DNA of 64,000 nt from Streptomyces sp. AV19. Its GTDB lineage: Bacteria > Actinomycetota > Actinomycetes > Streptomycetales > Streptomycetaceae. The translations under genes were made by a program, and so were the position numbers. Location of the stretch: assembly GCF_015999245.1 (NCBI RefSeq), contig NZ_JAEAMR010000016.1:1-64000 (forward strand), in the 5' to 3' direction. The notes under the pieces were generated by a model. That model saw only the letters and a list, made by a program, of their open reading frames with translations, made no database searches and had not been told where the DNA came from. Below, in pieces: positions 1 through 64,000 of this stretch. How positions within the stretch are numbered: position 1 is the first letter of the stretch; every line of letters begins with the position of its first letter.

Positions 1-100
1 GCGCCCCCGGGGGGGTACCCCGCCGGCCCCCCGGGCGGGGCCCCGCCCGCGCCCCCCCCCCCCCCCCCCACCCGCCCCCCCCCCCCCCGGGGCCCGCCGC
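1..100. other. Homopolymer C/G tract at window edge
   Basis: The first hundred bases are almost pure C and G, with one run of about 19 C at 51-69 and another of about 12 C at 77-88. Ordinary coding DNA of this GC content, as in the rest of the window, does not show such runs. It lies exactly where the 3' end of the ribokinase gene should be, and the translation there degenerates to glycine repeats on the minus strand. The simplest reading is a low-quality contig end or an unresolved sequencing artefact. Confidence 0.7.
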
Positions 101-917
101 CCGCCAGTTGAGCGGCCAGCGCGCCGGTGAACGCGTCCCCGGCGCCCGTGGTGTCCACGGCGCGCACGACGACGCCGGGCACGGCCACCGGCTCCGGGGC
201 CGTGCCGTCCAGGGCGAGGGCGCCCTCGCCGCCCAGGGTGACGACGACCGAACGGGCCCCGCGGTCCCGCAGCGCCCGGGCCCAACCCGCCGCGTCCCCG
301 GCCGCGTCACCGGACAGGAGCCGCGCCTCGTGCTCGTTGACGACGAGCGGATCGGCCGCCGCCAGCAGCTCCGGATCGAGCCCGTCCGGTACGGGCGAGG
401 GGTTGAGCACCACGCGCGCGCCCGCCTCCCCGGCCGACGCGACCGCCGCCCGCACCGTCTCCGGCGGGATCTCCAGCTGCAGACAGACCACCGCCGAGGC
501 GGCGAAGAGCGGCCGCGCGGCCGCCACGTCGTCCGGCGAGAGACGGGCGTTGGCCCCGGGCGAGACGACGATCGCGTTGTCGCCGTCCGGGCCGACCACG
601 ATCATCGCCGTACCCGTGCGCGCCCCGCCCTCGACCCGCACGTGACGCACATCCGTCCCGGCCGACCGCTGGGCGTCCAGCAGCAACTCGCCGTACGCGT
701 CGTCACCGACCCGCGCCAGCAGCACCGTCCGCGCCCCCAACCGGGCCGCGGCCGCCGCCTGGTTGGCGCCCTTGCCGCCCGCCGACTCCACCAGATCCGT
801 GCCGAGCACCGTCTCGCCCGCACCCGGCCGCCGGTCCACCCGCACCATCAGATCCGCGTTGGCCGAACCGACCACCAGGACGTCGTACGCCCGCATCCCG
901 CCGCTCTCGTCCGTCAT
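1..917 (-). CDS. rbsK: Ribokinase (PfkB family), 3' end lost at window edge
   Basis: Phosphorylates D-ribose to ribose 5-phosphate with ATP in the cytoplasm. The translation from ATG at 915-917 shows the PfkB N-terminal signature (VVGSANADLIV, then GGKGANQAAAAARLGA, residues about 15-55) and the C-terminal ATP/catalytic signature DTTGAGDAFTGALAAQLA, whose Asp is the catalytic base. Ribokinases are about 300 residues, so some 40 residues should follow that signature; instead the frame enters the C/G homopolymer tract at 1-100 and stays open to the edge. It follows the sugar-binding protein gene by 30 bp with a GGAAGAGG ribosome site, and is the last gene of the ABC operon. Function is clear from both signatures; the end of the gene cannot be trusted. 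Confidence 0.9.
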   Translation of the reverse strand, partial: MTDESGGMRAYDVLVVGSANADLMVRVDRRPGAGETVLGTDLVESAGGKGANQAAAAARLGARTVLLARVGDDAYGELLLDAQRSAGTDVRHVRVEGGARTGTAMIVVGPDGDNAIVVSPGANARLSPDDVAAARPLFAASAVVCLQLEIPPETVRAAVASAGEAGARVVLNPSPVPDGLDPELLAAADPLVVNEHEARLLSGDAAGDAAGWARALRDRGARSVVVTLGGEGALALDGTAPEPVAVPGVVVRAVDTTGAGDAFTGALAAQLAGGGPRGGGGRVGGGGGGAGGAPPGGPAGYPPGG

Positions 918-947
918 CACAGCCTCTTCCGTCCCTGCTCTTCGTGC

Positions 948-1868
948 TCAGCCCGTGAACCGGGCCGCGTTCTCGCGCGTCACCAGCACCACCGGCACCT
1001 TCACCGTGCGCGGCAGCCGCTCACCGCCGGCCGCCCGGACCGCCCAGGCGACCGCCTGCCGGCCCAGCAGCGCCGGCTGCTGGGCCACCGTCGCCGTCAG
1101 CGCCCCCGCGCGCACCGCCGCGATCCCGTCGGGGGTCCCGTCGAAGGCGACGATCCTCACCTTCCGGCCCGCGTCCGCGCCCAGCGCCTTCGCCGCGCCG
1201 AGCGCCATCTCGTCGTTGGCGGCGAAGACCCCGGCCAGATCACCGTGCGCCTGCCGGAGGTTGGACATCACGTCCATGCCCTTGGTCCGGTCGAAGTCGG
1301 CGGGCTGGCGGGCCACCACCTCGATCCCGGGGTACGCCCCGATGCCCTCGTCGAAGCCCTTGCCGCGCTCGCGGGCGGCGGAGGTACCCGGCTGTCCCTC
1401 CAGGACGGCCACCTTCCCCCGGCCGCCCATCGACTCGGCCAGCGCCCGGGCCGCGATCCGCCCGCCCTCGACGTTGTCGGAGGCGATGGTCGTGCCCACC
1501 GTCCCGCCGTTGACCCCGCGGTCGATGGAAATCACCGGCACCTTCGCCCGGTTGGCCACCCCGACGGCGGGCACCGCCGCGTCCGAGTCCACCGGGTTGA
1601 TCACCGCGGCCCTGACATCCTGGCTGGTGAAGGTCTCCATCTGATTGACCTGCTGCATCGGGTCGTTCTGCGCGTCCGTGATGTTGATCTTCAGGCCGCG
1701 GGCCTTCGCCTCGGCCTGCGCGCCCTTCTTGATGCCCACGAAGAACGGGTTGTTGAGGGTGGACAGCGCCAGCCCCAGATCGGTGTTCCCGCCCCGGTCG
1801 CAGCCGGCCACGGCCGGCACCGCCAGCGCGCACGCCATGAACAGCCCCACGGCCCGCACCCGCCTCAT
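948..1868 (-). CDS. rbsB: Sugar ABC transporter substrate-binding lipoprotein (ribose type)
   Basis: Extracellular receptor that captures a pentose, probably ribose, and delivers it to the permease. The 306-residue product has a lipoprotein signal peptide ending in the lipobox VAGC (Cys about 24), then a periplasmic-binding-protein type 1 fold: LALSTLNNPFFVGIKKGAQAEA, INPVDSDAAVPAVGVA, VPVISIDRGVNGG and VFAANDEMALGAAKAL, all usual for RbsB. Its ATG overlaps the permease stop (ATGA), so the two are translationally coupled. Ribose rather than another sugar is inferred from the neighbouring ribokinase; ligand specificity cannot be read with certainty. Confidence 0.9.
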   Translation of the reverse strand: MRRVRAVGLFMACALAVPAVAGCDRGGNTDLGLALSTLNNPFFVGIKKGAQAEAKARGLKINITDAQNDPMQQVNQMETFTSQDVRAAVINPVDSDAAVPAVGVANRAKVPVISIDRGVNGGTVGTTIASDNVEGGRIAARALAESMGGRGKVAVLEGQPGTSAARERGKGFDEGIGAYPGIEVVARQPADFDRTKGMDVMSNLRQAHGDLAGVFAANDEMALGAAKALGADAGRKVRIVAFDGTPDGIAAVRAGALTATVAQQPALLGRQAVAWAVRAAGGERLPRTVKVPVVLVTRENAARFTG

Positions 1869-2842
1869 CGCGCGCTCCGCCGGCGCAGCGTGTCCAGCAG
1901 CACCGCCACCGCGATGACCAGACCCGTGGCCACCTGCTGCCAGAACGCCGAAACGCTCAGCAGATTGAGGCCGTTGCGCAGCACCGCCAGGATCAGCGCG
2001 CCGATCAGCGTCCCCGACGCCTTGCCCGAGCCGCCCGACAGACTCGCCCCGCCGATGACGACCGCGGCGATCGCGTCCAGCTCGTACCCGACCGCGGCCT
2101 GCGGCTGCGCGGAGGTCAGCCGGGAGGCCAGCACGATGCCGGCGACGGCCGCGAACAGCCCCGACAGCGCGTACACCACCAGCTTGCGCCGCCGGACGTC
2201 GATGCCCGACAGCCGGGCCGCCTCCTCGTTGCCGCCGATCGCGAACATCGCCCGGCCCGTGTACGTACGGGCCAGCACCAGCGCCGCCAGCAGCCCCATC
2301 GCGGCCATCACCAGCACCGGCACCGGAAGCCAGCCGCCGAGCGTGTCCCCGAGCCGGCTCACCGACGACGGGAACGCGATCGGCGAACCGCCCGAGACCA
2401 CCAGGGCCAGACCCCGGCCCACCGAGAGCACCGCCAGCGTGGCGATGAACGCCGGCAGCCGCCCGTAGGCCACCAACGCCCCCGAGACCAGCCCCGCCAC
2501 GACACCCACCGCCAGACCCAGCAGCACCGCCACCCACACCGGCAGCCCCTGCGAGGTGGCCGCCCAGGCGACGACCGTCGCCGACAGCGCGGCCACCGAC
2601 CCCACCGACAGGTCGATGCCCGCCGACACGATCACGAACGTCACACCGAAGGCCAGGATCGCCGTCACCGACGCCTGGACCCCCACGTTCAGCAGGTTCT
2701 GCCCGCCCAGGAAATCCTTCGACAACACGGCCATCACCACGACCAGCGCGGCCAGACCGCCCAGCGGGCCGTTGCGCAGCACCGCCCTCGTGAACCACTG
2801 CCCGGGAGTGCCCCCCGGCGCCCTCAGCACCTCAGCCGACAT
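1865..2842 (-). CDS. rbsC: Sugar ABC transporter permease (ribose type)
   Basis: Membrane channel of the importer. The 325-residue protein has 8-10 hydrophobic helices and the BPD_transp_2 signatures of RbsC: FGVTFVIVSAGIDLSVGSV near residue 80, the EEAARLSGIDVRRRKLVVYALSGLFAAVAGIV coupling region around residue 205, and AVVIGGASLSGGSGKASGTLIGA near 260. Its start overlaps the end of the ATPase gene by 11 bp and its end overlaps the binding-protein start by 4 bp. Like many actinomycete members it is a homodimer-type permease with no second permease gene in the operon. Confidence 0.92.
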   Translation of the reverse strand: MSAEVLRAPGGTPGQWFTRAVLRNGPLGGLAALVVVMAVLSKDFLGGQNLLNVGVQASVTAILAFGVTFVIVSAGIDLSVGSVAALSATVVAWAATSQGLPVWVAVLLGLAVGVVAGLVSGALVAYGRLPAFIATLAVLSVGRGLALVVSGGSPIAFPSSVSRLGDTLGGWLPVPVLVMAAMGLLAALVLARTYTGRAMFAIGGNEEAARLSGIDVRRRKLVVYALSGLFAAVAGIVLASRLTSAQPQAAVGYELDAIAAVVIGGASLSGGSGKASGTLIGALILAVLRNGLNLLSVSAFWQQVATGLVIAVAVLLDTLRRRSAR

Positions 2843-4439
2843 CGGAGCCCTCCATCGCGCTCTCGTTCCCTCGTTCCACCGCGCCGGGCGCGCGGACGGC
2901 CAGCTCCATCACCGCGTCCTGGGTGACCGTCCCGTCCGCCGCCGACAACTCCCCGGCGATCCGGCCCTGCGCCATCACCAGCACCCGGTCGCTCATGCCG
3001 AGCACCTCCGGCAGGTCACTGGAGATCATCAGCACCCCGCAGCCCGCCGCCGTCAGCTCGTTGACGAGCCGGTAGATCTCCACCCTCGCGCCCACGTCCA
3101 CACCGCGCGTCGGCTCGTCGAGGATCAGCAGCCGCACACCGGCCAGCAGCCACTTCCCGATGACCACCTTCTGCTGATTGCCGCCCGACAACGTCCGCGC
3201 CGACTGCTCCAGCCCGCTCATCCGCACCTTCAGCCGCCCCGCCATCGCGGCCGCCTCCCGGCGCTGCGCCCGCCGGTCCACGAAGCCGCCGCGGGTGTCG
3301 CGGTCCAGCCGGGCCAGCGTCAGGTTCTCGTCCAACGGCGCGTCCAGCAGCAGCCCCTGGGCCTTGCGGTCCTCGGGCACCAGCCCCAGCCCGGCCCGCA
3401 TCGCGGCCCGCACGTCGCCCCGGGCCAGCGCCCGGCCGTCCACCTCGACCGACCCGGACGCGTACCGGTCCACCCCGAAGACGGCCCGCGCCACCTCCGT
3501 GCGGCCCGCCCCCACCAGCCCGGCCAGCCCCACGACCTCCCCGGCGCGCACTTCGAAGCCGACGTCCGCGAAACCGGGCGCGCCGTCCGCACCCCGCCGG
3601 GTCAGCCCCCGCACCCGCAGCAGCGGAGCGCCCAACTCCGGGCGGCGGCGCGGGTACTGCTCGGTGATCTCCCGGCCCACCATCAGCCGGATCAGCTCGT
3701 CCTCGGGCACCGACGCGGGAACCTCGGCCACCGACCGGCCGTCGCGCAGCACCGTCACCCGGTCCCCGAGCTCGGCTATCTCCTCCAGATGGTGGGTGAT
3801 GAAGACGACCGCCACCCCGCCGGCGCGCAGCTCGCGCACGATCCCGAACAGCGTCGCCACCTCCGAGGAGGTGAGCACCGCCGTCGGCTCGTCCATGACC
3901 AGCACCCGGGCGTCCACCCCCAGCGCCTTGGCGATCTCCACCATCTGCAGCTGCGCGATCCCCAGCCCCGCGACCGGGGCCGCGGGGGAGACGTCCAGAC
4001 GCACCCGCTCCAGCAGCCGCGCGGCCCGCTCGCGCATCGCCCGCCGGTCCACCAGCCCGAACCTCGTCCGCGGCTGCCGCCCCAGGAAGAGGTTCTCGGC
4101 CACCGACAGCCCCGGCACCAGGTTGAACTCCTGGTGGATCGTGGCGATCCCCAGCCGCTCCGCGTCCTGCGCGGACCGGATGGCCACCTCCTCGCCGTCC
4201 ACCACGATCCGCCCCTCGTCGGGACGGTGCACCCCCGCGAGCATCTTGATCAGCGTGCTCTTGCCCGCCCCGTTCTCGCCGAGCAGCACGTGCACCTCGC
4301 CCGCACGCAGCGTCAGATCCACCCCGTCCAGGGCCCGCACCCCGGGGAACGACTTGGCCACCCCCTCGACGCGCAGCAACTCCCGGCCCGGGGGCGGGTC
4401 TTCACGGCTGTCCCGCACGTCGCCGTTGACGCCGGTCAT
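2832..4439 (-). CDS. rbsA: Sugar ABC transporter ATPase with two nucleotide-binding domains
   Basis: Energises the ribose-type importer. The 535-residue protein carries two NBDs. The first (about 20-250) has Walker A GENGAGKST, the signature region GIAQLQMVEIAKAL and Walker B VLVMDEPTAVL. The second (about 275-510) has a degenerate P-loop LVGAGRTE, a full LSGGNQQKV signature and LILDEPTRGVD. A degenerate second P-loop is normal for RbsA/MglA proteins. ATG at 4437-4439 was chosen because it precedes the family's usual N-terminus (LLRVEGVAKSFPGVRALDGV) and sits 11 bp after the regulator stop; the longer upstream open frame is antisense noise over the regulator gene. Confidence 0.93.
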   Translation of the reverse strand: MTGVNGDVRDSREDPPPGRELLRVEGVAKSFPGVRALDGVDLTLRAGEVHVLLGENGAGKSTLIKMLAGVHRPDEGRIVVDGEEVAIRSAQDAERLGIATIHQEFNLVPGLSVAENLFLGRQPRTRFGLVDRRAMRERAARLLERVRLDVSPAAPVAGLGIAQLQMVEIAKALGVDARVLVMDEPTAVLTSSEVATLFGIVRELRAGGVAVVFITHHLEEIAELGDRVTVLRDGRSVAEVPASVPEDELIRLMVGREITEQYPRRRPELGAPLLRVRGLTRRGADGAPGFADVGFEVRAGEVVGLAGLVGAGRTEVARAVFGVDRYASGSVEVDGRALARGDVRAAMRAGLGLVPEDRKAQGLLLDAPLDENLTLARLDRDTRGGFVDRRAQRREAAAMAGRLKVRMSGLEQSARTLSGGNQQKVVIGKWLLAGVRLLILDEPTRGVDVGARVEIYRLVNELTAAGCGVLMISSDLPEVLGMSDRVLVMAQGRIAGELSAADGTVTQDAVMELAVRAPGAVERGNESAMEGSDVG

Positions 4440-4450
4440 TTCGCCTCTCC

Positions 4451-5464
4451 TCACTTCGGCGGCCTGCGGCCGGACGGTTCGCCGCACGAGCGGCGCACCA
4501 CCAGCCGGGCCGACAACAGCACGGACGCGGCCGGACGGCCCTCGATCCGTTCCAGCAGCGTGTGCACCGCCGCCCGGCCCAGCTCCCGCGTCGGCTGGGC
4601 CACGGCGGTCAGCGGCGGGTCGGTGTGCGCGAACCAGGGGACGTCGTCGAACGCCACCAGCGCCATGTCGCCCGGGACGCGCAGACCGCGCGCGCGGAGC
4701 TCGTCCAGGGCGCCCAGCGCCATCAGGTTGTCCGCGGCCAGCACCGCGTCCGGCGGCTCCGGCAGCTCCAGCAGCCGCCGCATCATCCGCCGCCCACCCG
4801 CGGGCGTCATGTCCGGCGACGAGACGGCCAGCTCCGGCGGCAGCGCGATGCCGTGCCCGGCCAGCGCCGTCCGGAAGCACTCCAGGCGCTCGTCGCCCAC
4901 CGGCGTCCCGGCCGGAGCGACGATCACGGCCGGCCGACGGCGGCCCAGGGACGCGAGGTGAGCGGCCAGACCGGTCAGCGCGGCGCCGCCCTCGGCCCGC
5001 ACGCACGGGGCGTCGACCCCGGGCACCGGCCGGTCGAGCAGGACCAGCGGCGTGCCGGAGGCGACGACCTCGCACAGCGTCGCCGAACCCGTCCCGGCCG
5101 AACTGACCATCAGGCCGTCGATCCGCCGGTCCAGCAGCGTGCGGATGTAGTCGTCCTGCTGCTCCGGGCTCTCGCCGGCGTTGCCGATGATCAGGCTGTA
5201 GCCCAGCCGCCGGGCCTCCTGCTCGACGGCGTCGGCCAGCTCCGTGAAGAACGCGTTGCGCAGATCGCTGATGACCAGACCCAGCGTCCGGGTGCGGGCC
5301 GTGCGCAGCGCCCGGGCCACCACGTTGGGCCGGTAGCCGAGCTCGGCCACGGCGGCCAGGACGCGGTCGCGGGTCCCGGCGACGGGGGAGCGGCCGTTGA
5401 GGACGCGCGAGACGGTGGCGACGGAGACGCCGGCCAGGTCGGCCACGTCCTTGATGGTCGCCAT
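4451..5464 (-). CDS. LacI-family transcriptional repressor of the ribose operon
   Basis: DNA-binding repressor that presumably releases its operator on binding sugar or phosphosugar. The N-terminal helix-turn-helix MATIKDVADLAGVSVATVSRVLNG and hinge GYRPNVVARALRT are textbook LacI; the rest (from about residue 60) is a type 1 periplasmic-binding-like ligand domain with TLGLVISDLRNAFFTEL and LVAFDDVPWFAHTDPPLTAV. An in-frame GTG lies one codon upstream at 5465-5467, but the GGAGAG ribosome site (5471-5476) is spaced 6 nt from the ATG and only 3 nt from the GTG. It is the first gene of the operon, so it likely represses itself together with the transporter through the twin operators upstream. 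Confidence 0.9.
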   Translation of the reverse strand: MATIKDVADLAGVSVATVSRVLNGRSPVAGTRDRVLAAVAELGYRPNVVARALRTARTRTLGLVISDLRNAFFTELADAVEQEARRLGYSLIIGNAGESPEQQDDYIRTLLDRRIDGLMVSSAGTGSATLCEVVASGTPLVLLDRPVPGVDAPCVRAEGGAALTGLAAHLASLGRRRPAVIVAPAGTPVGDERLECFRTALAGHGIALPPELAVSSPDMTPAGGRRMMRRLLELPEPPDAVLAADNLMALGALDELRARGLRVPGDMALVAFDDVPWFAHTDPPLTAVAQPTRELGRAAVHTLLERIEGRPAASVLLSARLVVRRSCGEPSGRRPPK

Positions 5465-5499
5465 CACGGTCTCTCCGCTCTCGTGCGATCGATTCTCGT

Positions 5500-5533
5500 G
5501 TAATCGATTTCGTGCGGACAGGTAATCGATTAC
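5500..5533. promoter_or_regulatory. Twin LacI-type operators
   Basis: A perfect 12-bp palindrome GTAATCGATTAC lies at 5522-5533 and a copy with one change, GTAATCGATTTC, at 5500-5511. Their centres are 22 bp apart, about two helical turns. The central CG within an inverted repeat is typical of LacI-family operators, and the pair begins 36 bp upstream of the regulator start. Inference: this is the autoregulatory operator for the ribose operon. A third partial match (CGATCGATT) is at 5486-5494. Confidence 0.75.
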
Positions 5534-5715
5534 ATCGAGGTCGCGTCAAGGCATGCCGGCGATGGCGCACGTCACACCCGGGCGAGGGGGTGCCTCTGGG
5601 CCGCCCGGGTGCCATCGCCCCGGCCCGGGCCGCGACCGCCCGCCTTCCGGGGTCCACCACCGCACCATGACCCCAGTGAACATCGACCTGACAGACCGTC
5701 GGAAGGCACGGCACG

Positions 5716-6372
5716 ATGACCACCCCCGCGCACACCGGCCCGCACCTGACCTACTTCGTCATGAGCGCCTCGGCGCGCTCCGATTCGTGGAACACCCGGC
5801 TGGCACGGCTGGCCGCCTCGGTCATCGAGGAGCGCGGCGGCACCGCCGAGGTCGCCACCATCGGAGACTTCGACGTCCCCGGCTACCACGGGGACCACGA
5901 GGTCTCCGACGGCATCCCGGACGGCGCCGAGCGCTTCCGGCGCAAGCTCCTGGACCACGACGCGTTCGTCATCTCCTCGCCGGAGTACAACGCGTCCCTG
6001 CCGGGCGTGCTCAAGAACCTCATCGACTGGACGTCCCGCTTCCGCCCGCAGCCCTTCAACGAACGCCTCGGCCTGCTGATGTCGGCCTCGCCCTCCAGAA
6101 CCGGCGGCAACCGGAGCCTGTGGGCGCTGCGCGTCCCGCTGGAGGCGCTCGGCGCCCGGCTGCACCCCGACATGTTCTCCCTCGCCCAGTCGGCCACGGC
6201 CTTCGGCGAGGACGGCCGCCTGACGCACGCGACCCTCCAGGAGCAGTTCGAGGTGAACGTCCGCGGCTACATGGACCTCGTCGAGGCGGTCGTCCGCTAC
6301 CCGTGCGCGAAGAAGGCGTGGGTGGAGTACCTGGGCCAGCGCCCGGACCCGACCTTCGACCGGGCCGAATGA
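5716..6372 (+). CDS. NADPH-dependent FMN reductase (flavodoxin-like)
   Basis: Reduces FMN or acts as a small flavin-dependent quinone/azo reductase in the cytoplasm. The 218-residue protein has the flavodoxin-like phosphate-binding loop near the N-terminus (SASARSDSWNTRLARLA, residues 17-33) and the family's SPEYNASLPGVLKNLIDW signature at about 93-110, followed by the GGNRSLWALRVPLEALGARL segment. ATG at 5716 follows GGAAGG by 9 nt. It is a single gene, divergent from the ribose regulator, with no context linking it to a pathway. A second, shorter member of the same family lies at 60591. Confidence 0.85.
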   Translation: MTTPAHTGPHLTYFVMSASARSDSWNTRLARLAASVIEERGGTAEVATIGDFDVPGYHGDHEVSDGIPDGAERFRRKLLDHDAFVISSPEYNASLPGVLKNLIDWTSRFRPQPFNERLGLLMSASPSRTGGNRSLWALRVPLEALGARLHPDMFSLAQSATAFGEDGRLTHATLQEQFEVNVRGYMDLVEAVVRYPCAKKAWVEYLGQRPDPTFDRAE

Positions 6373-6488
6373 GCGGGGCGCGGTCGAAGCGGGACGGACG
6401 GCAACGACCGTGGCCTGATGGCCGGTTGGTGTCCGCATAGCGAACGCGAGGTGACGATCAACGGTCAACTCCCGCCCATGCTTCAATC

Positions 6489-6771
6489 ATGAACCGTCAA
6501 GAACGCAAGGACGCCGACGGCACCGTGCACACACGCTACGGCCGCACCTACGACGGACTGCCCGACCTACGACGGCTCGTCCGTCCCCGGCATCGGGCGC
6601 GACAAGGCCCTGGCCGTCCGGTACAAGGCGCTCATGACGTACATGACGTCGAACACGGACTACGCGGCGGCCTGCGGGGCGACGCTCAAGGCGGCGGCGG
6701 ACCTGTACGGCCAGGACAGCGAGGAGTACCGGGTCGTGGGTGCGACCTGGGCGGCGGTCAACGTCAACTGA
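6489..6771 (+). pseudogene. Remnant of secreted M4 neutral zinc metalloprotease, large internal deletion
   Basis: Two pieces of a thermolysin-like Streptomyces protease are fused here. Frame 1 from 6489 reads KDADGTVHTRYGRTYDGLP, the propeptide (FTP domain) signature. From about 6558 the next frame reads PTYDGSSVPGIGRDKA, then YKALMTYMTSNTDY and ends in TWAAVNVN with a stop at 6769-6771, the C-terminal end of the family. The whole catalytic domain with its HExxH motif, several hundred residues, is missing, and the pieces are out of frame. The sequence CCTACGACGG occurs on both sides of the join. I assign the family from remembered consensus, not a search. Confidence 0.75.
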
Positions 6772-6853
6772 CGTGGATTCCGGGGTGTTTGCGGCCGGGT
6801 CGCCGCATCTTTTCGGTGGTGAGGAGGCGTGCCCCACGTGTTTCAGCCGGAGC

Positions 6854-6960
6854 CCGGGGCGGGGAGTCCTGCCCCGGTCCCGCCCTTTCACCGTTTCTTC
6901 CGGGGCTCCGCCCCGGGGCCCGTAACGCGGCTGCGCCGCGTTGACCGGGGGCTTCGCCCC

Positions 6961-6961
<1 letters not shown>
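6854..6961. repeat. Cluster of four GC-rich hairpins
   Basis: Four perfect inverted repeats follow one another: 6854-6877 (7-bp arms, 10-nt loop), 6900-6916 (CCGGGGC / GCCCCGG), 6924-6942 (AACGCGGC / GCCGCGTT) and 6947-6961 (GGGGGC / GCCCCC), the last three with 3-nt loops. Such CTCCG, CTGCG and CTTCG hairpin strings are common intergenic elements in Streptomyces. Here the element ends exactly where homology to mmsA begins, so it marks the breakpoint that removed the 5' part of that gene. Confidence 0.7.
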
Positions 6962-8117
<1,156 letters not shown>

Positions 8118-8130
<13 letters not shown>

Positions 8131-8147
8131 CGCAGCAACCACTGACG
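8118..8147. repeat. 15-bp tandem duplication at the mmsA stop
   Basis: CAGCAACCACTGACG occurs twice in direct tandem (8118-8132 and 8133-8147). The first copy holds the last codons and TGA of the dehydrogenase remnant. This is a recent-looking slippage duplication, in keeping with relaxed constraint on the gene. Confidence 0.85.
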
Positions 8148-8159
8148 CGCGGCGTTCCC

Positions 8160-8205
8160 GCCCGTGGGTCTCCGGCGCCGTCGTACGGCCCGGGGACCCA
8201 CGGGC
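8160..8205. terminator. Strong stem-loop terminator
   Basis: A 16-bp stem with a single G-T wobble pairs 8160-8175 with 8190-8205 around a 14-nt loop, followed by CTTTGT. It separates the dehydrogenase remnant from the beta-lactamase gene and is the clearest terminator in this part of the window. Confidence 0.8.
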
Positions 8206-8331
8206 TTTGTGTCGTCGATCTCACATTTGCGGTCCGATCGCAACCGCTCGTCCTGCGGCGGGGTCCAGACCGGGAGAAGCACCGGAAGCCCGGAATCCGC
8301 CCGAAGAAGCCCGAAGAAGGAGTACGCGCCA

Positions 8332-9285
8332 GTGGAATCGCCCCGCATTCGGCCAACTCGCCGTTCCCTGCTCGCCATCGGCACCGGAACGGCGCTCACG
8401 GCCGCTCTCGGCCCCGCGCAGGAGACATTCGCGGCCGACGCGCCGAAGACGAAAAACCCTTCCGGGAGCGGCATTTCCGACCGGCTCCAGCAGCTGGAGG
8501 CCGAGCACTCCGCGCGCCTCGGGGTCCCGGTGCGGCTGGGAGTTTTCGCCTTCAGCACGGCGGGCGGCGATCCCGTGAGCCATCGCGCCACGGAGCTGTT
8601 CCCGATGTGCTCGACGTTCAAGACGCTCGCCGTCGGGGCCGTGCTCCAGGGGCTGCGCAAGGGCGACGGTTTCCTCCACGAACGCGTGCACTACACCGAA
8701 CGGGACACCGAGTCCTCGGGGTACGCCCCGATCACGGGCAAGGCCGAGAATCTGCGCAGGGGCATGACCGGCGCCGATCTGTGCGGTGCCGCGATCTCCT
8801 ACAGCGACAACTGCGCCGCCAACCTCCTGCTGCGCAGGCTGGGCGGCCCGGGCGCGGTGACCCGTTTCTGCCGGTCCGTCGGGGACGGGGACACCCGCCT
8901 CGACCGCTGGGAGCCCGAGCTCAACTCGGCCGAGCCCGGGCGCGGGACGGACACCACCACGCCGCAGGCCATCGCCCGGACGTACGCGCGGCTGGTGCTG
9001 GGCGACGTCCTCCCGTCGCGGCACCGGGAGCGGCTGACCCGGTGGCTGCTCGCCAACACGACCAGCGGGAAGCAGTTCCGTGCCGGTCTGCCCGGGGACT
9101 GGGCGATCGCGGACAAGACCGGGGCCGGCAAGTACGGCACCAACAACGACGTGGGCATCGCCTGGCCCCCGGGACGGCCGCCGGTCGTCATGTCCGTCCT
9201 CACCACCGCCGGGAAGCGGGACATGGAGAAGAACGACGCGCTGATCGCCGAGGCCGCCGAGCTGCTGGCCGGGGAATTCATCTGA
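8332..9285 (+). CDS. Class A beta-lactamase, Tat-exported
   Basis: Secreted serine enzyme that hydrolyses penicillins and related drugs. The 317-residue product has a twin-arginine signal (PTRRSLLAIGTGTALTAALG, residues about 8-27). Catalytic elements are all present: SxxK as STFK within MCSTFKTLAVG, SDN in YSDNCAAN, the omega-loop Glu in WEPELNSAEPG, and KTG in ADKTGAGKYG. GTG at 8332 was chosen because AAGGAG lies 9 nt upstream and the Tat motif starts soon after; the open frame upstream overlaps the terminator. It resembles Streptomyces BlaU/BlaL-type enzymes. No blaAB regulatory pair is adjacent. The stop overlaps the convergent DUF1275 gene by 8 bp. Confidence 0.95.
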   Translation: MESPRIRPTRRSLLAIGTGTALTAALGPAQETFAADAPKTKNPSGSGISDRLQQLEAEHSARLGVPVRLGVFAFSTAGGDPVSHRATELFPMCSTFKTLAVGAVLQGLRKGDGFLHERVHYTERDTESSGYAPITGKAENLRRGMTGADLCGAAISYSDNCAANLLLRRLGGPGAVTRFCRSVGDGDTRLDRWEPELNSAEPGRGTDTTTPQAIARTYARLVLGDVLPSRHRERLTRWLLANTTSGKQFRAGLPGDWAIADKTGAGKYGTNNDVGIAWPPGRPPVVMSVLTTAGKRDMEKNDALIAEAAELLAGEFI

Positions 9286-9997
9286 CCACCGCCGGGGTCC
9301 GGGCGGGCGCGGGGGCCGGCTGCCGCCGCAGGATGACGGCGAGGGCGGCGACGCCCAGCGCCACGGCCCCCAGCGCCCCGCCGAGGCCCAGGTGGGTCAG
9401 CGCCATGGCTCCGGCCGCGGCGCCCGCCCCGGTGGCGCCGATGATGCCCAGCCGGCGGACCATCTGGACGGGGGACCCGGATCCGGCGCAGAGGTCGTGG
9501 AGGAGGGCGATCAGGGCACCGGTGAGGGCGAAGGTCGCCTGGAGCTCCGGGACGGCCAGGCTGCGCAGGGCGGCGCACCGCATGCCCATGGTCACCGCCA
9601 GCACGGTGATCACGGCGTTGCGGCCGGCCGCGGCCTGCGGGAGCGTGCCGATCACGGCGGCGGTCAGCAACAGCATGGTCTCCAGCGACAGCACCGCGGT
9701 GAACCACCGTCCATGGCCCATCACACGTCGTCTGCGCACCACCCGTGCCGTCGACGCCACCCCGGCCGCGAATCCGAGCAGGGCCAGCAGCGGGCCCGCT
9801 TCCGTGAAGTGCGGCGCGCCGCCGAGGGCAAAGCCGAAGGTGATGACATTGCCGGTCATCATGCCGACGAAAACCTGCCCGAGTCCCAGGAAACTGATGG
9901 CGTCCAGCATTCCTCCGGTGACGGTGAGAAGCACGATCACCGTGGGCAGGGGGTCACCGTGTCGTCGGGTACGGAAAAGGAGCTTGGGGTGCTGCAC
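9278..9997 (-). CDS. DUF1275 (YoaK-like) membrane protein
   Basis: Integral membrane protein of unknown function, 239 residues, with about six hydrophobic helices. The N-terminal LTVTGGMLDAISFLGLGQVFVGMMTGNVITFG is the DUF1275 signature, with the conserved D, G and TGN residues, and MRCAALRSLAVPELQATFALTGAL in the middle also fits. Start is GTG at 9995-9997 with GGAG 8 nt upstream. The family often appears as a single gene in soil actinomycetes; I see no pathway link here. Convergent with and slightly overlapping the beta-lactamase gene. Confidence 0.85.
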   Translation of the reverse strand: MQHPKLLFRTRRHGDPLPTVIVLLTVTGGMLDAISFLGLGQVFVGMMTGNVITFGFALGGAPHFTEAGPLLALLGFAAGVASTARVVRRRRVMGHGRWFTAVLSLETMLLLTAAVIGTLPQAAAGRNAVITVLAVTMGMRCAALRSLAVPELQATFALTGALIALLHDLCAGSGSPVQMVRRLGIIGATGAGAAAGAMALTHLGLGGALGAVALGVAALAVILRRQPAPAPARTPAVVR

Positions 9998-10060
9998 GAA
10001 ATCACTCCAGCAGGCAAACGGCGGGTATTGAGGAAGTCGTCGGCGGGAAAAGCGCCAAGG

Positions 10061-10078
10061 GGCCCGGAAATCCGGGCC
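10061..10078. promoter_or_regulatory. 8-bp perfect inverted repeat, possible operator or hairpin
   Basis: GGCCCGGA and TCCGGGCC flank a 2-nt AA spacer, in the gap between the divergent DUF1275 and Nudix genes. It is followed closely by no T-run, so it is more likely a protein-binding site or attenuator than a terminator. The remaining part of the 9998-10241 gap shows nothing else I can support. Confidence 0.4.
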
Positions 10079-10241
10079 GTTGCCGAAGGATCTTCCTGAG
10101 GAGCCCGATCACCCGCAACCCCGCCCGGCGTTATCCCGCCACGGCGCTCGCCGGCAATCCCCTGTCGGCGCCGTCACCCGCTCCGGTACGTCGTCGCCGA
10201 ACCGCACCCCCCGCACGGCGGCTGCAACTACCGTGCGGGCA

Positions 10242-10745
10242 ATGACGAATCAGCAGCCGCTCGCCGGCCCGCGCATCCGCAACTCCGCCGTAGCCCTCGT
10301 CGTCCGGGACGGTCACGTCCTCCTCGGGCACGGCGACTGGCCCCGCCCCGACACCTGGTGGCTGCCCGGCGGCGGCCAGTGGCCCGGCGAGACCCTGACC
10401 GCATGTGTCGTGCGCGAGGTCCTGGAGGAGACCGGCGTCCGTGTCGTGGCGGGCCCGATGCTGTGGGTGCGCGAGTACGTCCCGGCGAACCACCCCGGCG
10501 AGCCGGTCACGGACGCGGACGGCCACCGGGTCGAGGTGCTGTTCGCCTGCACCGTCGTGGACGAGCCGGAGACGCTGGGCGGCATCGTGCCCGACGAGTA
10601 CCAGAGCGACATCACCTGGGTGCCCGTCGACAAGGTGGCCGGCCTGCGGATGATCCCCGCCCACCTGCAGGACCGCCTCCCGGACCTCATCGCGCAGGCG
10701 ACGGCGGGGCAGGCGCGGGCCCGTTACGAGGGGGACGTGGCGTGA
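10242..10745 (+). CDS. Nudix hydrolase
   Basis: Hydrolyses a nucleoside diphosphate linked to another moiety; the substrate cannot be read from sequence. The 167-residue protein has the complete Nudix box (G-x5-E-x7-REVLEETGV, at about residues 45-68: GGGQWPGETLTACVVREVLEETGV). The preceding DTWWLPGG and IRNSAVALVVRDGHVLLGHGD strands are typical. ATG at 10242 is the first Met just before the fold; the longer frame upstream is not supported. The product is a short, single-domain protein, likely cytoplasmic housecleaning or signalling. Confidence 0.88.
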   Translation: MTNQQPLAGPRIRNSAVALVVRDGHVLLGHGDWPRPDTWWLPGGGQWPGETLTACVVREVLEETGVRVVAGPMLWVREYVPANHPGEPVTDADGHRVEVLFACTVVDEPETLGGIVPDEYQSDITWVPVDKVAGLRMIPAHLQDRLPDLIAQATAGQARARYEGDVA

Positions 10746-10817
10746 CGTCCCGAGGAGCGGCCGTGCGTGGCGGCGGCATCCGGTGCGCCGGCGGAATCCC
10801 CTTGGCCTGAACGGCCG

Positions 10818-11378
10818 TCACGGCGCGATGGACTTGAGCCATTGCCCGACCGTGACGACGTCCGCCTGCCTCGGGAACACCTTCTCGGTGAGGACCCGGT
10901 GCACCTCGGGGTCGGTGTCGAGGCAGGCGTCCGCCAGGACGGTGAGACCGAGGTCCAGGTCGGCGGCCTGGCACAGGGTGGACAGCACGACACTGCCCGT
11001 GGCGATGCCGGCGAGGACGAGGCTGTCGATGCCGCCCGCCCTCAGGACCAGGTCGAGGTCGCTGCCGGAGAACGCGCTCGCCCGCCTCTTGGTGACCACG
11101 ACGTCGCCCTGCCGGGGCGGGACGTCCGGGTGGATGCGGGTCCCCGGGTCGTCCTCCGCGAAGAGTCCCGCCCGGATGACGGCGTCCATCGCCCTGTTGC
11201 GGGAGACTGCGTCCGGCCGCACCGGGCGCAGCCCCATGACCACGTAGATCACCGGGATGCCGGCGGCCCGGGCGCCGTCGGTCGCCCGGCGCAGGCGGGT
11301 CAGGTATCCGGATCCGTCGTCGGCGATGTCGACGACGGCCTGTTGGACGTCCATCACCAGGAGGGCGGTTCCTGCCAT
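10818..11378 (-). CDS. Isochorismatase-like hydrolase lacking the catalytic cysteine
   Basis: The 186-residue protein has the cysteine-hydrolase fold of isochorismatase/nicotinamidase relatives: catalytic-type Asp in LLVMDVQQAVVD (residue 10), Lys in VVTKRRASAFSGSDLD (about 98), and the cis-peptide loop LAGIATGSVVLSTL (about 121-134). In active amidohydrolases of this fold the residue after the loop is the nucleophilic Cys; here I see G-S-V-V with no Cys. True isochorismatases also lack that Cys, so it may act by that non-cysteine mechanism or be inactive. ATG is preceded by a strong GGAGG site. No siderophore or chorismate genes are adjacent. Confidence 0.8.
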   Translation of the reverse strand: MAGTALLVMDVQQAVVDIADDGSGYLTRLRRATDGARAAGIPVIYVVMGLRPVRPDAVSRNRAMDAVIRAGLFAEDDPGTRIHPDVPPRQGDVVVTKRRASAFSGSDLDLVLRAGGIDSLVLAGIATGSVVLSTLCQAADLDLGLTVLADACLDTDPEVHRVLTEKVFPRQADVVTVGQWLKSIAP

Positions 11379-11783
11379 GTTTCCTCCGTCGCTTCGCCGA
11401 GCGGCCGTTGCTCACCGCCGTTCCGCGGCGGCGGCCCGGGTCAGCGTAACGGCCTGCCGGGCCGGCGAGGGAGCGAACCGGCGTGCTCCCGCGACACTTT
11501 CCGTCGGCCCGACGGTATCGGCCGAGGCGCCCTGACCGCCGAACGGTCCGGTTTCCGGGGGCCGTCGCACCTGCCGGAATCCCCCGGACCAAGTCGCCTC
11601 GCAGCACCCGGGCTTGCCTGCTGTACGCGGCGAAGCAGGCGGCGGCCCCGTGCCTGACGACGGCCGGGGACGGGACGGTGGAGGCGCCCGCGGAACCACG
11701 GTGAGGTGACGATCCGTCCCCCGGTTTCCGCCCGCCCCCACCGGCGCAGTATCGAGAAGGGTGGCGCGACGGAGGGGGAGAGC
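11379..11783. other. 405-bp gap with no supported gene
   Basis: This gap separates the divergent isochorismatase-like and proteasome-like genes, so it must hold two promoters. Short open frames on both strands here are low-complexity Arg/Pro-rich translations without ribosome sites or recognisable motifs. I see no repeat, RNA gene or clear hexamer pair. Confidence 0.5.
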
Positions 11784-12332
11784 ATGACCGTGATCGTCGG
11801 GCTCGTTCACGACGGGCGGGTGCACCTGGGCGGGGACTCGGCGGGGGTCGGCGGATACAGACTCACCGTCCGCCAGGATCCGAAGGTCTTCCGCAACGGC
11901 CCCTACGCCATGGGCTTCACGACGAGCTTCCGCATGGGCCAGTTGCTGCACCACGCGTTCAAGGCGCCCAAGCCCAAGGGCGACCTGGACCGGTTCATGA
12001 CCACCGTCTTCGTCGACAAGCTGCGCACGTGCCTCAAGGACGGCGGCTGGGCGCGCAAGGACTCCGAGCAGGAGGAGGGCGGGACGTTCCTCGTCGGTGT
12101 GTACGGCCGTCTGTTCGCCGTCTACGGCGACTACCAGATAGCCGAACCCGCCGACGGATACGCGGCGGTGGGGTGCGGGGACGAGTTCGCGCTCGGCGCC
12201 CTGCACGCCACCGCGGGCATGGGCCTCGAACCGCGCAAGCGGCTGACCCTGGCCCTGGCGGCCGCCGGCTACCACAGCGCCGGGGTCTCCGCCCCGTTCA
12301 CCTACGTCACCGCGCGAAAGCCGCCGTCCTGA
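11784..12332 (+). CDS. Proteasome-like Ntn-hydrolase family protein
   Basis: A 182-residue protein beginning MTVIVGLVHDGRVHLGGDSAGVGG, which matches the N-terminal strands of proteasome beta/HslV-type Ntn hydrolases: Thr2 would become the nucleophile after Met removal, and GGDSA sits where the conserved Asp of the fold occurs. GTFLVGVYGRLFAVYGDYQI and AVGCGDEFALGALHA fit the later core strands. It is not the core 20S proteasome, which lies with prcA/prcB and pup elsewhere in actinomycetes. ATG follows a GGAGGGGGAG site. Substrate and activity unknown; the nucleophile assignment is inference. Confidence 0.7.
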   Translation: MTVIVGLVHDGRVHLGGDSAGVGGYRLTVRQDPKVFRNGPYAMGFTTSFRMGQLLHHAFKAPKPKGDLDRFMTTVFVDKLRTCLKDGGWARKDSEQEEGGTFLVGVYGRLFAVYGDYQIAEPADGYAAVGCGDEFALGALHATAGMGLEPRKRLTLALAAAGYHSAGVSAPFTYVTARKPPS

Positions 12333-12337
12333 TCGGG

Positions 12338-12979
12338 TCAGCGACAGTGCAGGACGGCGAACGGCCCCTGGGCCCGGGTCCCGTCCGGCTGCCGCCACCA
12401 GCCCGTGACCTGGCCGGTCGCCCCCTGCGGGAGGGTGCCGGGGCGCAGGACGCGGTTCAGGCGCAGGGTGACGTCCTGCGAGGTCCCGGTGAGGGTGGTC
12501 GACTCGCGGTCGTCGGTGACGGTGGAGAGGTCCGCCGGGACCGGGCCGTTCCCGGTGAACGAGCGTGTGATCCCGGGGTCGGGGGCATCGCTGGTGTTCT
12601 GGTCCTGTGCCTGGGCGCGGCCCTCGATCAGGGCGAGGAGCCCGTCGACGAGCACCGGGTCGTGGCAGCCGTCGTAGGCCCAGCGCGTGCCCAGCACGCC
12701 GTGCTCCATCGTGCCGACGAGCGCGTCCTCGGCGCCCTTGAGCGGGGCGCCGCGGTAGGTGACCGGCACCAGGTAGGTGACCGGCCCGGCGCCCGCCGTG
12801 TCGGTCACCGCCATGAACTCGATCCCGACCTCGCCCGCCGGGTCGTCCAGCCGGAAGCCGCCCGCCCTCTCCAGCTTCGGGGCGCCGACGGCGGGGCGGT
12901 ACCAGGGGCGGGTGGGCAGCCAGGCGGTGAGCAGTTCGTCCTTGGACGGGACGACGGTGGTGTGGTGGATGACGGCCAT
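12338..12979 (-). CDS. Maltokinase N-terminal cap-like domain protein
   Basis: A soluble protein of 213 residues. MAVIHHTTVVPSKDELLTAWLPTRPWY and GFRLDDPAGEVGIEFMAV resemble the N-terminal cap of actinobacterial maltokinase (Mak), but there is no kinase domain after it: the remainder is a predicted beta-rich segment (TRSFTGNGPVPADLSTV, LRPGTLPQGATGQVTGWW). Free-standing cap-like proteins are common in streptomycetes and their role is unknown. I chose ATG at 12979; an ATG nine codons upstream at 13006 is possible. Its stop is 5 bp from the convergent Ntn-hydrolase stop. Two other glucan genes lie much further along (19535-24589). Confidence 0.65.
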   Translation of the reverse strand: MAVIHHTTVVPSKDELLTAWLPTRPWYRPAVGAPKLERAGGFRLDDPAGEVGIEFMAVTDTAGAGPVTYLVPVTYRGAPLKGAEDALVGTMEHGVLGTRWAYDGCHDPVLVDGLLALIEGRAQAQDQNTSDAPDPGITRSFTGNGPVPADLSTVTDDRESTTLTGTSQDVTLRLNRVLRPGTLPQGATGQVTGWWRQPDGTRAQGPFAVLHCR

Positions 12980-13135
12980 GCGGGCGTTCTCTTTCGTCGG
13001 GTTCATCGGGTTCGTCTGGTTCGTCTGGCGATGATGTAGCGCCCATCCTTTCCCGCCGGACGGGAACGCGCCAGAGTGTCCGTGTCAGGAACTCCCTGCC
13101 GAACCCTCTGCCGGACTTCCTCCCGAGGAGCGGTC

Positions 13136-14458
13136 ATGGACATCCCCGGTCCCTCACCCCGGCCGGACAGCGGTGCCGGCGCCGTCGCGGCGGCGGGCGG
13201 GCTGCACGCCTATCAGCTGCGGTTGCACGAGGAGTACGGGCCGGTCGTGCGGTTCCAACTGCCGGGCGCGGACACGGTCGTGTCGGTCTCCGACCCCGTG
13301 CTGCTGGAGGCGACGGCGCATCTCGACGAGCGGCCGGAGCGGCTCTTCGCTTTCCTGGAGCCGCTGTTCGAGGCGGGCAACCTGCAGGTACTGCCCGCCG
13401 CCGAGCACGCGCCGCTGCGGCGCCTGCTGCTGTCGGTGCTGGCCGGACGCCCGTCCCACGAGCGGCACTTCGGGCGGTTCACCACGCTGGCGACGGAACT
13501 CGCGGACCGCTGGGCCGGGCGCGGGACCACCGCCGTCGCGTCGCAGAAGGACCTCACCGCGCTCTCGCTGCGGATGATCTGCGCGTACGCCCTCGGGGGC
13601 GACACCGTGGACCCGGACGGCGTCGTCACCGCCTTCGAGGAGGTGCTCACCGAGCATCTGGGACGGCTCTACCGACTGCCGCTCCCCGGCGACGGGGAGG
13701 AACGGGCCGGGCGGGCCCGGAACGCTCTCGCCCACCTCCGCGCGACGGTCGACGAGGTGATCGCGGCGCACCGCCCCGGCGGCGGCCGGACGGACCGGAG
13801 CGATCTGATCGGGGCGCTCGTCGAGGCAGGTGAGCGTCCCGCGCGGATCCGCGACACCGTCATGATGACGATGCTGGCCGCCCACCACACGACCGGGGTG
13901 GCCGTCTCGTGGACCCTCCATCTGCTGGCACACCACCCCGAGGTGGCCGGACGTGTCGCCGGCGAGCTGGACCGCGTCCTCGGCGACCGTGCGGCCCCCG
14001 GGTATGCCGACCTGCGCCGGCTCACGTATCTGGAGATGGTCCTCAAGGAGTCGATGCGGCTCTGCCCGCCCGGCCCGTACGGCGCGCGGGAGACGGCCGA
14101 GGCCCTCGTGGTGGGCGACTACGTGATCCCGGCCGGGGCGACGGTCTTCTATCCGTTCCGGGCCGTGCACATGAACCCCGTCCACTGGCCCGAGCCGGAG
14201 AGGTTCGTGCCCGAGCGGTTCACCCCGGAGGAGATCGCCAGGCGGCCGCGGCTGGCCTACGTCCCCTTCGGGCTCGGGCCCCGTGGCTGCGAGGGGGCGT
14301 CCCTGGCCATGGTCGAGGCCGAGCTGGTGCTGGCCGTGCTGCTCAAGCGCTTCCGGTTCCTGCCGGTGCCGGGGCACGAAGTGATCCCGGTCGAACGGTT
14401 CGTCCTCTGGGCGGCCGACGACATCCGCCTGCTCGTGAGCCCGCGGGCCCCGGCGTAG
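13136..14458 (+). CDS. Cytochrome P450 with atypical I-helix
   Basis: Haem monooxygenase of 440 residues, probably needing external ferredoxin; no redox partner is adjacent. The haem-binding loop FGLGPRGCEGASLA (about 382-395, Cys proximal ligand) and K-helix ExxR (KESMRL) are intact, and PERFVPERFTPEEIARR fits the PERF region. The I-helix reads MLAAHHTTGVAVSW: the usual (A/G)Gx(D/E)T(T/S) has Ala-His in place of Gly-acid, so the proton-delivery acid is missing. ATG at 13136 has GAGGAG 5 nt upstream. The layout (long insert in the middle, ARETAEALVVGDYVIPAG near the end) suggests a CYP outside the common bacterial CYP105/107 groups. Substrate unknown. Confidence 0.9.
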   Translation: MDIPGPSPRPDSGAGAVAAAGGLHAYQLRLHEEYGPVVRFQLPGADTVVSVSDPVLLEATAHLDERPERLFAFLEPLFEAGNLQVLPAAEHAPLRRLLLSVLAGRPSHERHFGRFTTLATELADRWAGRGTTAVASQKDLTALSLRMICAYALGGDTVDPDGVVTAFEEVLTEHLGRLYRLPLPGDGEERAGRARNALAHLRATVDEVIAAHRPGGGRTDRSDLIGALVEAGERPARIRDTVMMTMLAAHHTTGVAVSWTLHLLAHHPEVAGRVAGELDRVLGDRAAPGYADLRRLTYLEMVLKESMRLCPPGPYGARETAEALVVGDYVIPAGATVFYPFRAVHMNPVHWPEPERFVPERFTPEEIARRPRLAYVPFGLGPRGCEGASLAMVEAELVLAVLLKRFRFLPVPGHEVIPVERFVLWAADDIRLLVSPRAPA

Positions 14459-14472
14459 GCGGGGTGTGCCGT

Positions 14473-14874
14473 TCATCCCGAGCCGGCGGGGACGTACGTT
14501 CCGAAGGTCCAGATGTTGCCCTCGGTGTCGCGGGCCATGTAGTCGCGCGAGCCGTACGGCTGGTCGGTCGGTTCCATGAGGATCTCGGCGCCTGCCCGCC
14601 GGGCCCGCTCGGCGTGCGCGTCGGTGTCCTCGACGGCCACGTAGACGGCGACGGGACCGGCGTCGCCCATCGCTTCCTCGAACACGCCGCCCCGCCCCTT
14701 CGAGCCGACCATCACCACACCGCCCCCATGGGCGAGTTCGGCGTGCAGCACCGTGCCGTCCTCGCTCTCGTACACCGCGCTCCTGGTGAAGCCGAAGGCT
14801 TCCGTGAGCTGCCCGATGGCCGCGTGCGCGTCCCGGTACCGCAGTACCGGGCAGACCGAAACCGTGCCCGCCAT
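14473..14874 (-). CDS. VOC-family (glyoxalase/bleomycin-resistance-like) protein
   Basis: A 133-residue vicinal-oxygen-chelate protein. VSVCPVLRYRDAHAAIGQLTEAFGFTRSAVYE is a PhnB-like VOC start, and EPTDQPYGSRDYMARDTEGNIWTFGTY is the C-terminal strand pair that supplies metal ligands (Tyr/Arg/Asp and Trp-Thr-Phe). Members include dioxygenases, glyoxalases, and drug-binding resistance proteins; substrate cannot be assigned. ATG at 14874 was chosen because family members start there; an in-frame start 21 codons upstream would add a non-conserved tail. It is convergent with the P450 gene, 14 bp away. Confidence 0.82.
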   Translation of the reverse strand: MAGTVSVCPVLRYRDAHAAIGQLTEAFGFTRSAVYESEDGTVLHAELAHGGGVVMVGSKGRGGVFEEAMGDAGPVAVYVAVEDTDAHAERARRAGAEILMEPTDQPYGSRDYMARDTEGNIWTFGTYVPAGSG

Positions 14875-15099
14875 GACGATCACCTTTCCTCTCCTGGAGA
14901 TCCGGAAGACCCTCATTCTGTCGGCCGGCACTGACAACGGCGCGACCGACGCGGGGGGCCGGTTCCCCTCGCGCGCCCCTCGCCCTCAAAGGGCCGCCCG
15001 CCACGTCCACTTATGAGGTCGTGCACCCGCCGTATGGCTTTGGGCAAGGCCTTCCCCTGCGTTTCCCGTGCACCGTCCATCGTCACGGGAGGCACACCC

Positions 15100-15306
15100 A
15101 TGCGCAGGACCTGGCAGCGCCCCGGCATCGCCACGGCCGCCGTGGCGCTCGGCGCCGGCCTGTCCGTGACCGCGCCCTCGCGGCACCCGGTTCCCCTCCG
15201 GCTCCGGCTCGACCGCGGCGAAGTCCGGCGTCCGGGCGGCCTGATCCGGACCGGTGCGCATCCGAACGGGGGCGGCCGGCCAGCGGGCCCGCCGCCCCGC
15301 CCATAG
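15100..15306 (+). CDS. Possible small secreted protein or degraded gene
   Basis: A 68-residue frame with a good ribosome site (GGGAGG, 7 nt before ATG) and a signal-peptide-like start, MRRTWQRPGIATAAVALGAG, followed by an Arg/Pro-rich tail without features. In the +1 frame the sequence after the signal peptide reads more like a normal secreted tail (FPSGSGSTAAKSGVRAA, then stop), so a frameshift is possible. It ends 38 bp before the ATP-grasp gene on the same strand. I do not recognise it. Confidence 0.35.
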   Translation: MRRTWQRPGIATAAVALGAGLSVTAPSRHPVPLRLRLDRGEVRRPGGLIRTGAHPNGGGRPAGPPPRP

Positions 15307-15344
15307 CCTTGCGGACGCATCCCCCCGGATCGGAGGACCGACCC

Positions 15345-16280
15345 ATGTTCGTCTTCGTGATGGACCCGCTCGGTGACGGATCGGAGCACAGGGCCACCGT
15401 CACCCTGATGCGTGCCGCCCTCGAACGCGGGCACGCCGTCTGGCACTGCCTGACCTCGGACCTGTCCCTCGTCGACGGGCGCGTCCGCGCCGTCGCCCGG
15501 CCGGTGGCCTTCGACGGCGGTCTGCCGGAGCTCGGGCCGCGCGCCGAGGTGGATCCGCACCGGGCCACCGCGGTTCTGATCCGCGTCGATCCGCCGTACG
15601 ACATCCTGACGGTCACGCTGCTGCTGGAGCACCTGAGCGGTGACACCGTGCTGATGAACACGCCTCGCGGTCTGCGCGAGGCGAACGAGAAGCTGTACGC
15701 CTGCCGGTTCCCCGACCTGATGCCGCCCACCATCGTCTCCGCCGACCCCGAACGGCTCCTCGCCTTCGCCGCCGGCCGGCCGCACGGCGCCGTGTTCAAG
15801 CCGCTCGGCGACTTCAAGGGCCGGGGCATCCTCACCGTGGCCCCGGGGGATCCCAACGCCCGCTCGATCGCCGGGATCACGACGGCGAACGGCAGCCGGC
15901 CGGCGATGGCCCAGGCGTTCCTGCCCGAGGTCGCCGAGGGCGACAAGCGCGTCCTCGTCCTGGACGGCCGTCCCCTCGGCGGTTTCCTCCGCCGTCCGGC
16001 GAACGGCGACTTCCGCGCCAACATGGCCGTCGGCGGCAGCGTGCACGCCTGCGAGCTGGATGACGACGACGTCAGGATCGTGCGGCGGATCGCCCCCGCC
16101 CTCCGGGCCGACGGCCTGCACCTCGTCGGTATCGACGTCATCGGCGGCCGTCTCACCGAGGTCAACGTGACCAGCATGGCCGGCCTCCCCCAGCTCGACG
16201 AGCTCACCGGCTCCCGGCACGATCTGCGGATCGTCGGCTGGCTGGAGGAGCGGAGCGGGCGGCTGCGGCGCGGCGTCTGA
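15345..16280 (+). CDS. ATP-grasp protein of the glutathione-synthetase (GshB) type
   Basis: A 311-residue ligase-like protein. FVFVMDPLGDGSEHRATVTLMRAALERGH matches the GshB N-terminal domain (which in E. coli enzyme reads MDPI..I...DS), LMNTPRGLREANEKLYACRFPDLMPPTIVS is the linker, and GAVFKPLGDFKGRGI, AQAFLPEVAEGDKRVLVLDG and GIDVIGGRLTEVNVTSMAG form the ATP-grasp core with Mg-binding Glu/Asn (EVNVT). ATG has GGAGG 8 nt upstream. Actinomycetes normally use mycothiol and lack glutathione, and no gshA lies nearby, so its substrate is probably another gamma-glutamyl or peptide acid. The precise reaction is unknown. Confidence 0.8.
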   Translation: MFVFVMDPLGDGSEHRATVTLMRAALERGHAVWHCLTSDLSLVDGRVRAVARPVAFDGGLPELGPRAEVDPHRATAVLIRVDPPYDILTVTLLLEHLSGDTVLMNTPRGLREANEKLYACRFPDLMPPTIVSADPERLLAFAAGRPHGAVFKPLGDFKGRGILTVAPGDPNARSIAGITTANGSRPAMAQAFLPEVAEGDKRVLVLDGRPLGGFLRRPANGDFRANMAVGGSVHACELDDDDVRIVRRIAPALRADGLHLVGIDVIGGRLTEVNVTSMAGLPQLDELTGSRHDLRIVGWLEERSGRLRRGV

Positions 16281-16379
16281 CGGCCCGTTCATCCCTGGCG
16301 GTGGACGGGGCGCCGCCGAACGGAGGAACCCCGGCCGCCGCTCCGGGTACCCCGGGGCCTGCCGGGAATCCGTTCCCGC

Positions 16380-17912
16380 ATGGTGACGCAGCCTTCCGAC
16401 GAGTCGTACTGGATGTCCACGACCCCCGCCACGACGTATCCCCCGCTGGCCACGGGGTCGGGCACCGAGGTCGACGTGGCCGTGATCGGCGGTGGGATCG
16501 CCGGGCTGAGCACCGCGTGGGAACTGGCGCGGGCCGGGCGGTCGGTGGCCGTGCTGGAGGCCGGGCGGATCGCCGAGGGGGTCAGCGGGCGGACGACCGC
16601 CAAGGTGACGGCGCTGCACGGGCTGGTGTACGCGCGGCTGCGGCGCACCCGGGGGCCGGAGGGGGCGCGGCTGTACGCGCGCTCGCAGCAGGAGGCGGTG
16701 GAGCACGTGGCCGAGGTCGCGGCGCTGCTGGGCGTCGACTGCGAGCTGGAGCGGCGGACCGCGTACACGTACGTGACGCGGGCGGCGGGGCGGTCCTCGG
16801 TGCGCGAGGAGGTCAACGCGGCCGAGCAGGCGGGGCTGGAGGCCACGTTCACGGAGCGGACCGGGCTGCCGTTCCGCGTCGAGGCGGCCGTCCGCCTCCC
16901 CGGCCAGGCGCAGTTCCATCCGCGCAAGTACCTGCTGGCGCTGGCCGAGGACGTGGTGGCGCGGGGCGGGGCGGTGTTCGAGCACACGCGGGTGACCCGG
17001 CTGCACGAGGGCTCGCCGTGCCGGCTGGGCGCGGAGAACGGGGCGGTGGTCACCGCCCGGGACGTGGTCGTGGCCACGCACCATCCGGTCTTCGACCGGG
17101 CGCTGCTGTTCTCCCGGCTGTCGCCGCGCCGCGAGCTGGTGGTCACCGGCGCGATCCCGGCCGCGCAGGACCCGGGCGGCATGTTCCTGACGGAGGAGGG
17201 CGGGAAGCGGTCGGTGCGCACGGCCCCGCTGTCCGGCGGGCGGCGGCTGCTGATCGTCACCGGGGAGAGCTTCACGCCGGGCACCGGCGACGTGGCCGCG
17301 CGCTTCGGCCGGCTGGCGGCCTGGGCGCGGGAGCGCTTCCCGGCGCTGGAGCCCGGGGTCCGGTGGGCGACGCAGGACAACGACTCCACCGACACGGTGC
17401 CGCTGGTCGGCCCGTTCCATCCGGGGGCGCGGCACACCTGGGTGGCCACGGGCTTCGGTGGCTGGGGCATGAGCGGCGGCGTGATGGCCGGGACGCTGCT
17501 GGCGGAGCTGATCTGCGGCCGGCGGCCGCCGTGGGCGGACCTCTACGACCCGAGGCGGCTGCGGAGCGCGGTGCGCGAGGCCCCGGCGTTCCTGCGCCAC
17601 CAGGCAGGAGTGGCACGGCACTTCGTGGCCGACCGGCTGCGCCCGCCCGGCGCGGACCACGTGGCGGACATCGCGCCGGGCACGGGCGCGGTGGTGCGGA
17701 TCGACGGCCGGCACTGCGCGGTGTACCGGGACGAGCACGGGACGGCGCACGCGCTCGCCGCGCGCTGTACGCACCTGGGGTGTCTGGTGGCGTTCAACGC
17801 GGCGGAGCGCTCGTGGGACTGTCCCTGTCACGGCTCGCGGTTCGCCACGGACGGCTCGGTCCTCCAGGGGCCCGCGGTGCGGCCGTTGGAGGAGCGGGAC
17901 TCCGGGGAGTGA
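16380..17912 (+). CDS. FAD-dependent oxidoreductase with C-terminal Rieske domain
   Basis: A 510-residue two-domain protein. Residues about 28-400 form a DAO-type FAD oxidoreductase (VDVAVIGGGIAGLSTAWELARAGRSVAVLEAG dinucleotide-binding motif; WVATGFGGWGMSGGVMAG C-terminal FAD motif). Residues about 425-505 form a Rieske [2Fe-2S] domain with ligands CTH (CTHLGC) and CPCH (DCPCHGSRF). This architecture is widespread in actinomycetes and resembles glycine/choline-type oxidases coupled to electron transfer. Start ATG 16380; no strong ribosome site. Substrate unknown. A separate gene, no obvious operon partner. Confidence 0.88.
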   Translation: MVTQPSDESYWMSTTPATTYPPLATGSGTEVDVAVIGGGIAGLSTAWELARAGRSVAVLEAGRIAEGVSGRTTAKVTALHGLVYARLRRTRGPEGARLYARSQQEAVEHVAEVAALLGVDCELERRTAYTYVTRAAGRSSVREEVNAAEQAGLEATFTERTGLPFRVEAAVRLPGQAQFHPRKYLLALAEDVVARGGAVFEHTRVTRLHEGSPCRLGAENGAVVTARDVVVATHHPVFDRALLFSRLSPRRELVVTGAIPAAQDPGGMFLTEEGGKRSVRTAPLSGGRRLLIVTGESFTPGTGDVAARFGRLAAWARERFPALEPGVRWATQDNDSTDTVPLVGPFHPGARHTWVATGFGGWGMSGGVMAGTLLAELICGRRPPWADLYDPRRLRSAVREAPAFLRHQAGVARHFVADRLRPPGADHVADIAPGTGAVVRIDGRHCAVYRDEHGTAHALAARCTHLGCLVAFNAAERSWDCPCHGSRFATDGSVLQGPAVRPLEERDSGE

Positions 17913-17924
17913 CGCAGGGGTTCG

Positions 17925-19349
17925 TCAACCGGTCCCGGGGAGGCCGGGGATCCTGTCCTTCGGGTCCAACGTGCCGTCGGGCGGCGGCTTCTGTGCGTCC
18001 CGCGGCGGCCGGGGGACGCGGATCGCCCCCTTTCCCCGGTCGATCTTCCACTCGCGCCGGAAGCGCGGCAGGGCCTGTCGCGTTCCGGGCGCCGGCGCGC
18101 CGAAGACCTTCAACTGCGGGAGCAGGGCTCCCTGGAGCTCCACGCCCCCCGACAGCTTCCAGGCCGCACCGCCGGACGCCTCGGTGCGTACGTAGGGGGC
18201 GGCGAGGTCGCCGGTGAGGCCGGGGTTGCCGTAGAGGCCGACGGACGCCTCGGTGCCGAGGGCGGCCCTGACGCCGGACGCTCCGTCGACGGCGGCCCGG
18301 ACGCGCGAGGTGCCGGAGCCGGCCTTGGCCTCGGGGGCCCAGCCCGTATCCGCCCGGTAGGTGCCGCCGATCCTGAAGTCGCCCTTCGTGGCGCCCTGTT
18401 CGATGGCGAAGCGGGCCTTGCCGTCGGCGTCGATCAGCACGTAGCAGGTCAGGTCGAGGTTGACGACGACGGGTATTCCGCCGACGTGGAGGACGGGATC
18501 GGCGCGGAGCCGGGCGAACGGCACTCGCAGGGGCTTGCCGTGCGTGGCCGAAGCACCCCGCCCCTTGAGCTTCCAGCCCGTTGCCCAGTCCCCGGCCAGG
18601 GCGAGCGAGGCGGCCTTCGGCCCGCCGCCGGGGCCGCCGCCGTCGTAGGAGAACTCGACTTGCGGGGCGAGCCGGACGAAGCCGGTGGCGGCCGTCCCGG
18701 TGGGGATCGTGGTGTCGACGTCGACGCGCAGGCTGCCCGGCGGCAGGCGGGCGCTTTCGGGGCCGTCGCGTACGTCGCCGCGCCCGGACCGGGAGACCTT
18801 GACACCCGGGACGAGCGGGCTGACCTCGACCTCGGAGGGATCGACGGGGACCGTGCCCGCGACCCTCGCGTCACCGAGCACGGCGGCGAGCGTGGTCGGG
18901 GCGGTGCGGACCTCGGTGCCGTGCGCGGTCCGGCCCAGGATCCCGGTGACCTCGGCCAGGATGCCCCGGGGGGCGTCGCGCGTGGGCGGGCTCGCGATGA
19001 CGTCGCCGGTCCGGACCGGCCTCCCGGGAGCCGGCTCGGCCGATGCCTTGGACGAGATGACGGCGCGTCCGGTGCGGGGGTCGAACGAGTAGACCTTGAG
19101 GTCCCGGTCGGCCTTCGGGTCCCGGTCGGCCGCCGCGCCGTCGGTGGGCACGGCCACGGCTCCTCGCCGTGCCGGCTCGGTGGGCCCCGGACCGAGGTGC
19201 CACTTCGGGGAACCGATGAGCGGGGGCTGCTCCTTCGGTACGTCCCCCACGGCGCCGGCGTGGGACGTGCCGGGCGACGAGCAGGCCGTGAGGGTCAGGG
19301 AGACGGCGGCCAGCGCCGGGACGAGCACTCTCTGGCCGAGTTTGCGCAT
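17925..19349 (-). CDS. Large hypothetical lipoprotein
   Basis: A 474-residue protein with a lipoprotein signal peptide (MRKLGQRVLVPALAAVSLTLTAC, lipobox LTAC, Cys about 23), so it is probably anchored outside the membrane. The body is rich in Gly, Ala, Pro and predicted beta strands (FVRLAPQVEFSYDGG, VNLDLTCYVLIDADGKARFAIEQGA, VRTEASGGAAWKLSGGVELQGALLP). I do not recognise a domain, and only two Cys occur, one of them the lipidated one. The C-terminus is Pro/Lys/Asp-rich. Convergent with the FAD/Rieske gene, 12 bp apart. Confidence 0.75.
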   Translation of the reverse strand: MRKLGQRVLVPALAAVSLTLTACSSPGTSHAGAVGDVPKEQPPLIGSPKWHLGPGPTEPARRGAVAVPTDGAAADRDPKADRDLKVYSFDPRTGRAVISSKASAEPAPGRPVRTGDVIASPPTRDAPRGILAEVTGILGRTAHGTEVRTAPTTLAAVLGDARVAGTVPVDPSEVEVSPLVPGVKVSRSGRGDVRDGPESARLPPGSLRVDVDTTIPTGTAATGFVRLAPQVEFSYDGGGPGGGPKAASLALAGDWATGWKLKGRGASATHGKPLRVPFARLRADPVLHVGGIPVVVNLDLTCYVLIDADGKARFAIEQGATKGDFRIGGTYRADTGWAPEAKAGSGTSRVRAAVDGASGVRAALGTEASVGLYGNPGLTGDLAAPYVRTEASGGAAWKLSGGVELQGALLPQLKVFGAPAPGTRQALPRFRREWKIDRGKGAIRVPRPPRDAQKPPPDGTLDPKDRIPGLPGTG

Positions 19350-19534
19350 GGGGGGTCCTCATCGGAACGTGAGGGGGGTCGGATCCGCGGGAGCACGACA
19401 CCGCGGAGACCGGACACACGGCGGAGGGGCGTGATCTACATGCCGGTAGACCCGGCCGGATCATGTCACGCGCGGGCCGGATCGGAACAGCCCCTTCCAC
19501 TCTCGCCGTTGATGACGTGGGTCACAGCCTCCCG

Positions 19535-21901
19535 CTACCCCTTGCGCCGCTGGGGTGCCTTGCGGGTGGCCGGGCAGCGCCCGTGCGGCTGCTCGGGGGG
19601 CGGGCCGGGCGGCAGGGGCGGGATGCGGCGGGACACGGGGGCCTCGGGGGTGAGTTCGAAGGCGTCGCCGCAGTGGCCGACCTCCAGGGCCTCGCCGTCC
19701 AGCAGCGCGTACGTGGCCGTCGTCCCGGTGATCTCCACCCGCAGCCGGCGCTGCCGGAAGACGAGGGTGAAGGCCAGGCGCCCGATCTGTTCGGGCAGGC
19801 GGGGGGCGAAGAAGAGTGTCCCGCCCTGGTGGCGCATCCCGCCGAAGCCGGCGACCAGGGCGTACCAGGTGCCGCCGAGGGAGGCGATGTGGATGCCGTC
19901 GCGGGTGTTCCCCTCCAGGTCCTCCAGGTCCATCATCGCCGCCTCGCCCATGTAGTCGTAGGCGAGGCGCATCTGGCCCACCTCCGCGGCCATCACGGCC
20001 TGGGCGCAGGCGGACAGCGAGGAGTCGCGGACGGTCAGGGGTTCGTAGTAGGCGAAGTTGCGGGCCTTCTCCTCGGGGGTGAAGGCGTCGCCGCACGCCG
20101 ACATGGCGAGGACGAGGTCGGCCTGTTTGATGACCTGCTTGCGGTAGAGGTCGAAGTAGGGGAAGTGCAGCATCAGCGGGTACTGGTCGGGCCGGGTCCC
20201 GGCGAAGTCCCAGACCTGGTGGCCGGTGAAGCCGGCCGACTGTTCGTGGACGGCCAGTTCCTCGTTGTACGGCACGGTCATCCGCATCGCGGCGTCGCGC
20301 CAGGCCGCGGTCTCCTCGTCGTCGACGCCCAGCGCGGCGGCCGCGTCCGGGTGCCGTTCGGCGGCGGTGGCCGCCTCGTGCAGGTTCTGCTGGGCCATCA
20401 GGTTGGTGTAGAGGTTGTCGTCGGCGACGGCGCTGTACTCGTCGGGGCCGGTGACGCCGTCGATGTGGAAGTCGCCGTGGTGGTCGTGGTGGCCGAGCGA
20501 GCGCCACAGCCGGGCCGTCTCGACCAGCAGCGGCAGGCCCACTTCCTGGTCGAAGGCGTCGTCGCCGGTGGCCGAGACGTAGCGCACCACGGCGTAGGCG
20601 ATGTCGGCGTTGACGTGGAAGGCCGCCGTGCCCGCGGGCCAGTAGGCCGAGCATTCGTCGCCGTTGATGGTCCGCCAGGGGAACGCGGCCCCGTGCAGGC
20701 CGAGTTGGCGGGCGCGTTCCTGGGCTGCGGGCAGGGTGCTGTGGCGCCAGCGCAGGGCCTGCTCGACGGCCTGCGGGGCGGTGTAGGTGAGGGCGGGCAG
20801 GACGAACATCTCGGTGTCCCAGAAGCAGTGGCCGTCGTAGCCGGGCCCGGTCAGGCCCTTGGCGGGCAGGGCGCGGGCCTCGCCGCGCGCGCCGGTCTGC
20901 AGGACGTGGAAGAGCGCGAAGCGGACGGCCTGCTGGATCTCGGCGTCGCCGTCCACCTCGACGTCGGCGCGGGACCAGAACCCGTCGAGGAACTCGCGCT
21001 GTTCGTCCACCAGTCCGGCCCAGCTGGTGCTGACGGCACCGGCGAGAGCGGCGTCCACCTGGTCGTGCACGGCCGGCACCGAGCGGGCCGCCGACCAGCC
21101 GTGGGCGACGAACTTCTCCAGCCGCAGCCGCTGCCCCGACGCCAGCCGGGAGGTCACGGTGAGCCGGGCCAGGTTCTCGCTGCTCTCCGCCGCCAGCACG
21201 GTCTTCTCCGGCCCGTCGACCACGTGGTCGGCGGACGCGCAGACCTTGAGTCCGCTGCGGGCGGTGCAGTGCAGCAGCCGGACACGCGTGCCGTTGGCGT
21301 GGGTCTCCCCCGGCACCAGCGGGTCCGTGAGCTGGGCCGCGGTGCGCGGATCGGCACCGTTGGCGGGCATCGGCTCGTTGGCGACCAGTTCGGACTGGAT
21401 GACGATGCGGACGTCGCCGTCGAGCGGTTCGACCTCGTAGGCGACGGCGGCCACCGCGCGCTGGCTGAAGGAGACCAGCCGGGTGGAGCGGACGCGGACG
21501 CTGCGGCCGCTGGGCGAGGTCCACTCGGCGGTGCGGTGCAGCAGGCCGGTGCGGAAGTCCAGCAGCCGCTCGTGCCGGTGCAGTTTGCCGTAGCGCAGGT
21601 CGAAGGGCTCGTCGTCGACGAGGAGGCGGATCACCTTGCCGTTGGTGACGTTGATGACGGTCTGGCCGGACTCGGGGTAGCCGTAGCCGGCCTCGGCGTA
21701 GGGCAGCTGGCGGAACTCGAAGACGCCGTTGAGGTAGCTGCCGGGCAGGCCGTGCGGCTCGCCCTCGTCGAGGTTGCCGCGCCAGCCGACGTGCCCGTTG
21801 GAGAGGGCGAAGACCGACTCGCTCTGGGAGAGGATGTCGAGGTTGAGTTCGGTCTCGCGCAGGCACCAGGGCTCGACGAGATAGGCCGGATGCGTGATCA
21901 C
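19535..21901 (-). CDS. Glycoside hydrolase family 65 disaccharide phosphorylase
   Basis: Cleaves an alpha-glucoside such as maltose, trehalose or kojibiose with phosphate, giving beta-glucose 1-phosphate plus glucose. The 788-residue protein has the GH65 layout: N-terminal beta-sandwich (about 1-270), linker, (alpha/alpha)6 barrel with [17 protein letters not shown] (substrate site) and [22 protein letters not shown] (catalytic acid Glu in DEY, about residue 480), then a small C-terminal beta domain. Start is GTG, overlapping the upstream stop (GTGA), so it is coupled to the phosphoglucomutase gene that uses its product. The specific disaccharide is not resolvable by eye. Confidence 0.92.
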
Positions 21902-22641
21902 GTGGCGTCCTCCAGCAGGTCGGCGAGATCGTCGACGACGGTGTCCGCGCCGTGCCGGCGCAGGGCCTCGGCCTGTCCCACCCGGTCGACGCCGACGACG
22001 AAGCCGAAGTCCCCGGCGCGCCCCGCCTCCATGCCGGCCAGGGCGTCCTCGAAGACGGCGGCCTCGCCGGGCGCGACGCCGAGCTCCTTCGCGGCGGCGA
22101 GGAAGGTGTCGGGGTGCGGTTTGCCGGGCAGGCCGCGTTCCTTGGCGACGATGCCGTCGATGCGGACCTCGAAGAACTCCTCGATGCCCGCCGCGATCAG
22201 CACGTCACGGCAGTTGGCGCTGGAGGAGACGACGGCGCGGCGCAGTCCCGCGTCCCGGGCCGCCCGGGCGTAGCGGACGGAGCCGGGGTACGCCTCCACG
22301 CCCTCCTTGCGGATCCTGGCGAGGACGAGGAGGTTCTTGCGGTTGCCGAGGCCTTGGACGGTGTCGGCGTCGGGCGGGTCGTCGTCCGTGCCCTCGGGCA
22401 GGACGATCTGCCGGGAGGCGAGGAAGGAGCGCACCCCGTCGGCCCGGGGTTTGCCGTCGACGTACTCGTCGTAGTCGGCGACGGGGTCGAAGGGCCGGAA
22501 GGCGGGGCCGTCGCGGCGGGCGAGGAAGGCGTCGAACATCTCCTTCCAGGCCGCGGCGTGCACGACGGCCGTCTTGGTCAGGACACCGTCGAGGTCGAAC
22601 AGGCAGGCGCGGACGTGGGCGGGCAGGCCGAGTGCGGTCAC
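21898..22641 (-). CDS. Beta-phosphoglucomutase-like HAD hydrolase
   Basis: Converts beta-glucose 1-phosphate to glucose 6-phosphate, completing phosphorolytic disaccharide use. The 247-residue protein has HAD motif I with both aspartates ([14 protein letters not shown]), a helical cap holding a substrate loop ([12 protein letters not shown]), motif II (AVVSSSAN), Lys of motif III ([11 protein letters not shown]) and motif IV ([14 protein letters not shown]). The '[16 protein letters not shown]' segment is characteristic of beta-PGM. GTG start with GGGGGAA upstream; its stop overlaps the GH65 start by 4 bp. Confidence 0.9.
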
Positions 22642-22726
22642 GCTGTTCCCCCTTCCCGGGTTGCCGCACAGCCTGCCTCCGGGGTGGGTGAATCACTCGT
22701 TCGCGCTTTCGGCCGGGGCCGGGGCG

Positions 22727-24589
<1,863 letters not shown>

Positions 24590-24867
24590 CGGACGTCCCT
24601 CCCGTCCCGGGAGTTATCGCTGTCTCCGTTGTACCTCTGTCGGTCGGGTGTTGCCGCCGCACGACGGAATCCTTCGTTCCATTGCGGAACCGCGGACCAT
24701 TCCTTTCGTTGCCAGGCCGATGTGCGTTCTCGACCATACGATCGCCGGACGGGCCGCAAGCTCGCGCCGTCCCCGGCCCCGCACCACCACTCCGCGAAGT
24801 GCCGCGACGCCGACCTTGCCGGTGACCCCGGGCCCGCCGAGACTGGAGACAGGCGGGAGGTGCGGCG

Positions 24868-25848
24868 GTGACCGTGACCGTGGCCCTGGCCGGGGACACC
24901 ATGCTGGGGCGCGGCGTCGCCGAGCGGCTGGCGGCGGCGCCGGAGCCCGGGACGCTGCTGTGCCCGGGGCTGCGGGAGGCGCTCGCGGCTGCCGATCTGG
25001 TCGTCCTCAACCTGGAGTGCTGCGTCTCGGAGCGCGGTGAGCCCTGGCCCGACCCCGACAAGCCGTTCTTCTTCCGGGCGCCGCCCGCGGCCGCCCGCGT
25101 CCTGGCGGAGCTGGGCGTGGACTGCGTGACGCTCGCCAACAACCACGCGCTCGACTACGGATACGACGCGCTCGGCGACACGTTGGAGCTGCTGGCCGGG
25201 GCCGGGATCGCGGTGGTGGGCGCGGGACGGGACGAGGCCGGGGCCCGTGCCCCGGCCGTCCTGGAGGCCGGTGGGCTGCGCCTGGCGGTGGTGGGCGCCA
25301 CCGACCACCCCGAGGACTTCGCGGCCGGCCCCGGCCGTCCGGGCGTCGCCCTCGCCGACCTGCGCCAGGGGGTACCCGCCTGGCTGAGCCGGACCGTCGA
25401 GGAGGCGGCGCGCGGGGCCGACGCGGTGCTCGTGACCCCGCACTGGGGCCCCAACATGACCACCCGGCCGCCCTCGTACGTGCGCGAGGCCGCCGGTGTC
25501 CTGCATGCCGCCGGCGCCTCGCTGGTCGCGGGCCACTCGGCCCACGTCTTCCACGGGGCCGGCCACCGCACGCTCTACGACATGGGCGACTTCGTCGACG
25601 ACTACGCGGTGGACCCGGTCCTGCGCAACGACCTCGGCCTGCTCTTCCTCGTCGCCTTCGAGGGCGCCGTCCCGGTCCGGCTGGAGGCCGTCCCCCTGTA
25701 CCTGGACCACTGCCACACGGTCGAGGCGGGCGAGGGAGCGCGCCGCTGGATCCGCGACCGCTTCGTCCGCGCGAGCGCGGCGCTGGGCGCCACCGTCACG
25801 GACGGGGACGACGGACGGCTGACGGTGGACTGGGCGCGGGGCCGGTGA
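24868..25848 (+). CDS. CapA-like metallophosphatase (poly-gamma-glutamate synthesis family)
   Basis: A 326-residue protein of the PGA_cap/CapA family, a calcineurin-like metallophosphoesterase fold. Metal-binding motifs are ALAGDTMLGRG (residues about 6-16), LANNHALDYG (GNH(E/D)-like), VLVTPHWGPNM and VAGHSAHVFHGA. It lacks a signal peptide or TM segment and there are no capBC partners, so capsule synthesis is unlikely; free-standing actinomycete members have no known role. GTG start with GGGAGG 7 nt upstream. The 278-bp gap before it holds its promoter and that of the divergent GH15 gene; I see no further element there. Confidence 0.8.
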   Translation: MTVTVALAGDTMLGRGVAERLAAAPEPGTLLCPGLREALAAADLVVLNLECCVSERGEPWPDPDKPFFFRAPPAAARVLAELGVDCVTLANNHALDYGYDALGDTLELLAGAGIAVVGAGRDEAGARAPAVLEAGGLRLAVVGATDHPEDFAAGPGRPGVALADLRQGVPAWLSRTVEEAARGADAVLVTPHWGPNMTTRPPSYVREAAGVLHAAGASLVAGHSAHVFHGAGHRTLYDMGDFVDDYAVDPVLRNDLGLLFLVAFEGAVPVRLEAVPLYLDHCHTVEAGEGARRWIRDRFVRASAALGATVTDGDDGRLTVDWARGR

Positions 25849-25851
25849 CGG

Positions 25852-26394
25852 TCAGGCCGCCCACTCGGTGGCCAGGAGGGACCACACGGCCATGTCCTGG
25901 CGGACCCCGTCGACCGGGAAGGACTGGCGGAGCACGCCTTCGTGGGTCATGCCCAGGCGCTTGGCCACGGCGGCGCTGCGGTGGTTGTCCACGGACGCGC
26001 GCCATTCGACGCGGGCCATGCCGCGTGCCCCGAAGGCCCAGTCGATCATCTTCCGCGCGGCGGCCGTGACCAGGCCCCGGCCCTGGGCCTCGGGGCTGAT
26101 CCACACGCCCAGCTCGCAGACGCCGGAGCGGACGTCGAAGACCCGGAACAGCGTGCCGCCGACCAGGGCTCCGTCGAGCCGTATCGCGAAGAGCCGCCCC
26201 CGGTCGTCACGTTGGGCGTCGGCGTAGCGCTGGAGGAAGGCGCGGGCCCCGTCGGTGTTCGTCACGTCGGTCGCCCACGGCAGCCAGGGCGCGAGGTGCT
26301 CCTGGTGGGCGGCGACGTAGGCCGCGAACTCCTCGGCCTGCCACGGCTCCAGGGGGCACAGGTCGGCTCCGGGGGCGAGGGACGAGCTGAGCAC
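25852..26394 (-). CDS. GNAT N-acetyltransferase, RimJ/RimL type
   Basis: Transfers an acetyl group from acetyl-CoA, probably to a protein N-terminus or an amine. The 180-residue protein shows HLAPWLPWA, ELGVWISPEAQGRGLVTAAARKMIDWAFG (acetyl-CoA loop Q-x-x-G-x-G/A, 'QGRGLV') and VEWRASVDNHRSAAVAKRLGM, as in RimL/SpeG relatives. GTG start with a GGAGG site 6 nt upstream. Divergent from the TetR-type gene, which may regulate it through the palindrome between them. Convergent with the CapA-like gene, 3 bp apart. Confidence 0.85.
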   Translation of the reverse strand: MLSSSLAPGADLCPLEPWQAEEFAAYVAAHQEHLAPWLPWATDVTNTDGARAFLQRYADAQRDDRGRLFAIRLDGALVGGTLFRVFDVRSGVCELGVWISPEAQGRGLVTAAARKMIDWAFGARGMARVEWRASVDNHRSAAVAKRLGMTHEGVLRQSFPVDGVRQDMAVWSLLATEWAA

Positions 26395-26453
26395 GGAAGT
26401 CCTCCGATCGGTCGCGAAATGCGCACGGTGCCTGAGACACCGGGATGCATTCC

Positions 26454-26463
26454 AAACGTTTGT
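26454..26463. promoter_or_regulatory. Palindrome in the GNAT-TetR intergenic region
   Basis: CAAACGTTTG is a perfect 10-bp palindrome in an otherwise AT-richer stretch (about 26445-26475) between the divergent acetyltransferase and TetR genes. TetR-family genes commonly bind such a site in their own divergent promoter, so this is the best operator candidate. Confidence 0.5.
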
Positions 26464-26513
26464 TACGTACTCTCGTCACCTTAGGCCCCGCCCGACGGAG
26501 AAGGGAAGCCCAC

Positions 26514-27110
26514 ATGCCTGCACGCGGTGATCACGACGCGAAGCGACGGGACGTGTCCGACGCGGTCTGGCGGGTGCTCGCGGAGCGCGGTTTCGACGGC
26601 CTGACGATCCGCGCCGTCGCCGCCGAACTGGGCTCCTCCACGGGCCTGGTGAGCCACTACTTCCCCAGCAAGCGGGCGCTCGTGGCCCACGCCCTGGCCG
26701 TCGCCGAGGAGCGCACCGCGCACCGCGCCCTGCACACCCCGCCGGCCGAGGGCCTGGCCGGGCTGCGCGCGGCCCTGCTGAACGTCCTGCCGCTCTCCGG
26801 GGAGATGACCGCCATCAACCGCGCCTGGGTCAGCTCCTGGGACGCCGCGCTCGCCGACGACGGTCTGGGCATGGACGAGGCGGCCCGGCTCGCGCGCTGG
26901 CGCGACAAGCTCGCCGGGCACGTCCGCACCGCCCGGGAGCGCGGCGAACTGCCCCCGGGGACGGACCCGGACGAGACGGCCGCGGGGGCGGCGGCCTTCG
27001 CGCACGGGCTCGTCGTCCACGCCCTGTTCGACCCCGGCCGCTACCCCGGGCGGCGCCAGCTCGCCCTGGTCGACTCCTTCCTCGACGGACTGTCGACCGA
27101 GCGCGCTTGA
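26514..27110 (+). CDS. TetR-family transcriptional regulator (BetI-like)
   Basis: One-component repressor of 198 residues. The N-terminal helix-turn-helix is clear: VSDAVWRVLAERGFDGLTIRAVAAELGSSTGLVSHYFPSKRALVAHAL (about 14-62). The ligand domain (LNVLPLSGEMTAINRAWVSSWDAAL, GAAAFAHGLVVHALFDP) resembles the BetI/TetR_C_6 group. ATG at 26514 follows GGAGAAGGGAAG. Likely represses itself and the divergent acetyltransferase via the CAAACGTTTG site. Effector unknown. Confidence 0.88.
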   Translation: MPARGDHDAKRRDVSDAVWRVLAERGFDGLTIRAVAAELGSSTGLVSHYFPSKRALVAHALAVAEERTAHRALHTPPAEGLAGLRAALLNVLPLSGEMTAINRAWVSSWDAALADDGLGMDEAARLARWRDKLAGHVRTARERGELPPGTDPDETAAGAAAFAHGLVVHALFDPGRYPGRRQLALVDSFLDGLSTERA

Positions 27111-27124
27111 ACGGGAGTTGACCG

Positions 27125-27940
27125 TCAGGCGGTCAGGGCCCCGCGCAGCGCCACCGCGAAGTCCGCGGTGTGCGTCAGGTAGCCCACATGTCCGCCCGGA
27201 AAGCCGGTGACCTCGGTGCCGACCCGGTCCGCCAGGGTGCGCGTCGTGCGGTGCAGGAGCGTCTTCGGCCCCTCGTCGCCGAGCGCCAGGGTGAAGCGCG
27301 CCGCGCGCAGCGCGTCGGTGTCCGGCCGGAAGCGGGAGAAGGAGCGCAGTTCGTACGTCAGGCCCGTCTCCACGTTGGCGTGGATCCGGGCCAGCATCTC
27401 CCGGACCGGCGCGGGCAGCGCCTCCGCGTCCGGTTCCGGCGGCCCGTCCACGCCGATCGCCCGGCTGAGCCGGTCCAGCGCGGGCCGGATGCCCTCGCGC
27501 CGGTGGAGTTCACACACCTCCTGGAACAGGGCGTGCCACTGGTCCGCGTCGGGCAGCAGGTCGATGACGAACGGTTCGTGCGCGACCAGGGCGCGTACCT
27601 GGCCGGGGTGCCGGGCCACGAGGTCCATGCCGGTCATGGCGCCGTAGCTGGTGCCGAAGACGTACGCCGGTTCGCCGCCGGCGAGCGCGTCCAGCAGCAG
27701 GTGGGCGTCGTGGCCGCGCTCCTCGATCCGCCGCTCGGCGGGCGAGGCGGTGAGGCGGCTGCGGGAGTGGCCGCGCGGGTCGAAGGTGATGACGGTGTGG
27801 CCCTCGGCCATCAGGGCGGCCAGCGGCGCGAACATGGCGGCGTCGGCCTCCCCGCCGTTGAGCAGCAGGAGGGGCGGGCCCGCGCCGCGCACCTCGTAAT
27901 GGATCTCCGCGCCGGGAACGGTCAGCGTACCTGTCCTCAT
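27125..27940 (-). CDS. Alpha/beta hydrolase
   Basis: A 271-residue serine hydrolase. Motifs: oxyanion-hole strand LLLLNGGEADAAMF, FDPRGHSRSR, nucleophile elbow FGTSYGAMTGMDL (Ser about 104) and the C-terminal His in GFPGGHVGYLTHTADFA. No signal peptide. The first strand IHYEVRGAGPPLLLL is typical of the haloperoxidase/esterase-like branch. ATG at 27940 has GGAGG just upstream. It follows the secreted adenosine deaminase gene by 44 bp on the same strand and is convergent with the TetR gene. Substrate unknown. Confidence 0.86.
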   Translation of the reverse strand: MRTGTLTVPGAEIHYEVRGAGPPLLLLNGGEADAAMFAPLAALMAEGHTVITFDPRGHSRSRLTASPAERRIEERGHDAHLLLDALAGGEPAYVFGTSYGAMTGMDLVARHPGQVRALVAHEPFVIDLLPDADQWHALFQEVCELHRREGIRPALDRLSRAIGVDGPPEPDAEALPAPVREMLARIHANVETGLTYELRSFSRFRPDTDALRAARFTLALGDEGPKTLLHRTTRTLADRVGTEVTGFPGGHVGYLTHTADFAVALRGALTA

Positions 27941-27984
27941 GAGTCCTCCAGGGTGCCTTGGAGGACGGGTGCCCGGCAACGGCG

Positions 27985-29550
27985 TCACGACCCCTCGCGC
28001 CGGGCCACGCGCTTCTCGAACTCCCGGAAGGCGCCCTCCTGTCGCCACTCGACCGCCGCCTTCGGGCTCGCGGCCAGGACGGCCGCGCACGGAGCCTCCG
28101 GCCGGGGGGCGCCCGGGCGGTCGCGGGCGCACTCGGGGACGGCGGTGAAGTCGTCGCGGCCGCGCCACAGGCTGCGGCCGGGCAGGAAGCCGTACTCCAG
28201 GGAGGTGCGCGCCAGGTTCTTCAGGGCCCGGTAGCCGAGGCGGTGGGAGGTGGCCGCCCGCTGGTACTCGGCGGTGATGTCCGAGCGTTCGACGCCGCCG
28301 TCGTCGGTGGCCAGGGCGACGGGGACCCGGTGGCGGCGGTAGAGGCCGAAGGGGTGGCGGCGGCCGGAGACGCCCAGGATCTGGGAGTTGCTCGTCAGGG
28401 GCGTCTCGACCAGGACGTGCCGCGCGGCCATCGTGGCCAGCAGCCCGGAGCGGTCGTCCTCCCACAGCACGTCCACGCCGTGGCCGATCCGTTCGGCGTG
28501 CCCGGTGTGCACGGCCTGCCGGATGTGCGAGCGCAGGAACTCGGGCCCGACCAGGCCCGGCACCAACTCCCCCGCGTGCAGGGTGATGTGGACCTCCGGG
28601 TACCAGCCGTGCAGCCGGTCCAGCATGCGCATGTGCAATCCGTAGTCCCTCAGGGCCACCGCGCCGTCCTCCGGGGTCACCAGGTTCACCGCGACGAACC
28701 TCGGGTCCCGGCGGGCGAGTTCGAAGCCGAGCAGCAGCTCGGTGAAGACCTGCTCCGGGGCGGCGGCGCGGTCCACCTGGGTGATGAGGCGGACCGGCAG
28801 CCCGCAGCCCGCGTGCGGCCGGGGCGTGTCGCAGCGGGAGGCGGCGCGGAACTCCGCCGCCGCCCGGTCCGTCGCGGCACGGGCCCGCTCGACGAGCCCG
28901 TCCAGCCCGCCGCCGGCCAGCAGCCTGCGCCGCAGCCGGTCCAGGTCCCGGTCGTACCCGGTCCGGCCGGCGAGCGCGGCCACCCCCTCCGCGGGGTGGC
29001 TGACCATCGTCTCCAGGTAGAACTGGTGCTGTTCGGCGGCCCGGTCGGCGATCTCGCTCAGCAGCCGGCCCATGTGGCCGGTCTCCACTTCCTCGAACTT
29101 CTCGAAGGTGGCGAAGAAGTGGTCGTGCCCGGTCTCCCGGCCCGGCACGAAGTCCTGCATGGACCAGGCCCGTACGAGCCTGCGGTGGAACGCCGCGTCG
29201 TGCCGGGCGTCCGCGGCCGGTCTGCCGCCGCCCGCGCGGCAGGGCGGCACGACCGCCCGCAGCGAGCCCTCCTCGACGCAGAGGCCGTCCCGGGCCGCCA
29301 GCTCCAGCATCAGCTCCGTGGGGGCCGCGCCGCCCAGGTGGTTGTGCAGGTCGGCGCCCTTGGGCAGGGCCCGGAGGAACGCCCGCAGCGCCCGCGGGCG
29401 GCCGCGCACCTCCTCCATGTACGCGGCCGTGGCCGCCTCCGCCGCGTTCTCGCCCCGCCGGGCCCGCTCCGGTGCCCCCCAGGCGGGCAGGACGGCCGCG
29501 CAGAGGACCGCAGCCAGAGCACTGCGCAGCAGCACACGTCGATGGTTCAC
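27985..29550 (-). CDS. Secreted adenosine deaminase-family protein
   Basis: Probable extracellular nucleoside deaminase, 521 residues. The N-terminus is a signal peptide (MNHRRVLLRSALAAVLCAAV, cleaved near AWGA). The TIM-barrel metal site is complete: LPKGADLHNHLGG (HxH zinc ligands, about 62-75), VHITLHAGEL (His), RIGHGVDV (catalytic His) and VPVALATDDGGV (Asp ligand). TPLTSNSQIL is the usual TSN loop. The length is above the 340-350 of cytosolic Add because of a 60-residue N-terminal extension and an insertion at about 115-230, as in secreted ADGF/ADA2-like enzymes. GTG start with AGGAGG upstream. Confidence 0.88.
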   Translation of the reverse strand: MNHRRVLLRSALAAVLCAAVLPAWGAPERARRGENAAEAATAAYMEEVRGRPRALRAFLRALPKGADLHNHLGGAAPTELMLELAARDGLCVEEGSLRAVVPPCRAGGGRPAADARHDAAFHRRLVRAWSMQDFVPGRETGHDHFFATFEKFEEVETGHMGRLLSEIADRAAEQHQFYLETMVSHPAEGVAALAGRTGYDRDLDRLRRRLLAGGGLDGLVERARAATDRAAAEFRAASRCDTPRPHAGCGLPVRLITQVDRAAAPEQVFTELLLGFELARRDPRFVAVNLVTPEDGAVALRDYGLHMRMLDRLHGWYPEVHITLHAGELVPGLVGPEFLRSHIRQAVHTGHAERIGHGVDVLWEDDRSGLLATMAARHVLVETPLTSNSQILGVSGRRHPFGLYRRHRVPVALATDDGGVERSDITAEYQRAATSHRLGYRALKNLARTSLEYGFLPGRSLWRGRDDFTAVPECARDRPGAPRPEAPCAAVLAASPKAAVEWRQEGAFREFEKRVARREGS

Positions 29551-29726
29551 CGGACCTCCTGGCGGTGGCCGTTGCCTGCGATGACGACACTGGTCTACCG
29601 TCTGGCCGACCCGTTCACCATGGCAACGCCCCAGGGCCCGCACAACGGGCCCGTCACCCCTGTCCAGTTGACGCCGGCCCCGGGGGCCGTACCGCCAAGC
29701 GGGCGGATTCCCGGGGGAGTCGGGCC

Positions 29727-32192
29727 TCACACGGGCGGGGGCGGAGCGGCGGGCCGCCGGGGCAGGTGCATGTCCAGCAGGCAGACGTCGTCGCGCTGTT
29801 CCTTGGGCAGCAGCCGGGCCAGCAGGGCGTCGAGGGAGCCGGGGCCCGGTCCCCCGAGCTCGCTCCGGGCCGCCCCGGCGAGGCGGGCGAGGCCCTCGTC
29901 GAGGAGCTCCCTGGGGCGTTCGACCAGTCCGTCGGTGTAGAGGAGCAGGTGGTCGCCGGGCTCGAGGCGGCACTCGGCCCGGCCGTAGGAGGGCTCCGCG
30001 ACCGCGCCGAGCAGCACGCCCCCGGGCGGCGTCAGGAACTCCGCCGTGCCCCGGCGCACCAGCAGCGGCGGCAGGTGTCCGGCCTGCGCCCAGGCCAGGC
30101 GGCGGGCGGTGGGGTCGTAGCGGCCGAGCACCATGGTGGCGGTGGTGTGGTTCCCCTCCGGGGCGTGCAGGAGCAGGGCGTTCAGCCGGCGCAGCGCGTC
30201 GGTGAGCTCCGACCCGGTGAAGACCATCCCCTTGGCCGTGAAGCGCAGTTGCGCCATGGCCGCGACGGCGCCGATGCCGTGCCCGGCGACGTCGCCGATC
30301 GCGAAGAGCACGCTGCCGTCGGGCAGTTCCAGGGCGCTGTACCAGTCTCCGCCGACGTTGAGGTCGTCGTGCGAGGGCAGGTAGGCGACGTCCACGCGCA
30401 GGTCCGCGAGGTTCAGCGACTGGCCGGGCAGCGGCAGCAGCGCCTGCTGGAGGCGCGCGGCGACGGTCCGTTCGGCCTGCAGCACGGTGCGCTGGGCCAG
30501 GACGGCCTGCTGGGTCTCCATCAGGGCCAGCTCGGCGAGCCGCTGGGCGGTGATGTCCTGGACGAAGCCGTGCACCTCGACGGGCTCGTCCTGGGCGTCC
30601 AGCACCGCCTCGGCGACGACCCTCAGGTGCCGGACGCCCGACCGCGTGGTGATCCGGAACGGGTGGTCCACGGGGGTGCCGGCGCCGAGCAGTCCGCGGA
30701 TCGCCCGTCCGAAGGCCGGGAGGTCCTCGGGCAGCAGGTGGCGCGGGAGCTCCTCCAGGGTCATCGGGCCCCGGGCCGGATCGCGGTCCAGGATGGCGTA
30801 GACCTGCTGCGACCAGGTGATGGTGTCCGTGACGAGGTTCCAGTCCGCCCAGCCGAGGTTGCCCAGCCGCTGGACGTCGCCGAGCAGTTCGCGCTGCCTC
30901 CTCGCGCCGTCGTGGCAGGTCCAGGTGACGACGAGCGCGTCGCCCAGTCTCGTGGCGCGCACCGAGAAGGTGGAGATCCTCCGGACGCCGGGGGCGACCT
31001 CCTCGTAGGGGCAGGGGGCGCACGCGTACGGCCGTCCGGTCCGCAGCGTGTCCAGGTAGCCCTGCCACGCCGGTGTGCCGGCCAGGGTGGGGTAGCACTC
31101 GAGGACGCGCAGCCCCACCAGTTGGTGGCCGCGCCGGCCGGCCACGTCGACGGACCGCGGGGCGGCGGCGTCGATGCGGAAGTCCTCCACCTCGCCGGTC
31201 GCGGACCGCATCGGCGTGAGCAGCACGGCCGCCCCCGGGAGGGCGTCGAGGACCGGCTGGACGAGCCGTGCGGTGCGGTCGGCGGACTGGCGCGGGGGCG
31301 CGCCGCAGGCCCGGAGGCTTCCGGCGCACAGCCCGGCCGCCTCCTCCAGCAGCCCGCGGACGTCGGGGCCGAAGGGCGCGTCCACCGTGCGCAGCACGCC
31401 CAGGGCCGCGGTGGTGGTGCCGTCGGTGACCACGGGGAGCCAGGCGCGGGTGGGCCATCGATGCGGGGCGTCGGCCGGCAGATGGTGCCGTCCCCCGTCC
31501 TGTTCGAGGTCCTCCAGCCAGATCGCTTCACCTGAACGGATGACGTCGAGGGCGGCGATGCCGGCGACGGGCGGGACGTGGCGCCACTGGGCGGCGAGGG
31601 TGGCCCCGACGCCGGCGTGCCCGCCCAGCTCCAGCGTGCCGTCGGCGTTGCGCACGAAGAGCATCACGGCGTCGGCCTCGGCCGGGGGCCCCGCCAGGTG
31701 GTCCAGCAGCCGGCCGGCCAGCTCCTGCGCGTCGGTGACGCCGGCCAGCCCCTCGCCCAGTTCGCGCAGGACCGCGGCGCCCGTCGTCTCCGGGCCCCTG
31801 GGCCCCGGCACCGTCCGCCGGACGTACCGGGCCGAGTCGAAGACGGACCCGTGGCCGCGTGCCGGGTCCTCTTCCGGGACGTCCCCGGCCGCCTCGGTGA
31901 CGGCGTGGTCGCGGCCCATGCCGCCGAGGGCCCGCCAGCACTCCTCCATCAGCGTGCGGCCGCCGGACGACGCGCGCCGGGTCAGCTCCTGGTACGCCGC
32001 CGGCGCCGAGCAGCCCGACCGGGCCATCAGCACGCCCTTGGCGCGCTCCAACACGGCGGCGGTGGAGGCAAGATGCTCCAGCCGCTCGTTCTCCGCCCGT
32101 AACTTGGCCACGACCTTGGCCAGTTGGACCACATCGGGCGCAACACCGGACTCGTCGTCCCGCACAGACTCGCTCGCCACGTTCCCGAGCAT
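29727..32192 (-). CDS. ANTAR-GAF-PAS-PP2C (SpoIIE-type) phosphatase
   Basis: An 821-residue signalling protein with an unusual domain order. Residues about 20-100 read as an ANTAR RNA-binding domain (LEHLASTAAVLERAKGVLMARSGCSAPAAYQELTRRASS), followed by a GAF domain (about 150-320), two PAS-like segments (about 335-590; GNLGWADWNLVTDTITWSQQVYAI is the classic PAS_3 start) and a PP2C/SpoIIE phosphatase (about 610-815; NVGGDWYSALELPDG, IGDVAGHGIGAVAAMAQL, YTDGLVERP). Phosphatases of this class control anti-anti-sigma factors. ATG 32192 chosen as the first Met before the ANTAR helix. No sigma or RsbV gene is adjacent. Confidence 0.88.
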   Translation of the reverse strand: MLGNVASESVRDDESGVAPDVVQLAKVVAKLRAENERLEHLASTAAVLERAKGVLMARSGCSAPAAYQELTRRASSGGRTLMEECWRALGGMGRDHAVTEAAGDVPEEDPARGHGSVFDSARYVRRTVPGPRGPETTGAAVLRELGEGLAGVTDAQELAGRLLDHLAGPPAEADAVMLFVRNADGTLELGGHAGVGATLAAQWRHVPPVAGIAALDVIRSGEAIWLEDLEQDGGRHHLPADAPHRWPTRAWLPVVTDGTTTAALGVLRTVDAPFGPDVRGLLEEAAGLCAGSLRACGAPPRQSADRTARLVQPVLDALPGAAVLLTPMRSATGEVEDFRIDAAAPRSVDVAGRRGHQLVGLRVLECYPTLAGTPAWQGYLDTLRTGRPYACAPCPYEEVAPGVRRISTFSVRATRLGDALVVTWTCHDGARRQRELLGDVQRLGNLGWADWNLVTDTITWSQQVYAILDRDPARGPMTLEELPRHLLPEDLPAFGRAIRGLLGAGTPVDHPFRITTRSGVRHLRVVAEAVLDAQDEPVEVHGFVQDITAQRLAELALMETQQAVLAQRTVLQAERTVAARLQQALLPLPGQSLNLADLRVDVAYLPSHDDLNVGGDWYSALELPDGSVLFAIGDVAGHGIGAVAAMAQLRFTAKGMVFTGSELTDALRRLNALLLHAPEGNHTTATMVLGRYDPTARRLAWAQAGHLPPLLVRRGTAEFLTPPGGVLLGAVAEPSYGRAECRLEPGDHLLLYTDGLVERPRELLDEGLARLAGAARSELGGPGPGSLDALLARLLPKEQRDDVCLLDMHLPRRPAAPPPPV

Positions 32193-32257
32193 GGCACAAC
32201 CGGACCGCGGCTCGCCCTGTGGTCCCCGTGGAGTTGGGCGTCCGGCCGTCGGCGCGG

Positions 32258-32434
32258 TCACGGTCCCGCGCGGCCGTGCCGCCGGCGCACGGCCTCCAGC
32301 CACCGGGCCCGGAGCACCTCGTACTGGCGGCGCTCCGCGGGGGTCAGCGGATGGCCGTCGCGGTCGGTGAGGAACGCCCGGATGGCGTCGTTGATCTCCT
32401 CGGGGCGCGATCGGTCCGAGGCTGTGGGAGACAT
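32258..32434 (-). CDS. Small hypothetical protein, 58 residues
   Basis: Short gene between the phosphatase and the divergent DUF1876 gene. The product begins MSPTASDRSRPEEINDAIRA and continues with LTPAERRQYEVLRARWLEAVRRR, a predicted pair of charged helices with a basic end. ATG at 32432-32434; it ends 65 bp before the phosphatase start on the same strand. I do not recognise it, but codon use and third-position GC look coding. Confidence 0.6.
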   Translation of the reverse strand: MSPTASDRSRPEEINDAIRAFLTDRDGHPLTPAERRQYEVLRARWLEAVRRRHGRAGP

Positions 32435-32639
32435 GGGGCCAGACTAGGCAGGGCGCCGGTCCGCAGCAGCGGTTCCGGGGATTCGCCAGGCCCGTCGCGC
32501 CACGGTGCGCAACCGTTCATCACCCTCCGTGCGGACGGCGGTCCCGGACGTTCGGGATCTGTTCGACGGCGACACAATGGAGTCGGGCTCGGGGAAGACA
32601 GGCTCGGGGAAGACACTCGACGCGACCGAGGAGCCAGCC

Positions 32640-32927
32640 ATGGAGCACACGACGGAGTGGCGGATCCAGGTGAACCTCACCGAGGACGGCGAGACCACCA
32701 AGGCCCGGGCGGTCCTGGACACCGGCGCCACGTCCCTCACCGGCCAGGGCGTCGCCCACCGCTCCCCCGACGACACGGACGTCCGGCTGATCGGCGACGA
32801 GTTCGCGGCGGGCCGCGCACTGCGGGAGCTGGGCGACAAGCTGATCGGCACGGCGCAGCGGGACGTGGCGGCGCGGGGGTCCGGGCCGGAGGGGCGGAGG
32901 TCGCCGATGTACGGATGGGAACTTTAG
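32640..32927 (+). CDS. DUF1876 domain protein
   Basis: A 95-residue single-domain protein. MEHTTEWRIQVNLTEDGETTKARAVLDTG and LTGQGVAHRSPDDTDVRLIGDEFAAGRALRELGDKLI match the DUF1876 pattern, a small dsRBD-like alpha/beta fold common in actinobacteria. The role is unknown; some members are linked to stress or dormancy regulons. ATG at 32640 is preceded by GAGGAG. Confidence 0.85.
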   Translation: MEHTTEWRIQVNLTEDGETTKARAVLDTGATSLTGQGVAHRSPDDTDVRLIGDEFAAGRALRELGDKLIGTAQRDVAARGSGPEGRRSPMYGWEL

Positions 32928-32976
32928 GGAGCCGGGCCCTGAGCGGGTCGGGCGAATTCCGCTGCGCGGTTCGGCA

Positions 32977-32993
32977 GCGCCCCGAGGGGGCGC
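32977..32993. terminator. Stem-loop between convergent genes
   Basis: GCGCCCC and GGGGCGC form a perfect 7-bp stem with a GAG loop, 50 bp after the DUF1876 stop and 98 bp before the end of the exporter permease gene on the other strand. It probably ends transcription from both sides. Confidence 0.6.
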
Positions 32994-33090
32994 GGGGCCC
33001 TTTCGCCGTGCGGCTCCGCCGGTGGGCGCGACCGGCCACGACGGCGCCGCAGCCGGCCGACGACCCGCCGCGGCACTTCCGGCGGAGCGC

Positions 33091-33909
33091 TCAGCCCGGC
33101 CGTGCGAAGCGGCGCGCGGCCACCGCGAGCGCCGCCACGGCGATCGCGGCGGTGATGCCGAGCTCCGCCGCGACGGGCGGCTGCCAGCCGGGGGACGGGA
33201 ACGCGGCCCCGGGCGCGTGCGCGGCCACCGCCCGGCGCAGCGGATCGACCGCGTACGTCAGCGGGTTGGCCAGGCAGAGCACCGTGAGCCAGCGCGGCAG
33301 GCCGGAGAGCGGGAACATCGCCCCGGAGAGGAACAGCATCGGCATCATGGCGAAGCCCAGCACCGCCTGGAAGGTCTGCATGCGGGTGATGCAGACGGCG
33401 GCGACGGCTCCGAGGGCGGTCAGGGCCAGGGCGGCCAGGGCGAGTTCGCCGGTCAGCGTGGCGAACAGGGCAGGGTCGTAGGGGACGTGCGCGGTCCCTG
33501 CCAGGGCGAGGACGAGCACGCCCTGACAGGTCGCCACGGTCGCGCCTCCCGCGCACTTGCCCAGCAGCAGGGCGTCGCGCCGGACGGGGGCGACGAGCAT
33601 CTCGCGCAGGAAGCCGGCCTCGCGGTCCCACACGATGGACGCGCCCGCGCCGATCGCGGGCATCTGCACGGTCATGACGAGGACGCCCGGGAAGAGGTAC
33701 GTGCGGTAGTCGCCGGCGCCCGCGGAGGCGGGGACGAGGGCCGACAGGCCCGTGCCGAGGACGAGCAGCAGGAGGACGGGCTGCGCCAGCGTGATGGCCA
33801 GCCGGCCGCGGTTGCGCAGGAAGTGCATCATCTCCCGCTGCCAGACCACCCGGACGGCGCGCATCTCGTGCCGTACGCCCCCGGGGACCGCCCGCACGGC
33901 GGTCGTCAT
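33091..33909 (-). CDS. ABC-2 type exporter permease of the lasso cluster
   Basis: A 272-residue membrane protein with about six helices: LAQPVLLLLVLGTGLSAL, YLFPGVLVMTVQMPAIGAGASIVWDREAGFLREMLVAP (the ABC-2 signature) and VLGFAMMPMLFLSGAMFPLSGLPRWL. It is the membrane half of a DrrAB-type exporter; its start overlaps the ATPase stop (ATGA). Last gene of the minus-strand lasso operon, so it probably pumps out one or both mature lasso peptides and gives self-protection. Many lasso clusters instead have a single fused ABC protein. Confidence 0.88.
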   Translation of the reverse strand: MTTAVRAVPGGVRHEMRAVRVVWQREMMHFLRNRGRLAITLAQPVLLLLVLGTGLSALVPASAGAGDYRTYLFPGVLVMTVQMPAIGAGASIVWDREAGFLREMLVAPVRRDALLLGKCAGGATVATCQGVLVLALAGTAHVPYDPALFATLTGELALAALALTALGAVAAVCITRMQTFQAVLGFAMMPMLFLSGAMFPLSGLPRWLTVLCLANPLTYAVDPLRRAVAAHAPGAAFPSPGWQPPVAAELGITAAIAVAALAVAARRFARPG

Positions 33910-34949
33910 CGCGTGTCCTCCGCACTGTGGAGGGTGCGGCCGGTGCAGCGGAGGAACACGTCGTCCAGGCTGGGCCGGGTGACGGCCACCGACAGCACCG
34001 GCACCCCGAGCCCCTCGCACAGGCGGGGCACGAACGACGCCCCGTCCGGGACGTGGACCAGCAGCCCTTCGCGGTCCGCGTGCACCCGCAGGCCGAAGCG
34101 TTCGCGCAGGGCGCGCAGCGCGGCGGTGTCGTCGGCGGTGCGGACGGCGACGCGGTCGGCGCCGACGACGGCCTTGAGGGCGGCGGGAGTTCCCTCGGCG
34201 ACGATGCGGCCCCCGTCGATGACGGCGATGCGGTCGCAGTGTTCGGCCTCCTCCAGGTAGTGGGTGGTCAGGAAGAGGGTCACCGACTGCCGGGTGCGGA
34301 CGCGGTGGAGGTGTTCCCACACCTGGGCGCGGCTGTGCGGGTCGAGGCCGAGGGTGGGCTCGTCCAGGAAGAGCACCTGCGGCGCGTGCAGCAGTCCGCG
34401 CGCGATCTCCAGCCGGCGTTTCATGCCGCCGGAGAAGGTCCGGACGGCACTGTCGCGGCGGTCGTGGAGGCCGACGAGGGCGAGCATCTCGGTGACGCGG
34501 CGGCGCGCGGCGCGGCGGGGCAGGCCGTAGAGGTCGGCGTGGAAGCGGAGGTTCTCGGCGGCGGTCAGGTCGCCGTCGACGGTGAGGTCCTGGAAGACCA
34601 GCCCGATGCGGCGGCGTACGGCGGCGGGGTCGGTGGTCACGTCGGCGCCGGCGACGCTCGCCCGGCCCGCGGTGGGCCGGGCGAGCGTGCAGAGCATCGC
34701 GATCGTGGTGGACTTGCCGGCGCCGTTGGGCCCGAGGAACCCGAAGGTCTCCCCGGCACGCACGGTCAGGTCCACGCCGCGGACGGCTTCGACGCCGGGG
34801 TAGGTCTTGCGCAGGTCCCGGGCGAGGATGGTGGCGGCCGCGACTGCCGGATCGTCCTGCGCGGCACATGGGGCGGTGAGGCCGGCAGCGGTGGTCCGCC
34901 CGACAGGAAGACCGGCCGCGTTCGCCGAGTACCGGGCCTCACCGCTCAT
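33906..34949 (-). CDS. ABC exporter ATPase of the lasso cluster
   Basis: A 347-residue DrrA-type ATPase. Walker A GPNGAGKST, Q-loop LVFQDLTVDGDLTAAENL, signature TFSGGMKRRLEIARGLLHAP and Walker B VLFLDEPTLGLDPHSR are intact, and the C-terminal domain (VAVRTADDTAALRALRERFG, SLDDVFLRCTGR) is typical of drug-exporter ATPases. It starts 3 bp after the second precursor stop and overlaps the permease start, so it is firmly part of the operon. About 35 extra N-terminal residues before ILARDLRKTYPGVEAV suggest a downstream start is possible. Confidence 0.9.
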   Translation of the reverse strand: MSGEARYSANAAGLPVGRTTAAGLTAPCAAQDDPAVAAATILARDLRKTYPGVEAVRGVDLTVRAGETFGFLGPNGAGKSTTIAMLCTLARPTAGRASVAGADVTTDPAAVRRRIGLVFQDLTVDGDLTAAENLRFHADLYGLPRRAARRRVTEMLALVGLHDRRDSAVRTFSGGMKRRLEIARGLLHAPQVLFLDEPTLGLDPHSRAQVWEHLHRVRTRQSVTLFLTTHYLEEAEHCDRIAVIDGGRIVAEGTPAALKAVVGADRVAVRTADDTAALRALRERFGLRVHADREGLLVHVPDGASFVPRLCEGLGVPVLSVAVTRPSLDDVFLRCTGRTLHSAEDTR

Positions 34950-34952
34950 AGG

Positions 34953-35090
34953 TCAGCCACCTACCGCCAGGTAATAGGGGTAGGCGCCCATGTAGTCGAA
35001 GTAACTGCCGGGACTCATGCCGCAGGTCAGTACGGTGAATTCACCGACCTCGGCGATCGCGGGCGGCTCATACGTCTCGTGCTGTTCCAT
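34953..35090 (-). CDS. Lasso peptide precursor, second copy (core with D9)
   Basis: A 45-residue precursor. The leader MEQHETYEPPAIAEVGEFTV (then LTC) contains the RRE-recognised YxxPx(L/I)xxxGxFxxxT motif: Y7, P10, I12, G16, F18 and T22, with Thr at the second-last leader position as in other lasso precursors. Cleavage after C23 gives a 22-residue core starting G1-M-S-P-G-S-Y-F-D9 and continuing YMGAYPYYLAVGG. The only acidic core residue is D9, so a Gly1-Asp9 9-residue macrolactam is predicted, with a Tyr-rich tail and no cysteine in the core. It sits between the B2 protease and the exporter, 13 bp after B2, with its own AAGGAG site. Confidence 0.88.
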   Translation of the reverse strand: MEQHETYEPPAIAEVGEFTVLTCGMSPGSYFDYMGAYPYYLAVGG

Positions 35091-35103
35091 GGTTTTACTC
35101 TCC

Positions 35104-35535
35104 TTACCTCCGCCCCACGCCCCGTGACGCGGGGACACTCATCAACAGCCGGTAGTAGCCGTCCGAATGCGGCTCGCCGACCGGGCGGCCCTCGGCCTGC
35201 ACCCAGGCGTGGGCGCGGAAGGGTTCGGTGCGGACGCCGGTGCACCACTCCGGCCAGACCCCGCGCACGCGGCACAACAGGGCGGTGGCGATGGACCGTT
35301 GCAGGCAGCCCTCCCCCGCGCACCGGGCGCTCACGGAGACCACCGCGCGGCGGGCGGCCAGGGCCTGCTCCGCCGTGGCGGGCCGGGCCCCGTGCCGGAC
35401 GGCCGACAGCACCCGGCGGATGCGGCGCGGCGCGAGTCCGGCCAGCGGGCGCGCGGCGGCGACCGCGAGCAGGGCCGGCAGCCGGTCGCGCGGCCGGAGG
35501 GCGTCCCGGGCGGCGGGGACCATCGGTGTGCTCAT
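35104..35535 (-). CDS. Lasso leader peptidase (B2, transglutaminase-like)
   Basis: Cysteine protease that removes the lasso leader. The 143-residue protein has catalytic Cys77 in GEGCLQRSIATALL and His109 in FRAHAWVQAEG, the conserved lasso B2 motifs; the acidic third member is presumably in the EG...EP stretch that follows. The N-terminal helical part (RLPALLAVAAARPLAGLAPRRIRRVL) is also normal for B2. Start overlaps the B1 stop (ATGA). It has no fused RRE, in keeping with the separate B1 gene. Confidence 0.92.
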   Translation of the reverse strand: MSTPMVPAARDALRPRDRLPALLAVAAARPLAGLAPRRIRRVLSAVRHGARPATAEQALAARRAVVSVSARCAGEGCLQRSIATALLCRVRGVWPEWCTGVRTEPFRAHAWVQAEGRPVGEPHSDGYYRLLMSVPASRGVGRR

Positions 35536-35795
35536 GCGGTCACCACCAGGCGGGCCTCGGTCAGTGAGCGGATGAAGAACGCCACGTCGGCGGCGGTGCG
35601 TTCGGCGGTGAGGGAGGGGTAGTGCTCCCCCAGCCGCCGGGCCGTCTGCTGGGGCGTGGCGCCGTCCAGCAGGGCGTGGAGGATGAGGGCGCCGGAGCTG
35701 TTCAGCTGCCAGTAGCGGCCGGTGGACTCGTCGAGCAGCACCATGCCGTGGTCGGTGTCGGTCACCGAGACGTCGGGGCGCAGGGCGAAGGTCAT
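35532..35795 (-). CDS. Lasso RRE protein (B1, PqqD-like)
   Basis: An 87-residue RiPP recognition element that binds the leader and presents it to B2. MTFALRPDVSVTDTDHGMVLLDESTGRYWQLNSSGALIL is the PqqD-like wing (strands plus WQLN-ALILHALLDG helix) and the C-terminal half is three helices. It recognises the shared YxxPxLxxxGxF leader motif, so a single B1 can serve both precursors. Overlaps C and B2 by 4 bp each, indicating translational coupling. Confidence 0.92.
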   Translation of the reverse strand: MTFALRPDVSVTDTDHGMVLLDESTGRYWQLNSSGALILHALLDGATPQQTARRLGEHYPSLTAERTAADVAFFIRSLTEARLVVTA

Positions 35796-37633
35796 GACGG
35801 GCCTCCGGTGGTGACGGCCGTGCGTCCGGGGCGCGAGCGGAGCCAGACCTCGCAGCCGACGGTGGCGTCCAGGTCGCGCAGCGCGTTGGGGTCGGGATGC
35901 ACGCCGAGCAGCCGGGCCCGGAGGACATCGGTGTCGATCAGTCCGGCGCGGGCGAGCAGCGAGTCGTCGAACAGTTCCAGCAGGGCGGCGCGGTTGCGGC
36001 GCAGGCCGGTGTGGAATTCGGCGCTGTACTCGCCTTTGGTGGAGCGCGCCAGCACGGCCTCGGGCACGATGCCGCGCATCGCGCCGGCCAGGACGGGCTT
36101 GTAGCGGTCGGGGGCGAGGCGTTCGGCGACGCGGACGGCGAGGGCCGCCTCGACGACGCCGTCGTCGAGGAAGGGGGCGGCGTACTCCAGCCCGTGGCGG
36201 GACATGACGTGGCCGAGCTGGCGGACGCCGTACCCGCCGGCCAGGACGGAGAGGACGGCCGCGTGCTGGCCGCGCTGCCGGGCCAGCGGCGGGGTGCCGG
36301 CGGAGGCGGCCCTGCACAGGCGGTGGCGTACGGCGTGCACCGCGTCCGGCGTCGCCCAGGACGGCATGTCCTGCCGCGTGCCCCAGTCCACGGAGAATTC
36401 GGCGAGTTGCTGCCGGGAGGGGGGCGGGGCACCGGTGAGGCCGTCGGCCCAGGCGGTCAGCCACTGGTCGTAGGTGCTGCGGTCGGCGAGGCCGCGGACG
36501 ACCGGCCACAGCCGGGTGCGCTGGAAGGCGCACTGCCTGCGGAGGCGGCCGACGGCGGCGAGCGGGTCACTGCGGATGTAGTCGTGCAGGTGGGAGGGGA
36601 AGGCGGTGAACAGTTCGTCCCCGCCGACGCCCATCATGTGCAGCCGGGAGCCGCGCCCGGTCATCGACCGGGCCAGGGTCGCGAGGCGTACGGCGTCGCG
36701 GACCCAGGGGCCGGGTTCCTCGGTGGGGACGATCGCGTCGGTGATGCCGCTGTACCAGGACGGCGCGTCGGCGTTGCCGACGACGACGTGTTCGGCGGCG
36801 GGCAGCCGGGAGGCCGCGCGGCCGGCCCAGGCGGGGTCGTCGTTGTCCGGGTCCCGGCTCGCCCAGCGGAACGTGACCAGGCGCGCCGGTTCGCGGGCGG
36901 CGAGGAAGCACAGGCTGGTGGAGTCCAGGCCGCCGGAGAGGTCGGAGCTGATCGTTCCGCCGTCGGAGGTGCAGGAGCGGACCGCGGCCTCCAGCGCCCG
37001 CCGCACGGCGTGCGCCCCCTCGGCGGCCGGCACGACCGGCTCGGGAGCCCGCCACCACTGCTGCGCGCGGGCCCGTCCGTCGGCCTCGATCAGCAGGCAG
37101 TCGTGGGACCGGAGCGCATGGACGCCCTGCCACACGCACGTACGGTCCAGCGGGTGGAGCGGCGGCGAGGACAGCAGGTGCACCGCCAACTGCCGTTCGT
37201 CGACGTCGGCTTCGGTGAGCCGCGCGAGTACGGCGGACCGGTCGGCCGCGAGCGTGGCGCCGCCCACGCGGGTGTGGAAGACGCGGCGCGTCCCCGAGGC
37301 GCTGCCCCGGACGCGGACCCGCCGGCCGACGGACGCGACCACGTGGAAGCTGCCGGCCAGGCCCCGTACGGCGTACTCGGCGTCCTCGGCCTTCCGGACC
37401 CGTCTCAGGCCCACCGCCAGGGCACCGGCGGTGACCGGGCAGCGCCCGATCACCGCCAGCCGCGCCGCCCCGGCCCGGGAGGTCTTCACCCATCCGTCCG
37501 GCCAGCTGCCCAGCAGCCACGGCCGGCCGGAGTCGTGGTCGACCACCCGGGTGGCGAGAGGACGCAGGGCCCGCGCCGCGGCGAGACCGGCATCGCCGTC
37601 AGGGAGGACGGTGAACCATGCCTCGCCGGACAC
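35792..37633 (-). CDS. Lasso macrolactam synthetase (C, asparagine synthetase-like)
   Basis: ATP-dependent enzyme that activates the core Asp9 side chain as an adenylate and closes the ring with Gly1. The 613-residue protein has a glutaminase-like N-terminal domain without the Cys2 nucleophile (it begins MSGEAW) and a synthetase domain with the PPi loop SGGLDS at residues 233-238, VTFRWASRDPDNDDPAWAGR, and GVGGDELFTAFPSHLHDYI. KGEYSAEFHTGLRRNR near the C-terminus is typical of lasso C proteins. GTG start, 6 bp after the first precursor stop. Neighbours B1 and B2 exclude ordinary asparagine synthesis. Confidence 0.93.
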   Translation of the reverse strand: MSGEAWFTVLPDGDAGLAAARALRPLATRVVDHDSGRPWLLGSWPDGWVKTSRAGAARLAVIGRCPVTAGALAVGLRRVRKAEDAEYAVRGLAGSFHVVASVGRRVRVRGSASGTRRVFHTRVGGATLAADRSAVLARLTEADVDERQLAVHLLSSPPLHPLDRTCVWQGVHALRSHDCLLIEADGRARAQQWWRAPEPVVPAAEGAHAVRRALEAAVRSCTSDGGTISSDLSGGLDSTSLCFLAAREPARLVTFRWASRDPDNDDPAWAGRAASRLPAAEHVVVGNADAPSWYSGITDAIVPTEEPGPWVRDAVRLATLARSMTGRGSRLHMMGVGGDELFTAFPSHLHDYIRSDPLAAVGRLRRQCAFQRTRLWPVVRGLADRSTYDQWLTAWADGLTGAPPPSRQQLAEFSVDWGTRQDMPSWATPDAVHAVRHRLCRAASAGTPPLARQRGQHAAVLSVLAGGYGVRQLGHVMSRHGLEYAAPFLDDGVVEAALAVRVAERLAPDRYKPVLAGAMRGIVPEAVLARSTKGEYSAEFHTGLRRNRAALLELFDDSLLARAGLIDTDVLRARLLGVHPDPNALRDLDATVGCEVWLRSRPGRTAVTTGGPS

Positions 37634-37639
37634 GGGGTG

Positions 37640-37771
37640 TCAGCCCTGGGTGCCGAAGTAGTAGTAGCCCATCGAGTCGAACAGCTGCCCGTTGATGAAG
37701 CCTCGGGTCAGCTCGGTGAAGTCACCGATCTCGGCGAGGGCGGGCGGCTCGTAGATGTCCTGTCGTTCCAT
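37640..37771 (-). CDS. Lasso peptide precursor, first copy (core with D9)
   Basis: A 43-residue precursor at the head of the operon. The leader (MERQDIYEPPALAEIGDFTE, then LTR) has the same YxxPxLxxxGxFxxxT motif (Y7, P10, L12, G16, F18, T22). Cleavage after R23 leaves a 20-residue core starting G1-F-I-N-G-Q-L-F-D9 and continuing SMGYYYFGTQG. D9 is the only acid, giving a Gly1-Asp9 ring; the tail carries three consecutive Tyr plus Phe as likely steric plugs. It shares G5, F8, D9, M11 and G12 with the second precursor. ATG at 37771 is preceded by AAAGAGG; the longer upstream frame contains the palindrome and is not real. Confidence 0.9.
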   Translation of the reverse strand: MERQDIYEPPALAEIGDFTELTRGFINGQLFDSMGYYYFGTQG

Positions 37772-37872
37772 GGGAGTTCCTCTTTCCGTACCCTCGCCGC
37801 TGGCGGCTCGGGAATTGGTTACCGCAAACAGGAAATGCCCGGCGGTCAACGCACCACGCCGCGCGGCGCGCA

Positions 37873-37894
37873 TTTCCACTCCCAGGGGTGGAAA
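37873..37894. promoter_or_regulatory. Near-perfect palindrome upstream of lasso operon
   Basis: Arms TTTCCACTCC and GGGGTGGAAA flank a CA centre, giving ten paired positions with one mismatch (T opposite G). It lies about 100 bp upstream of the first precursor and 54 bp beyond the end of the preceding same-strand gene. It could be the terminator of that gene, but with no T-run and a 2-nt centre it looks more like a dimeric-regulator site controlling the lasso operon. Confidence 0.55.
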
Positions 37895-37948
37895 GAGGTA
37901 TGGAGTTCTTGGCGGACAATCGTTTCGCTTACGGCACCGTCTCAGTTC

Positions 37949-38518
37949 TCACGGCCCGATTTCCAGCTGCGTGGAGCCGGTGACTCCGCGCAGGCCGGAG
38001 CCGAGGCAGTCCGTGGGCAGCTGGCCGGACAGCGCGGGCGTGGTCCGCTGCGCGGTCAGCCCCGCGCCGCGCCCCGCGACGACCCGGCCGGTCACCCTGG
38101 TCACGAGGACTCCGGCGACGCGGAGAGTCGCCCCCTCGCCGTAGACGATCACTGATCGGGTCCCGTCGGCGTACCGCACGATCTCCGTGGGACGGGAGGT
38201 GGGTTGGGCGAGGCAGGAGGCCGTCGGGGCGACCCCGTCCAGGGAGGCGTGGGCCGGTACGGTCCGGCCGGGTGCGACGGTGCAGGAGTACGTGGCGTCG
38301 ACGTGGACACGCGTCCTGCGGGGCACGAGGGTCAGCGGCGGCTCGTGCGTGCCGTGGCTGGTGCCCGTGCACACGACACCACTTCTGCTCGCACCCCCGT
38401 CCGCCTCACCGGCCGGAGCCCATGCCGACGAAGAGCCCGCCAACACCAGGGAACTCAATGCCACCGCCGCTCTGCGTCCACCGAACACGCGCCCTCCAAG
38501 GCACTCCTGATCCACCAT
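37949..38518 (-). CDS. Hypothetical secreted protein
   Basis: A 189-residue protein with a signal peptide (RRAAVALSSLVLAGSSSAWA, cleaved near residue 33), so extracellular. The mature part is beta-rich with about four cysteines (VVCTGTSHGT, ATYSCTVAPG, TASCLAQPTS, LPTDCLGSG), likely two disulfides. RYADGTRSVIVYGEGATLRVAGVLVTRVTGRV has no family I know. Start uncertain: ATG 38518 or GTG 38488, the latter with GGAGGG just upstream. It precedes the lasso operon on the same strand, but I see no functional link. Confidence 0.65.
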   Translation of the reverse strand: MVDQECLGGRVFGGRRAAVALSSLVLAGSSSAWAPAGEADGGASRSGVVCTGTSHGTHEPPLTLVPRRTRVHVDATYSCTVAPGRTVPAHASLDGVAPTASCLAQPTSRPTEIVRYADGTRSVIVYGEGATLRVAGVLVTRVTGRVVAGRGAGLTAQRTTPALSGQLPTDCLGSGLRGVTGSTQLEIGP

Positions 38519-38687
38519 CGGCCCTGCCCTACCCGCGGCCGTTCCCCGTCAGCCCGGCTCGCGTCAGTGCACCCGCGGCGCACGCCCCGCCCCGTGCGCG
38601 GATCCCGCACCGCGCGCACCACGCGAGCCCCTTGGGGACCGGCGCACCGGGTAGGGACCAACACCTGTACAGAGAAAGGGCATTTCG

Positions 38688-39203
38688 ATGAACGGAATCG
38701 TTGCCAAGCAGCTGGTCTTCGCCGTGCTCGACACGGACGGGGACGGCGTCATCTCCAGGCACGACTACTTCACGCGGATCGACCGGCTGGCCGTCGCGAC
38801 GCGACGCGGCGAGGAGGATCCCATGGTCGTCCGCGCACGCGCGGCCGGTGAACGGGCGTGGGCGGTGATGGACGCGGACGGTGACGGCCGGATGACGGAG
38901 GACGAGTACCTGGCGTGGGTCGGCGTCGAGGCGTTCGACACCATCTGCTCGCCCGCGCTCGGCGCGCTGTTCGACCTCGCCGACACCGACGGGGACGGCA
39001 CCGTGGACCGCTCCGAATTCGTCGTACTGCGCACGGCGTTGGGCAATCCGGCCGGCAACGCCGAGGCGGCCTTCGACGCGCTCGACACCGACGGGGACGG
39101 GCGCGTCGGCCGCCACGACTACCTGATGTCGATCCGCACGCACATCGCGGGGGAACACTCGCCCGCCGGCGCGGTTCTGTACGCCACCGCCACGGCCGCC
39201 TGA
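38688..39203 (+). CDS. EF-hand calcium-binding protein (four loops)
   Basis: A cytoplasmic 171-residue calmodulin-like protein. Four canonical EF loops are visible: DTDGDGVISRHD (about 16-27), DADGDGRMTEDE (about 62-73), DTDGDGTVDRSE (about 101-112) and DTDGDGRVGRHD (about 135-146). Loops 1 and 4 end in Asp rather than the usual Glu at position 12. Loop spacing matches the Streptomyces CabB/calerythrin-type sarcoplasmic Ca-binding group. ATG at 38688 follows AGAAAGGG. No obvious client gene is adjacent. Confidence 0.92.
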   Translation: MNGIVAKQLVFAVLDTDGDGVISRHDYFTRIDRLAVATRRGEEDPMVVRARAAGERAWAVMDADGDGRMTEDEYLAWVGVEAFDTICSPALGALFDLADTDGDGTVDRSEFVVLRTALGNPAGNAEAAFDALDTDGDGRVGRHDYLMSIRTHIAGEHSPAGAVLYATATAA

Positions 39204-39209
39204 CCCGCC

Positions 39210-41111
<1,902 letters not shown>

Positions 41112-41366
41112 GGGAGCGCTCCCTCTCACGGGCGACGCGGCGCCCTGTCCCCAGGATCGGGGATCAGGGCCCCTCCCGGCAGGGCCGGACGGTGCTTCGC
41201 TAGGCCAGTCGGGGCATGCGCCCCAGGTCACCGGGTACCCGCGCCCTCGGTGCGGCACCCCGCCCCCGGACGGCCGCGCCCCGCGTGCCGCCCGCCCGGC
41301 GCTCCTTTACGGTCGAGCCGAACAGCGGCGCGGCAGCAGCGGCCGACGACGGCAAAGGAGTCCCGG

Positions 41367-41771
41367 GTGACCAGCGCCACCGAAAGTGCGGATCACGTCA
41401 GCGTCCATCTGACCGGCTGCGACGAGCGGGCCGCGGACGCGGTCATCGCCGCCCTGGACGCCGCCTTCCCCGCCGGTGCCGGCGCCCCGGTCCGGGAGGC
41501 GGCGCCACCGGGCCCGTCGAGGGCCGGGGGCCAGCCGGTCATCTGGTGCACGGAGGTCGACACCAAGGCCCGGCGGGCGGCCAGGGGGCCGTCGCCGGCG
41601 GCCCTCGGCGGCCCGGTCACGGCCGACCTGTTCGGTGCCGCCGACCCGGTGCACCAGGTCAAGGAGGAACTCGCCGCCGCCTTCGGGGTCGAGGAGCACG
41701 GCACGGTGCCGGGCGAGCACGAGCTGGAGGTGCGGCTCGTACTGACGCCCCTCGACAAGCCGTCCAAATAG
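41367..41771 (+). CDS. Hypothetical protein
   Basis: A 134-residue protein starting at GTG 41367 with a strong AAAGGAG site 6 nt upstream. VSVHLTGCDERAADAVIAALDAAFP and DLFGAADPVHQVKEELAAAFGVEEHGTVPGEHELEVRLVLTPL look like an alternating beta-alpha soluble domain, with an Ala/Pro-rich middle. I do not recognise a family. It is on the same strand as, and 241 bp before, the polyamino acid synthetase gene, and divergent from ftsH. Confidence 0.65.
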   Translation: MTSATESADHVSVHLTGCDERAADAVIAALDAAFPAGAGAPVREAAPPGPSRAGGQPVIWCTEVDTKARRAARGPSPAALGGPVTADLFGAADPVHQVKEELAAAFGVEEHGTVPGEHELEVRLVLTPLDKPSK

Positions 41772-41847
41772 CACGTAACTGCCGTATGAAATTGCACAGT
41801 TGACGAACAAGCGGTACGAGGCGGCGTGCCCGGAAGGAATCGAGAAG

Positions 41848-41883
41848 GACTCTTCCCACGTTCACGACTCTTCCCACGTTCAC
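41848..41883. repeat. 18-bp direct tandem repeat upstream of pls
   Basis: GACTCTTCCCACGTTCAC occurs twice back to back (41848-41865, 41866-41883), 130-165 bp before the synthetase start. It may be a regulator site or a neutral duplication. A TTGACG hexamer at 41800-41805 lies just upstream, but I cannot find a matching -10. Confidence 0.6.
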
Positions 41884-42012
41884 ATCCGGCGTCCCGGTCC
41901 GCCGGCCCGGCCCGAAAGGCCCCGTCCCGCGGCCTTTCCCTCCGGACCGTGTACGGCCGTACCACCGCCCGCCGGCAAAGCCGCATCTGAACTTCCGACC
42001 GGGGAAAAGCCC

Positions 42013-45000
42013 ATGGCCGACACGAGATCACCCGCCAGGACCGGGGAATCCGGGTCCGGGGCCGGACCTCCGCCCTCCGGCCCCGGCCGGCCCCCGTGCG
42101 GCGTCCGCGTCCTCGCGCAGTGCTTCGAGCGCTCCTGCGACCGCCATCCGGACGCCGTGGCCGTCGTCCACGAGGGCGAGGAGCTGACGTACCGCGAGCT
42201 CGACCGGCACGCCAACCGGCTGGCGCACCTGCTCGCCGGGCGCGGCGCGGGTCCCGGGCGCGCCGTGGGCATCCTGCTGGAGCGGTCCCTCGACCTGTAC
42301 GTGGCCCTGCTGGGCGTGATCAAGTCCGGTGCGGCGTACGTCCCGCTGGACCCCTCGTTCCCCGCCGACCGGCTGGTGTTCATCGCCGAGGACGCCGGCC
42401 TGGGCGACCTGGTGACGACATCGGGTCTGCGTCCCCCCGGCCTGCCCTGCCCGGTCCTGGAGCTGGACACGGCCGGCGACGAGGCGGCCCGGCGGCCGGA
42501 CGCCCGGCCGTGTCCGGCCGTGGACCCGTCGTCCGTCAGCTACGTCATCTACACCTCGGGGACCACCGGCCGCCCCAAGGGCGTCGCGGTGTCCCACGCC
42601 GGCATCGTCAACTTCCTCCGCGTGGTCACCCCCGTCTACGGTGTGAGCGCCGAGGACCGCGTCTACCAGGGCCTGTCGATCGCCTTCGACTTCGCGGTCG
42701 AGGAGATCTGGCCGGCCTGGACGAGCGGCGCCACGCTGGTGGCGGGACCCACCGACGGACGCCGGGCCGGCCACGAGCTGTCCGCGTTCCTCGTCGAGCA
42801 GCGCGTCACCGTACTGTGCTGCGTCCCCACCCTCCTGGCGACCCTCGACACCGACGTGCCGCTGCTGCGGATCCTGCTCGTCAGCGGCGAGGCGTGCCCG
42901 CCCGACCTGGTGCGCCGCTGGTCCCGGCCCGGCCGGCGGCTCCTCAACGCGTACGGGCCGACGGAGGCCACGGTCACCGCGACCTGCGCCGAGCTCGACC
43001 CGGACCGGCCGGTCACCATCGGCACCCCGCTGCCCACGTACACCGTCTACCTGCTGGACGACGAACTGCGGCCGGTGGCCGACGGCGAGAGCGGCGAGAT
43101 CTGTGTCGGCGGCCCGGGCGTGGCGATCGGTTACGTCAACCGGCCCGAGCTGACGGCCGAGCGGTTCCTGCCCAACCCCGTCGAACACGACCGCGCCGAG
43201 GTGCCCCGGATCTACCGCACCGGCGACCGCGGACGGTTCACCCCCGCCGGGGAGATCGAGTACCTGGGCCGGGTGGACACCCAGGTCAAGATCCGTGGTT
43301 ACCGGATCGAGACGGCCGAGATCGAGGCGGTGCTCCGCGAGGACCCGGCCGTCGAGAACGCGGTCGTCATCCCGCTGGAACGCGACGGTGTCGCCCAGGA
43401 CCTCATCGGATACGTCACCCTCACCGGGCAACTGGACGGCGGCGAGGAGGAGTTGCGCGTCCGGCTGCGCTCCGTGCTCCGGCGGAGGCTGCCCGCCTAC
43501 ATGATCCCGGCGTACGTGGAGGTGCTCCCCGCCTTCCCCCTGCTGGCCGCCGACAAGGTGGACCGCGCCGCCCTGCCCGCGCCCGTCTCGCCCCCGCTGG
43601 CCCGCCGCGACCGGCCGCGTGCCGCCCCGGCGACCCCGCTGGAGCGGCAACTCGCCGCGGCCTGGCGGGAGATCACCGGTGCTGACGAGGTCTCCGTGGA
43701 GGACGACTTCTTCTGCGACCTGGGCGGCCATTCGATGACCGCGGCCCGGCTGATGTCCCGGCTGCGGCAGCACCCCGAGCTGCGCGGTCTGGCGATGGGC
43801 GATCTGTACGCGCACCCCACCGTCCGTTCCCTCGCCGCCCGTGCCTCGGAAGCGGCGGCCTCGGAGGCCAAGCCCGGTGCCGGCTCCCCCGCCCCGCCGC
43901 CGCTGCGGCACTCCGCCGCGCGGGTGTGGGCCTGCGGACTGGCCCAGGCCGTCGGCCTGTACGTCTGGCTGCTGCTGATCGGCCTGCCCGCCGTCGCCCT
44001 GCTGTACCGGTTCTTCCGGGCCGTCGGCGCCGACGTGCGCGGGCCCGCTCCCGGCGGTCTCCTGGACCGGCTCGTCGCCCTGCCGCTCGGCCCGTTCCTT
44101 CTGCTCAACGCCGTCTGGCTGCTGCTGGTGGGCGCGCTGGTCCTGCCCCTGCTCGGCGCCCGCCTGCTGATGGCCGGGGTGCGCCCGGGCCACTATCCGC
44201 TGTGGGGCGTGACGTACCTGCGGTTCTGGCTGCACGGCAAGGTCCTGGCCTTCAGCCTGCTGCCCCTGCTGGCCGGTTCGCCGCTGCTGGCCCCCGTCCT
44301 GCGGCTGCTCGGGGCCCGGGTCGGCCGCCGCTGCCACCTGTCCTCGGTGGCCGGCCCGCCGTCCCTGGTGGAGATCGGGGACGACACGAGCATCGGCTAC
44401 GGCGTCCGTCTCCAGCCGTACGCGGTCGAGGACGGCCGGCTGCTCCTCGGGCCGGTGCGCCTGGGTGCGCGCTGTCACGTCGGGACCAACAGCGTCGTCC
44501 TGCCCGGTGCCCGCCTCGGTGACGGAGCCTCGCTGGGCGACCAGTCGCTGCTGCCGGCCGGCGGCGCGGTCCCGGCGGGCGAGCACTGGGCGGGGTCCCC
44601 CGCCGCGCGCCGCGACGCGGCGCCGCCGCTGCTGCGGGACATGGCCGCCCGGGCCGACGACCGGACCTGGTCCCCCGCCGTGCTCGCCGGGTACGTCGCG
44701 GGGGTCCTGCTGTTCGTCCTCGCGCCGCTGGCCGTCGCCGGGGCCGGTTTTGCCGCGGTGGTCTGGGCGGCGTCCCGGCACGGCTTCGGCTGGGCCGCCC
44801 TGGCGACCCTGGCGACCGGGCCGTTGGTGGTGCTGGCCACCTGTCTGCTGGTGCTCGCCGTCAAGAAGGCCGTCCTGCCGTCCGCCCGGGCCGGCATCCA
44901 CCGCGAGCGCGGTGCCTTCGGCCTGCGCAAGTGGATCGCGGACGGCGTGCTGACCATGAGCCTGACGGTCACCCACGCCCTGTACTCCACGCTCTACCTG

Positions 45001-46053
45001 GTGCCGTTCCTGCGTGCGCTGGGGGCGCGCACCGGCCGCTGGTCCGAGGTGGCCACGGTCAGCTTCGTCGACCCGGACATGCTGATCATCGGCGAGCGCA
45101 GCTTCGTCGCCGACATCGGTGTCGTCGGCCCGGCCGTCTTCCACCGCGGCCGCGTCGCCCTCGCCCCGGCCGAGGTCGGGCGGATGAGCTTCGTCGGCAA
45201 CGGCGCGCTGGTGCCCGGTTCGTGCCGGATGGCCGACAACAGCCTGCTGGGCGTCCACTCGGTGGCCCCGGAGCGGCCCGTCGATCCCGAGACGACCTGG
45301 CTGGGCTCGCCCGCGATCTTCCTGCCCCGGCGCGAGGAGAGCCGGAAGTTCCCCGCGCGGCTCACCTACGAGCCCACCCCCGGTCTGATCGCCGCGCGGC
45401 TGGCGATCGAGTACTTCCGGGTGACCCTGCCCGCCACGCTCGGCGCGCTCGGCGTCCTGGGCGCCGTGTGGGCCGCGGCGCAACTGGCCGCCGCCGGCCC
45501 GCCGGTGGCGCTGTTCCTGCTGGGCCCGGCCCTGGGGCTGGGCGCGGCGCTGGCCGTGACGCTGGCCGCGGTCGTGCTCAAGTGGCTGGTCGTCGGCCGC
45601 TACCGGCCGCGCACGGAGCCGCTGTGGAGCGTGTGGGTGCGGCGCACGGAACTGATCACCGGCCTGTACGAGAACCTCGTCGTGCCGGCCTTCGTCAACC
45701 TGCTGACCGGCTCGCCGTGGGCGGCCCCCGTCCTGCGGCTGTTCGGCGCCCGGATCGGCCGCCGGGTGTGGCTGAACACCACGTACCTCACCGAGTTCGA
45801 CCTCGTGGATGTCGGGGACGACGCGGCGGTCGGGGAGTTCACCTCCCTGCAGACGCATCTGTTCGAGGACCGGGTGATGAAGATGTCCCGGGTCCGCGTC
45901 GGGGCCGGTGCCTCGGTGGGCATGCGCTCGGTCGTCCTCTACGACGCCCGGGTCGGCGCCGGGGCCGGGGTCGACGCCCTCTCGCTGGTCATGAAGGGCG
46001 AGCGGCTGCCCGACCGGACCCGCTGGCGCGGCATCCCGTCCCGTCCCCGCTGA
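42013..46053 (+). CDS. pls: Pls-type polyamino acid synthetase (membrane NRPS)
   Basis: A 1346-residue single-module NRPS of the epsilon-poly-L-lysine synthetase type. Residues about 30-540 are an adenylation domain (YTSGTTGRPKGV, AYGPTEATVT, YRTGDRGR, catalytic Lys515 in AADKVDR). A thiolation domain follows (DLGGHSM, Ser574). The remainder is about six transmembrane helices interleaved with three tandem acetyltransferase-like domains rich in left-handed beta-helix repeats (IGDDTSIGYGV, VGNGALVPGSC, VGDDAAVGEF), which link activated monomers. My hand-derived specificity code is DFECLSAVTK, with an acid at position 239 as expected for a basic side chain. No condensation or thioesterase domain. 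Next two genes supply diaminobutyrate. Confidence 0.92.
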   Translation: MADTRSPARTGESGSGAGPPPSGPGRPPCGVRVLAQCFERSCDRHPDAVAVVHEGEELTYRELDRHANRLAHLLAGRGAGPGRAVGILLERSLDLYVALLGVIKSGAAYVPLDPSFPADRLVFIAEDAGLGDLVTTSGLRPPGLPCPVLELDTAGDEAARRPDARPCPAVDPSSVSYVIYTSGTTGRPKGVAVSHAGIVNFLRVVTPVYGVSAEDRVYQGLSIAFDFAVEEIWPAWTSGATLVAGPTDGRRAGHELSAFLVEQRVTVLCCVPTLLATLDTDVPLLRILLVSGEACPPDLVRRWSRPGRRLLNAYGPTEATVTATCAELDPDRPVTIGTPLPTYTVYLLDDELRPVADGESGEICVGGPGVAIGYVNRPELTAERFLPNPVEHDRAEVPRIYRTGDRGRFTPAGEIEYLGRVDTQVKIRGYRIETAEIEAVLREDPAVENAVVIPLERDGVAQDLIGYVTLTGQLDGGEEELRVRLRSVLRRRLPAYMIPAYVEVLPAFPLLAADKVDRAALPAPVSPPLARRDRPRAAPATPLERQLAAAWREITGADEVSVEDDFFCDLGGHSMTAARLMSRLRQHPELRGLAMGDLYAHPTVRSLAARASEAAASEAKPGAGSPAPPPLRHSAARVWACGLAQAVGLYVWLLLIGLPAVALLYRFFRAVGADVRGPAPGGLLDRLVALPLGPFLLLNAVWLLLVGALVLPLLGARLLMAGVRPGHYPLWGVTYLRFWLHGKVLAFSLLPLLAGSPLLAPVLRLLGARVGRRCHLSSVAGPPSLVEIGDDTSIGYGVRLQPYAVEDGRLLLGPVRLGARCHVGTNSVVLPGARLGDGASLGDQSLLPAGGAVPAGEHWAGSPAARRDAAPPLLRDMAARADDRTWSPAVLAGYVAGVLLFVLAPLAVAGAGFAAVVWAASRHGFGWAALATLATGPLVVLATCLLVLAVKKAVLPSARAGIHRERGAFGLRKWIADGVLTMSLTVTHALYSTLYLVPFLRALGARTGRWSEVATVSFVDPDMLIIGERSFVADIGVVGPAVFHRGRVALAPAEVGRMSFVGNGALVPGSCRMADNSLLGVHSVAPERPVDPETTWLGSPAIFLPRREESRKFPARLTYEPTPGLIAARLAIEYFRVTLPATLGALGVLGAVWAAAQLAAAGPPVALFLLGPALGLGAALAVTLAAVVLKWLVVGRYRPRTEPLWSVWVRRTELITGLYENLVVPAFVNLLTGSPWAAPVLRLFGARIGRRVWLNTTYLTEFDLVDVGDDAAVGEFTSLQTHLFEDRVMKMSRVRVGAGASVGMRSVVLYDARVGAGAGVDALSLVMKGERLPDRTRWRGIPSRPR

Positions 46054-46085
46054 CCCACAAGCCCGTCGATGCCCCGGAGATGCCC

Positions 46086-47429
46086 ATGACATCGCTCGTC
46101 CACCCCGAGACCTGGTCCGGTCCCCGCGTCACCGGACCGCTGCCCGGTCCCGTCTCGGCCGAGTACCTCGCCCGGCAGGGCCGGTGGGAGTCCAACGCCC
46201 GCACCTACCCGCGCAGTCTGCCGATCGCCCTGGCCGAGGGGTGCGGCAGCTTCGTCCGGGACGTGGACGGGAACGTGTTCATCGACTTCCTCGGCGGCGC
46301 CGGCGTGCTGTCCCTGGGCCACAACCACCCCGCGCTGGTCCGGGTCGTCACCGAGCAGCTCGGGCACCTCACCCATGGCCTGGACTTCCCCACCCCGGCC
46401 AAGGAGGCGTTCGTCCAGGCCCAGTTGTCGATGCTGCCGCCGGGGCTGCGGGACCGGATGAAGCTGCACTTCTGCGGTCCGACCGGGGCGAACGCCGTGG
46501 AGGCCGCCGTCAAGCTCTGCAAGGTGGCCACCGGCCGCGGCGACGTCGTCTCCTTCCAGGGCGGGTTCCACGGCAGCACCCACGCCACCATGGCCCTCAG
46601 CGGTCTCCTCGCCCCCAAGCAGGCCGTCCGCAACATCATGCCCGGCGTCCACTTCTTCCCGTTCTGCTCCGACGGCTGCGACACCGACTGCGCCGCCTAC
46701 CTCGAACGTTCCCTGCGCGACAGCAACGGCGGCGTCCCGCTGCCCGCCGCCGTGCTGATGGAACTGGTCCAGGGCGAGGGCGGCGTCGTCCCGGCCGATA
46801 TCGGCTTCGCCCGCCGGGTGCGCGAGTTGACGCGCTCGCTGGGCGTCCCGCTGGTCGTCGACGAGGTGCAGACCGGCTGCGGGCGCACGGGCACCTGGTA
46901 CGCGTTCGAGCAGTACGGCATCGAGCCCGACGTCATCGTCGCCTCCAAGGCGCTGAGCGGCATGGGCCTCCCCGTCGCCGTCATCCTCTACGACGCCACC
47001 CTCGACACCTGGGCCCCCGGCACCCACATCGGTACCTTCCGCGGCAACCAACTCGCCTTCGCCGCGGGCGCCGAGGCGGTCCGGATCGTGCGCGAGGAGG
47101 ACGTCCTCGGCAACGTCCGCCGCCGCGGCGAGCAGATCCGCACGCGCCTCGACGGGCTGGCCGACGAGCCGTGGGTGCGCGAGGTCCGCGGCCGGGGCCT
47201 GATGTGGGGCGTCGAGCTGGCCGACCCCGGCACCGGCCGGCCCGCCTCCGCGCTCGCCGCCGCCGTCCAGACCGAGGCGCTGCGCCACGGCCTGATGCTC
47301 GAACGGGGCGGGCGGGACGACTGCGTCGTCCGCCTCCTGCCGCCGCTCAACGTGACCGCGGAGGTGGCCGACACGGCCTGCACGATCCTCCTCGCCGCCG
47401 TCGCGGCCGTCACGGCGCACCGGCCGTAG
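46086..47429 (+). CDS. Diaminobutyrate--2-oxoglutarate aminotransferase
   Basis: PLP enzyme that turns aspartate 4-semialdehyde into L-2,4-diaminobutyrate with glutamate as amino donor. The 447-residue class III aminotransferase shows FIDFLGGAGVLSLGHNHP, CGPTGANAVEAAVKLCK (typical of EctB/Dat), FQGGFHGSTHATMALSG, LVVDEVQTGCGRTG and the PLP-lysine in VIVASKALSGMGLPVAV. ATG 46086 is preferred over 46080, which leaves no spacing after GGAG. It lies 32 bp after pls and 18 bp before aspartokinase. EctA, EctC and EctD are absent, so ectoine is not the product; diaminobutyrate for the Pls enzyme is the better fit. Confidence 0.9.
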   Translation: MTSLVHPETWSGPRVTGPLPGPVSAEYLARQGRWESNARTYPRSLPIALAEGCGSFVRDVDGNVFIDFLGGAGVLSLGHNHPALVRVVTEQLGHLTHGLDFPTPAKEAFVQAQLSMLPPGLRDRMKLHFCGPTGANAVEAAVKLCKVATGRGDVVSFQGGFHGSTHATMALSGLLAPKQAVRNIMPGVHFFPFCSDGCDTDCAAYLERSLRDSNGGVPLPAAVLMELVQGEGGVVPADIGFARRVRELTRSLGVPLVVDEVQTGCGRTGTWYAFEQYGIEPDVIVASKALSGMGLPVAVILYDATLDTWAPGTHIGTFRGNQLAFAAGAEAVRIVREEDVLGNVRRRGEQIRTRLDGLADEPWVREVRGRGLMWGVELADPGTGRPASALAAAVQTEALRHGLMLERGGRDDCVVRLLPPLNVTAEVADTACTILLAAVAAVTAHRP

Positions 47430-47447
47430 CGGGTACGGGGTGTCCCG

Positions 47448-48683
47448 ATGGCTCTCATCGTCCAGAAGTACGGCGGCTCCTCGGTGCGGGACACCGAGCG
47501 GATCCGGCGCGTCGCCGAACGGGTCGTCGCCGCCCGCCGGGACGGCCACGACATCGTGGTCGTCGTCTCCGCCATGGGCGACACCACCGACGAGCTGCTC
47601 GAACTGGCCGGCCATCTGAGCCCCGTCCCCCCGCGCCGCGAGGTGGACATGCTCCTCACCGCCGGGGAGCGCATCTCCAACGCCCTGACCGCGATGGCGA
47701 TCGACGCGCTCGGCACCGAGGCGTACTCCCTCTCCGGCGACCAGGCGGGGGTGTTCACCACCGCCGCCCACGGCCGGGCCCTGATCACCGAGGTGTCGCC
47801 GCACCGGGTGCGCCGGGCCCTGGACCGCGGGTCGGTGGTGCTGGTGGCCGGTTTCCAGGGGCTCAACCGCGAGACCGAGGACGTCACCACGCTGGGCCGC
47901 GGCGGTTCCGACACCACCGCCATCGCGCTCGCGGCGGCGCTCAAGGCCGACGTCTGCGAGATCTACACCGACGTGGACGGGGTGTTCACCGCCGACCCGC
48001 GGATCGTCCCCGACGCCCGCCTCCTCGGCCGGCTCTCCTACGAGACCATGGAGGAGATGGCGGCCGGCGGTGCCAAGGTGCTGGCGCCGCGCAGCGTCGA
48101 GTGCGCCCGCCGCTACGGCGTGACCGTGCATGTCCGCCCGGCGCACGGCAGCGGGCCGGGGACGGTGGTCAACGGCGCGGGCGACCGGCCGTCCGCCATG
48201 GGCCGGCCGGCGGTCACCGCCGTCGCCCACGACCTGTCCGGCGCCGAACTCACCGTCTCCGGCGTCCCCGACGGCCCGGGCGCCGCCGCCGCGCTCTTCC
48301 GCGTCCTGGCCGACGCCGGGGTGGACGTCGACACGGCCGTCCAGCAGACCGTCCGCCGGCCCGGGCGGAGCGGCGACCTCACCCTCGTCCTGCCGCAGGA
48401 CGACGGGCCCGCCGCGCTGGCCGCGCTGCGCGCGCACCGAGCGGACCTCGGCTTCGGCGAGCTGCGCTACGACGCGGCCGTCGGCAAGGTGTCCCTGGTC
48501 GGCACCGGCATGCGCGTCCAGGCCGGGGTCATCGCCCGCTGCTGCGAGGCGCTGTCGGCCGCGGGCGTGAACATCACCGCCATCTCGACGGCGGAGAGCC
48601 GCATTTCGGTGCTCTGCCGGGCCGGGCGGCTGCACGACGCGGTACGGGCGCTGCACGCGGCGTTCCGGCTGGGGGCGGGGTGA
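47448..48683 (+). CDS. ask: Aspartokinase, probably cluster-specific and deregulated
   Basis: Phosphorylates L-aspartate, first step to aspartate semialdehyde. The 411-residue protein has the full catalytic domain ([48 protein letters not shown]) and two ACT domains ([63 protein letters not shown]). Housekeeping LysC is normally followed by asd; here it follows the aminotransferase. In the first ACT domain the usual VSSVEDGTTDI stretch reads [10 protein letters not shown], so residues equivalent to Ser301 and Thr308 of Corynebacterium LysC, known sites of feedback resistance, differ. Relief of lysine/threonine inhibition is therefore inferred. Confidence 0.88.
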
Positions 48684-48689
48684 GACCCG

Positions 48690-49892
48690 TCAATGCGGGT
48701 CGCCCTCGATCCTCCCGGCGAGGGCCCGGGCGGAGGGCCGGAGTTCACGCAGGCGAGGTACCGACAGGATCAGGGCCAGCCCGAGATAGACCCAGCTGAG
48801 GACGATCCGGGCGCCGACCCCCGGCAGCACGAACTGCACGGCGAACAGCACCAGGAGCAGTCCCGCCTTCCACAGCAGGAACCGCAGGTCGAGGAGGAGC
48901 ACGACGGCCAGTACGGTCTGGGCCGCCGTCAGCAGCACCTCGTCCACCTGCCGCTCCACCAGCGGCAGCGACGCGTCCCCGCCGCCCGCGAGATACGCCA
49001 GGGGAAGGCTGCCGATCAGCAGCGTCCACTGGTTGACCTTGCTCGACAGCAGGGCGCCGAGCCCGTCGTCGCCGCGCAGCCGCCAGGCGAACACGACCGC
49101 GACGATCAGTTCGGGCGCCTCGGAGGCGAGCGGCGCGAGCCACTGCACCAGCAGGAAGCGGTCGACGCCGAGGGTCGCCCCGGCGTCGACCAGCGCCGTG
49201 GCGAACGGCTCGGCGCAGGCGAACACCACTCCGGCCGCGGCGACGAAGCCGAACACGGTCGTCGCCCTCCGCGGCCCGGCCGGAAGCCGCGCCAGCCGGG
49301 CCGGGACGCCGACCAGCTCCTCCTCGTCGGTCTCGCTGCACCGCCCGACGCGGAAGAGGTAGTACGCGTACCAGCCGATGAGCACGACCGCGAGCCACCA
49401 GGCGATCTCCCGCGTCGCGGGCATGACGAAGGCCACGAGCGCGGCGACGCCGAGGAAGGCGACGTCGATGCGCCGGTGCTCCCGCAGCCCGATCCCGGGG
49501 CTGACGCCCTTGCGCCGCGCGGCGGCCCACGCCGCGACCGCGACAAGCGGCCACCCGACCCCGACGAGCATCCGGTTGGCGCCGGTCATGTTGGCCGCGG
49601 CATAGGCCGCGTACTCGGGCCGGCTCCCGGCGGTGTACGCGAAGTACAGGTCGACGGCGTACTCCGGCAGCACCGCGATGAACGCCAGCAGCGCGAGCGC
49701 CAGCGGCCCGGCGATGTCCGCCCGCGCGGTCTCGGCCGCCCACATCAGCAACAACGCGGCGGCCAGCACCCCGACCCCGAACACGGCGATCCCGCCCACG
49801 GCTCCCGGCTCGACCCCCATGATCCGCAACACGACGGCGGGCAGGGCCCCGGCGAAAGCGGCACCCACGCGCACCGCGACATTCGTCCTCAC
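48690..49892 (-). CDS. CaCA-type cation/proton antiporter-like membrane protein
   Basis: About 400 residues with ten or so hydrophobic helices arranged in two halves, each carrying a calcium/cation antiporter alpha-repeat: LALLAFIAVLPEYAVDLYFAYTAG with NMTGANRMLVGVGWP, and WLAPLASEAPELIVAVVFAWRLRG with LLSSKVNQWTLLIGSLP. The acidic residues in LPEYAVD and SEAPE are the expected ion sites. GTG 49892 was chosen because the transmembrane region follows directly; ATG 49955 would add a 21-residue Arg-rich tail. Convergent with aspartokinase, 6 bp apart. Transported ion unknown. Confidence 0.82.
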   Translation of the reverse strand: MRTNVAVRVGAAFAGALPAVVLRIMGVEPGAVGGIAVFGVGVLAAALLLMWAAETARADIAGPLALALLAFIAVLPEYAVDLYFAYTAGSRPEYAAYAAANMTGANRMLVGVGWPLVAVAAWAAARRKGVSPGIGLREHRRIDVAFLGVAALVAFVMPATREIAWWLAVVLIGWYAYYLFRVGRCSETDEEELVGVPARLARLPAGPRRATTVFGFVAAAGVVFACAEPFATALVDAGATLGVDRFLLVQWLAPLASEAPELIVAVVFAWRLRGDDGLGALLSSKVNQWTLLIGSLPLAYLAGGGDASLPLVERQVDEVLLTAAQTVLAVVLLLDLRFLLWKAGLLLVLFAVQFVLPGVGARIVLSWVYLGLALILSVPRLRELRPSARALAGRIEGDPH

Positions 49893-50344
49893 GCGCCGGA
49901 TGCCTGCCCGACGGCTCCGGGTGGCTATCGGGACCGGCGCGACTATGACCGGCATGGAGTCTCGTCGGGGTGTCGGCGGGAGCGGCACATGGGGACCGGA
50001 TCCTTCGGGCCGTCCGCGCCGACGCGGAGAGGAGAACCGGCCGGAGCGTCGTGAGCGTGGATTCCGCCGTGCGACGGGCCACCGGCAGGCCGCCGGAGCG
50101 GCGGCCCGGGCTGCGTGGAGGCCGGGGCGAGCGCGGTCATGCCCACGAAGGCGCGCATGCCCGCCGCAGCCGCGGCCACGGGCCTCCGTACACGTCCGAT
50201 CACCGACCGCGGCTTTCCTGGCTCCTCCCCAACACCCAAGCGGCACCGGACACTCCGGCCCGCGACGCGACAGGCCCAGGAGACCACCGGCAGCGACGGA
50301 AGGTGACGGATCGAACGCCACGATGGCACCCGAGGTTTGCCTCG
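49893..50344. other. Gap with no supported gene
   Basis: Between the antiporter start and the TetR remnant I find only Arg/Pro-rich antisense-type open frames. No ribosome site, hairpin or repeat stands out. It presumably contains the antiporter promoter and, possibly, decayed upstream parts of the TetR gene. Confidence 0.5.
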
Positions 50345-50495
50345 GCGCGTGTGCGGCGGGCGCTCACCGCGCTGCACGGGGGCTGCCCGACCGAGGAGCC
50401 CGGCCGCGGCGAACTCACGGTGCGCGCCCTCGCCGACCGGCTCGGTATCCGCAACCCCCCTCCCTCTGCAAGCACTTCCGCAATACGGAGTGAGC
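50345..50495 (+). pseudogene. TetR-family regulator remnant with frameshift
   Basis: One frame reads VRRALTALHGGCPTEEPGRG and ELTVRALADRLGIRNP, the N-terminal helices of a TetR-type HTH; the recognition end then continues in the next frame as SLCKHFRNTE followed by TGA. An intact protein would run ...GIRNPSLYKHFRNKEEL.... The shift falls within the C-run in AACCCCCCTCCC (50456-50465), an expected slippage site. No ligand-binding domain remains. The frame calls come directly from the sequence; the family match is from remembered consensus. Confidence 0.7.
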
Positions 50496-50554
50496 TCGGT
50501 TCATCGAACATCGGCCGCGATCAGGCGTCCGGCCCCCGCGATGACCGAACGTGT

Positions 50555-51709
50555 TCAGGCCCGCGGCTGACCGGGGCGCCCTGCCCCCGGGACGGGCTCG
50601 GGATCCCCCTCCGGCGGCAGCAAGTGGCTGAGACCCTGCGCTGTGCGTGCGGCCAGGTCCGCCGCGCGCGGCAGCATGACCTCCTCGTAGGCCCGTACCG
50701 CGGCGTCGGCGTCCGGGTGCGCGACGAGGGCCAGGGCGAGTTCGGCGCCGTCGAGGAGGGCGAGGTTGGCGCCGACGCCGAGCGGCGGCATCAGGTGGGC
50801 GGCGTCGCCCACCAGTGTCAGGCCGGGCACGTGGTCCCAGGCATGGGGTACGGGCAGGGCGTACAGGGGCCGGTTGACGAATCCGCTGTCACCGGCCCGC
50901 AGCAGGTACAGCAGGCTGTCGTGCCAGTCGTCGTACATGCCCAGCAGGTGGGCGCGTACGGCGGCGGTGTCGTCGAAGTCGAGGCCGGCGGTGACGTACC
51001 AGTCCTCCGGGGCACGGAACATGGCGGCGGCGTCGAGGTGACCGCCGCTGTTGCGCTGGGCCGTCAGCCCCCTGTGGCCGGACCGGGCGGACATGCTGCC
51101 GTCGCCGACCAGCCGGGCGAACGCCGGATGACGGGTGTCGGAGTCATGGAATCCGGTCCCGACCAGGGTGACGCCCGTATAGCGCGGCATGGCGTCGGAC
51201 AGCGCCGGACGGACGCGCGACCAGGCGCCGTCGGCGCCGACGGCCAGGTCGAAGTCCTCCCCCGTGCCGTCCTCGAACAGCAGCCGGTGCGTGCCGTCGC
51301 CGTGGGGGACGACGCGGCTGACCGGACGCCCCCAGCGGACGGTTCCGGTCGCGAGGGAGTCGAGCAGCAGCCCGCGCAACTGCCCGCGGTCGATCTCCGG
51401 CCGGCCCGCGTGGCCGTCGGCGGGCCGGTCGACCTCCAGGACCTCGGCGGTGAAGGGGTCGAGCCGCCGCCACACCTCCCCCTCGGGCCGGGCCAGCTCG
51501 TGGAACCGGTCGAGCAACCCGGCCTCGCGCAGCGCCCGTTGGCCGGTGGTGGTGTGGATGTCGAGCGTGCCGCCCTGCGTGCGCGCGGCAGGGGACGCCT
51601 CGCGCTCGAAGACGGTGACGGACCAGCCGTGCAGTTGCAGGATGCGGGCGCATATCAGCCCGCCGGGGCCGGCCCCGACGACGGCGACGCGAGCGGAAGT
51701 GGCGTTCAC
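50555..51709 (-). CDS. FAD-dependent monooxygenase, TetX-like
   Basis: A 384-residue class A flavoprotein monooxygenase. Rossmann GxGxxG is ARVAVVGAGPGGLICARILQLHG, DG motif is VGADGAWSRVRPALSDAMPRYTGVT (very like the TetX tetracycline-destructase group), and the GD motif is LTLVGDAAHLMPPLGVGANLALLDGAELAL. Such enzymes hydroxylate drugs or aromatic compounds. GTG start with AAAGGG 8 nt upstream. Divergent from a TetR gene 137 bp away, a usual drug-inducible pairing. Substrate not known; tetracycline is only one possibility. Confidence 0.88.
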   Translation of the reverse strand: MNATSARVAVVGAGPGGLICARILQLHGWSVTVFEREASPAARTQGGTLDIHTTTGQRALREAGLLDRFHELARPEGEVWRRLDPFTAEVLEVDRPADGHAGRPEIDRGQLRGLLLDSLATGTVRWGRPVSRVVPHGDGTHRLLFEDGTGEDFDLAVGADGAWSRVRPALSDAMPRYTGVTLVGTGFHDSDTRHPAFARLVGDGSMSARSGHRGLTAQRNSGGHLDAAAMFRAPEDWYVTAGLDFDDTAAVRAHLLGMYDDWHDSLLYLLRAGDSGFVNRPLYALPVPHAWDHVPGLTLVGDAAHLMPPLGVGANLALLDGAELALALVAHPDADAAVRAYEEVMLPRAADLAARTAQGLSHLLPPEGDPEPVPGAGRPGQPRA

Positions 51710-51784
51710 GAAAGACCCTTTCGACGGCAGGAGGACACGAGATACGTGCCGGATGCGGCACTCTCACGAAAGCACGCCCACTAC

Positions 51785-51807
51785 AAAAGTGCAACGACTT
51801 AACTTTT
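51785..51807. promoter_or_regulatory. Inverted repeat in the monooxygenase/TetR promoter region
   Basis: AAAAGT (51785-51790) and ACTTTT (51802-51807) form a 6-bp inverted repeat with 11-bp spacing in an AT-rich island within the 137-bp divergent promoter. This is the likeliest operator for the neighbouring TetR-family regulator. Confidence 0.4.
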
Positions 51808-51846
51808 TGCCCGACTCAACCTGAGGGGCCGTTCGCGGGATATGGT

Positions 51847-52485
51847 GTGCCGGTGAACGCACCGACCGGACGCCGCGAGCGCAAGAAGGCCCAGACCCGC
51901 AAGGCCCTGGCCGACGCCGCCCTGGAGCTCATCCTCGACCGCGGCTACGACCAGGTCGGCGTGAAGGACGTGGCGGACGCCGCCGACGTGTCGGTGACCA
52001 CGTTGTTCAAGCACTTCCCGTGCAAGGAGGCCCTGCTCTTCGACCTGGACCAGGACATCGAGGCGGCCCTCGTCGCCGCCGTGCGCGACCGCGCGCCCGG
52101 CGTCTCCGTCCCGCGGGCCCTGCGGGAGCACCTGATCACGACGGTGGGCCCGCACACCCTGATGCTGAGCCCGCACACCCCGATCCCCCACCCACCCGGC
52201 GAGCAGCCCGCAGGGCCGCGGCTGGCGGAGTTCAGCCGCATGGTGGACGAGACGCCGGCACTGCGCGAGTACGCCCACCGGATGTGGATGCGTCACGAAA
52301 CGGCCCTGGCCCGGGCCATCGCCGAGGAGACCGGCGCCCCCGAGGACGACCCCGCCTGCGCCGCCCTGGCCCGCTTCGCCCTGGACGCCCCCCTCGTCGC
52401 CCGCCGCCACCCCGACCCGTACCGCGCCATGGACGAGATCTTCGCCCTGCTCGAACGGGGCTGGGGCGGACCGAGCGGCCGCTGA
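51847..52485 (+). CDS. TetR-family transcriptional regulator
   Basis: A 212-residue repressor. The HTH reads RKALADAALELILDRGYDQVGVKDVADAADVSVTTLFKHFPCKEALLFDLD (about 15-68), and the C-terminal part resembles TetR_C_17/MftR-type ligand domains (LAEFSRMVDETPALREYAHRMWMRHETALARAIAEETG). GTG at 51847 or 51853; ribosome site weak. It is divergent from the TetX-like monooxygenase, which it probably represses until an inducer, perhaps the enzyme substrate, binds. Confidence 0.87.
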   Translation: MPVNAPTGRRERKKAQTRKALADAALELILDRGYDQVGVKDVADAADVSVTTLFKHFPCKEALLFDLDQDIEAALVAAVRDRAPGVSVPRALREHLITTVGPHTLMLSPHTPIPHPPGEQPAGPRLAEFSRMVDETPALREYAHRMWMRHETALARAIAEETGAPEDDPACAALARFALDAPLVARRHPDPYRAMDEIFALLERGWGGPSGR

Positions 52486-52628
52486 CGGCACCGGCTGATC
52501 CGCCGGACAGGACTCGGCCGGACGGCACCACCACGGCAAACGCCGCCGGCTGACGGCCTTTCGGGGCCTGCGGGCCCCTGCCCGACATGGCATCGCTTCA
52601 CGGCATCACTACATGGCATCGCTCCCGA

Positions 52629-53066
52629 TCAAGCGGAAGGGGAGAGCTGTTCGCGCACCCATTCAGGGTCGGGGTTGACGTGCGGCCGGCCCGCCACGAA
52701 GACAGTCGGCACGGTCTCGCTGCCGCCGTTGACCGCTCTCACCGCTGCCGCTCCAGCCGGGTCATGCCAGATGTCGACCCAATGCAACCGACGGGCGCTA
52801 CGCCCCAACCGGATGCGCAGTCGCAGACAGTACTTGCAGCCCGAACGCCAGAAAACGACCGGCCGGCCGTCGACCGCGCTGCGGCGTTGCGCCTCGAGCG
52901 CCCCGACCGACCTCGGGAAAATCAGCGGCGAGTTCACGCCTGCGATCACCACAAACGCCACCAGGAGTGCCACAGCCGCGCCGGGGCTCCCCGTGAAGAT
53001 CAGTCCCATCGCGACGGCTGAGCCGCAGAGCACAAGCAGCACCGGCAGGATCCAAGCACGTGTCAT
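52629..53066 (-). CDS. Membrane-anchored mycoredoxin/glutaredoxin-like protein
   Basis: A 145-residue protein with two N-terminal membrane helices (WILPVLLVLCGSAVAMGLIF and AAVALLVAFVVIAGVNSPLIF, about 5-50) followed by a thioredoxin-fold domain: PVVFWRSGCKYCLRLRIRLG has the redox CxxC, and NGGSETVPTVFVAGRPHVNPDPEWVREQL has cis-Pro TVPT. This is the actinobacterial mycoredoxin pattern, reducing mixed disulfides with mycothiol, here with the domain placed after the membrane anchor. ATG at 53066. Isolated gene. Confidence 0.85.
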   Translation of the reverse strand: MTRAWILPVLLVLCGSAVAMGLIFTGSPGAAVALLVAFVVIAGVNSPLIFPRSVGALEAQRRSAVDGRPVVFWRSGCKYCLRLRIRLGRSARRLHWVDIWHDPAGAAAVRAVNGGSETVPTVFVAGRPHVNPDPEWVREQLSPSA

Positions 53067-53243
53067 GAGGACTCAGACTACCGACGAGTCGAAATGCTTC
53101 TCGACGTCGACGAAGGCGAACGGCGGGAGAACGCCGCTCGGGCGCTCAACTCCTCTGACTCGCCGGCACCGCAGGCGCGTTCACCGGTGCGGACCACCGG
53201 CGGCTGCGAGTGACAAGGGCCCGGGGTGATCGTTGTTGCGGGT

Positions 53244-53627
53244 ATGACTACCTTCCGAAAGATCGTCACAGGGATCGCCACGCTCGCTGCCGCGTTCGGC
53301 GGTGTCTTCGTCGCCGGCCCGCCGGCCGCAGCCGCGGGCAAGTGGTGCAACCACTCCGTCTGCATCGAGACGTACGACCACGGGACGTACCTGGGCAGGG
53401 TGGAGGTGTCGGTCACCAACACCAACCAGCCCCACCAGATCACGGCGCGGGTATGGACCACCAATGGCTGGAGCGCCCGCGCCAAGGCCGAGAACGTCGC
53501 CGCGTTCCGGACGTACCGCGACCAGGCCTACCCCCAGCGCCACTTCCCGGCAGGTACCCGACTGTGTGCGGAAGGCTTTCGCGGAGGAACCAGCGTCGGC
53601 CTGCCGTGCGTGACGCTCACCGGTTGA
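53244..53627 (+). CDS. Small secreted protein with two likely disulfides
   Basis: A 127-residue protein with a signal peptide (MTTFRKIVTGIATLAAAFGG, cleavage near AAAAG at about 32). The mature part has four Cys: KWCNHSVCIETYDHGTYLG, RLCAEGFRGG and GLPCVTLTG. VEVSVTNTNQPHQITARVWTTNGWSA suggests an immunoglobulin-like beta sandwich. GTG at 53226 is an alternative start. I recognise no family; similar small secreted proteins are frequent in streptomycetes. Confidence 0.68.
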   Translation: MTTFRKIVTGIATLAAAFGGVFVAGPPAAAAGKWCNHSVCIETYDHGTYLGRVEVSVTNTNQPHQITARVWTTNGWSARAKAENVAAFRTYRDQAYPQRHFPAGTRLCAEGFRGGTSVGLPCVTLTG

Positions 53628-53839
53628 GGATCCTGCCTCGCCTCATGCAATGAGGTTGCGGGCGGCCCCGGGGTCACGGCCCTGCCGCATGCGGCCCGGG
53701 GGTTCTTCAGGTCGCGGAAAATCTCGGCGGCATCTGCGGCATCTGCGGCAATGCGGAAGACAGCCCGGCCGGCCGGTGTGTCGTCCGCCCGGTCCGCGCA
53801 GCGGGCGTACCGAAGTCACGCCCCACGTAACCTCTTCCT

Positions 53840-54796
53840 GTGCCAGCCTCCCACCTGCATCGCGTCGCCGTCCTTGTGCTCGAGGGCGCGAAGCCGCTCG
53901 ATGTCGGAATTCCCGCGCAGGTTTTCACGACCCGCGCGAGCATGCCGTACGAGGTGCGGGTGTGCGGGGCGGCACCCGGTCTCGTGACCGGCGGCGACGG
54001 CCTCGCGTACTACGTCGCCCACGGCCTCGACGCGCTTGCGTGGGCCGACATCGTCTTCGTCCCCGGTTACCGGTTCCCGGACCGCGACGACCCGCCGCAG
54101 GCCGTCGTCGACGCACTGATCGCCGCCCACGACCGGGGCGCACGGCTCGCCGCCATCTCGACGGGCGCCTTCGCGCTCGCCGCCACGGGCCTGCTCGACG
54201 GCAGGCGCGCCACGACGCACTGGCACTACACGCGGGCACTCATAGCCAGACATCCGCTCGTCCAGGTCGACGAGAACGTGCTGTTCGTCGACGAGGGCAG
54301 CGTGCTCACCTCGGCCGGCGCCGCCTCCGGCATCGACCTGTGCCTGCACATCCTGCGCGGCGACCTCGGAGTGGCCGCGTCCAACCACGCGGCCCGGCGT
54401 CTGGTCGCCGCCCCCTACCGCAGCGGCGGCCAGGCCCAGTACGTGCCGCGCGGCGTCCCCGAGCCGCTCGGCGAGCGGTTCGCCGCCACCCGCGAGTGGG
54501 CGCTGCACCGGCTCGGCGAGCCCCTCACCCTCGACACACTGGCGCGGCAGGCCGAGGTCTCGCCGCGCACGTTCTCCCGGCGCTTCGTCGAGGAGACCGG
54601 CTACACGCCGATGCAGTGGGTGATGCGCGCCCGCATCGACCTGGCCCGCGAACTGCTCGAGCGCTCGCAGCGCAGCGTCGAACAGGTCGCCGCCGACGTC
54701 GGGCTCGGCACCGGCGCGAACCTGCGCCTGCACTTCCAGCGCATCCTCGGCACCACGCCGAGCGAGTACCGGCGCACCTTCACCCGGGGCGAGTAA
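53840..54796 (+). CDS. GlxA-type regulator (DJ-1/PfpI domain plus AraC HTH)
   Basis: A 318-residue transcription factor. Residues about 8-185 form a DJ-1/PfpI-like domain (VAVLVLEGAKPLDVGIPAQVF, LAAISTGAFALAATGLLDGRRATTHW); the usual nucleophile elbow (I)CTGAF reads STGAF here, so Ser replaces Cys. Residues about 215-310 form an AraC-type double HTH (LTLDTLARQAEVSPRTFSRRFVEETGYTPMQWVMRARIDLARELLE; VEQVAADVGLGTGANLRLHFQRILGTTPSEYRRTF). GTG start. It lies 107 bp before gap on the same strand and may regulate it. Confidence 0.88.
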   Translation: MPASHLHRVAVLVLEGAKPLDVGIPAQVFTTRASMPYEVRVCGAAPGLVTGGDGLAYYVAHGLDALAWADIVFVPGYRFPDRDDPPQAVVDALIAAHDRGARLAAISTGAFALAATGLLDGRRATTHWHYTRALIARHPLVQVDENVLFVDEGSVLTSAGAASGIDLCLHILRGDLGVAASNHAARRLVAAPYRSGGQAQYVPRGVPEPLGERFAATREWALHRLGEPLTLDTLARQAEVSPRTFSRRFVEETGYTPMQWVMRARIDLARELLERSQRSVEQVAADVGLGTGANLRLHFQRILGTTPSEYRRTFTRGE

Positions 54797-54903
54797 CCCG
54801 CCCGGCACCGCGTGGCGGGATCCTTTTGAACCATGGCGATCCCGCCACTGTCAGCGGCGTGAGCCGCGGGCGACCCTGGTGGCGAAGGGAAGGGACCTCA
54901 CTC

Positions 54904-55902
54904 ATGACTCGCATCGCCATCAACGGATTCGGCCGCATCGGGCGCAATGTGCTGCGCGCACTGCTGGAGCGCGACAGCGCCCTCGAGATCGTCGCCGTCA
55001 ACGACCTGACGGAGCCCGCCACTCTCGCCCGGCTGCTCGCCTACGACAGCACGGCCGGCCGGCTCGGGCGCCCGGTGACCGTCGACGGGGACGCCCTCGT
55101 CGTCGACGGCCGTCGGATCACGGTGCTGGCCGAGCGCGAACCGGCGCAGCTGCCGTGGGCCGAACTCGGCGTCGACATCGTCCTGGAAGCCACCGGCCGC
55201 TTCACCTCGGCCAAGGCCACCCGCGCCCACCTCGACGCGGGCGCGAGGAAGGTACTCGTCAGCGCGCCGTCGGACGGCGCCGACGTCACGCTCGCGTTCG
55301 GGGTCAACACCGACGCCTACGACCCGGCCGTGCACACGATCGTCTCGAACGCCTCCTGCACCACCAACGCGCTCGCGCCGCTGGCCGCGGTCCTCGACGA
55401 ACTCGCCGGTATCGAGCACGGGTTCATGACGACGGTGCACGCCTACACGCAGGAGCAGAACCTGCAGGACGGTCCGCACCGCGACGCCCGTCGCGCCCGG
55501 GCCGCCGGCGTCAACATCGTGCCGACCACGACCGGCGCCGCCAAGGCGATCGGCCTGGTGCTGCCGGACCTCGACGGCAAGCTGTCGGGCGACTCGATCC
55601 GCGTACCGGTGCCGGTGGGCTCGATCGTCGAACTCAACACGACCGTCGCCCGCGACGTGACGCGCGACGACGTGCTGGCGGCGTACCGCGCCGCAGCGGA
55701 GGGGCCGCTCGCCGGCATCCTCGAGTACTCGGACGACCCGCTCGTCTCTTCCGACATCGTGGGCAATCCCGCCTCGTCGATCTTCGACTCGGCCCTCACC
55801 CGCGTCGACGGCCGCCACGTCAAGGTCGTCGCGTGGTACGACAACGAGTGGGGCTTCTCGAACCGCGTGATCGACACGCTCGAGTTCCTCGCCACCCGCT
55901 GA
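54904..55902 (+). CDS. gap: Glyceraldehyde-3-phosphate dehydrogenase
   Basis: Glycolytic enzyme, 332 residues, complete. N-terminal NAD site INGFGRIGRNVLRALLE, catalytic Cys in SNASCTTNALAPLA (about 150), His in TTVHAYTQEQNLQDGPH, and C-terminal AWYDNEWGFSNRVIDT. ATG 54904 follows AAGGGAAGGGAC. Streptomycetes have gap in a pgk-tpi operon; this copy has no glycolytic neighbours and follows a GlxA-type regulator, so it is an accessory paralogue. Such extra copies can serve as drug-insensitive targets for GAPDH inhibitors, but nothing in the active site shows that here. Confidence 0.94.
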   Translation: MTRIAINGFGRIGRNVLRALLERDSALEIVAVNDLTEPATLARLLAYDSTAGRLGRPVTVDGDALVVDGRRITVLAEREPAQLPWAELGVDIVLEATGRFTSAKATRAHLDAGARKVLVSAPSDGADVTLAFGVNTDAYDPAVHTIVSNASCTTNALAPLAAVLDELAGIEHGFMTTVHAYTQEQNLQDGPHRDARRARAAGVNIVPTTTGAAKAIGLVLPDLDGKLSGDSIRVPVPVGSIVELNTTVARDVTRDDVLAAYRAAAEGPLAGILEYSDDPLVSSDIVGNPASSIFDSALTRVDGRHVKVVAWYDNEWGFSNRVIDTLEFLATR

Positions 55903-55907
55903 CCGGA

Positions 55908-55935
55908 CGCCGGGGGCGGTGCCCCGCCTCCGGCG
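55908..55935. terminator. Terminator hairpin after gap
   Basis: A 12-bp stem (55908-55919 with 55924-55935, one G-T wobble) with a 4-nt TGCC loop starts 5 bp after the gap stop codon. There is no long T-run, which is usual for streptomycete terminators. Confidence 0.7.
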
Positions 55936-56379
55936 AACCGCGCCGACCAGCATTTCCTTTGGGCGCTCTGGTTGACCAGTCGGGCCGACCAGAGCGCTCG
56001 GTCACAGAAGCGGGTCCGCCCGCCGGCCTCCGGAGGGTGCGGGAGCGCCACAGCCGGTCAAGGGGCTCTTCGAGCGCCACCCCGCGATGGCCTACGGCCA
56101 CCCCGGACAAAGTCCGCGACGCCTCTCGAACCTGACGGCTATCGGACGGACCCGCCCCCTGGCCAAGCCCACAACCAAGTGGGGACGAAGAGCGGGGCCG
56201 GGGTTTTCCAAGGAGCCCCGACAGAGACGACTGCCGGGGCTGTCCTGCCCCCAGACACCCCCAGACTCACGGTACGGATCCAGCCACCGCTCCCGCATCC
56301 CCCGTCACCGCCCTGACGTGGTGTTTTACAGTGGCTGCCACCAGTTCTCCCTGACCGGACCTGTGAGGTATTCGCGAAC
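55936..56379. other. Gap before htpG with no supported gene
   Basis: This 444-bp stretch has only weak, Pro/Arg-rich open frames and must hold the htpG promoter. I looked for CIRCE (TTAGCACTC) and HAIR (CTTGAGT) heat-shock operators and found neither. A short GGTGTTTTACAG AT-rich island at 56322-56333 is the only base-composition dip near htpG and may be promoter. Confidence 0.5.
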
Positions 56380-58299
56380 ATGTCGGCCACAACGTTTGAG
56401 TTTCAGGTAGAGGCCCGTCAGCTGTTGCAGCTGATGATCCACTCGATCTACTCGAACAAGGATGTCTTCTTGCGGGAGCTCGTCTCCAACGCATCCGACG
56501 CACTGGACAAGCTGCGCCTCGAGAAGCTGCGGGACGATTCGCTCGACGCCGACGTGTCGGATCTGCACGTCCGGATCGACATCGACAAGGACGCCCGCAC
56601 CCTCACCGTGCGGGACAACGGCATCGGGATGTCGTACGACGAGGTCGGGCAGCTCATCGGCACCATCGCCAACTCGGGCACGGCCAAGTTCCTCCAGGAG
56701 CTGCGGGAGGCCAAGGACGAGGCCGGGGCGGAGGGGCTCATCGGCCAGTTCGGCGTCGGGTTCTACTCCGGCTTCATGGTGGCGGACGAAGTCACCCTGG
56801 TGACCCGGCGCGCCGGCGAGGACCAGGGCACCCTCTGGACGTCGCGCGGCGAGGGCACGTACACGCTGGAGACGGTCGACGACGCGCCGCAGGGCACCTC
56901 GATCACGCTCCACCTCAAGCCGGCCGATCCCGGGAACCAGCTCCACGACTACACCTCCCCGTGGAAGATCAAGGAGATCGTCAAGCGGTACTCGGACTTC
57001 ATCACCTGGCCCATCCGGATGGTGCCCGAGTCGTCCGCCACGGCCGACGAGGGCGACGGGAACGCCGAGGCGCCCGGCCCCGAGACGCTCAACTCCACGA
57101 AGGCGCTGTGGGCGCGGTCGCGCGACGAGGTGTCCGACGACGAGTACCACGAGCTGTACAAGCACATCGGTCACGACTGGCGCGATCCGCTGGAGACGAT
57201 CCGGCTCCAGGCGGAGGGCACCTTCGAGTACCAGGCCCTGCTGTTCCTCCCCGCTCACGCTCCCCACGACCTGTTCGCGCGGGACTTCAAGCGCGGCGTG
57301 CAGCTGTACGTGAAGCGCGTGTTCATCATGGAGGACTGCGAGGCGCTGCTGCCTCCGTACCTCCGCTTCGTCAAGGGCGTCGTCGACGCGGCGGACCTCT
57401 CGCTCAACGTGTCCCGCGAGATCCTCCAGCAGGACCGCCACATCGAGATGATGCGGCGACGGCTGACGAAGAAGGTCCTGTCCACCGTCAAGGACATGAT
57501 GGCCAAGGACCAGGACCGCTACGCCACGTTCTGGCGGGAGTTCGGCGCGGTCCTGAAGGAGGGACTGGTCACCGACCCGGAGAACAGCGAGGCCCTCCTC
57601 GCCGTCGCGTCGTTCGCGAGCACGCACCACGACACCGAGCCGACCACGCTCAAGCAGTACGTCGAGCGGATGAAGGACGGGCAGGACGACATCTACTACC
57701 TGACCGGCGAGTCCCGGCAGGCCATCGAGAACTCCCCGCACATGGAGGCGTTCCGGGACCGCGGCATCGAGGTGCTGCTGCTCACCGACGCCGTCGACGA
57801 GATGTGGGCCGACGCCGTCGGCGAGTACGACGGCAAGAAGCTGCGGTCCGTCGCCAAGGGGCGGATCGACCTCGACACCGAGGACGAGGAATCCGCCGAC
57901 GGCGAGCGGGAGCAGCAGGCCGAGGAGTACGCCGGGCTGCTCGGCTGGATGAAGGAGCAACTGGACGAGGACATCAAGGAGGTGCGGCTGTCCTCCCGCC
58001 TCACCGTCTCCCCCGCCTGCGTCGTCTCCGACGCGCACGACCTGACCCCGGCCCTGGAGAACATGTACCGCGCGATGGGCCAGGAGGTCCCCCGCGCCCA
58101 GCGGATCCTGGAACTCAACCCGGACCACCAGCTGGTGAAGGGCCTCAACCAGGCGTACAAGGAGCGCGAGGACCGCACGGAACTCGCCGGGACCGCCGAG
58201 CTCCTGCACGGCCTGGCCGTGCTCGCCGAGGGCGGTCAGCCGAAGGAACCGGCCCGGTTCGTCAAGCTGATGGCGGACCGTCTGGAACGCGCGCTGTAA
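56380..58299 (+). CDS. htpG: Molecular chaperone HtpG (Hsp90)
   Basis: ATP-dependent chaperone, 639 residues, full length. N-terminal GHKL ATPase: [39 protein letters not shown] (catalytic Glu, Asn), [24 protein letters not shown], and [16 protein letters not shown] lid. Middle domain includes [49 protein letters not shown] with the gamma-phosphate Arg. The C-terminal dimerisation domain ends in [14 protein letters not shown] lies 11 nt before ATG. Single gene, flanked by a terminator. Confidence 0.96.
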
Positions 58300-58318
58300 T
58301 CCGGCTTCGTCATGCGTC

Positions 58319-58352
58319 GGCGGCCTGCCCCGGGTGCGACGGGCGGGCCGCC
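58319..58352. terminator. Bidirectional terminator after htpG
   Basis: GGCGGCCTGCCC (58319-58330) pairs with GGGCGGGCCGCC (58341-58352), 12 bp with one mismatch, in the 54-bp space between the convergent htpG and DUF6114 genes. It likely stops transcription from both sides. Confidence 0.7.
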
Positions 58353-58353
58353 G

Positions 58354-58620
58354 CTATGTGTCCGTCCCCAGTTCGAGGCCGTCGGTGGTGACGTAGTGGT
58401 GGGCATGGGGCACGAACCACAGGCTCAGGCCGGCCAGGACGAGCGCCGCCCCGAGACCGAGGGCCGCGATCCCGCCCGTGCCCAGCCCGAGGAGGATCCG
58501 TACGGGTGCCAGCGGCGCGGCCAGCTCGGCGCCCGCGAGGAGGAGCAGGGTGCCGGCCCAGAAGGGGCGGGTCCGGCGCCAGGTGCGCCACCGGCCGTGC
58601 GAGGACGCGGTCAGAAGCAT
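58354..58620 (-). CDS. DUF6114-type small membrane protein
   Basis: An 88-residue protein, with three or so hydrophobic segments after a basic N-terminus (RRTRPFWAGTLLLLAGAELAAPLAPVRILLGLGTGGIAALGLGAALVLAGLSLWF). The RPFWAG..LLLAG.E start followed by GL.G.A...G..L is the pattern I associate with DUF6114 proteins, which pair with DUF6230 genes as here. This copy is shorter than typical members, ending soon after the third helix. ATG 58620 overlaps the DUF6230 stop by 10 bp, so the pair is coupled. Confidence 0.7.
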   Translation of the reverse strand: MLLTASSHGRWRTWRRTRPFWAGTLLLLAGAELAAPLAPVRILLGLGTGGIAALGLGAALVLAGLSLWFVPHAHHYVTTDGLELGTDT

Positions 58621-59219
58621 GCCTTCCCGTTCAGCGCGACGTTCAGGGTCAGCCCCTTGAGGCGGAGGTCCCCGCCGGTGGCGGACCGGGCGTGGGACCG
58701 CACGCCCGTCACGGTGACGCCGGTGGCCTGCAGGCCGAAGGGGCCGGGCTGCCCCCGGACGCCGGGCACGGTGTCGAGCGCGGCGGCGTCCCGGCCGATC
58801 TCGACCTGGTCGAAGCGGGCGTCGCCGGAGAGGTCCTCGCCGTCGATGACCAGGTCGCTCGCCGCGATCGGCCCGGCCTTTCCGCCGGCCGTCAGTTTGA
58901 AGACGACGGTTCCCACAGGGGTCGGGACGCGGGCGGACTGGCAGAGGTCGGAGAGCATGGCCTCGCCGAGGCCGAGCAGCGCCACCGGGTGACCGCTGCC
59001 GTCGGCGGCGCGGTCGACGGTGACGTAGGAGGCCAGCCCCTTGCTGGTGAGCCGCCCCGCCGAAACCTGGAGGGCGGCCCCGGACACGGCGAAGGACGAG
59101 GCGAGGGCGCCCTGCCCCATGGCGACGGCCATGACGGCGACGGCCGCCACCGCCGGCACGGCGACCGCGGCGGCCCTCTTCCACGCCGTCCGGCCCTCCG
59201 GCTGCGTACGGGTCGTCAT
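58611..59219 (-). CDS. DUF6230 family protein
   Basis: A 202-residue secreted or membrane-tethered protein. One N-terminal hydrophobic segment (AAAVAVPAVAAVAVMAVAMGQGALA) is followed by SFAVSGAALQVSAGRLTSKGLASYVTVDRAADGSGHPVALLGLGEA, and then beta-rich sequence with two Cys (LCQSA and the terminal KACF). The family is confined to actinomycetes and always appears with DUF6114. Role unknown; perhaps cell-envelope surface. ATG 59219. Confidence 0.75.
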   Translation of the reverse strand: MTTRTQPEGRTAWKRAAAVAVPAVAAVAVMAVAMGQGALASSFAVSGAALQVSAGRLTSKGLASYVTVDRAADGSGHPVALLGLGEAMLSDLCQSARVPTPVGTVVFKLTAGGKAGPIAASDLVIDGEDLSGDARFDQVEIGRDAAALDTVPGVRGQPGPFGLQATGVTVTGVRSHARSATGGDLRLKGLTLNVALNGKACF

Positions 59220-59422
59220 GTCGGGGACTCCTTCGATCGGACGGCCGCAGGCGGAGGAACACGGAGGACGGCGCGGAGGCAGGACCATTGCCGGGCATGC
59301 TCGGCAGCGAAGGGGGAACTCCCGCCCTCCGAAAGGCATTTCCGGCCGGACCACTCCTACCTGAGCCAGGCCGGGCATTCACCCATTCGATACAAAATGA
59401 TCAGTCTCGGCAATCGGCGACA

Positions 59423-59905
59423 ATGACCGGTATGGAGTTGCACGGAGAGAGAGTGGCCCTGCGCCCGACGACGGCCGAGGACGCCGGGACCCTCGACCGG
59501 ATCGTCCGGGAGCCGGCGGTGGCGGCGTGGTGGTCGCCCCCGGAGGACTACGCCGGCATGCTGGCCGTCGTCCTGGACGGCGAGGTCATCGGCGCGATCC
59601 AGTACGCGGAGGAGACCGACCCCGAGTTCCGCCACGCGGGCATCGACCTCTTCCTGACGACGGCTCACCACGGGCAGGGCCTCGGCACGGACGCGGTCCG
59701 CACGCTCGCCCGCTGGCTGGTCCACGACCGCGGCCACCACCGCCTGACCATCGACCCGGCCGCGGCGAACACGGCGGCGGTCCGCAGCTACGCGAAGGTC
59801 GGCTTCAAGCCGGTGGGAGTGATGCGCGCCTACTCCCGGGACCTCCGCACGGGCAAGTGGCAGGACGGCCTGCTGATGGACCTCCTGGCGGACGAACTGA
59901 CCTGA
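59423..59905 (+). CDS. GNAT acetyltransferase, AAC(6')-like
   Basis: A 160-residue GNAT protein. MELHGERVALRPTTAEDAGTLDRIV, IDLFLTTAHHGQGLGTDAVRTLARWLVHDRGHHRLTIDPAAANTAAVRSYAKVGFKPVGVM and the end RDLRTGKWQDGLLMDLLADEL closely follow the AAC(6')-Ib/Ie pattern (acetyl-CoA loop HHGQGLGTD, D..N..A.R.Y.K.GF). It may acetylate aminoglycosides, but many chromosomal relatives have other substrates. ATG 59423 or 59432. Single gene. Confidence 0.82.
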   Translation: MTGMELHGERVALRPTTAEDAGTLDRIVREPAVAAWWSPPEDYAGMLAVVLDGEVIGAIQYAEETDPEFRHAGIDLFLTTAHHGQGLGTDAVRTLARWLVHDRGHHRLTIDPAAANTAAVRSYAKVGFKPVGVMRAYSRDLRTGKWQDGLLMDLLADELT

Positions 59906-59985
59906 CAGGCCCCGTTGACGCCCCCGCGCCCCTCCCCCAGGCTGTCCCCCGTCCCACTGCCGAACTCGGATCCCGGGAGGACGTC

Positions 59986-60552
59986 ATGCGAGCACGCGTC
60001 ACCGCCGCCGCCCTGGCCCTCACCACCGGCGCCGCACTCCTGATCATCACCCAGGCCACGGCGGACGAGTCCGCCGGACCGTCGTCCTGGTGCACCCGCC
60101 AAGGCGGCAGCCCCGGGGCGTACCGCGCCTACTACGACAACGGCGCCCGCCTCACCCCGCTCGGCACGATCCGTGACCTCTGCCACTTCCGGGCCAAGGA
60201 CGGCAGCCGGATCGTCCTCCCCACCGACACCCTCGCCGCCGACGCCCCGACCCTCGCGTCCCTCGCCTACAAGCGCAAGCCGCCCCTCCCCGCCCACCCG
60301 GTGGGCAACCCCTCGGCCGCCTACTGCGCCAAGCTCGGCGGCACGACCCAATTCGGCGAGGGCAAGCCGGACGTGGGCGGCTGGATCAGGAAGGGCGACC
60401 CGGTCGACCGCGGCCACCTGCACAACATGTGCATGTTCGCGGACGGTTCGGCCATCGACGCGTGGGGGCTGACGTACCACACGGGCGGCGTCATCCGGGG
60501 CGCGGACCTGGAGAACAAGTTCCGGGCGCACATCCCGCCGGCGGTGAAATAG
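59986..60552 (+). CDS. Secreted protein with two DUF333-like repeats
   Basis: A 188-residue protein with a signal peptide (MRARVTAAALALTTGAALLI, cleavage near residue 27). The mature part holds two related units, each with the C-x(3,5)-GG...C-x-F-x-DGS pattern: WCTRQGGSPG...LCHFRAKDGSRI and YCAKLGGTTQ...MCMFADGSAIDAWGL. This is the small DUF333 fold found in putative hemolysin/inhibitor proteins, here duplicated. ATG has GGGAGG upstream. Function unknown. Confidence 0.72.
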   Translation: MRARVTAAALALTTGAALLIITQATADESAGPSSWCTRQGGSPGAYRAYYDNGARLTPLGTIRDLCHFRAKDGSRIVLPTDTLAADAPTLASLAYKRKPPLPAHPVGNPSAAYCAKLGGTTQFGEGKPDVGGWIRKGDPVDRGHLHNMCMFADGSAIDAWGLTYHTGGVIRGADLENKFRAHIPPAVK

Positions 60553-60590
60553 CCGCGCCCTGCTCTTCTGCTCCGTTGTAGGTTGAACGG

Positions 60591-61124
60591 ATGTCCACTT
60601 CACCCGTCATCCTGCTGCTCTCCGGAAGCTTGCGTAACGGCTCCTCCAACGACTCCGTCCTGCGCACCGCCGAGGCCGTGGCTCCCCCGCACATACGCAC
60701 CGTGCGCTACGACGGCCTGGCCGGCCTCCCGCACTTCAACCCCGACGACGACGTGGAGCCCCTGCCCGCGCCCGTCGTCGAGCTGCGCGCGGCCATCGCC
60801 TCGGCGACGGCGGTGCTGATCTGCACGCCGGAGTACGCCGGGACGTTGCCCGGTTCGTTCAAGAATCTGCTCGACTGGACGGTCGGGGGGACGGAGATCT
60901 GTGACAAGCCCGTGGCGTGGGTGAACGCGGCGGCGCCCGGGCGCGGGCAGGGGGCGGAGGCCACCTTGCGGACGGTGCTCGGGTACACCGGGGGTGCCGT
61001 CGTGGAGGAGGCGTGTGTGCGGGTTCCGGTGGGCCGTCAACTCGTGGGCGGGGACGGTGTCATCACTGATCCGGAGGTTCGCGACCGGATCCGTGCGGTG
61101 CTCGGGCTGCTCGCGAGGGCCTGA
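60591..61124 (+). CDS. NADPH-dependent FMN reductase (short form)
   Basis: A 177-residue flavodoxin-fold reductase. ILLLSGSLRNGSSNDSVLRTA binds the FMN phosphate, ICTPEYAGTLPGSFKNLLDWTVG is the family signature (about 78-100), and WVNAAAPGRGQGAEATLRTVLGYTGGAVVEEA completes the fold. ATG 60591. Its last 88 bases overlap, antisense, the 3' end of the CocE-type hydrolase gene. Substrate may be quinones or free FMN. Confidence 0.86.
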   Translation: MSTSPVILLLSGSLRNGSSNDSVLRTAEAVAPPHIRTVRYDGLAGLPHFNPDDDVEPLPAPVVELRAAIASATAVLICTPEYAGTLPGSFKNLLDWTVGGTEICDKPVAWVNAAAPGRGQGAEATLRTVLGYTGGAVVEEACVRVPVGRQLVGGDGVITDPEVRDRIRAVLGLLARA

Positions 61125-62668
61125 CGGACCGGCAGGGCCAGCGTCGTCCGGGCCGTGTGGACCGTCAGGGTCGAGCCGACCGGGTTGCGTGACATGTACA
61201 GGGGATCGGCCCCGTCGATGACCAGGGCCAGGCGGTGGCCGGCCGGGACGTCGTACGCGGTCGCGAAGAGGTCGAGGCCGACCTCCAGGTCCGTGCCCGG
61301 TGTGTGGTGGGTGAACGAGTACGGGGCGTGGGAGATGAGTTGACCGACGCCGGTGGGGCCCATGTCGTAGAGGTAGGCGATGAGGGTCCCCTCGGGGGCC
61401 GAGGGAGTCACCACGGTGCGCAGGGCCGGGATGCCTCTGAGGTGCCGGGCCCGGCGTCCGGGGGCCGTCTGCCAGACGGCGGCGGCCCCCGGCGCGAGCA
61501 GGCGTGGCACGGCCAGCGGAGGCAGGCCGAGCAGTTGGTCGAGCAGTCCGCTCGCGAGCATCACTCCGCCGTTCGCTCCGGAGTCGGCCCGGGCGTTGAT
61601 GGTGGGGTCGGCGCCCGTCAGCGGTTCCAGCGGGGGCGCGTCCGGGCCCGCGGTGGCCGGCCAGGCGGCGGCGTGGTGCTCCTCGGGATGCCCGAGGCCG
61701 TGTCCGCGGACTTCGAGGAGCAGCGGTGGTTGGTCGTCGATGCCGTTGCGCCGTCCCTGCAGCCAGCGCTCGAACCAGCGTCGGGCGCTCTCCCAGGTCG
61801 GGGTGCCCGGCAGGACGAGGCCGGGAAGCACCTGGGTCGCGTGGTCGCCCCGCCGGTACTCCAGGCGCTTGGGCGCGGTCAGGCCCTCGAAGAAGCGGCC
61901 GATCCCGTTGGGCGACTGGCCGGGGTCGAGCCAGGTCTGGGCCATCAGGATGTGCGGGCCGTTCTCGTTGAGCCGGTCCAGATAGGTCATCGGGGACCGG
62001 GCGCGGGCGAAGGAACGCAGATAGGGCGTCGGGGCGGGGCCGCTCAGGAAGTCGCGTACCGCTCTGAGGACTTCGGGTCCGGGCCGGGCCTCGACGAGCC
62101 CGACCACGCCCTGGAGCAGGGATGCCTCGAGTCGTCTGGTTCCGCCGCCGTACATCACCTCGAAGAGGTCGCTCCAGCCCGCGAGCGAGGCCACCGTTCG
62201 CACCCGTCGGTCCGTGGCGGCGGTCCGCAGGCTGATGCCGGCTCCGTACGAGACGCCGCAGAAGCCCACCCGGTGGGCGTCGGCGGCAGTGTGCCGCACG
62301 GCCCAGTCGATCACCCGGGAGGCGTCGGCGACGTCCTCCGCGTCGGCCAGGCCGAAGCTGCCGCTCGACCCCAGGAAGCCGCGTGGCTGGTAGGTGACGA
62401 CGACGAATCCGGCGGCCGCGAACCGCAGTGCCGGGACGGCGTAGATGTCGGCGGGCAGCAGGAACGGCCCCGGCATCACGATCAGCGGGTGCGGACCGGG
62501 GCCGGGCGGCCGGTACACCTCGGCGCGCAGCCATACGCCGGGCGCGGTCCTGATGGCGGTGAGGAGCGGCCCGCCCGCCGACGGCCGCCCGGCGGCGGGT
62601 GCCGCCGAGGACAGCGCGACGAGTACCGCCGCCAGCACGGCGGCCAGCAGGGCTCTGACAGCTCTCAT
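61037..62668 (-). CDS. Secreted CocE/NonD-type hydrolase (X-Pro dipeptidyl-peptidase family)
   Basis: A 543-residue secreted serine hydrolase. Signal peptide MRAVRALLAAVLAAVLVALS (cleaved near APAAG). The S15 catalytic domain has HRVGFCGVSYGAGISLRTA (nucleophile Ser in GVSYG), HILMAQTWLDPGQSPNGIGRFFEG (catalytic Asp region) and RRGDHATQVLPG (His region); the C-terminal beta domain runs from about 330. Strong GGGGAG before ATG. About 28 C-terminal residues are encoded opposite the FMN reductase and look low-complexity (ASSPSTARIRSRTSGSVM), so the natural stop may have been lost. It follows a polyketide-linked alpha/beta hydrolase by 34 bp. Confidence 0.86.
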   Translation of the reverse strand: MRAVRALLAAVLAAVLVALSSAAPAAGRPSAGGPLLTAIRTAPGVWLRAEVYRPPGPGPHPLIVMPGPFLLPADIYAVPALRFAAAGFVVVTYQPRGFLGSSGSFGLADAEDVADASRVIDWAVRHTAADAHRVGFCGVSYGAGISLRTAATDRRVRTVASLAGWSDLFEVMYGGGTRRLEASLLQGVVGLVEARPGPEVLRAVRDFLSGPAPTPYLRSFARARSPMTYLDRLNENGPHILMAQTWLDPGQSPNGIGRFFEGLTAPKRLEYRRGDHATQVLPGLVLPGTPTWESARRWFERWLQGRRNGIDDQPPLLLEVRGHGLGHPEEHHAAAWPATAGPDAPPLEPLTGADPTINARADSGANGGVMLASGLLDQLLGLPPLAVPRLLAPGAAAVWQTAPGRRARHLRGIPALRTVVTPSAPEGTLIAYLYDMGPTGVGQLISHAPYSFTHHTPGTDLEVGLDLFATAYDVPAGHRLALVIDGADPLYMSRNPVGSTLTVHTARTTLALPVRQALASSPSTARIRSRTSGSVMTPSPPTS

Positions 62669-62676
62669 CTCTCCCC

Positions 62677-62720
62677 TTTTTCAGCGGTGCGTTTCAGCTT
62701 TTTCAGCGGTACGTTTCAGC
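62677..62720. repeat. 22-bp tandem repeat across a stop codon
   Basis: Two 22-bp units with one mismatch (62677-62698 and 62699-62720) begin with TTTTTCAGCGG. The right unit contains the stop codon (62703-62705) of the alpha/beta hydrolase, and the left repeats the same terminal codons plus a second in-frame-looking stop. It looks like a recent duplication between the two hydrolase genes. Confidence 0.8.
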
Positions 62721-63641
62721 GGTGCAGTAGGGGAGTTCGTCGATCCGTCGTCCCGAGAAGAAGCGGAGCAGGATCTCGGAGAACTCCTCCGGTCGTTCCA
62801 GGCAGAGCAGATGGCCCGCGTCGGCCACCGTCGCGAAGACCGCCCCGGGGACCGCGTCGGCCACCCGCCGCCCGGCGTGCGGAGGGGTGCAGACGTCGTG
62901 TTCGCCCGTGAACACCAGCGTCGGTACGTCCCGGACGCCGGGGCGGAGCCGTGGATGGGCGAGAAGCCGTTCGTAGTGGTCCGCGTACTGCTCCGTGGTC
63001 TCCCGCGACAGGCCGCCGAACTGGGAACGCAGCATGAAGGCGAGCGCCTCGTCGCGGCCGGACCGGCCGGACGCGCCGGTCGTCGGCAGCAGTTGGCCCA
63101 CGACGGCCTCGGCGAACTCGACCGTCCGTCCGGCGCGCAGCAGGGCCGCCATCCTGGCGCACACCTCCCTCGTCTCCGCGGGCATCCGGTCGGCCACGCC
63201 CGACAGCGCCAGCCGTGCGACGCGGTCCGCGCCGTGCCGGGCGAAGCCGTAGGAGATGAAGGCGCCGTAGGAGACACCGGCCAGGTTGACGCGAGGCAGG
63301 GCGAGTTCGGTCAGCAGATGGCCGAGTGCACCGGTGTAGAAGCCGCTGCCGTGGCGAACGGGGAGCCTGCCGGTGTTTCCGGAGCCGGGGAGGTCCACGG
63401 TGATGACGTCGGCGTACGGGGCGAGGAACCGTTGGTGGACCGTCCAGGAATCCTTGTTCTGGAAGGCGCCGCCCACGAGGAGGACGGGATCGAGGCGGGG
63501 GTGCTCGCTCCGCACGACGCGCCATTCGATGCCGTAGCCCTCGTAGGTCAGCCTTCCGGTCTCGACGCGTTCTTCGTTCGCTGGCTCTTCGCCCGTTGGC
63601 TCTTCGCTCGTTGACTCTTCGTTCGCCGGCTCTTCGTTCAC
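62703..63641 (-). CDS. Alpha/beta hydrolase with pentapeptide-repeat N-terminus
   Basis: A 312-residue serine hydrolase. After an acidic N-terminal tail of EEPxx repeats (about 1-27) come LLVGGAFQNKDSW (oxyanion loop), DLPGSGNTGR, nucleophile NLAGVSYGAFISYGFA (Ser about 128), LVFTGEHDVCTPP (Asp) and VADAGHLLCLERPEEF (His). The cap region GLSRETTEQYADHYERLL is typical of MenH/thioesterase-like members. GTG start with GAAGAAGAG upstream. It sits 33 bp after the PKS gene on the same strand, so it could be an editing thioesterase or releasing hydrolase for that assembly line. Confidence 0.82.
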   Translation of the reverse strand: MNEEPANEESTSEEPTGEEPANEERVETGRLTYEGYGIEWRVVRSEHPRLDPVLLVGGAFQNKDSWTVHQRFLAPYADVITVDLPGSGNTGRLPVRHGSGFYTGALGHLLTELALPRVNLAGVSYGAFISYGFARHGADRVARLALSGVADRMPAETREVCARMAALLRAGRTVEFAEAVVGQLLPTTGASGRSGRDEALAFMLRSQFGGLSRETTEQYADHYERLLAHPRLRPGVRDVPTLVFTGEHDVCTPPHAGRRVADAVPGAVFATVADAGHLLCLERPEEFSEILLRFFSGRRIDELPYCTAETYR

Positions 63642-63650
63642 GAGCTCTTC
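63576..63650. repeat. 15-bp minisatellite (five units)
   Basis: Five imperfect 15-bp tandem units, each ending CTCTTC, lie at 63576-63590, 63591-63605, 63606-63620, 63621-63635 and 63636-63650. In the minus-strand gene they encode an E-E-P/S-x-x pentapeptide repeat and contain the start codon, so copy-number change would alter the N-terminus in frame. Confidence 0.85.
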
Positions 63651-63674
63651 TTCACAGTCCTTCCCGAAAGGAGT

Positions 63675-64000
63675 TCAGGGGTGGTCCGGGGCCGTGGGGC
63701 GGCCGATCCTGGGCAGGGAGCGTCGGGCGAGGTCGGTGATGCCGGTCGCGGTGACGACCTCGACGGACGGGATGGTGCAGCCGAGCCTGCGCCGGGCGGC
63801 GACGACCAGCTCGGCGGCCATCAGCGAGTCCAGTCCGAGCCGGTCGAGCCGGCGGGAGCGGTCGATGCGGGCGGCGTCGGTCTGCAGGATGGTGGCGAGC
63901 TCCTCGGTGAGGACGTCGGCCAGGAGCCGTACGGCGTCGTCCGTGGGCAGCGCGGCGACGCGGTGGCGCAGTTCCCCGGGGCCGGGGCCGGCCCGGACCT
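63675..64000 (-). CDS. C-terminal acyl carrier protein of a type I polyketide synthase (partial)
   Basis: The only part of this gene inside the window is its last 108 codons. It reads ELRHRVAALPTDDAVRLLADVLTEELATIL then GLDSLMAAELVVAARRRLGC and VVTATGITDLARRSLPRIG, a C-terminal ACP; Ser of LDSLM would carry phosphopantetheine. The ELxxRVAALP and TDDAVRLL wording is that of modular/iterative type I PKS enzymes. The gene continues beyond the right edge. Stop at 63675-63677. No thioesterase follows in cis, in keeping with the separate alpha/beta hydrolase downstream. Confidence 0.88.
   Translation of the reverse strand, partial: VRAGPGPGELRHRVAALPTDDAVRLLADVLTEELATILQTDAARIDRSRRLDRLGLDSLMAAELVVAARRRLGCTIPSVEVVTATGITDLARRSLPRIGRPTAPDHP

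What the first reader, a model, noticed from the sequence alone, without database searches (positions are those of the whole stretch)
33091..37771. Lasso peptide cluster with two precursors flanking one maturation set
Seen: two small minus-strand genes, each with the YxxPx(L/I)xxxGxFxxxT leader motif and a Gly-starting core, at both ends of a C-B1-B2 set, then an ABC exporter pair. Cores align at G1, G5, F8, D9, M11 and G12 but differ in the tail (GYYYFGTQG versus AYPYYLAVGG). Both should give Gly1-Asp9 rings. I do not recognise either core. Two precursors per enzyme set raises questions of enzyme tolerance, divergence and shared self-resistance, and the products look new.
Basis: partly seen in the sequence, partly recalled or inferred. 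Interest (0 to 1): 0.88.

Follow-up and report, generated by a model that had tools for sequence, protein, structure and literature searches.

The report
Two-precursor Streptomyces lasso peptide operon
This is a complete-looking gene set for making knotted antibiotic-like peptides (lasso peptides) that carries two different peptide genes for one set of enzymes; such sets are already known, but these two peptides look new and the way the peptide genes are placed is unusual.

Summary
One compact minus-strand operon reads A1-C-B1-B2-A2-D1-D2 (window 33091-37771). Both small genes have lasso leaders (NCBIfam lasso_leader_L3 above cut-off), and Asp9 is the only acid in either core, so if the core starts at Gly1 the ring must be Gly1-Asp9. 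The first 11 residues of each core are in no paper searched, and neither core closely resembles the 62 lasso peptides of one review table. Less common is the placement: ten of the 12 keep all precursors upstream of C; the nearest relative, S. mashuensis, has none upstream and three between B2 and D1; only the window has one on each side. An inverted repeat upstream of the operon recurs in 14 of 24 loci, also in S. mashuensis where the upstream precursor is missing. I read A1 as the ancestral-slot precursor and A2 as sharing a second slot with S. mashuensis. New member of a known kind; no product, synergy or self-resistance is shown.

The parts
37640..37771 (-). A1, lasso precursor, 43 aa; leader MERQDIYEPPALAEIGDFTELTR, core GFINGQLFDSMGYYYFGTQG (predicted Gly1-Asp9 ring, no Cys)
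   Evidence: NCBIfam lasso_leader_L3 35.3 bits, cut-off 19; genome-wide profile E 1.5e-18
35792..37633 (-). C, lasso macrolactam cyclase (asparagine-synthase family, GTG start, SGGLDST motif visible in the sequence)
   Evidence: Pfam Asn_synthase 150 bits; NCBIfam macrolact_Ik_Al 260.6 bits, below its cut-off of 300; 72% identity to S. mashuensis
35532..35795 (-). B1, PqqD-like leader-binding protein (RRE)
   Evidence: NCBIfam lasso_PqqD_Strm 100.2 bits, cut-off 70; PDB 6jx3 chain TfuB1 E 8.1e-17
35104..35535 (-). B2, transglutaminase-like leader peptidase
   Evidence: NCBIfam lasso_biosyn_B2 116.2 bits, cut-off 33; Pfam Transglut_core3
34953..35090 (-). A2, lasso precursor, 45 aa; leader MEQHETYEPPAIAEVGEFTVLTC, core GMSPGSYFDYMGAYPYYLAVGG (predicted Gly1-Asp9 ring, no Cys); 13 nt after B2 and 3 nt before D1
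   Evidence: NCBIfam lasso_leader_L3 21.3 bits, cut-off 19; genome-wide profile E 5.3e-19
33906..34949 (-). D1, ABC transporter ATPase of DrrA type
   Evidence: NCBIfam drrA 327.1 bits, cut-off 312.45; 77% to S. mashuensis D1
33091..33909 (-). D2, ABC-2 permease of DrrB type
   Evidence: NCBIfam drrB 177.5 bits, below its cut-off of 223.05; Pfam ABC2_membrane 107 bits, cut-off 26.9
37877..37890 (-). Inverted repeat CACCCCTGGGAGTG, 119 nt upstream of the A1 start codon; candidate operator found in related operons
   Evidence: 14 of 24 upstream regions (window and S. mashuensis included) carry it, 1.75% of mononucleotide-shuffled regions do; alignment. Not specific alone: one site in the window where 0.77 are expected, 10 sites in the genome against 7 for a control pattern

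Best explanation
A lasso peptide operon in a Streptomyces genome that matures two different class II (cysteine-free) lasso peptides with one enzyme set. B1 would bind the near-identical leaders of A1 and A2 (YEPPAxAExGxFTxLT), B2 would cut after the residue that follows the conserved leader Thr, C would join Gly1 to the side chain of Asp9, and D1/D2 would export the products. Gene content, leaders, single possible ring acid and compact operon are shown; binding, cutting, cyclisation, threading and export are inferred from the families. A1 sits in the slot used by nearly all single-precursor relatives (upstream of C). A2 sits in a second slot, between B2 and D1, that only S. mashuensis shares in the loci examined, so the window probably keeps a precursor in the ancestral slot and has an added one. 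Precursors turn over faster than the enzymes.
For: Family hits for all seven genes. Both leaders carry the columns invariant in 17 aligned precursors, A1 and A2 being two of the 17 (Y7, E8, P10, G16, F18, T22, G24); A2's unusual Cys before the core also occurs in two single-precursor Nonomuraea clusters (L066, L068). Genes are spaced from -4 to +13 nt. S. mashuensis has C at 72% and B1 83%, B2 75%, D1 77%, D2 77% identity, but three precursors between B2 and D1 and none upstream of C. Its upstream region still aligns with the window's and carries the inverted repeat 118 nt before C, against 119 nt before A1. A2's best core partner by raw score is S. mashuensis A3 (51), the gene in the same position. 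Of 53 paired loci with exactly one precursor hit, 52 have it upstream of C. The C tree groups window, S. mashuensis and L065 at 100/99.
Against: No expression or mass data. The pairing of A2 with S. mashuensis A3 is weak: by shuffle z-score A2 is marginally closer to S. mashuensis A1 (5.2 against 4.7), and DNA identity of the A2-A3 cores is only 54%, lower than A1-A2 at 69%, so A1 and A2 could instead be a local duplication. The tree does not resolve window plus S. mashuensis against L065 (62/21), and L065 lacks the rest of B1, B2 and what follows, so a single origin of the second slot is not shown. C and D2 fall below the NCBIfam cut-offs of their best models. No sigma-70-type promoter was found.
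Confidence: 0.85

Rival explanations
1. Only one precursor is productive; the other is a relic or a poor substrate (A2 with Cys at -1, or A1) kept by chance.
For: A2 scores lower on the leader model (21.3 against 35.3 bits). Precursor loss and cluster decay do happen: S. mashuensis lacks the upstream gene and L065 has a broken C and B1.
Against: Both genes are open, have a purine-rich stretch before the ATG (visible), carry the common leader columns, Gly1 and an acid at 9, and have high third-position GC (0.91 and 0.78). Cys at -1 occurs in single-precursor clusters.
Confidence: 0.2
2. The two products form a two-component (synergistic) pair, as in two-peptide lantibiotics such as roseocin.
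For: Two unlike cores in one operon with one exporter. Two-peptide lantibiotics with conserved leaders and different cores are established (start of the abstract of PMC10027976, listings).
Against: The nearest relative has three other precursors rather than a conserved pair, and 54 of 66 paired loci have a single precursor once the G063 artefact is counted as one; an obligate pair should be co-conserved.
Confidence: 0.1
3. Compatible with the operon reading but not with its history: A1 and A2 arose by a duplication within this cluster and owe nothing to the S. mashuensis precursors.
For: A1's best core partner of 17 is A2 (z 4.0); they share F8-D9-x-M11-G12 and 69% core DNA identity, the highest core pairing for either among the eight genes compared.
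Against: The B2-D1 slot is shared with S. mashuensis, whose last precursor has the HETYEPP leader start and the YPYY tail of A2.
Confidence: 0.35

Closest known systems
Lasso cluster of Streptomyces mashuensis JCM 4059 (L046)
   Same: Homologous C, B1, B2, D1, D2 in the same order (71-83%); precursor genes between B2 and D1; upstream inverted repeat. No study of it seen: none of the 15 rows listed (of 38 papers) held both the species name and 'lasso peptide'
   Different: Three precursors, all downstream of B2, none upstream of C; cores GLSSGNVMENGVFPYVWYILAAG, GCTYGYNLEDAGAGPWYCYAAG, GYPPGAWMDGSAPYPYYSPFAG
Caulosegnins I-III (Caulobacter segnis)
   Same: Three precursors with divergent cores processed by the same enzymes (PMC13352647 passage; core identities 32-37%)
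   Different: Caulobacter rather than Streptomyces; 8- and 9-residue rings; no core similarity seen
Felipeptins A1 and A2 (class IV lasso peptides)
   Same: Two different lasso peptides from one cluster (PMC9266682 passages, table of PMC12427821)
   Different: Two Cys joined in each core and Glu at position 8 (table; ring size is my inference); the window cores have no Cys. Their cluster has an oxidoreductase gene filE; none is among the seven operon genes here
TfuB1 (PDB 6jx3), of the fusilassin/fuscanodin system (system name recalled)
   Same: B1 of the window is a clear sequence relative (E 8.1e-17)
   Different: Single-precursor system as far as I recall (not checked here)

Membership tests
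Lasso peptide biosynthetic cluster | Precursor with Y/P leader motif and conserved penultimate leader Thr | tested here: met
   lasso_leader_L3 above cut-off for A1 and A2; Thr in 17 of 17 aligned precursors, these two included
Lasso peptide biosynthetic cluster | N-terminal Gly (or similar) and Asp/Glu at core position 7-9 | tested here: met
   Gly1 and Asp9 in both; Asp9 is the only acid in each core (sequence)
Lasso peptide biosynthetic cluster | B1 (RRE), B2 (transglutaminase-like peptidase) and C (Asn-synthase-like cyclase) | tested here: met
   B1 and B2 above NCBIfam cut-offs; C above the Pfam Asn_synthase cut-off but below the cut-off of its best NCBIfam model, 260.6 against 300
Lasso peptide biosynthetic cluster | Threaded lariat product | not testable with these tools
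   Needs mass spectrometry, carboxypeptidase assay or NMR
Class II lasso peptides (no disulfide) | No cysteine in the core | tested here: met
   Neither core contains Cys; the Cys of A2 is the last leader residue (sequence)
Multi-precursor lasso cluster | Two or more precursors served by one enzyme set | tested here: inconclusive
   Gene layout met: one C/B1/B2 set in the operon with two precursors. Two other, distant B2-like loci exist in the genome (40% and 33%), one with another type of leader, and no leader of this type was found at either. That the one set serves both is not shown
Two-component bacteriocin | Both peptides needed for full activity | not testable with these tools
   No activity data; the pair is not conserved in the nearest relative

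The most novel reading that the evidence does not exclude
In this small Streptomyces clade the precursors behave as exchangeable cassettes: one nearly constant enzyme-exporter set accepts strongly divergent Gly1...Asp/Glu9 cores, which are gained, lost and moved between an upstream slot and a B2-D1 slot, so that close relatives with 72-83% identical enzymes make entirely different sets of lasso peptides.
Probability: 0.35. Interest if true: 0.5.

Novelty: new member of a known kind. Interest (0 to 1): 0.3.

Why it matters
It predicts two new class II lasso peptides with exact masses, and together with S. mashuensis (three more) it offers a natural test set for how much core variation one lasso enzyme set accepts: five divergent cores that all keep Gly1, Gly5 and an acid at 9. 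It does not open a new kind of system.

Tried and rejected
Plasmid collection: no record covers 80% of the operon query; the best-ranked hit covers 31% of it, in the ABC part. Family and relatives genome draws with the C protein: two further matching genomes (G692, G602), none; one precursor was found in each of the two 4.8-kb loci. Window flanks against S. mashuensis: no match outside the operon's own genes and a paralogous ABC gene in its 18 kb, at E 1e-15 with ORFs of 90 aa or more. Promoter scan: no sigma-70-like site; one weak terminator-like site inside B1 that I do not credit. Inverted repeat as a genome-wide regulon mark: rejected as non-specific, 10 sites against 7 control sites. Comparison with 62 known cores: A2 against sphingonodin II reached z 4.8, but in 124 comparisons and with Asp8 in that peptide; A1's best was ulleungdin, z 2.1. 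G063's second precursor was dropped as an inverted copy at a contig end. PDB searches with C and B2 gave nothing.

Counting limits. The 67 C loci were picked by me from the list because their genome also had precursor hits; one of the 67 had no precursor nearby. One search's list is cut off and scored at most about 3 candidates a genome, and one search scored 18 first-look candidates a genome, so precursor and cluster counts are lower bounds and 12 of 66 is not a rate for all lasso clusters. G113 and G135 look like near copies. Core identities in 10 of the 11 other multi-precursor clusters (S. mashuensis included, G113 left out) run from 27% to 85%; the window's is 50%, so the window pair is not unusually divergent. 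Tree: one search included one row (L039) taken in a wrong frame by my mistake; one search replaces it. In one search, L055 and L065 carry one X at an internal stop (codons 472 and 426).

Full report
What is there. The interval 33091-37771 holds one compact minus-strand operon: A1 (37640-37771), C (35792-37633), B1 (35532-35795), B2 (35104-35535), A2 (34953-35090), D1 (33906-34949), D2 (33091-33909). Neighbouring genes overlap by 4 nt or are at most 13 nt apart. NCBIfam puts both small proteins above the cut-off of the lasso leader model, B1 and B2 above their lasso models, D1 above the DrrA model; C and D2 are above Pfam cut-offs (Asn_synthase, ABC2_membrane), but below the cut-offs of their best NCBIfam models. 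B1 is a clear relative of TfuB1, PDB 6jx3.

More than chance. A strict leader regex gives exactly these two hits in the window and none in 60 simulated windows. A profile of 17 precursors, these two included, finds these two in the 7.5-Mb genome and then nothing better than E 0.365.

Cores. A1 core: GFINGQLFDSMGYYYFGTQG. A2 core: GMSPGSYFDYMGAYPYYLAVGG. Asp9 is the only acid in each, so if either is a lasso starting at Gly1 its ring must be Gly1-Asp9. Neither has Cys, so both would be class II. Predicted lasso masses are 2245.978 and 2346.997. No paper in the library holds the first 11 residues of either core (main texts only), and no convincing match appears among 62 known lasso peptides of one review table. 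That is not a search of RODEO, BAGEL or antiSMASH data.

Relatives. A search of 392 genomes of the genus and a scan of genome contigs (which keeps its best 80 loci) gave a subfamily of about twenty Streptomyces clusters with C at 57-72% identity. Nearest is S. mashuensis JCM 4059 (L046): C 72%, B1 83%, B2 75%, D1 77%, D2 77%. It has no precursor upstream of C; three precursors lie between B2 and D1. Next is Streptomyces sp. UNOC14_S4 (L065; C 69%): one upstream precursor, but its C has a stop at codon 426 and its B1 match ends after 30 residues, so it looks decayed. In the DNA fetched, the other subfamily clusters have one precursor, upstream of C except in S. cinnamoneus, where the order is B1-B2-C-A; L049 has a partial inverted second copy at its contig end. 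The C tree joins window, S. mashuensis and L065 with support 100/99 but does not order them.

How common. In the genus sample I paired 67 C loci with leader-profile hits: 66 had a precursor within 5 kb and 13 had two or more, one of them (G063) a contig-end inverted copy, leaving 12 (lower bounds, see the counting limits). Of these 12, ten have all precursors upstream of C, S. mashuensis has all downstream, and the window alone has one on each side. Published multi-precursor clusters include xanthomonins, caulosegnins, caulonodins and astexins-2/-3 (passage of PMC7549694) and felipeptins A1/A2 (passages of PMC9266682; table of PMC12427821). So two precursors per set is a known kind; the split placement is the less common trait in this sample. 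The divergence of the two cores (50% identity) is not: 10 of the 11 other multi-precursor clusters run from 27% to 85%.

Slots and turnover. Upstream of A1 lies an inverted repeat, CACCCCTGGGAGTG on the coding strand, 119 nt before the start codon. The form CAYYC...GRRTG occurs 103-135 nt upstream in 14 of 24 related regions (window and S. mashuensis included) against 1.75% of shuffled ones; the 10 misses are L049, L052, L058, L060, L061, L064, L066, L067, L068 and L069. The rows are related, so these are not 14 independent cases. S. mashuensis keeps it 118 nt upstream of C although no precursor is there, which fits loss of an upstream precursor (inference). As a genome-wide mark the motif is not specific. 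A2 is closest by raw core score to S. mashuensis A3, which occupies the same position just before D1; both leaders hold HETYEPP and both tails hold YPYY. Against this, the shuffle z-score slightly prefers S. mashuensis A1, and A1-A2 core DNA identity (69%) exceeds A2-A3 (54%). I therefore hold the shared second slot as likely and the gene-by-gene orthology as open.

Mechanism. By the established roles of the families (general knowledge; the leader-binding and leader-Thr roles are also stated in a passage of PMC7549694): B1 binds the common leader, B2 cuts it off, C activates Asp9 and closes the ring on Gly1 around the tail, and the ABC pair exports. The aromatic tails (YYYF; Y-P-YY) could supply the steric plugs (inference). 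Nothing here shows that both precursors are matured, that the products act together, or that D1/D2 give self-resistance.

Verdict. A well-formed two-precursor lasso operon with two apparently new cores, of a known kind. Interest comes from the pairing with S. mashuensis: similar enzymes with different precursor sets.

Noticed in passing
L044 (own genome G000:C2) 9522-12632, minus strand: A second lasso-like locus: small ORF MSQQHTAAD...LTRGSDKDSTESKQDPYD (12486-12632), an Asn-synthase-like ORF, a B2-like ORF (one search hit) and a GNAT-like ORF downstream. Its resemblance to albusnodin clusters is my reading; no family search was run on it.
   Followed up: partly
L045 (own genome contig C41, 3492 bases) 256-3192: A third lasso-like fragment on a short contig: PqqD-like ORF, B2-like ORF (one search hit) and a 665-aa ABC transporter-like ORF (names are my reading); no precursor matched the leader regex.
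   Followed up: no
L046 8727-8861 and L048 5618-5746: S. mashuensis precursor 2 and the S. griseocarneus precursor have a Cys at core position 2 and one in the tail (GCTYGYNLEDAGAGPWYCYAAG; GCTVGSMIEMNPEFPWFCER): a possible single ring-tail disulfide, which would be the rare class III layout (core z 6.3).
   Followed up: no
L049, L050, L052, L055, L056, L058-L061: Nine Streptomyces loci carry an almost invariant core GEALGA[HFRY]YEGGFPPYEWYLGP[NS] with C at 57-62% identity to the window: a strongly conserved lasso peptide; starts of two of its variants were in no paper searched.
   Followed up: partly
L054 10871-12241 against window 37952-39182: In S. olivoreticuli homologues of the window's EF-hand gene (38688-39203) and of the neighbouring 189-aa gene lie about 2.6 kb beyond B2 of its lasso cluster (66% and 50% identity), suggesting the same neighbourhood with a rearrangement.
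   Followed up: no
L057 and L063 (S. sp. CB02923, S. monomycini): A precursor and C are present but no B1 or B2 match was found by tblastn with the window proteins within the fetched 13.8 kb.
   Followed up: no
L138, L139, L140: Clusters with two or three precursors spaced 0.4-2.2 kb apart whose cores end in CVDW...AW[VIF]C, another multi-precursor lasso group.
   Followed up: no
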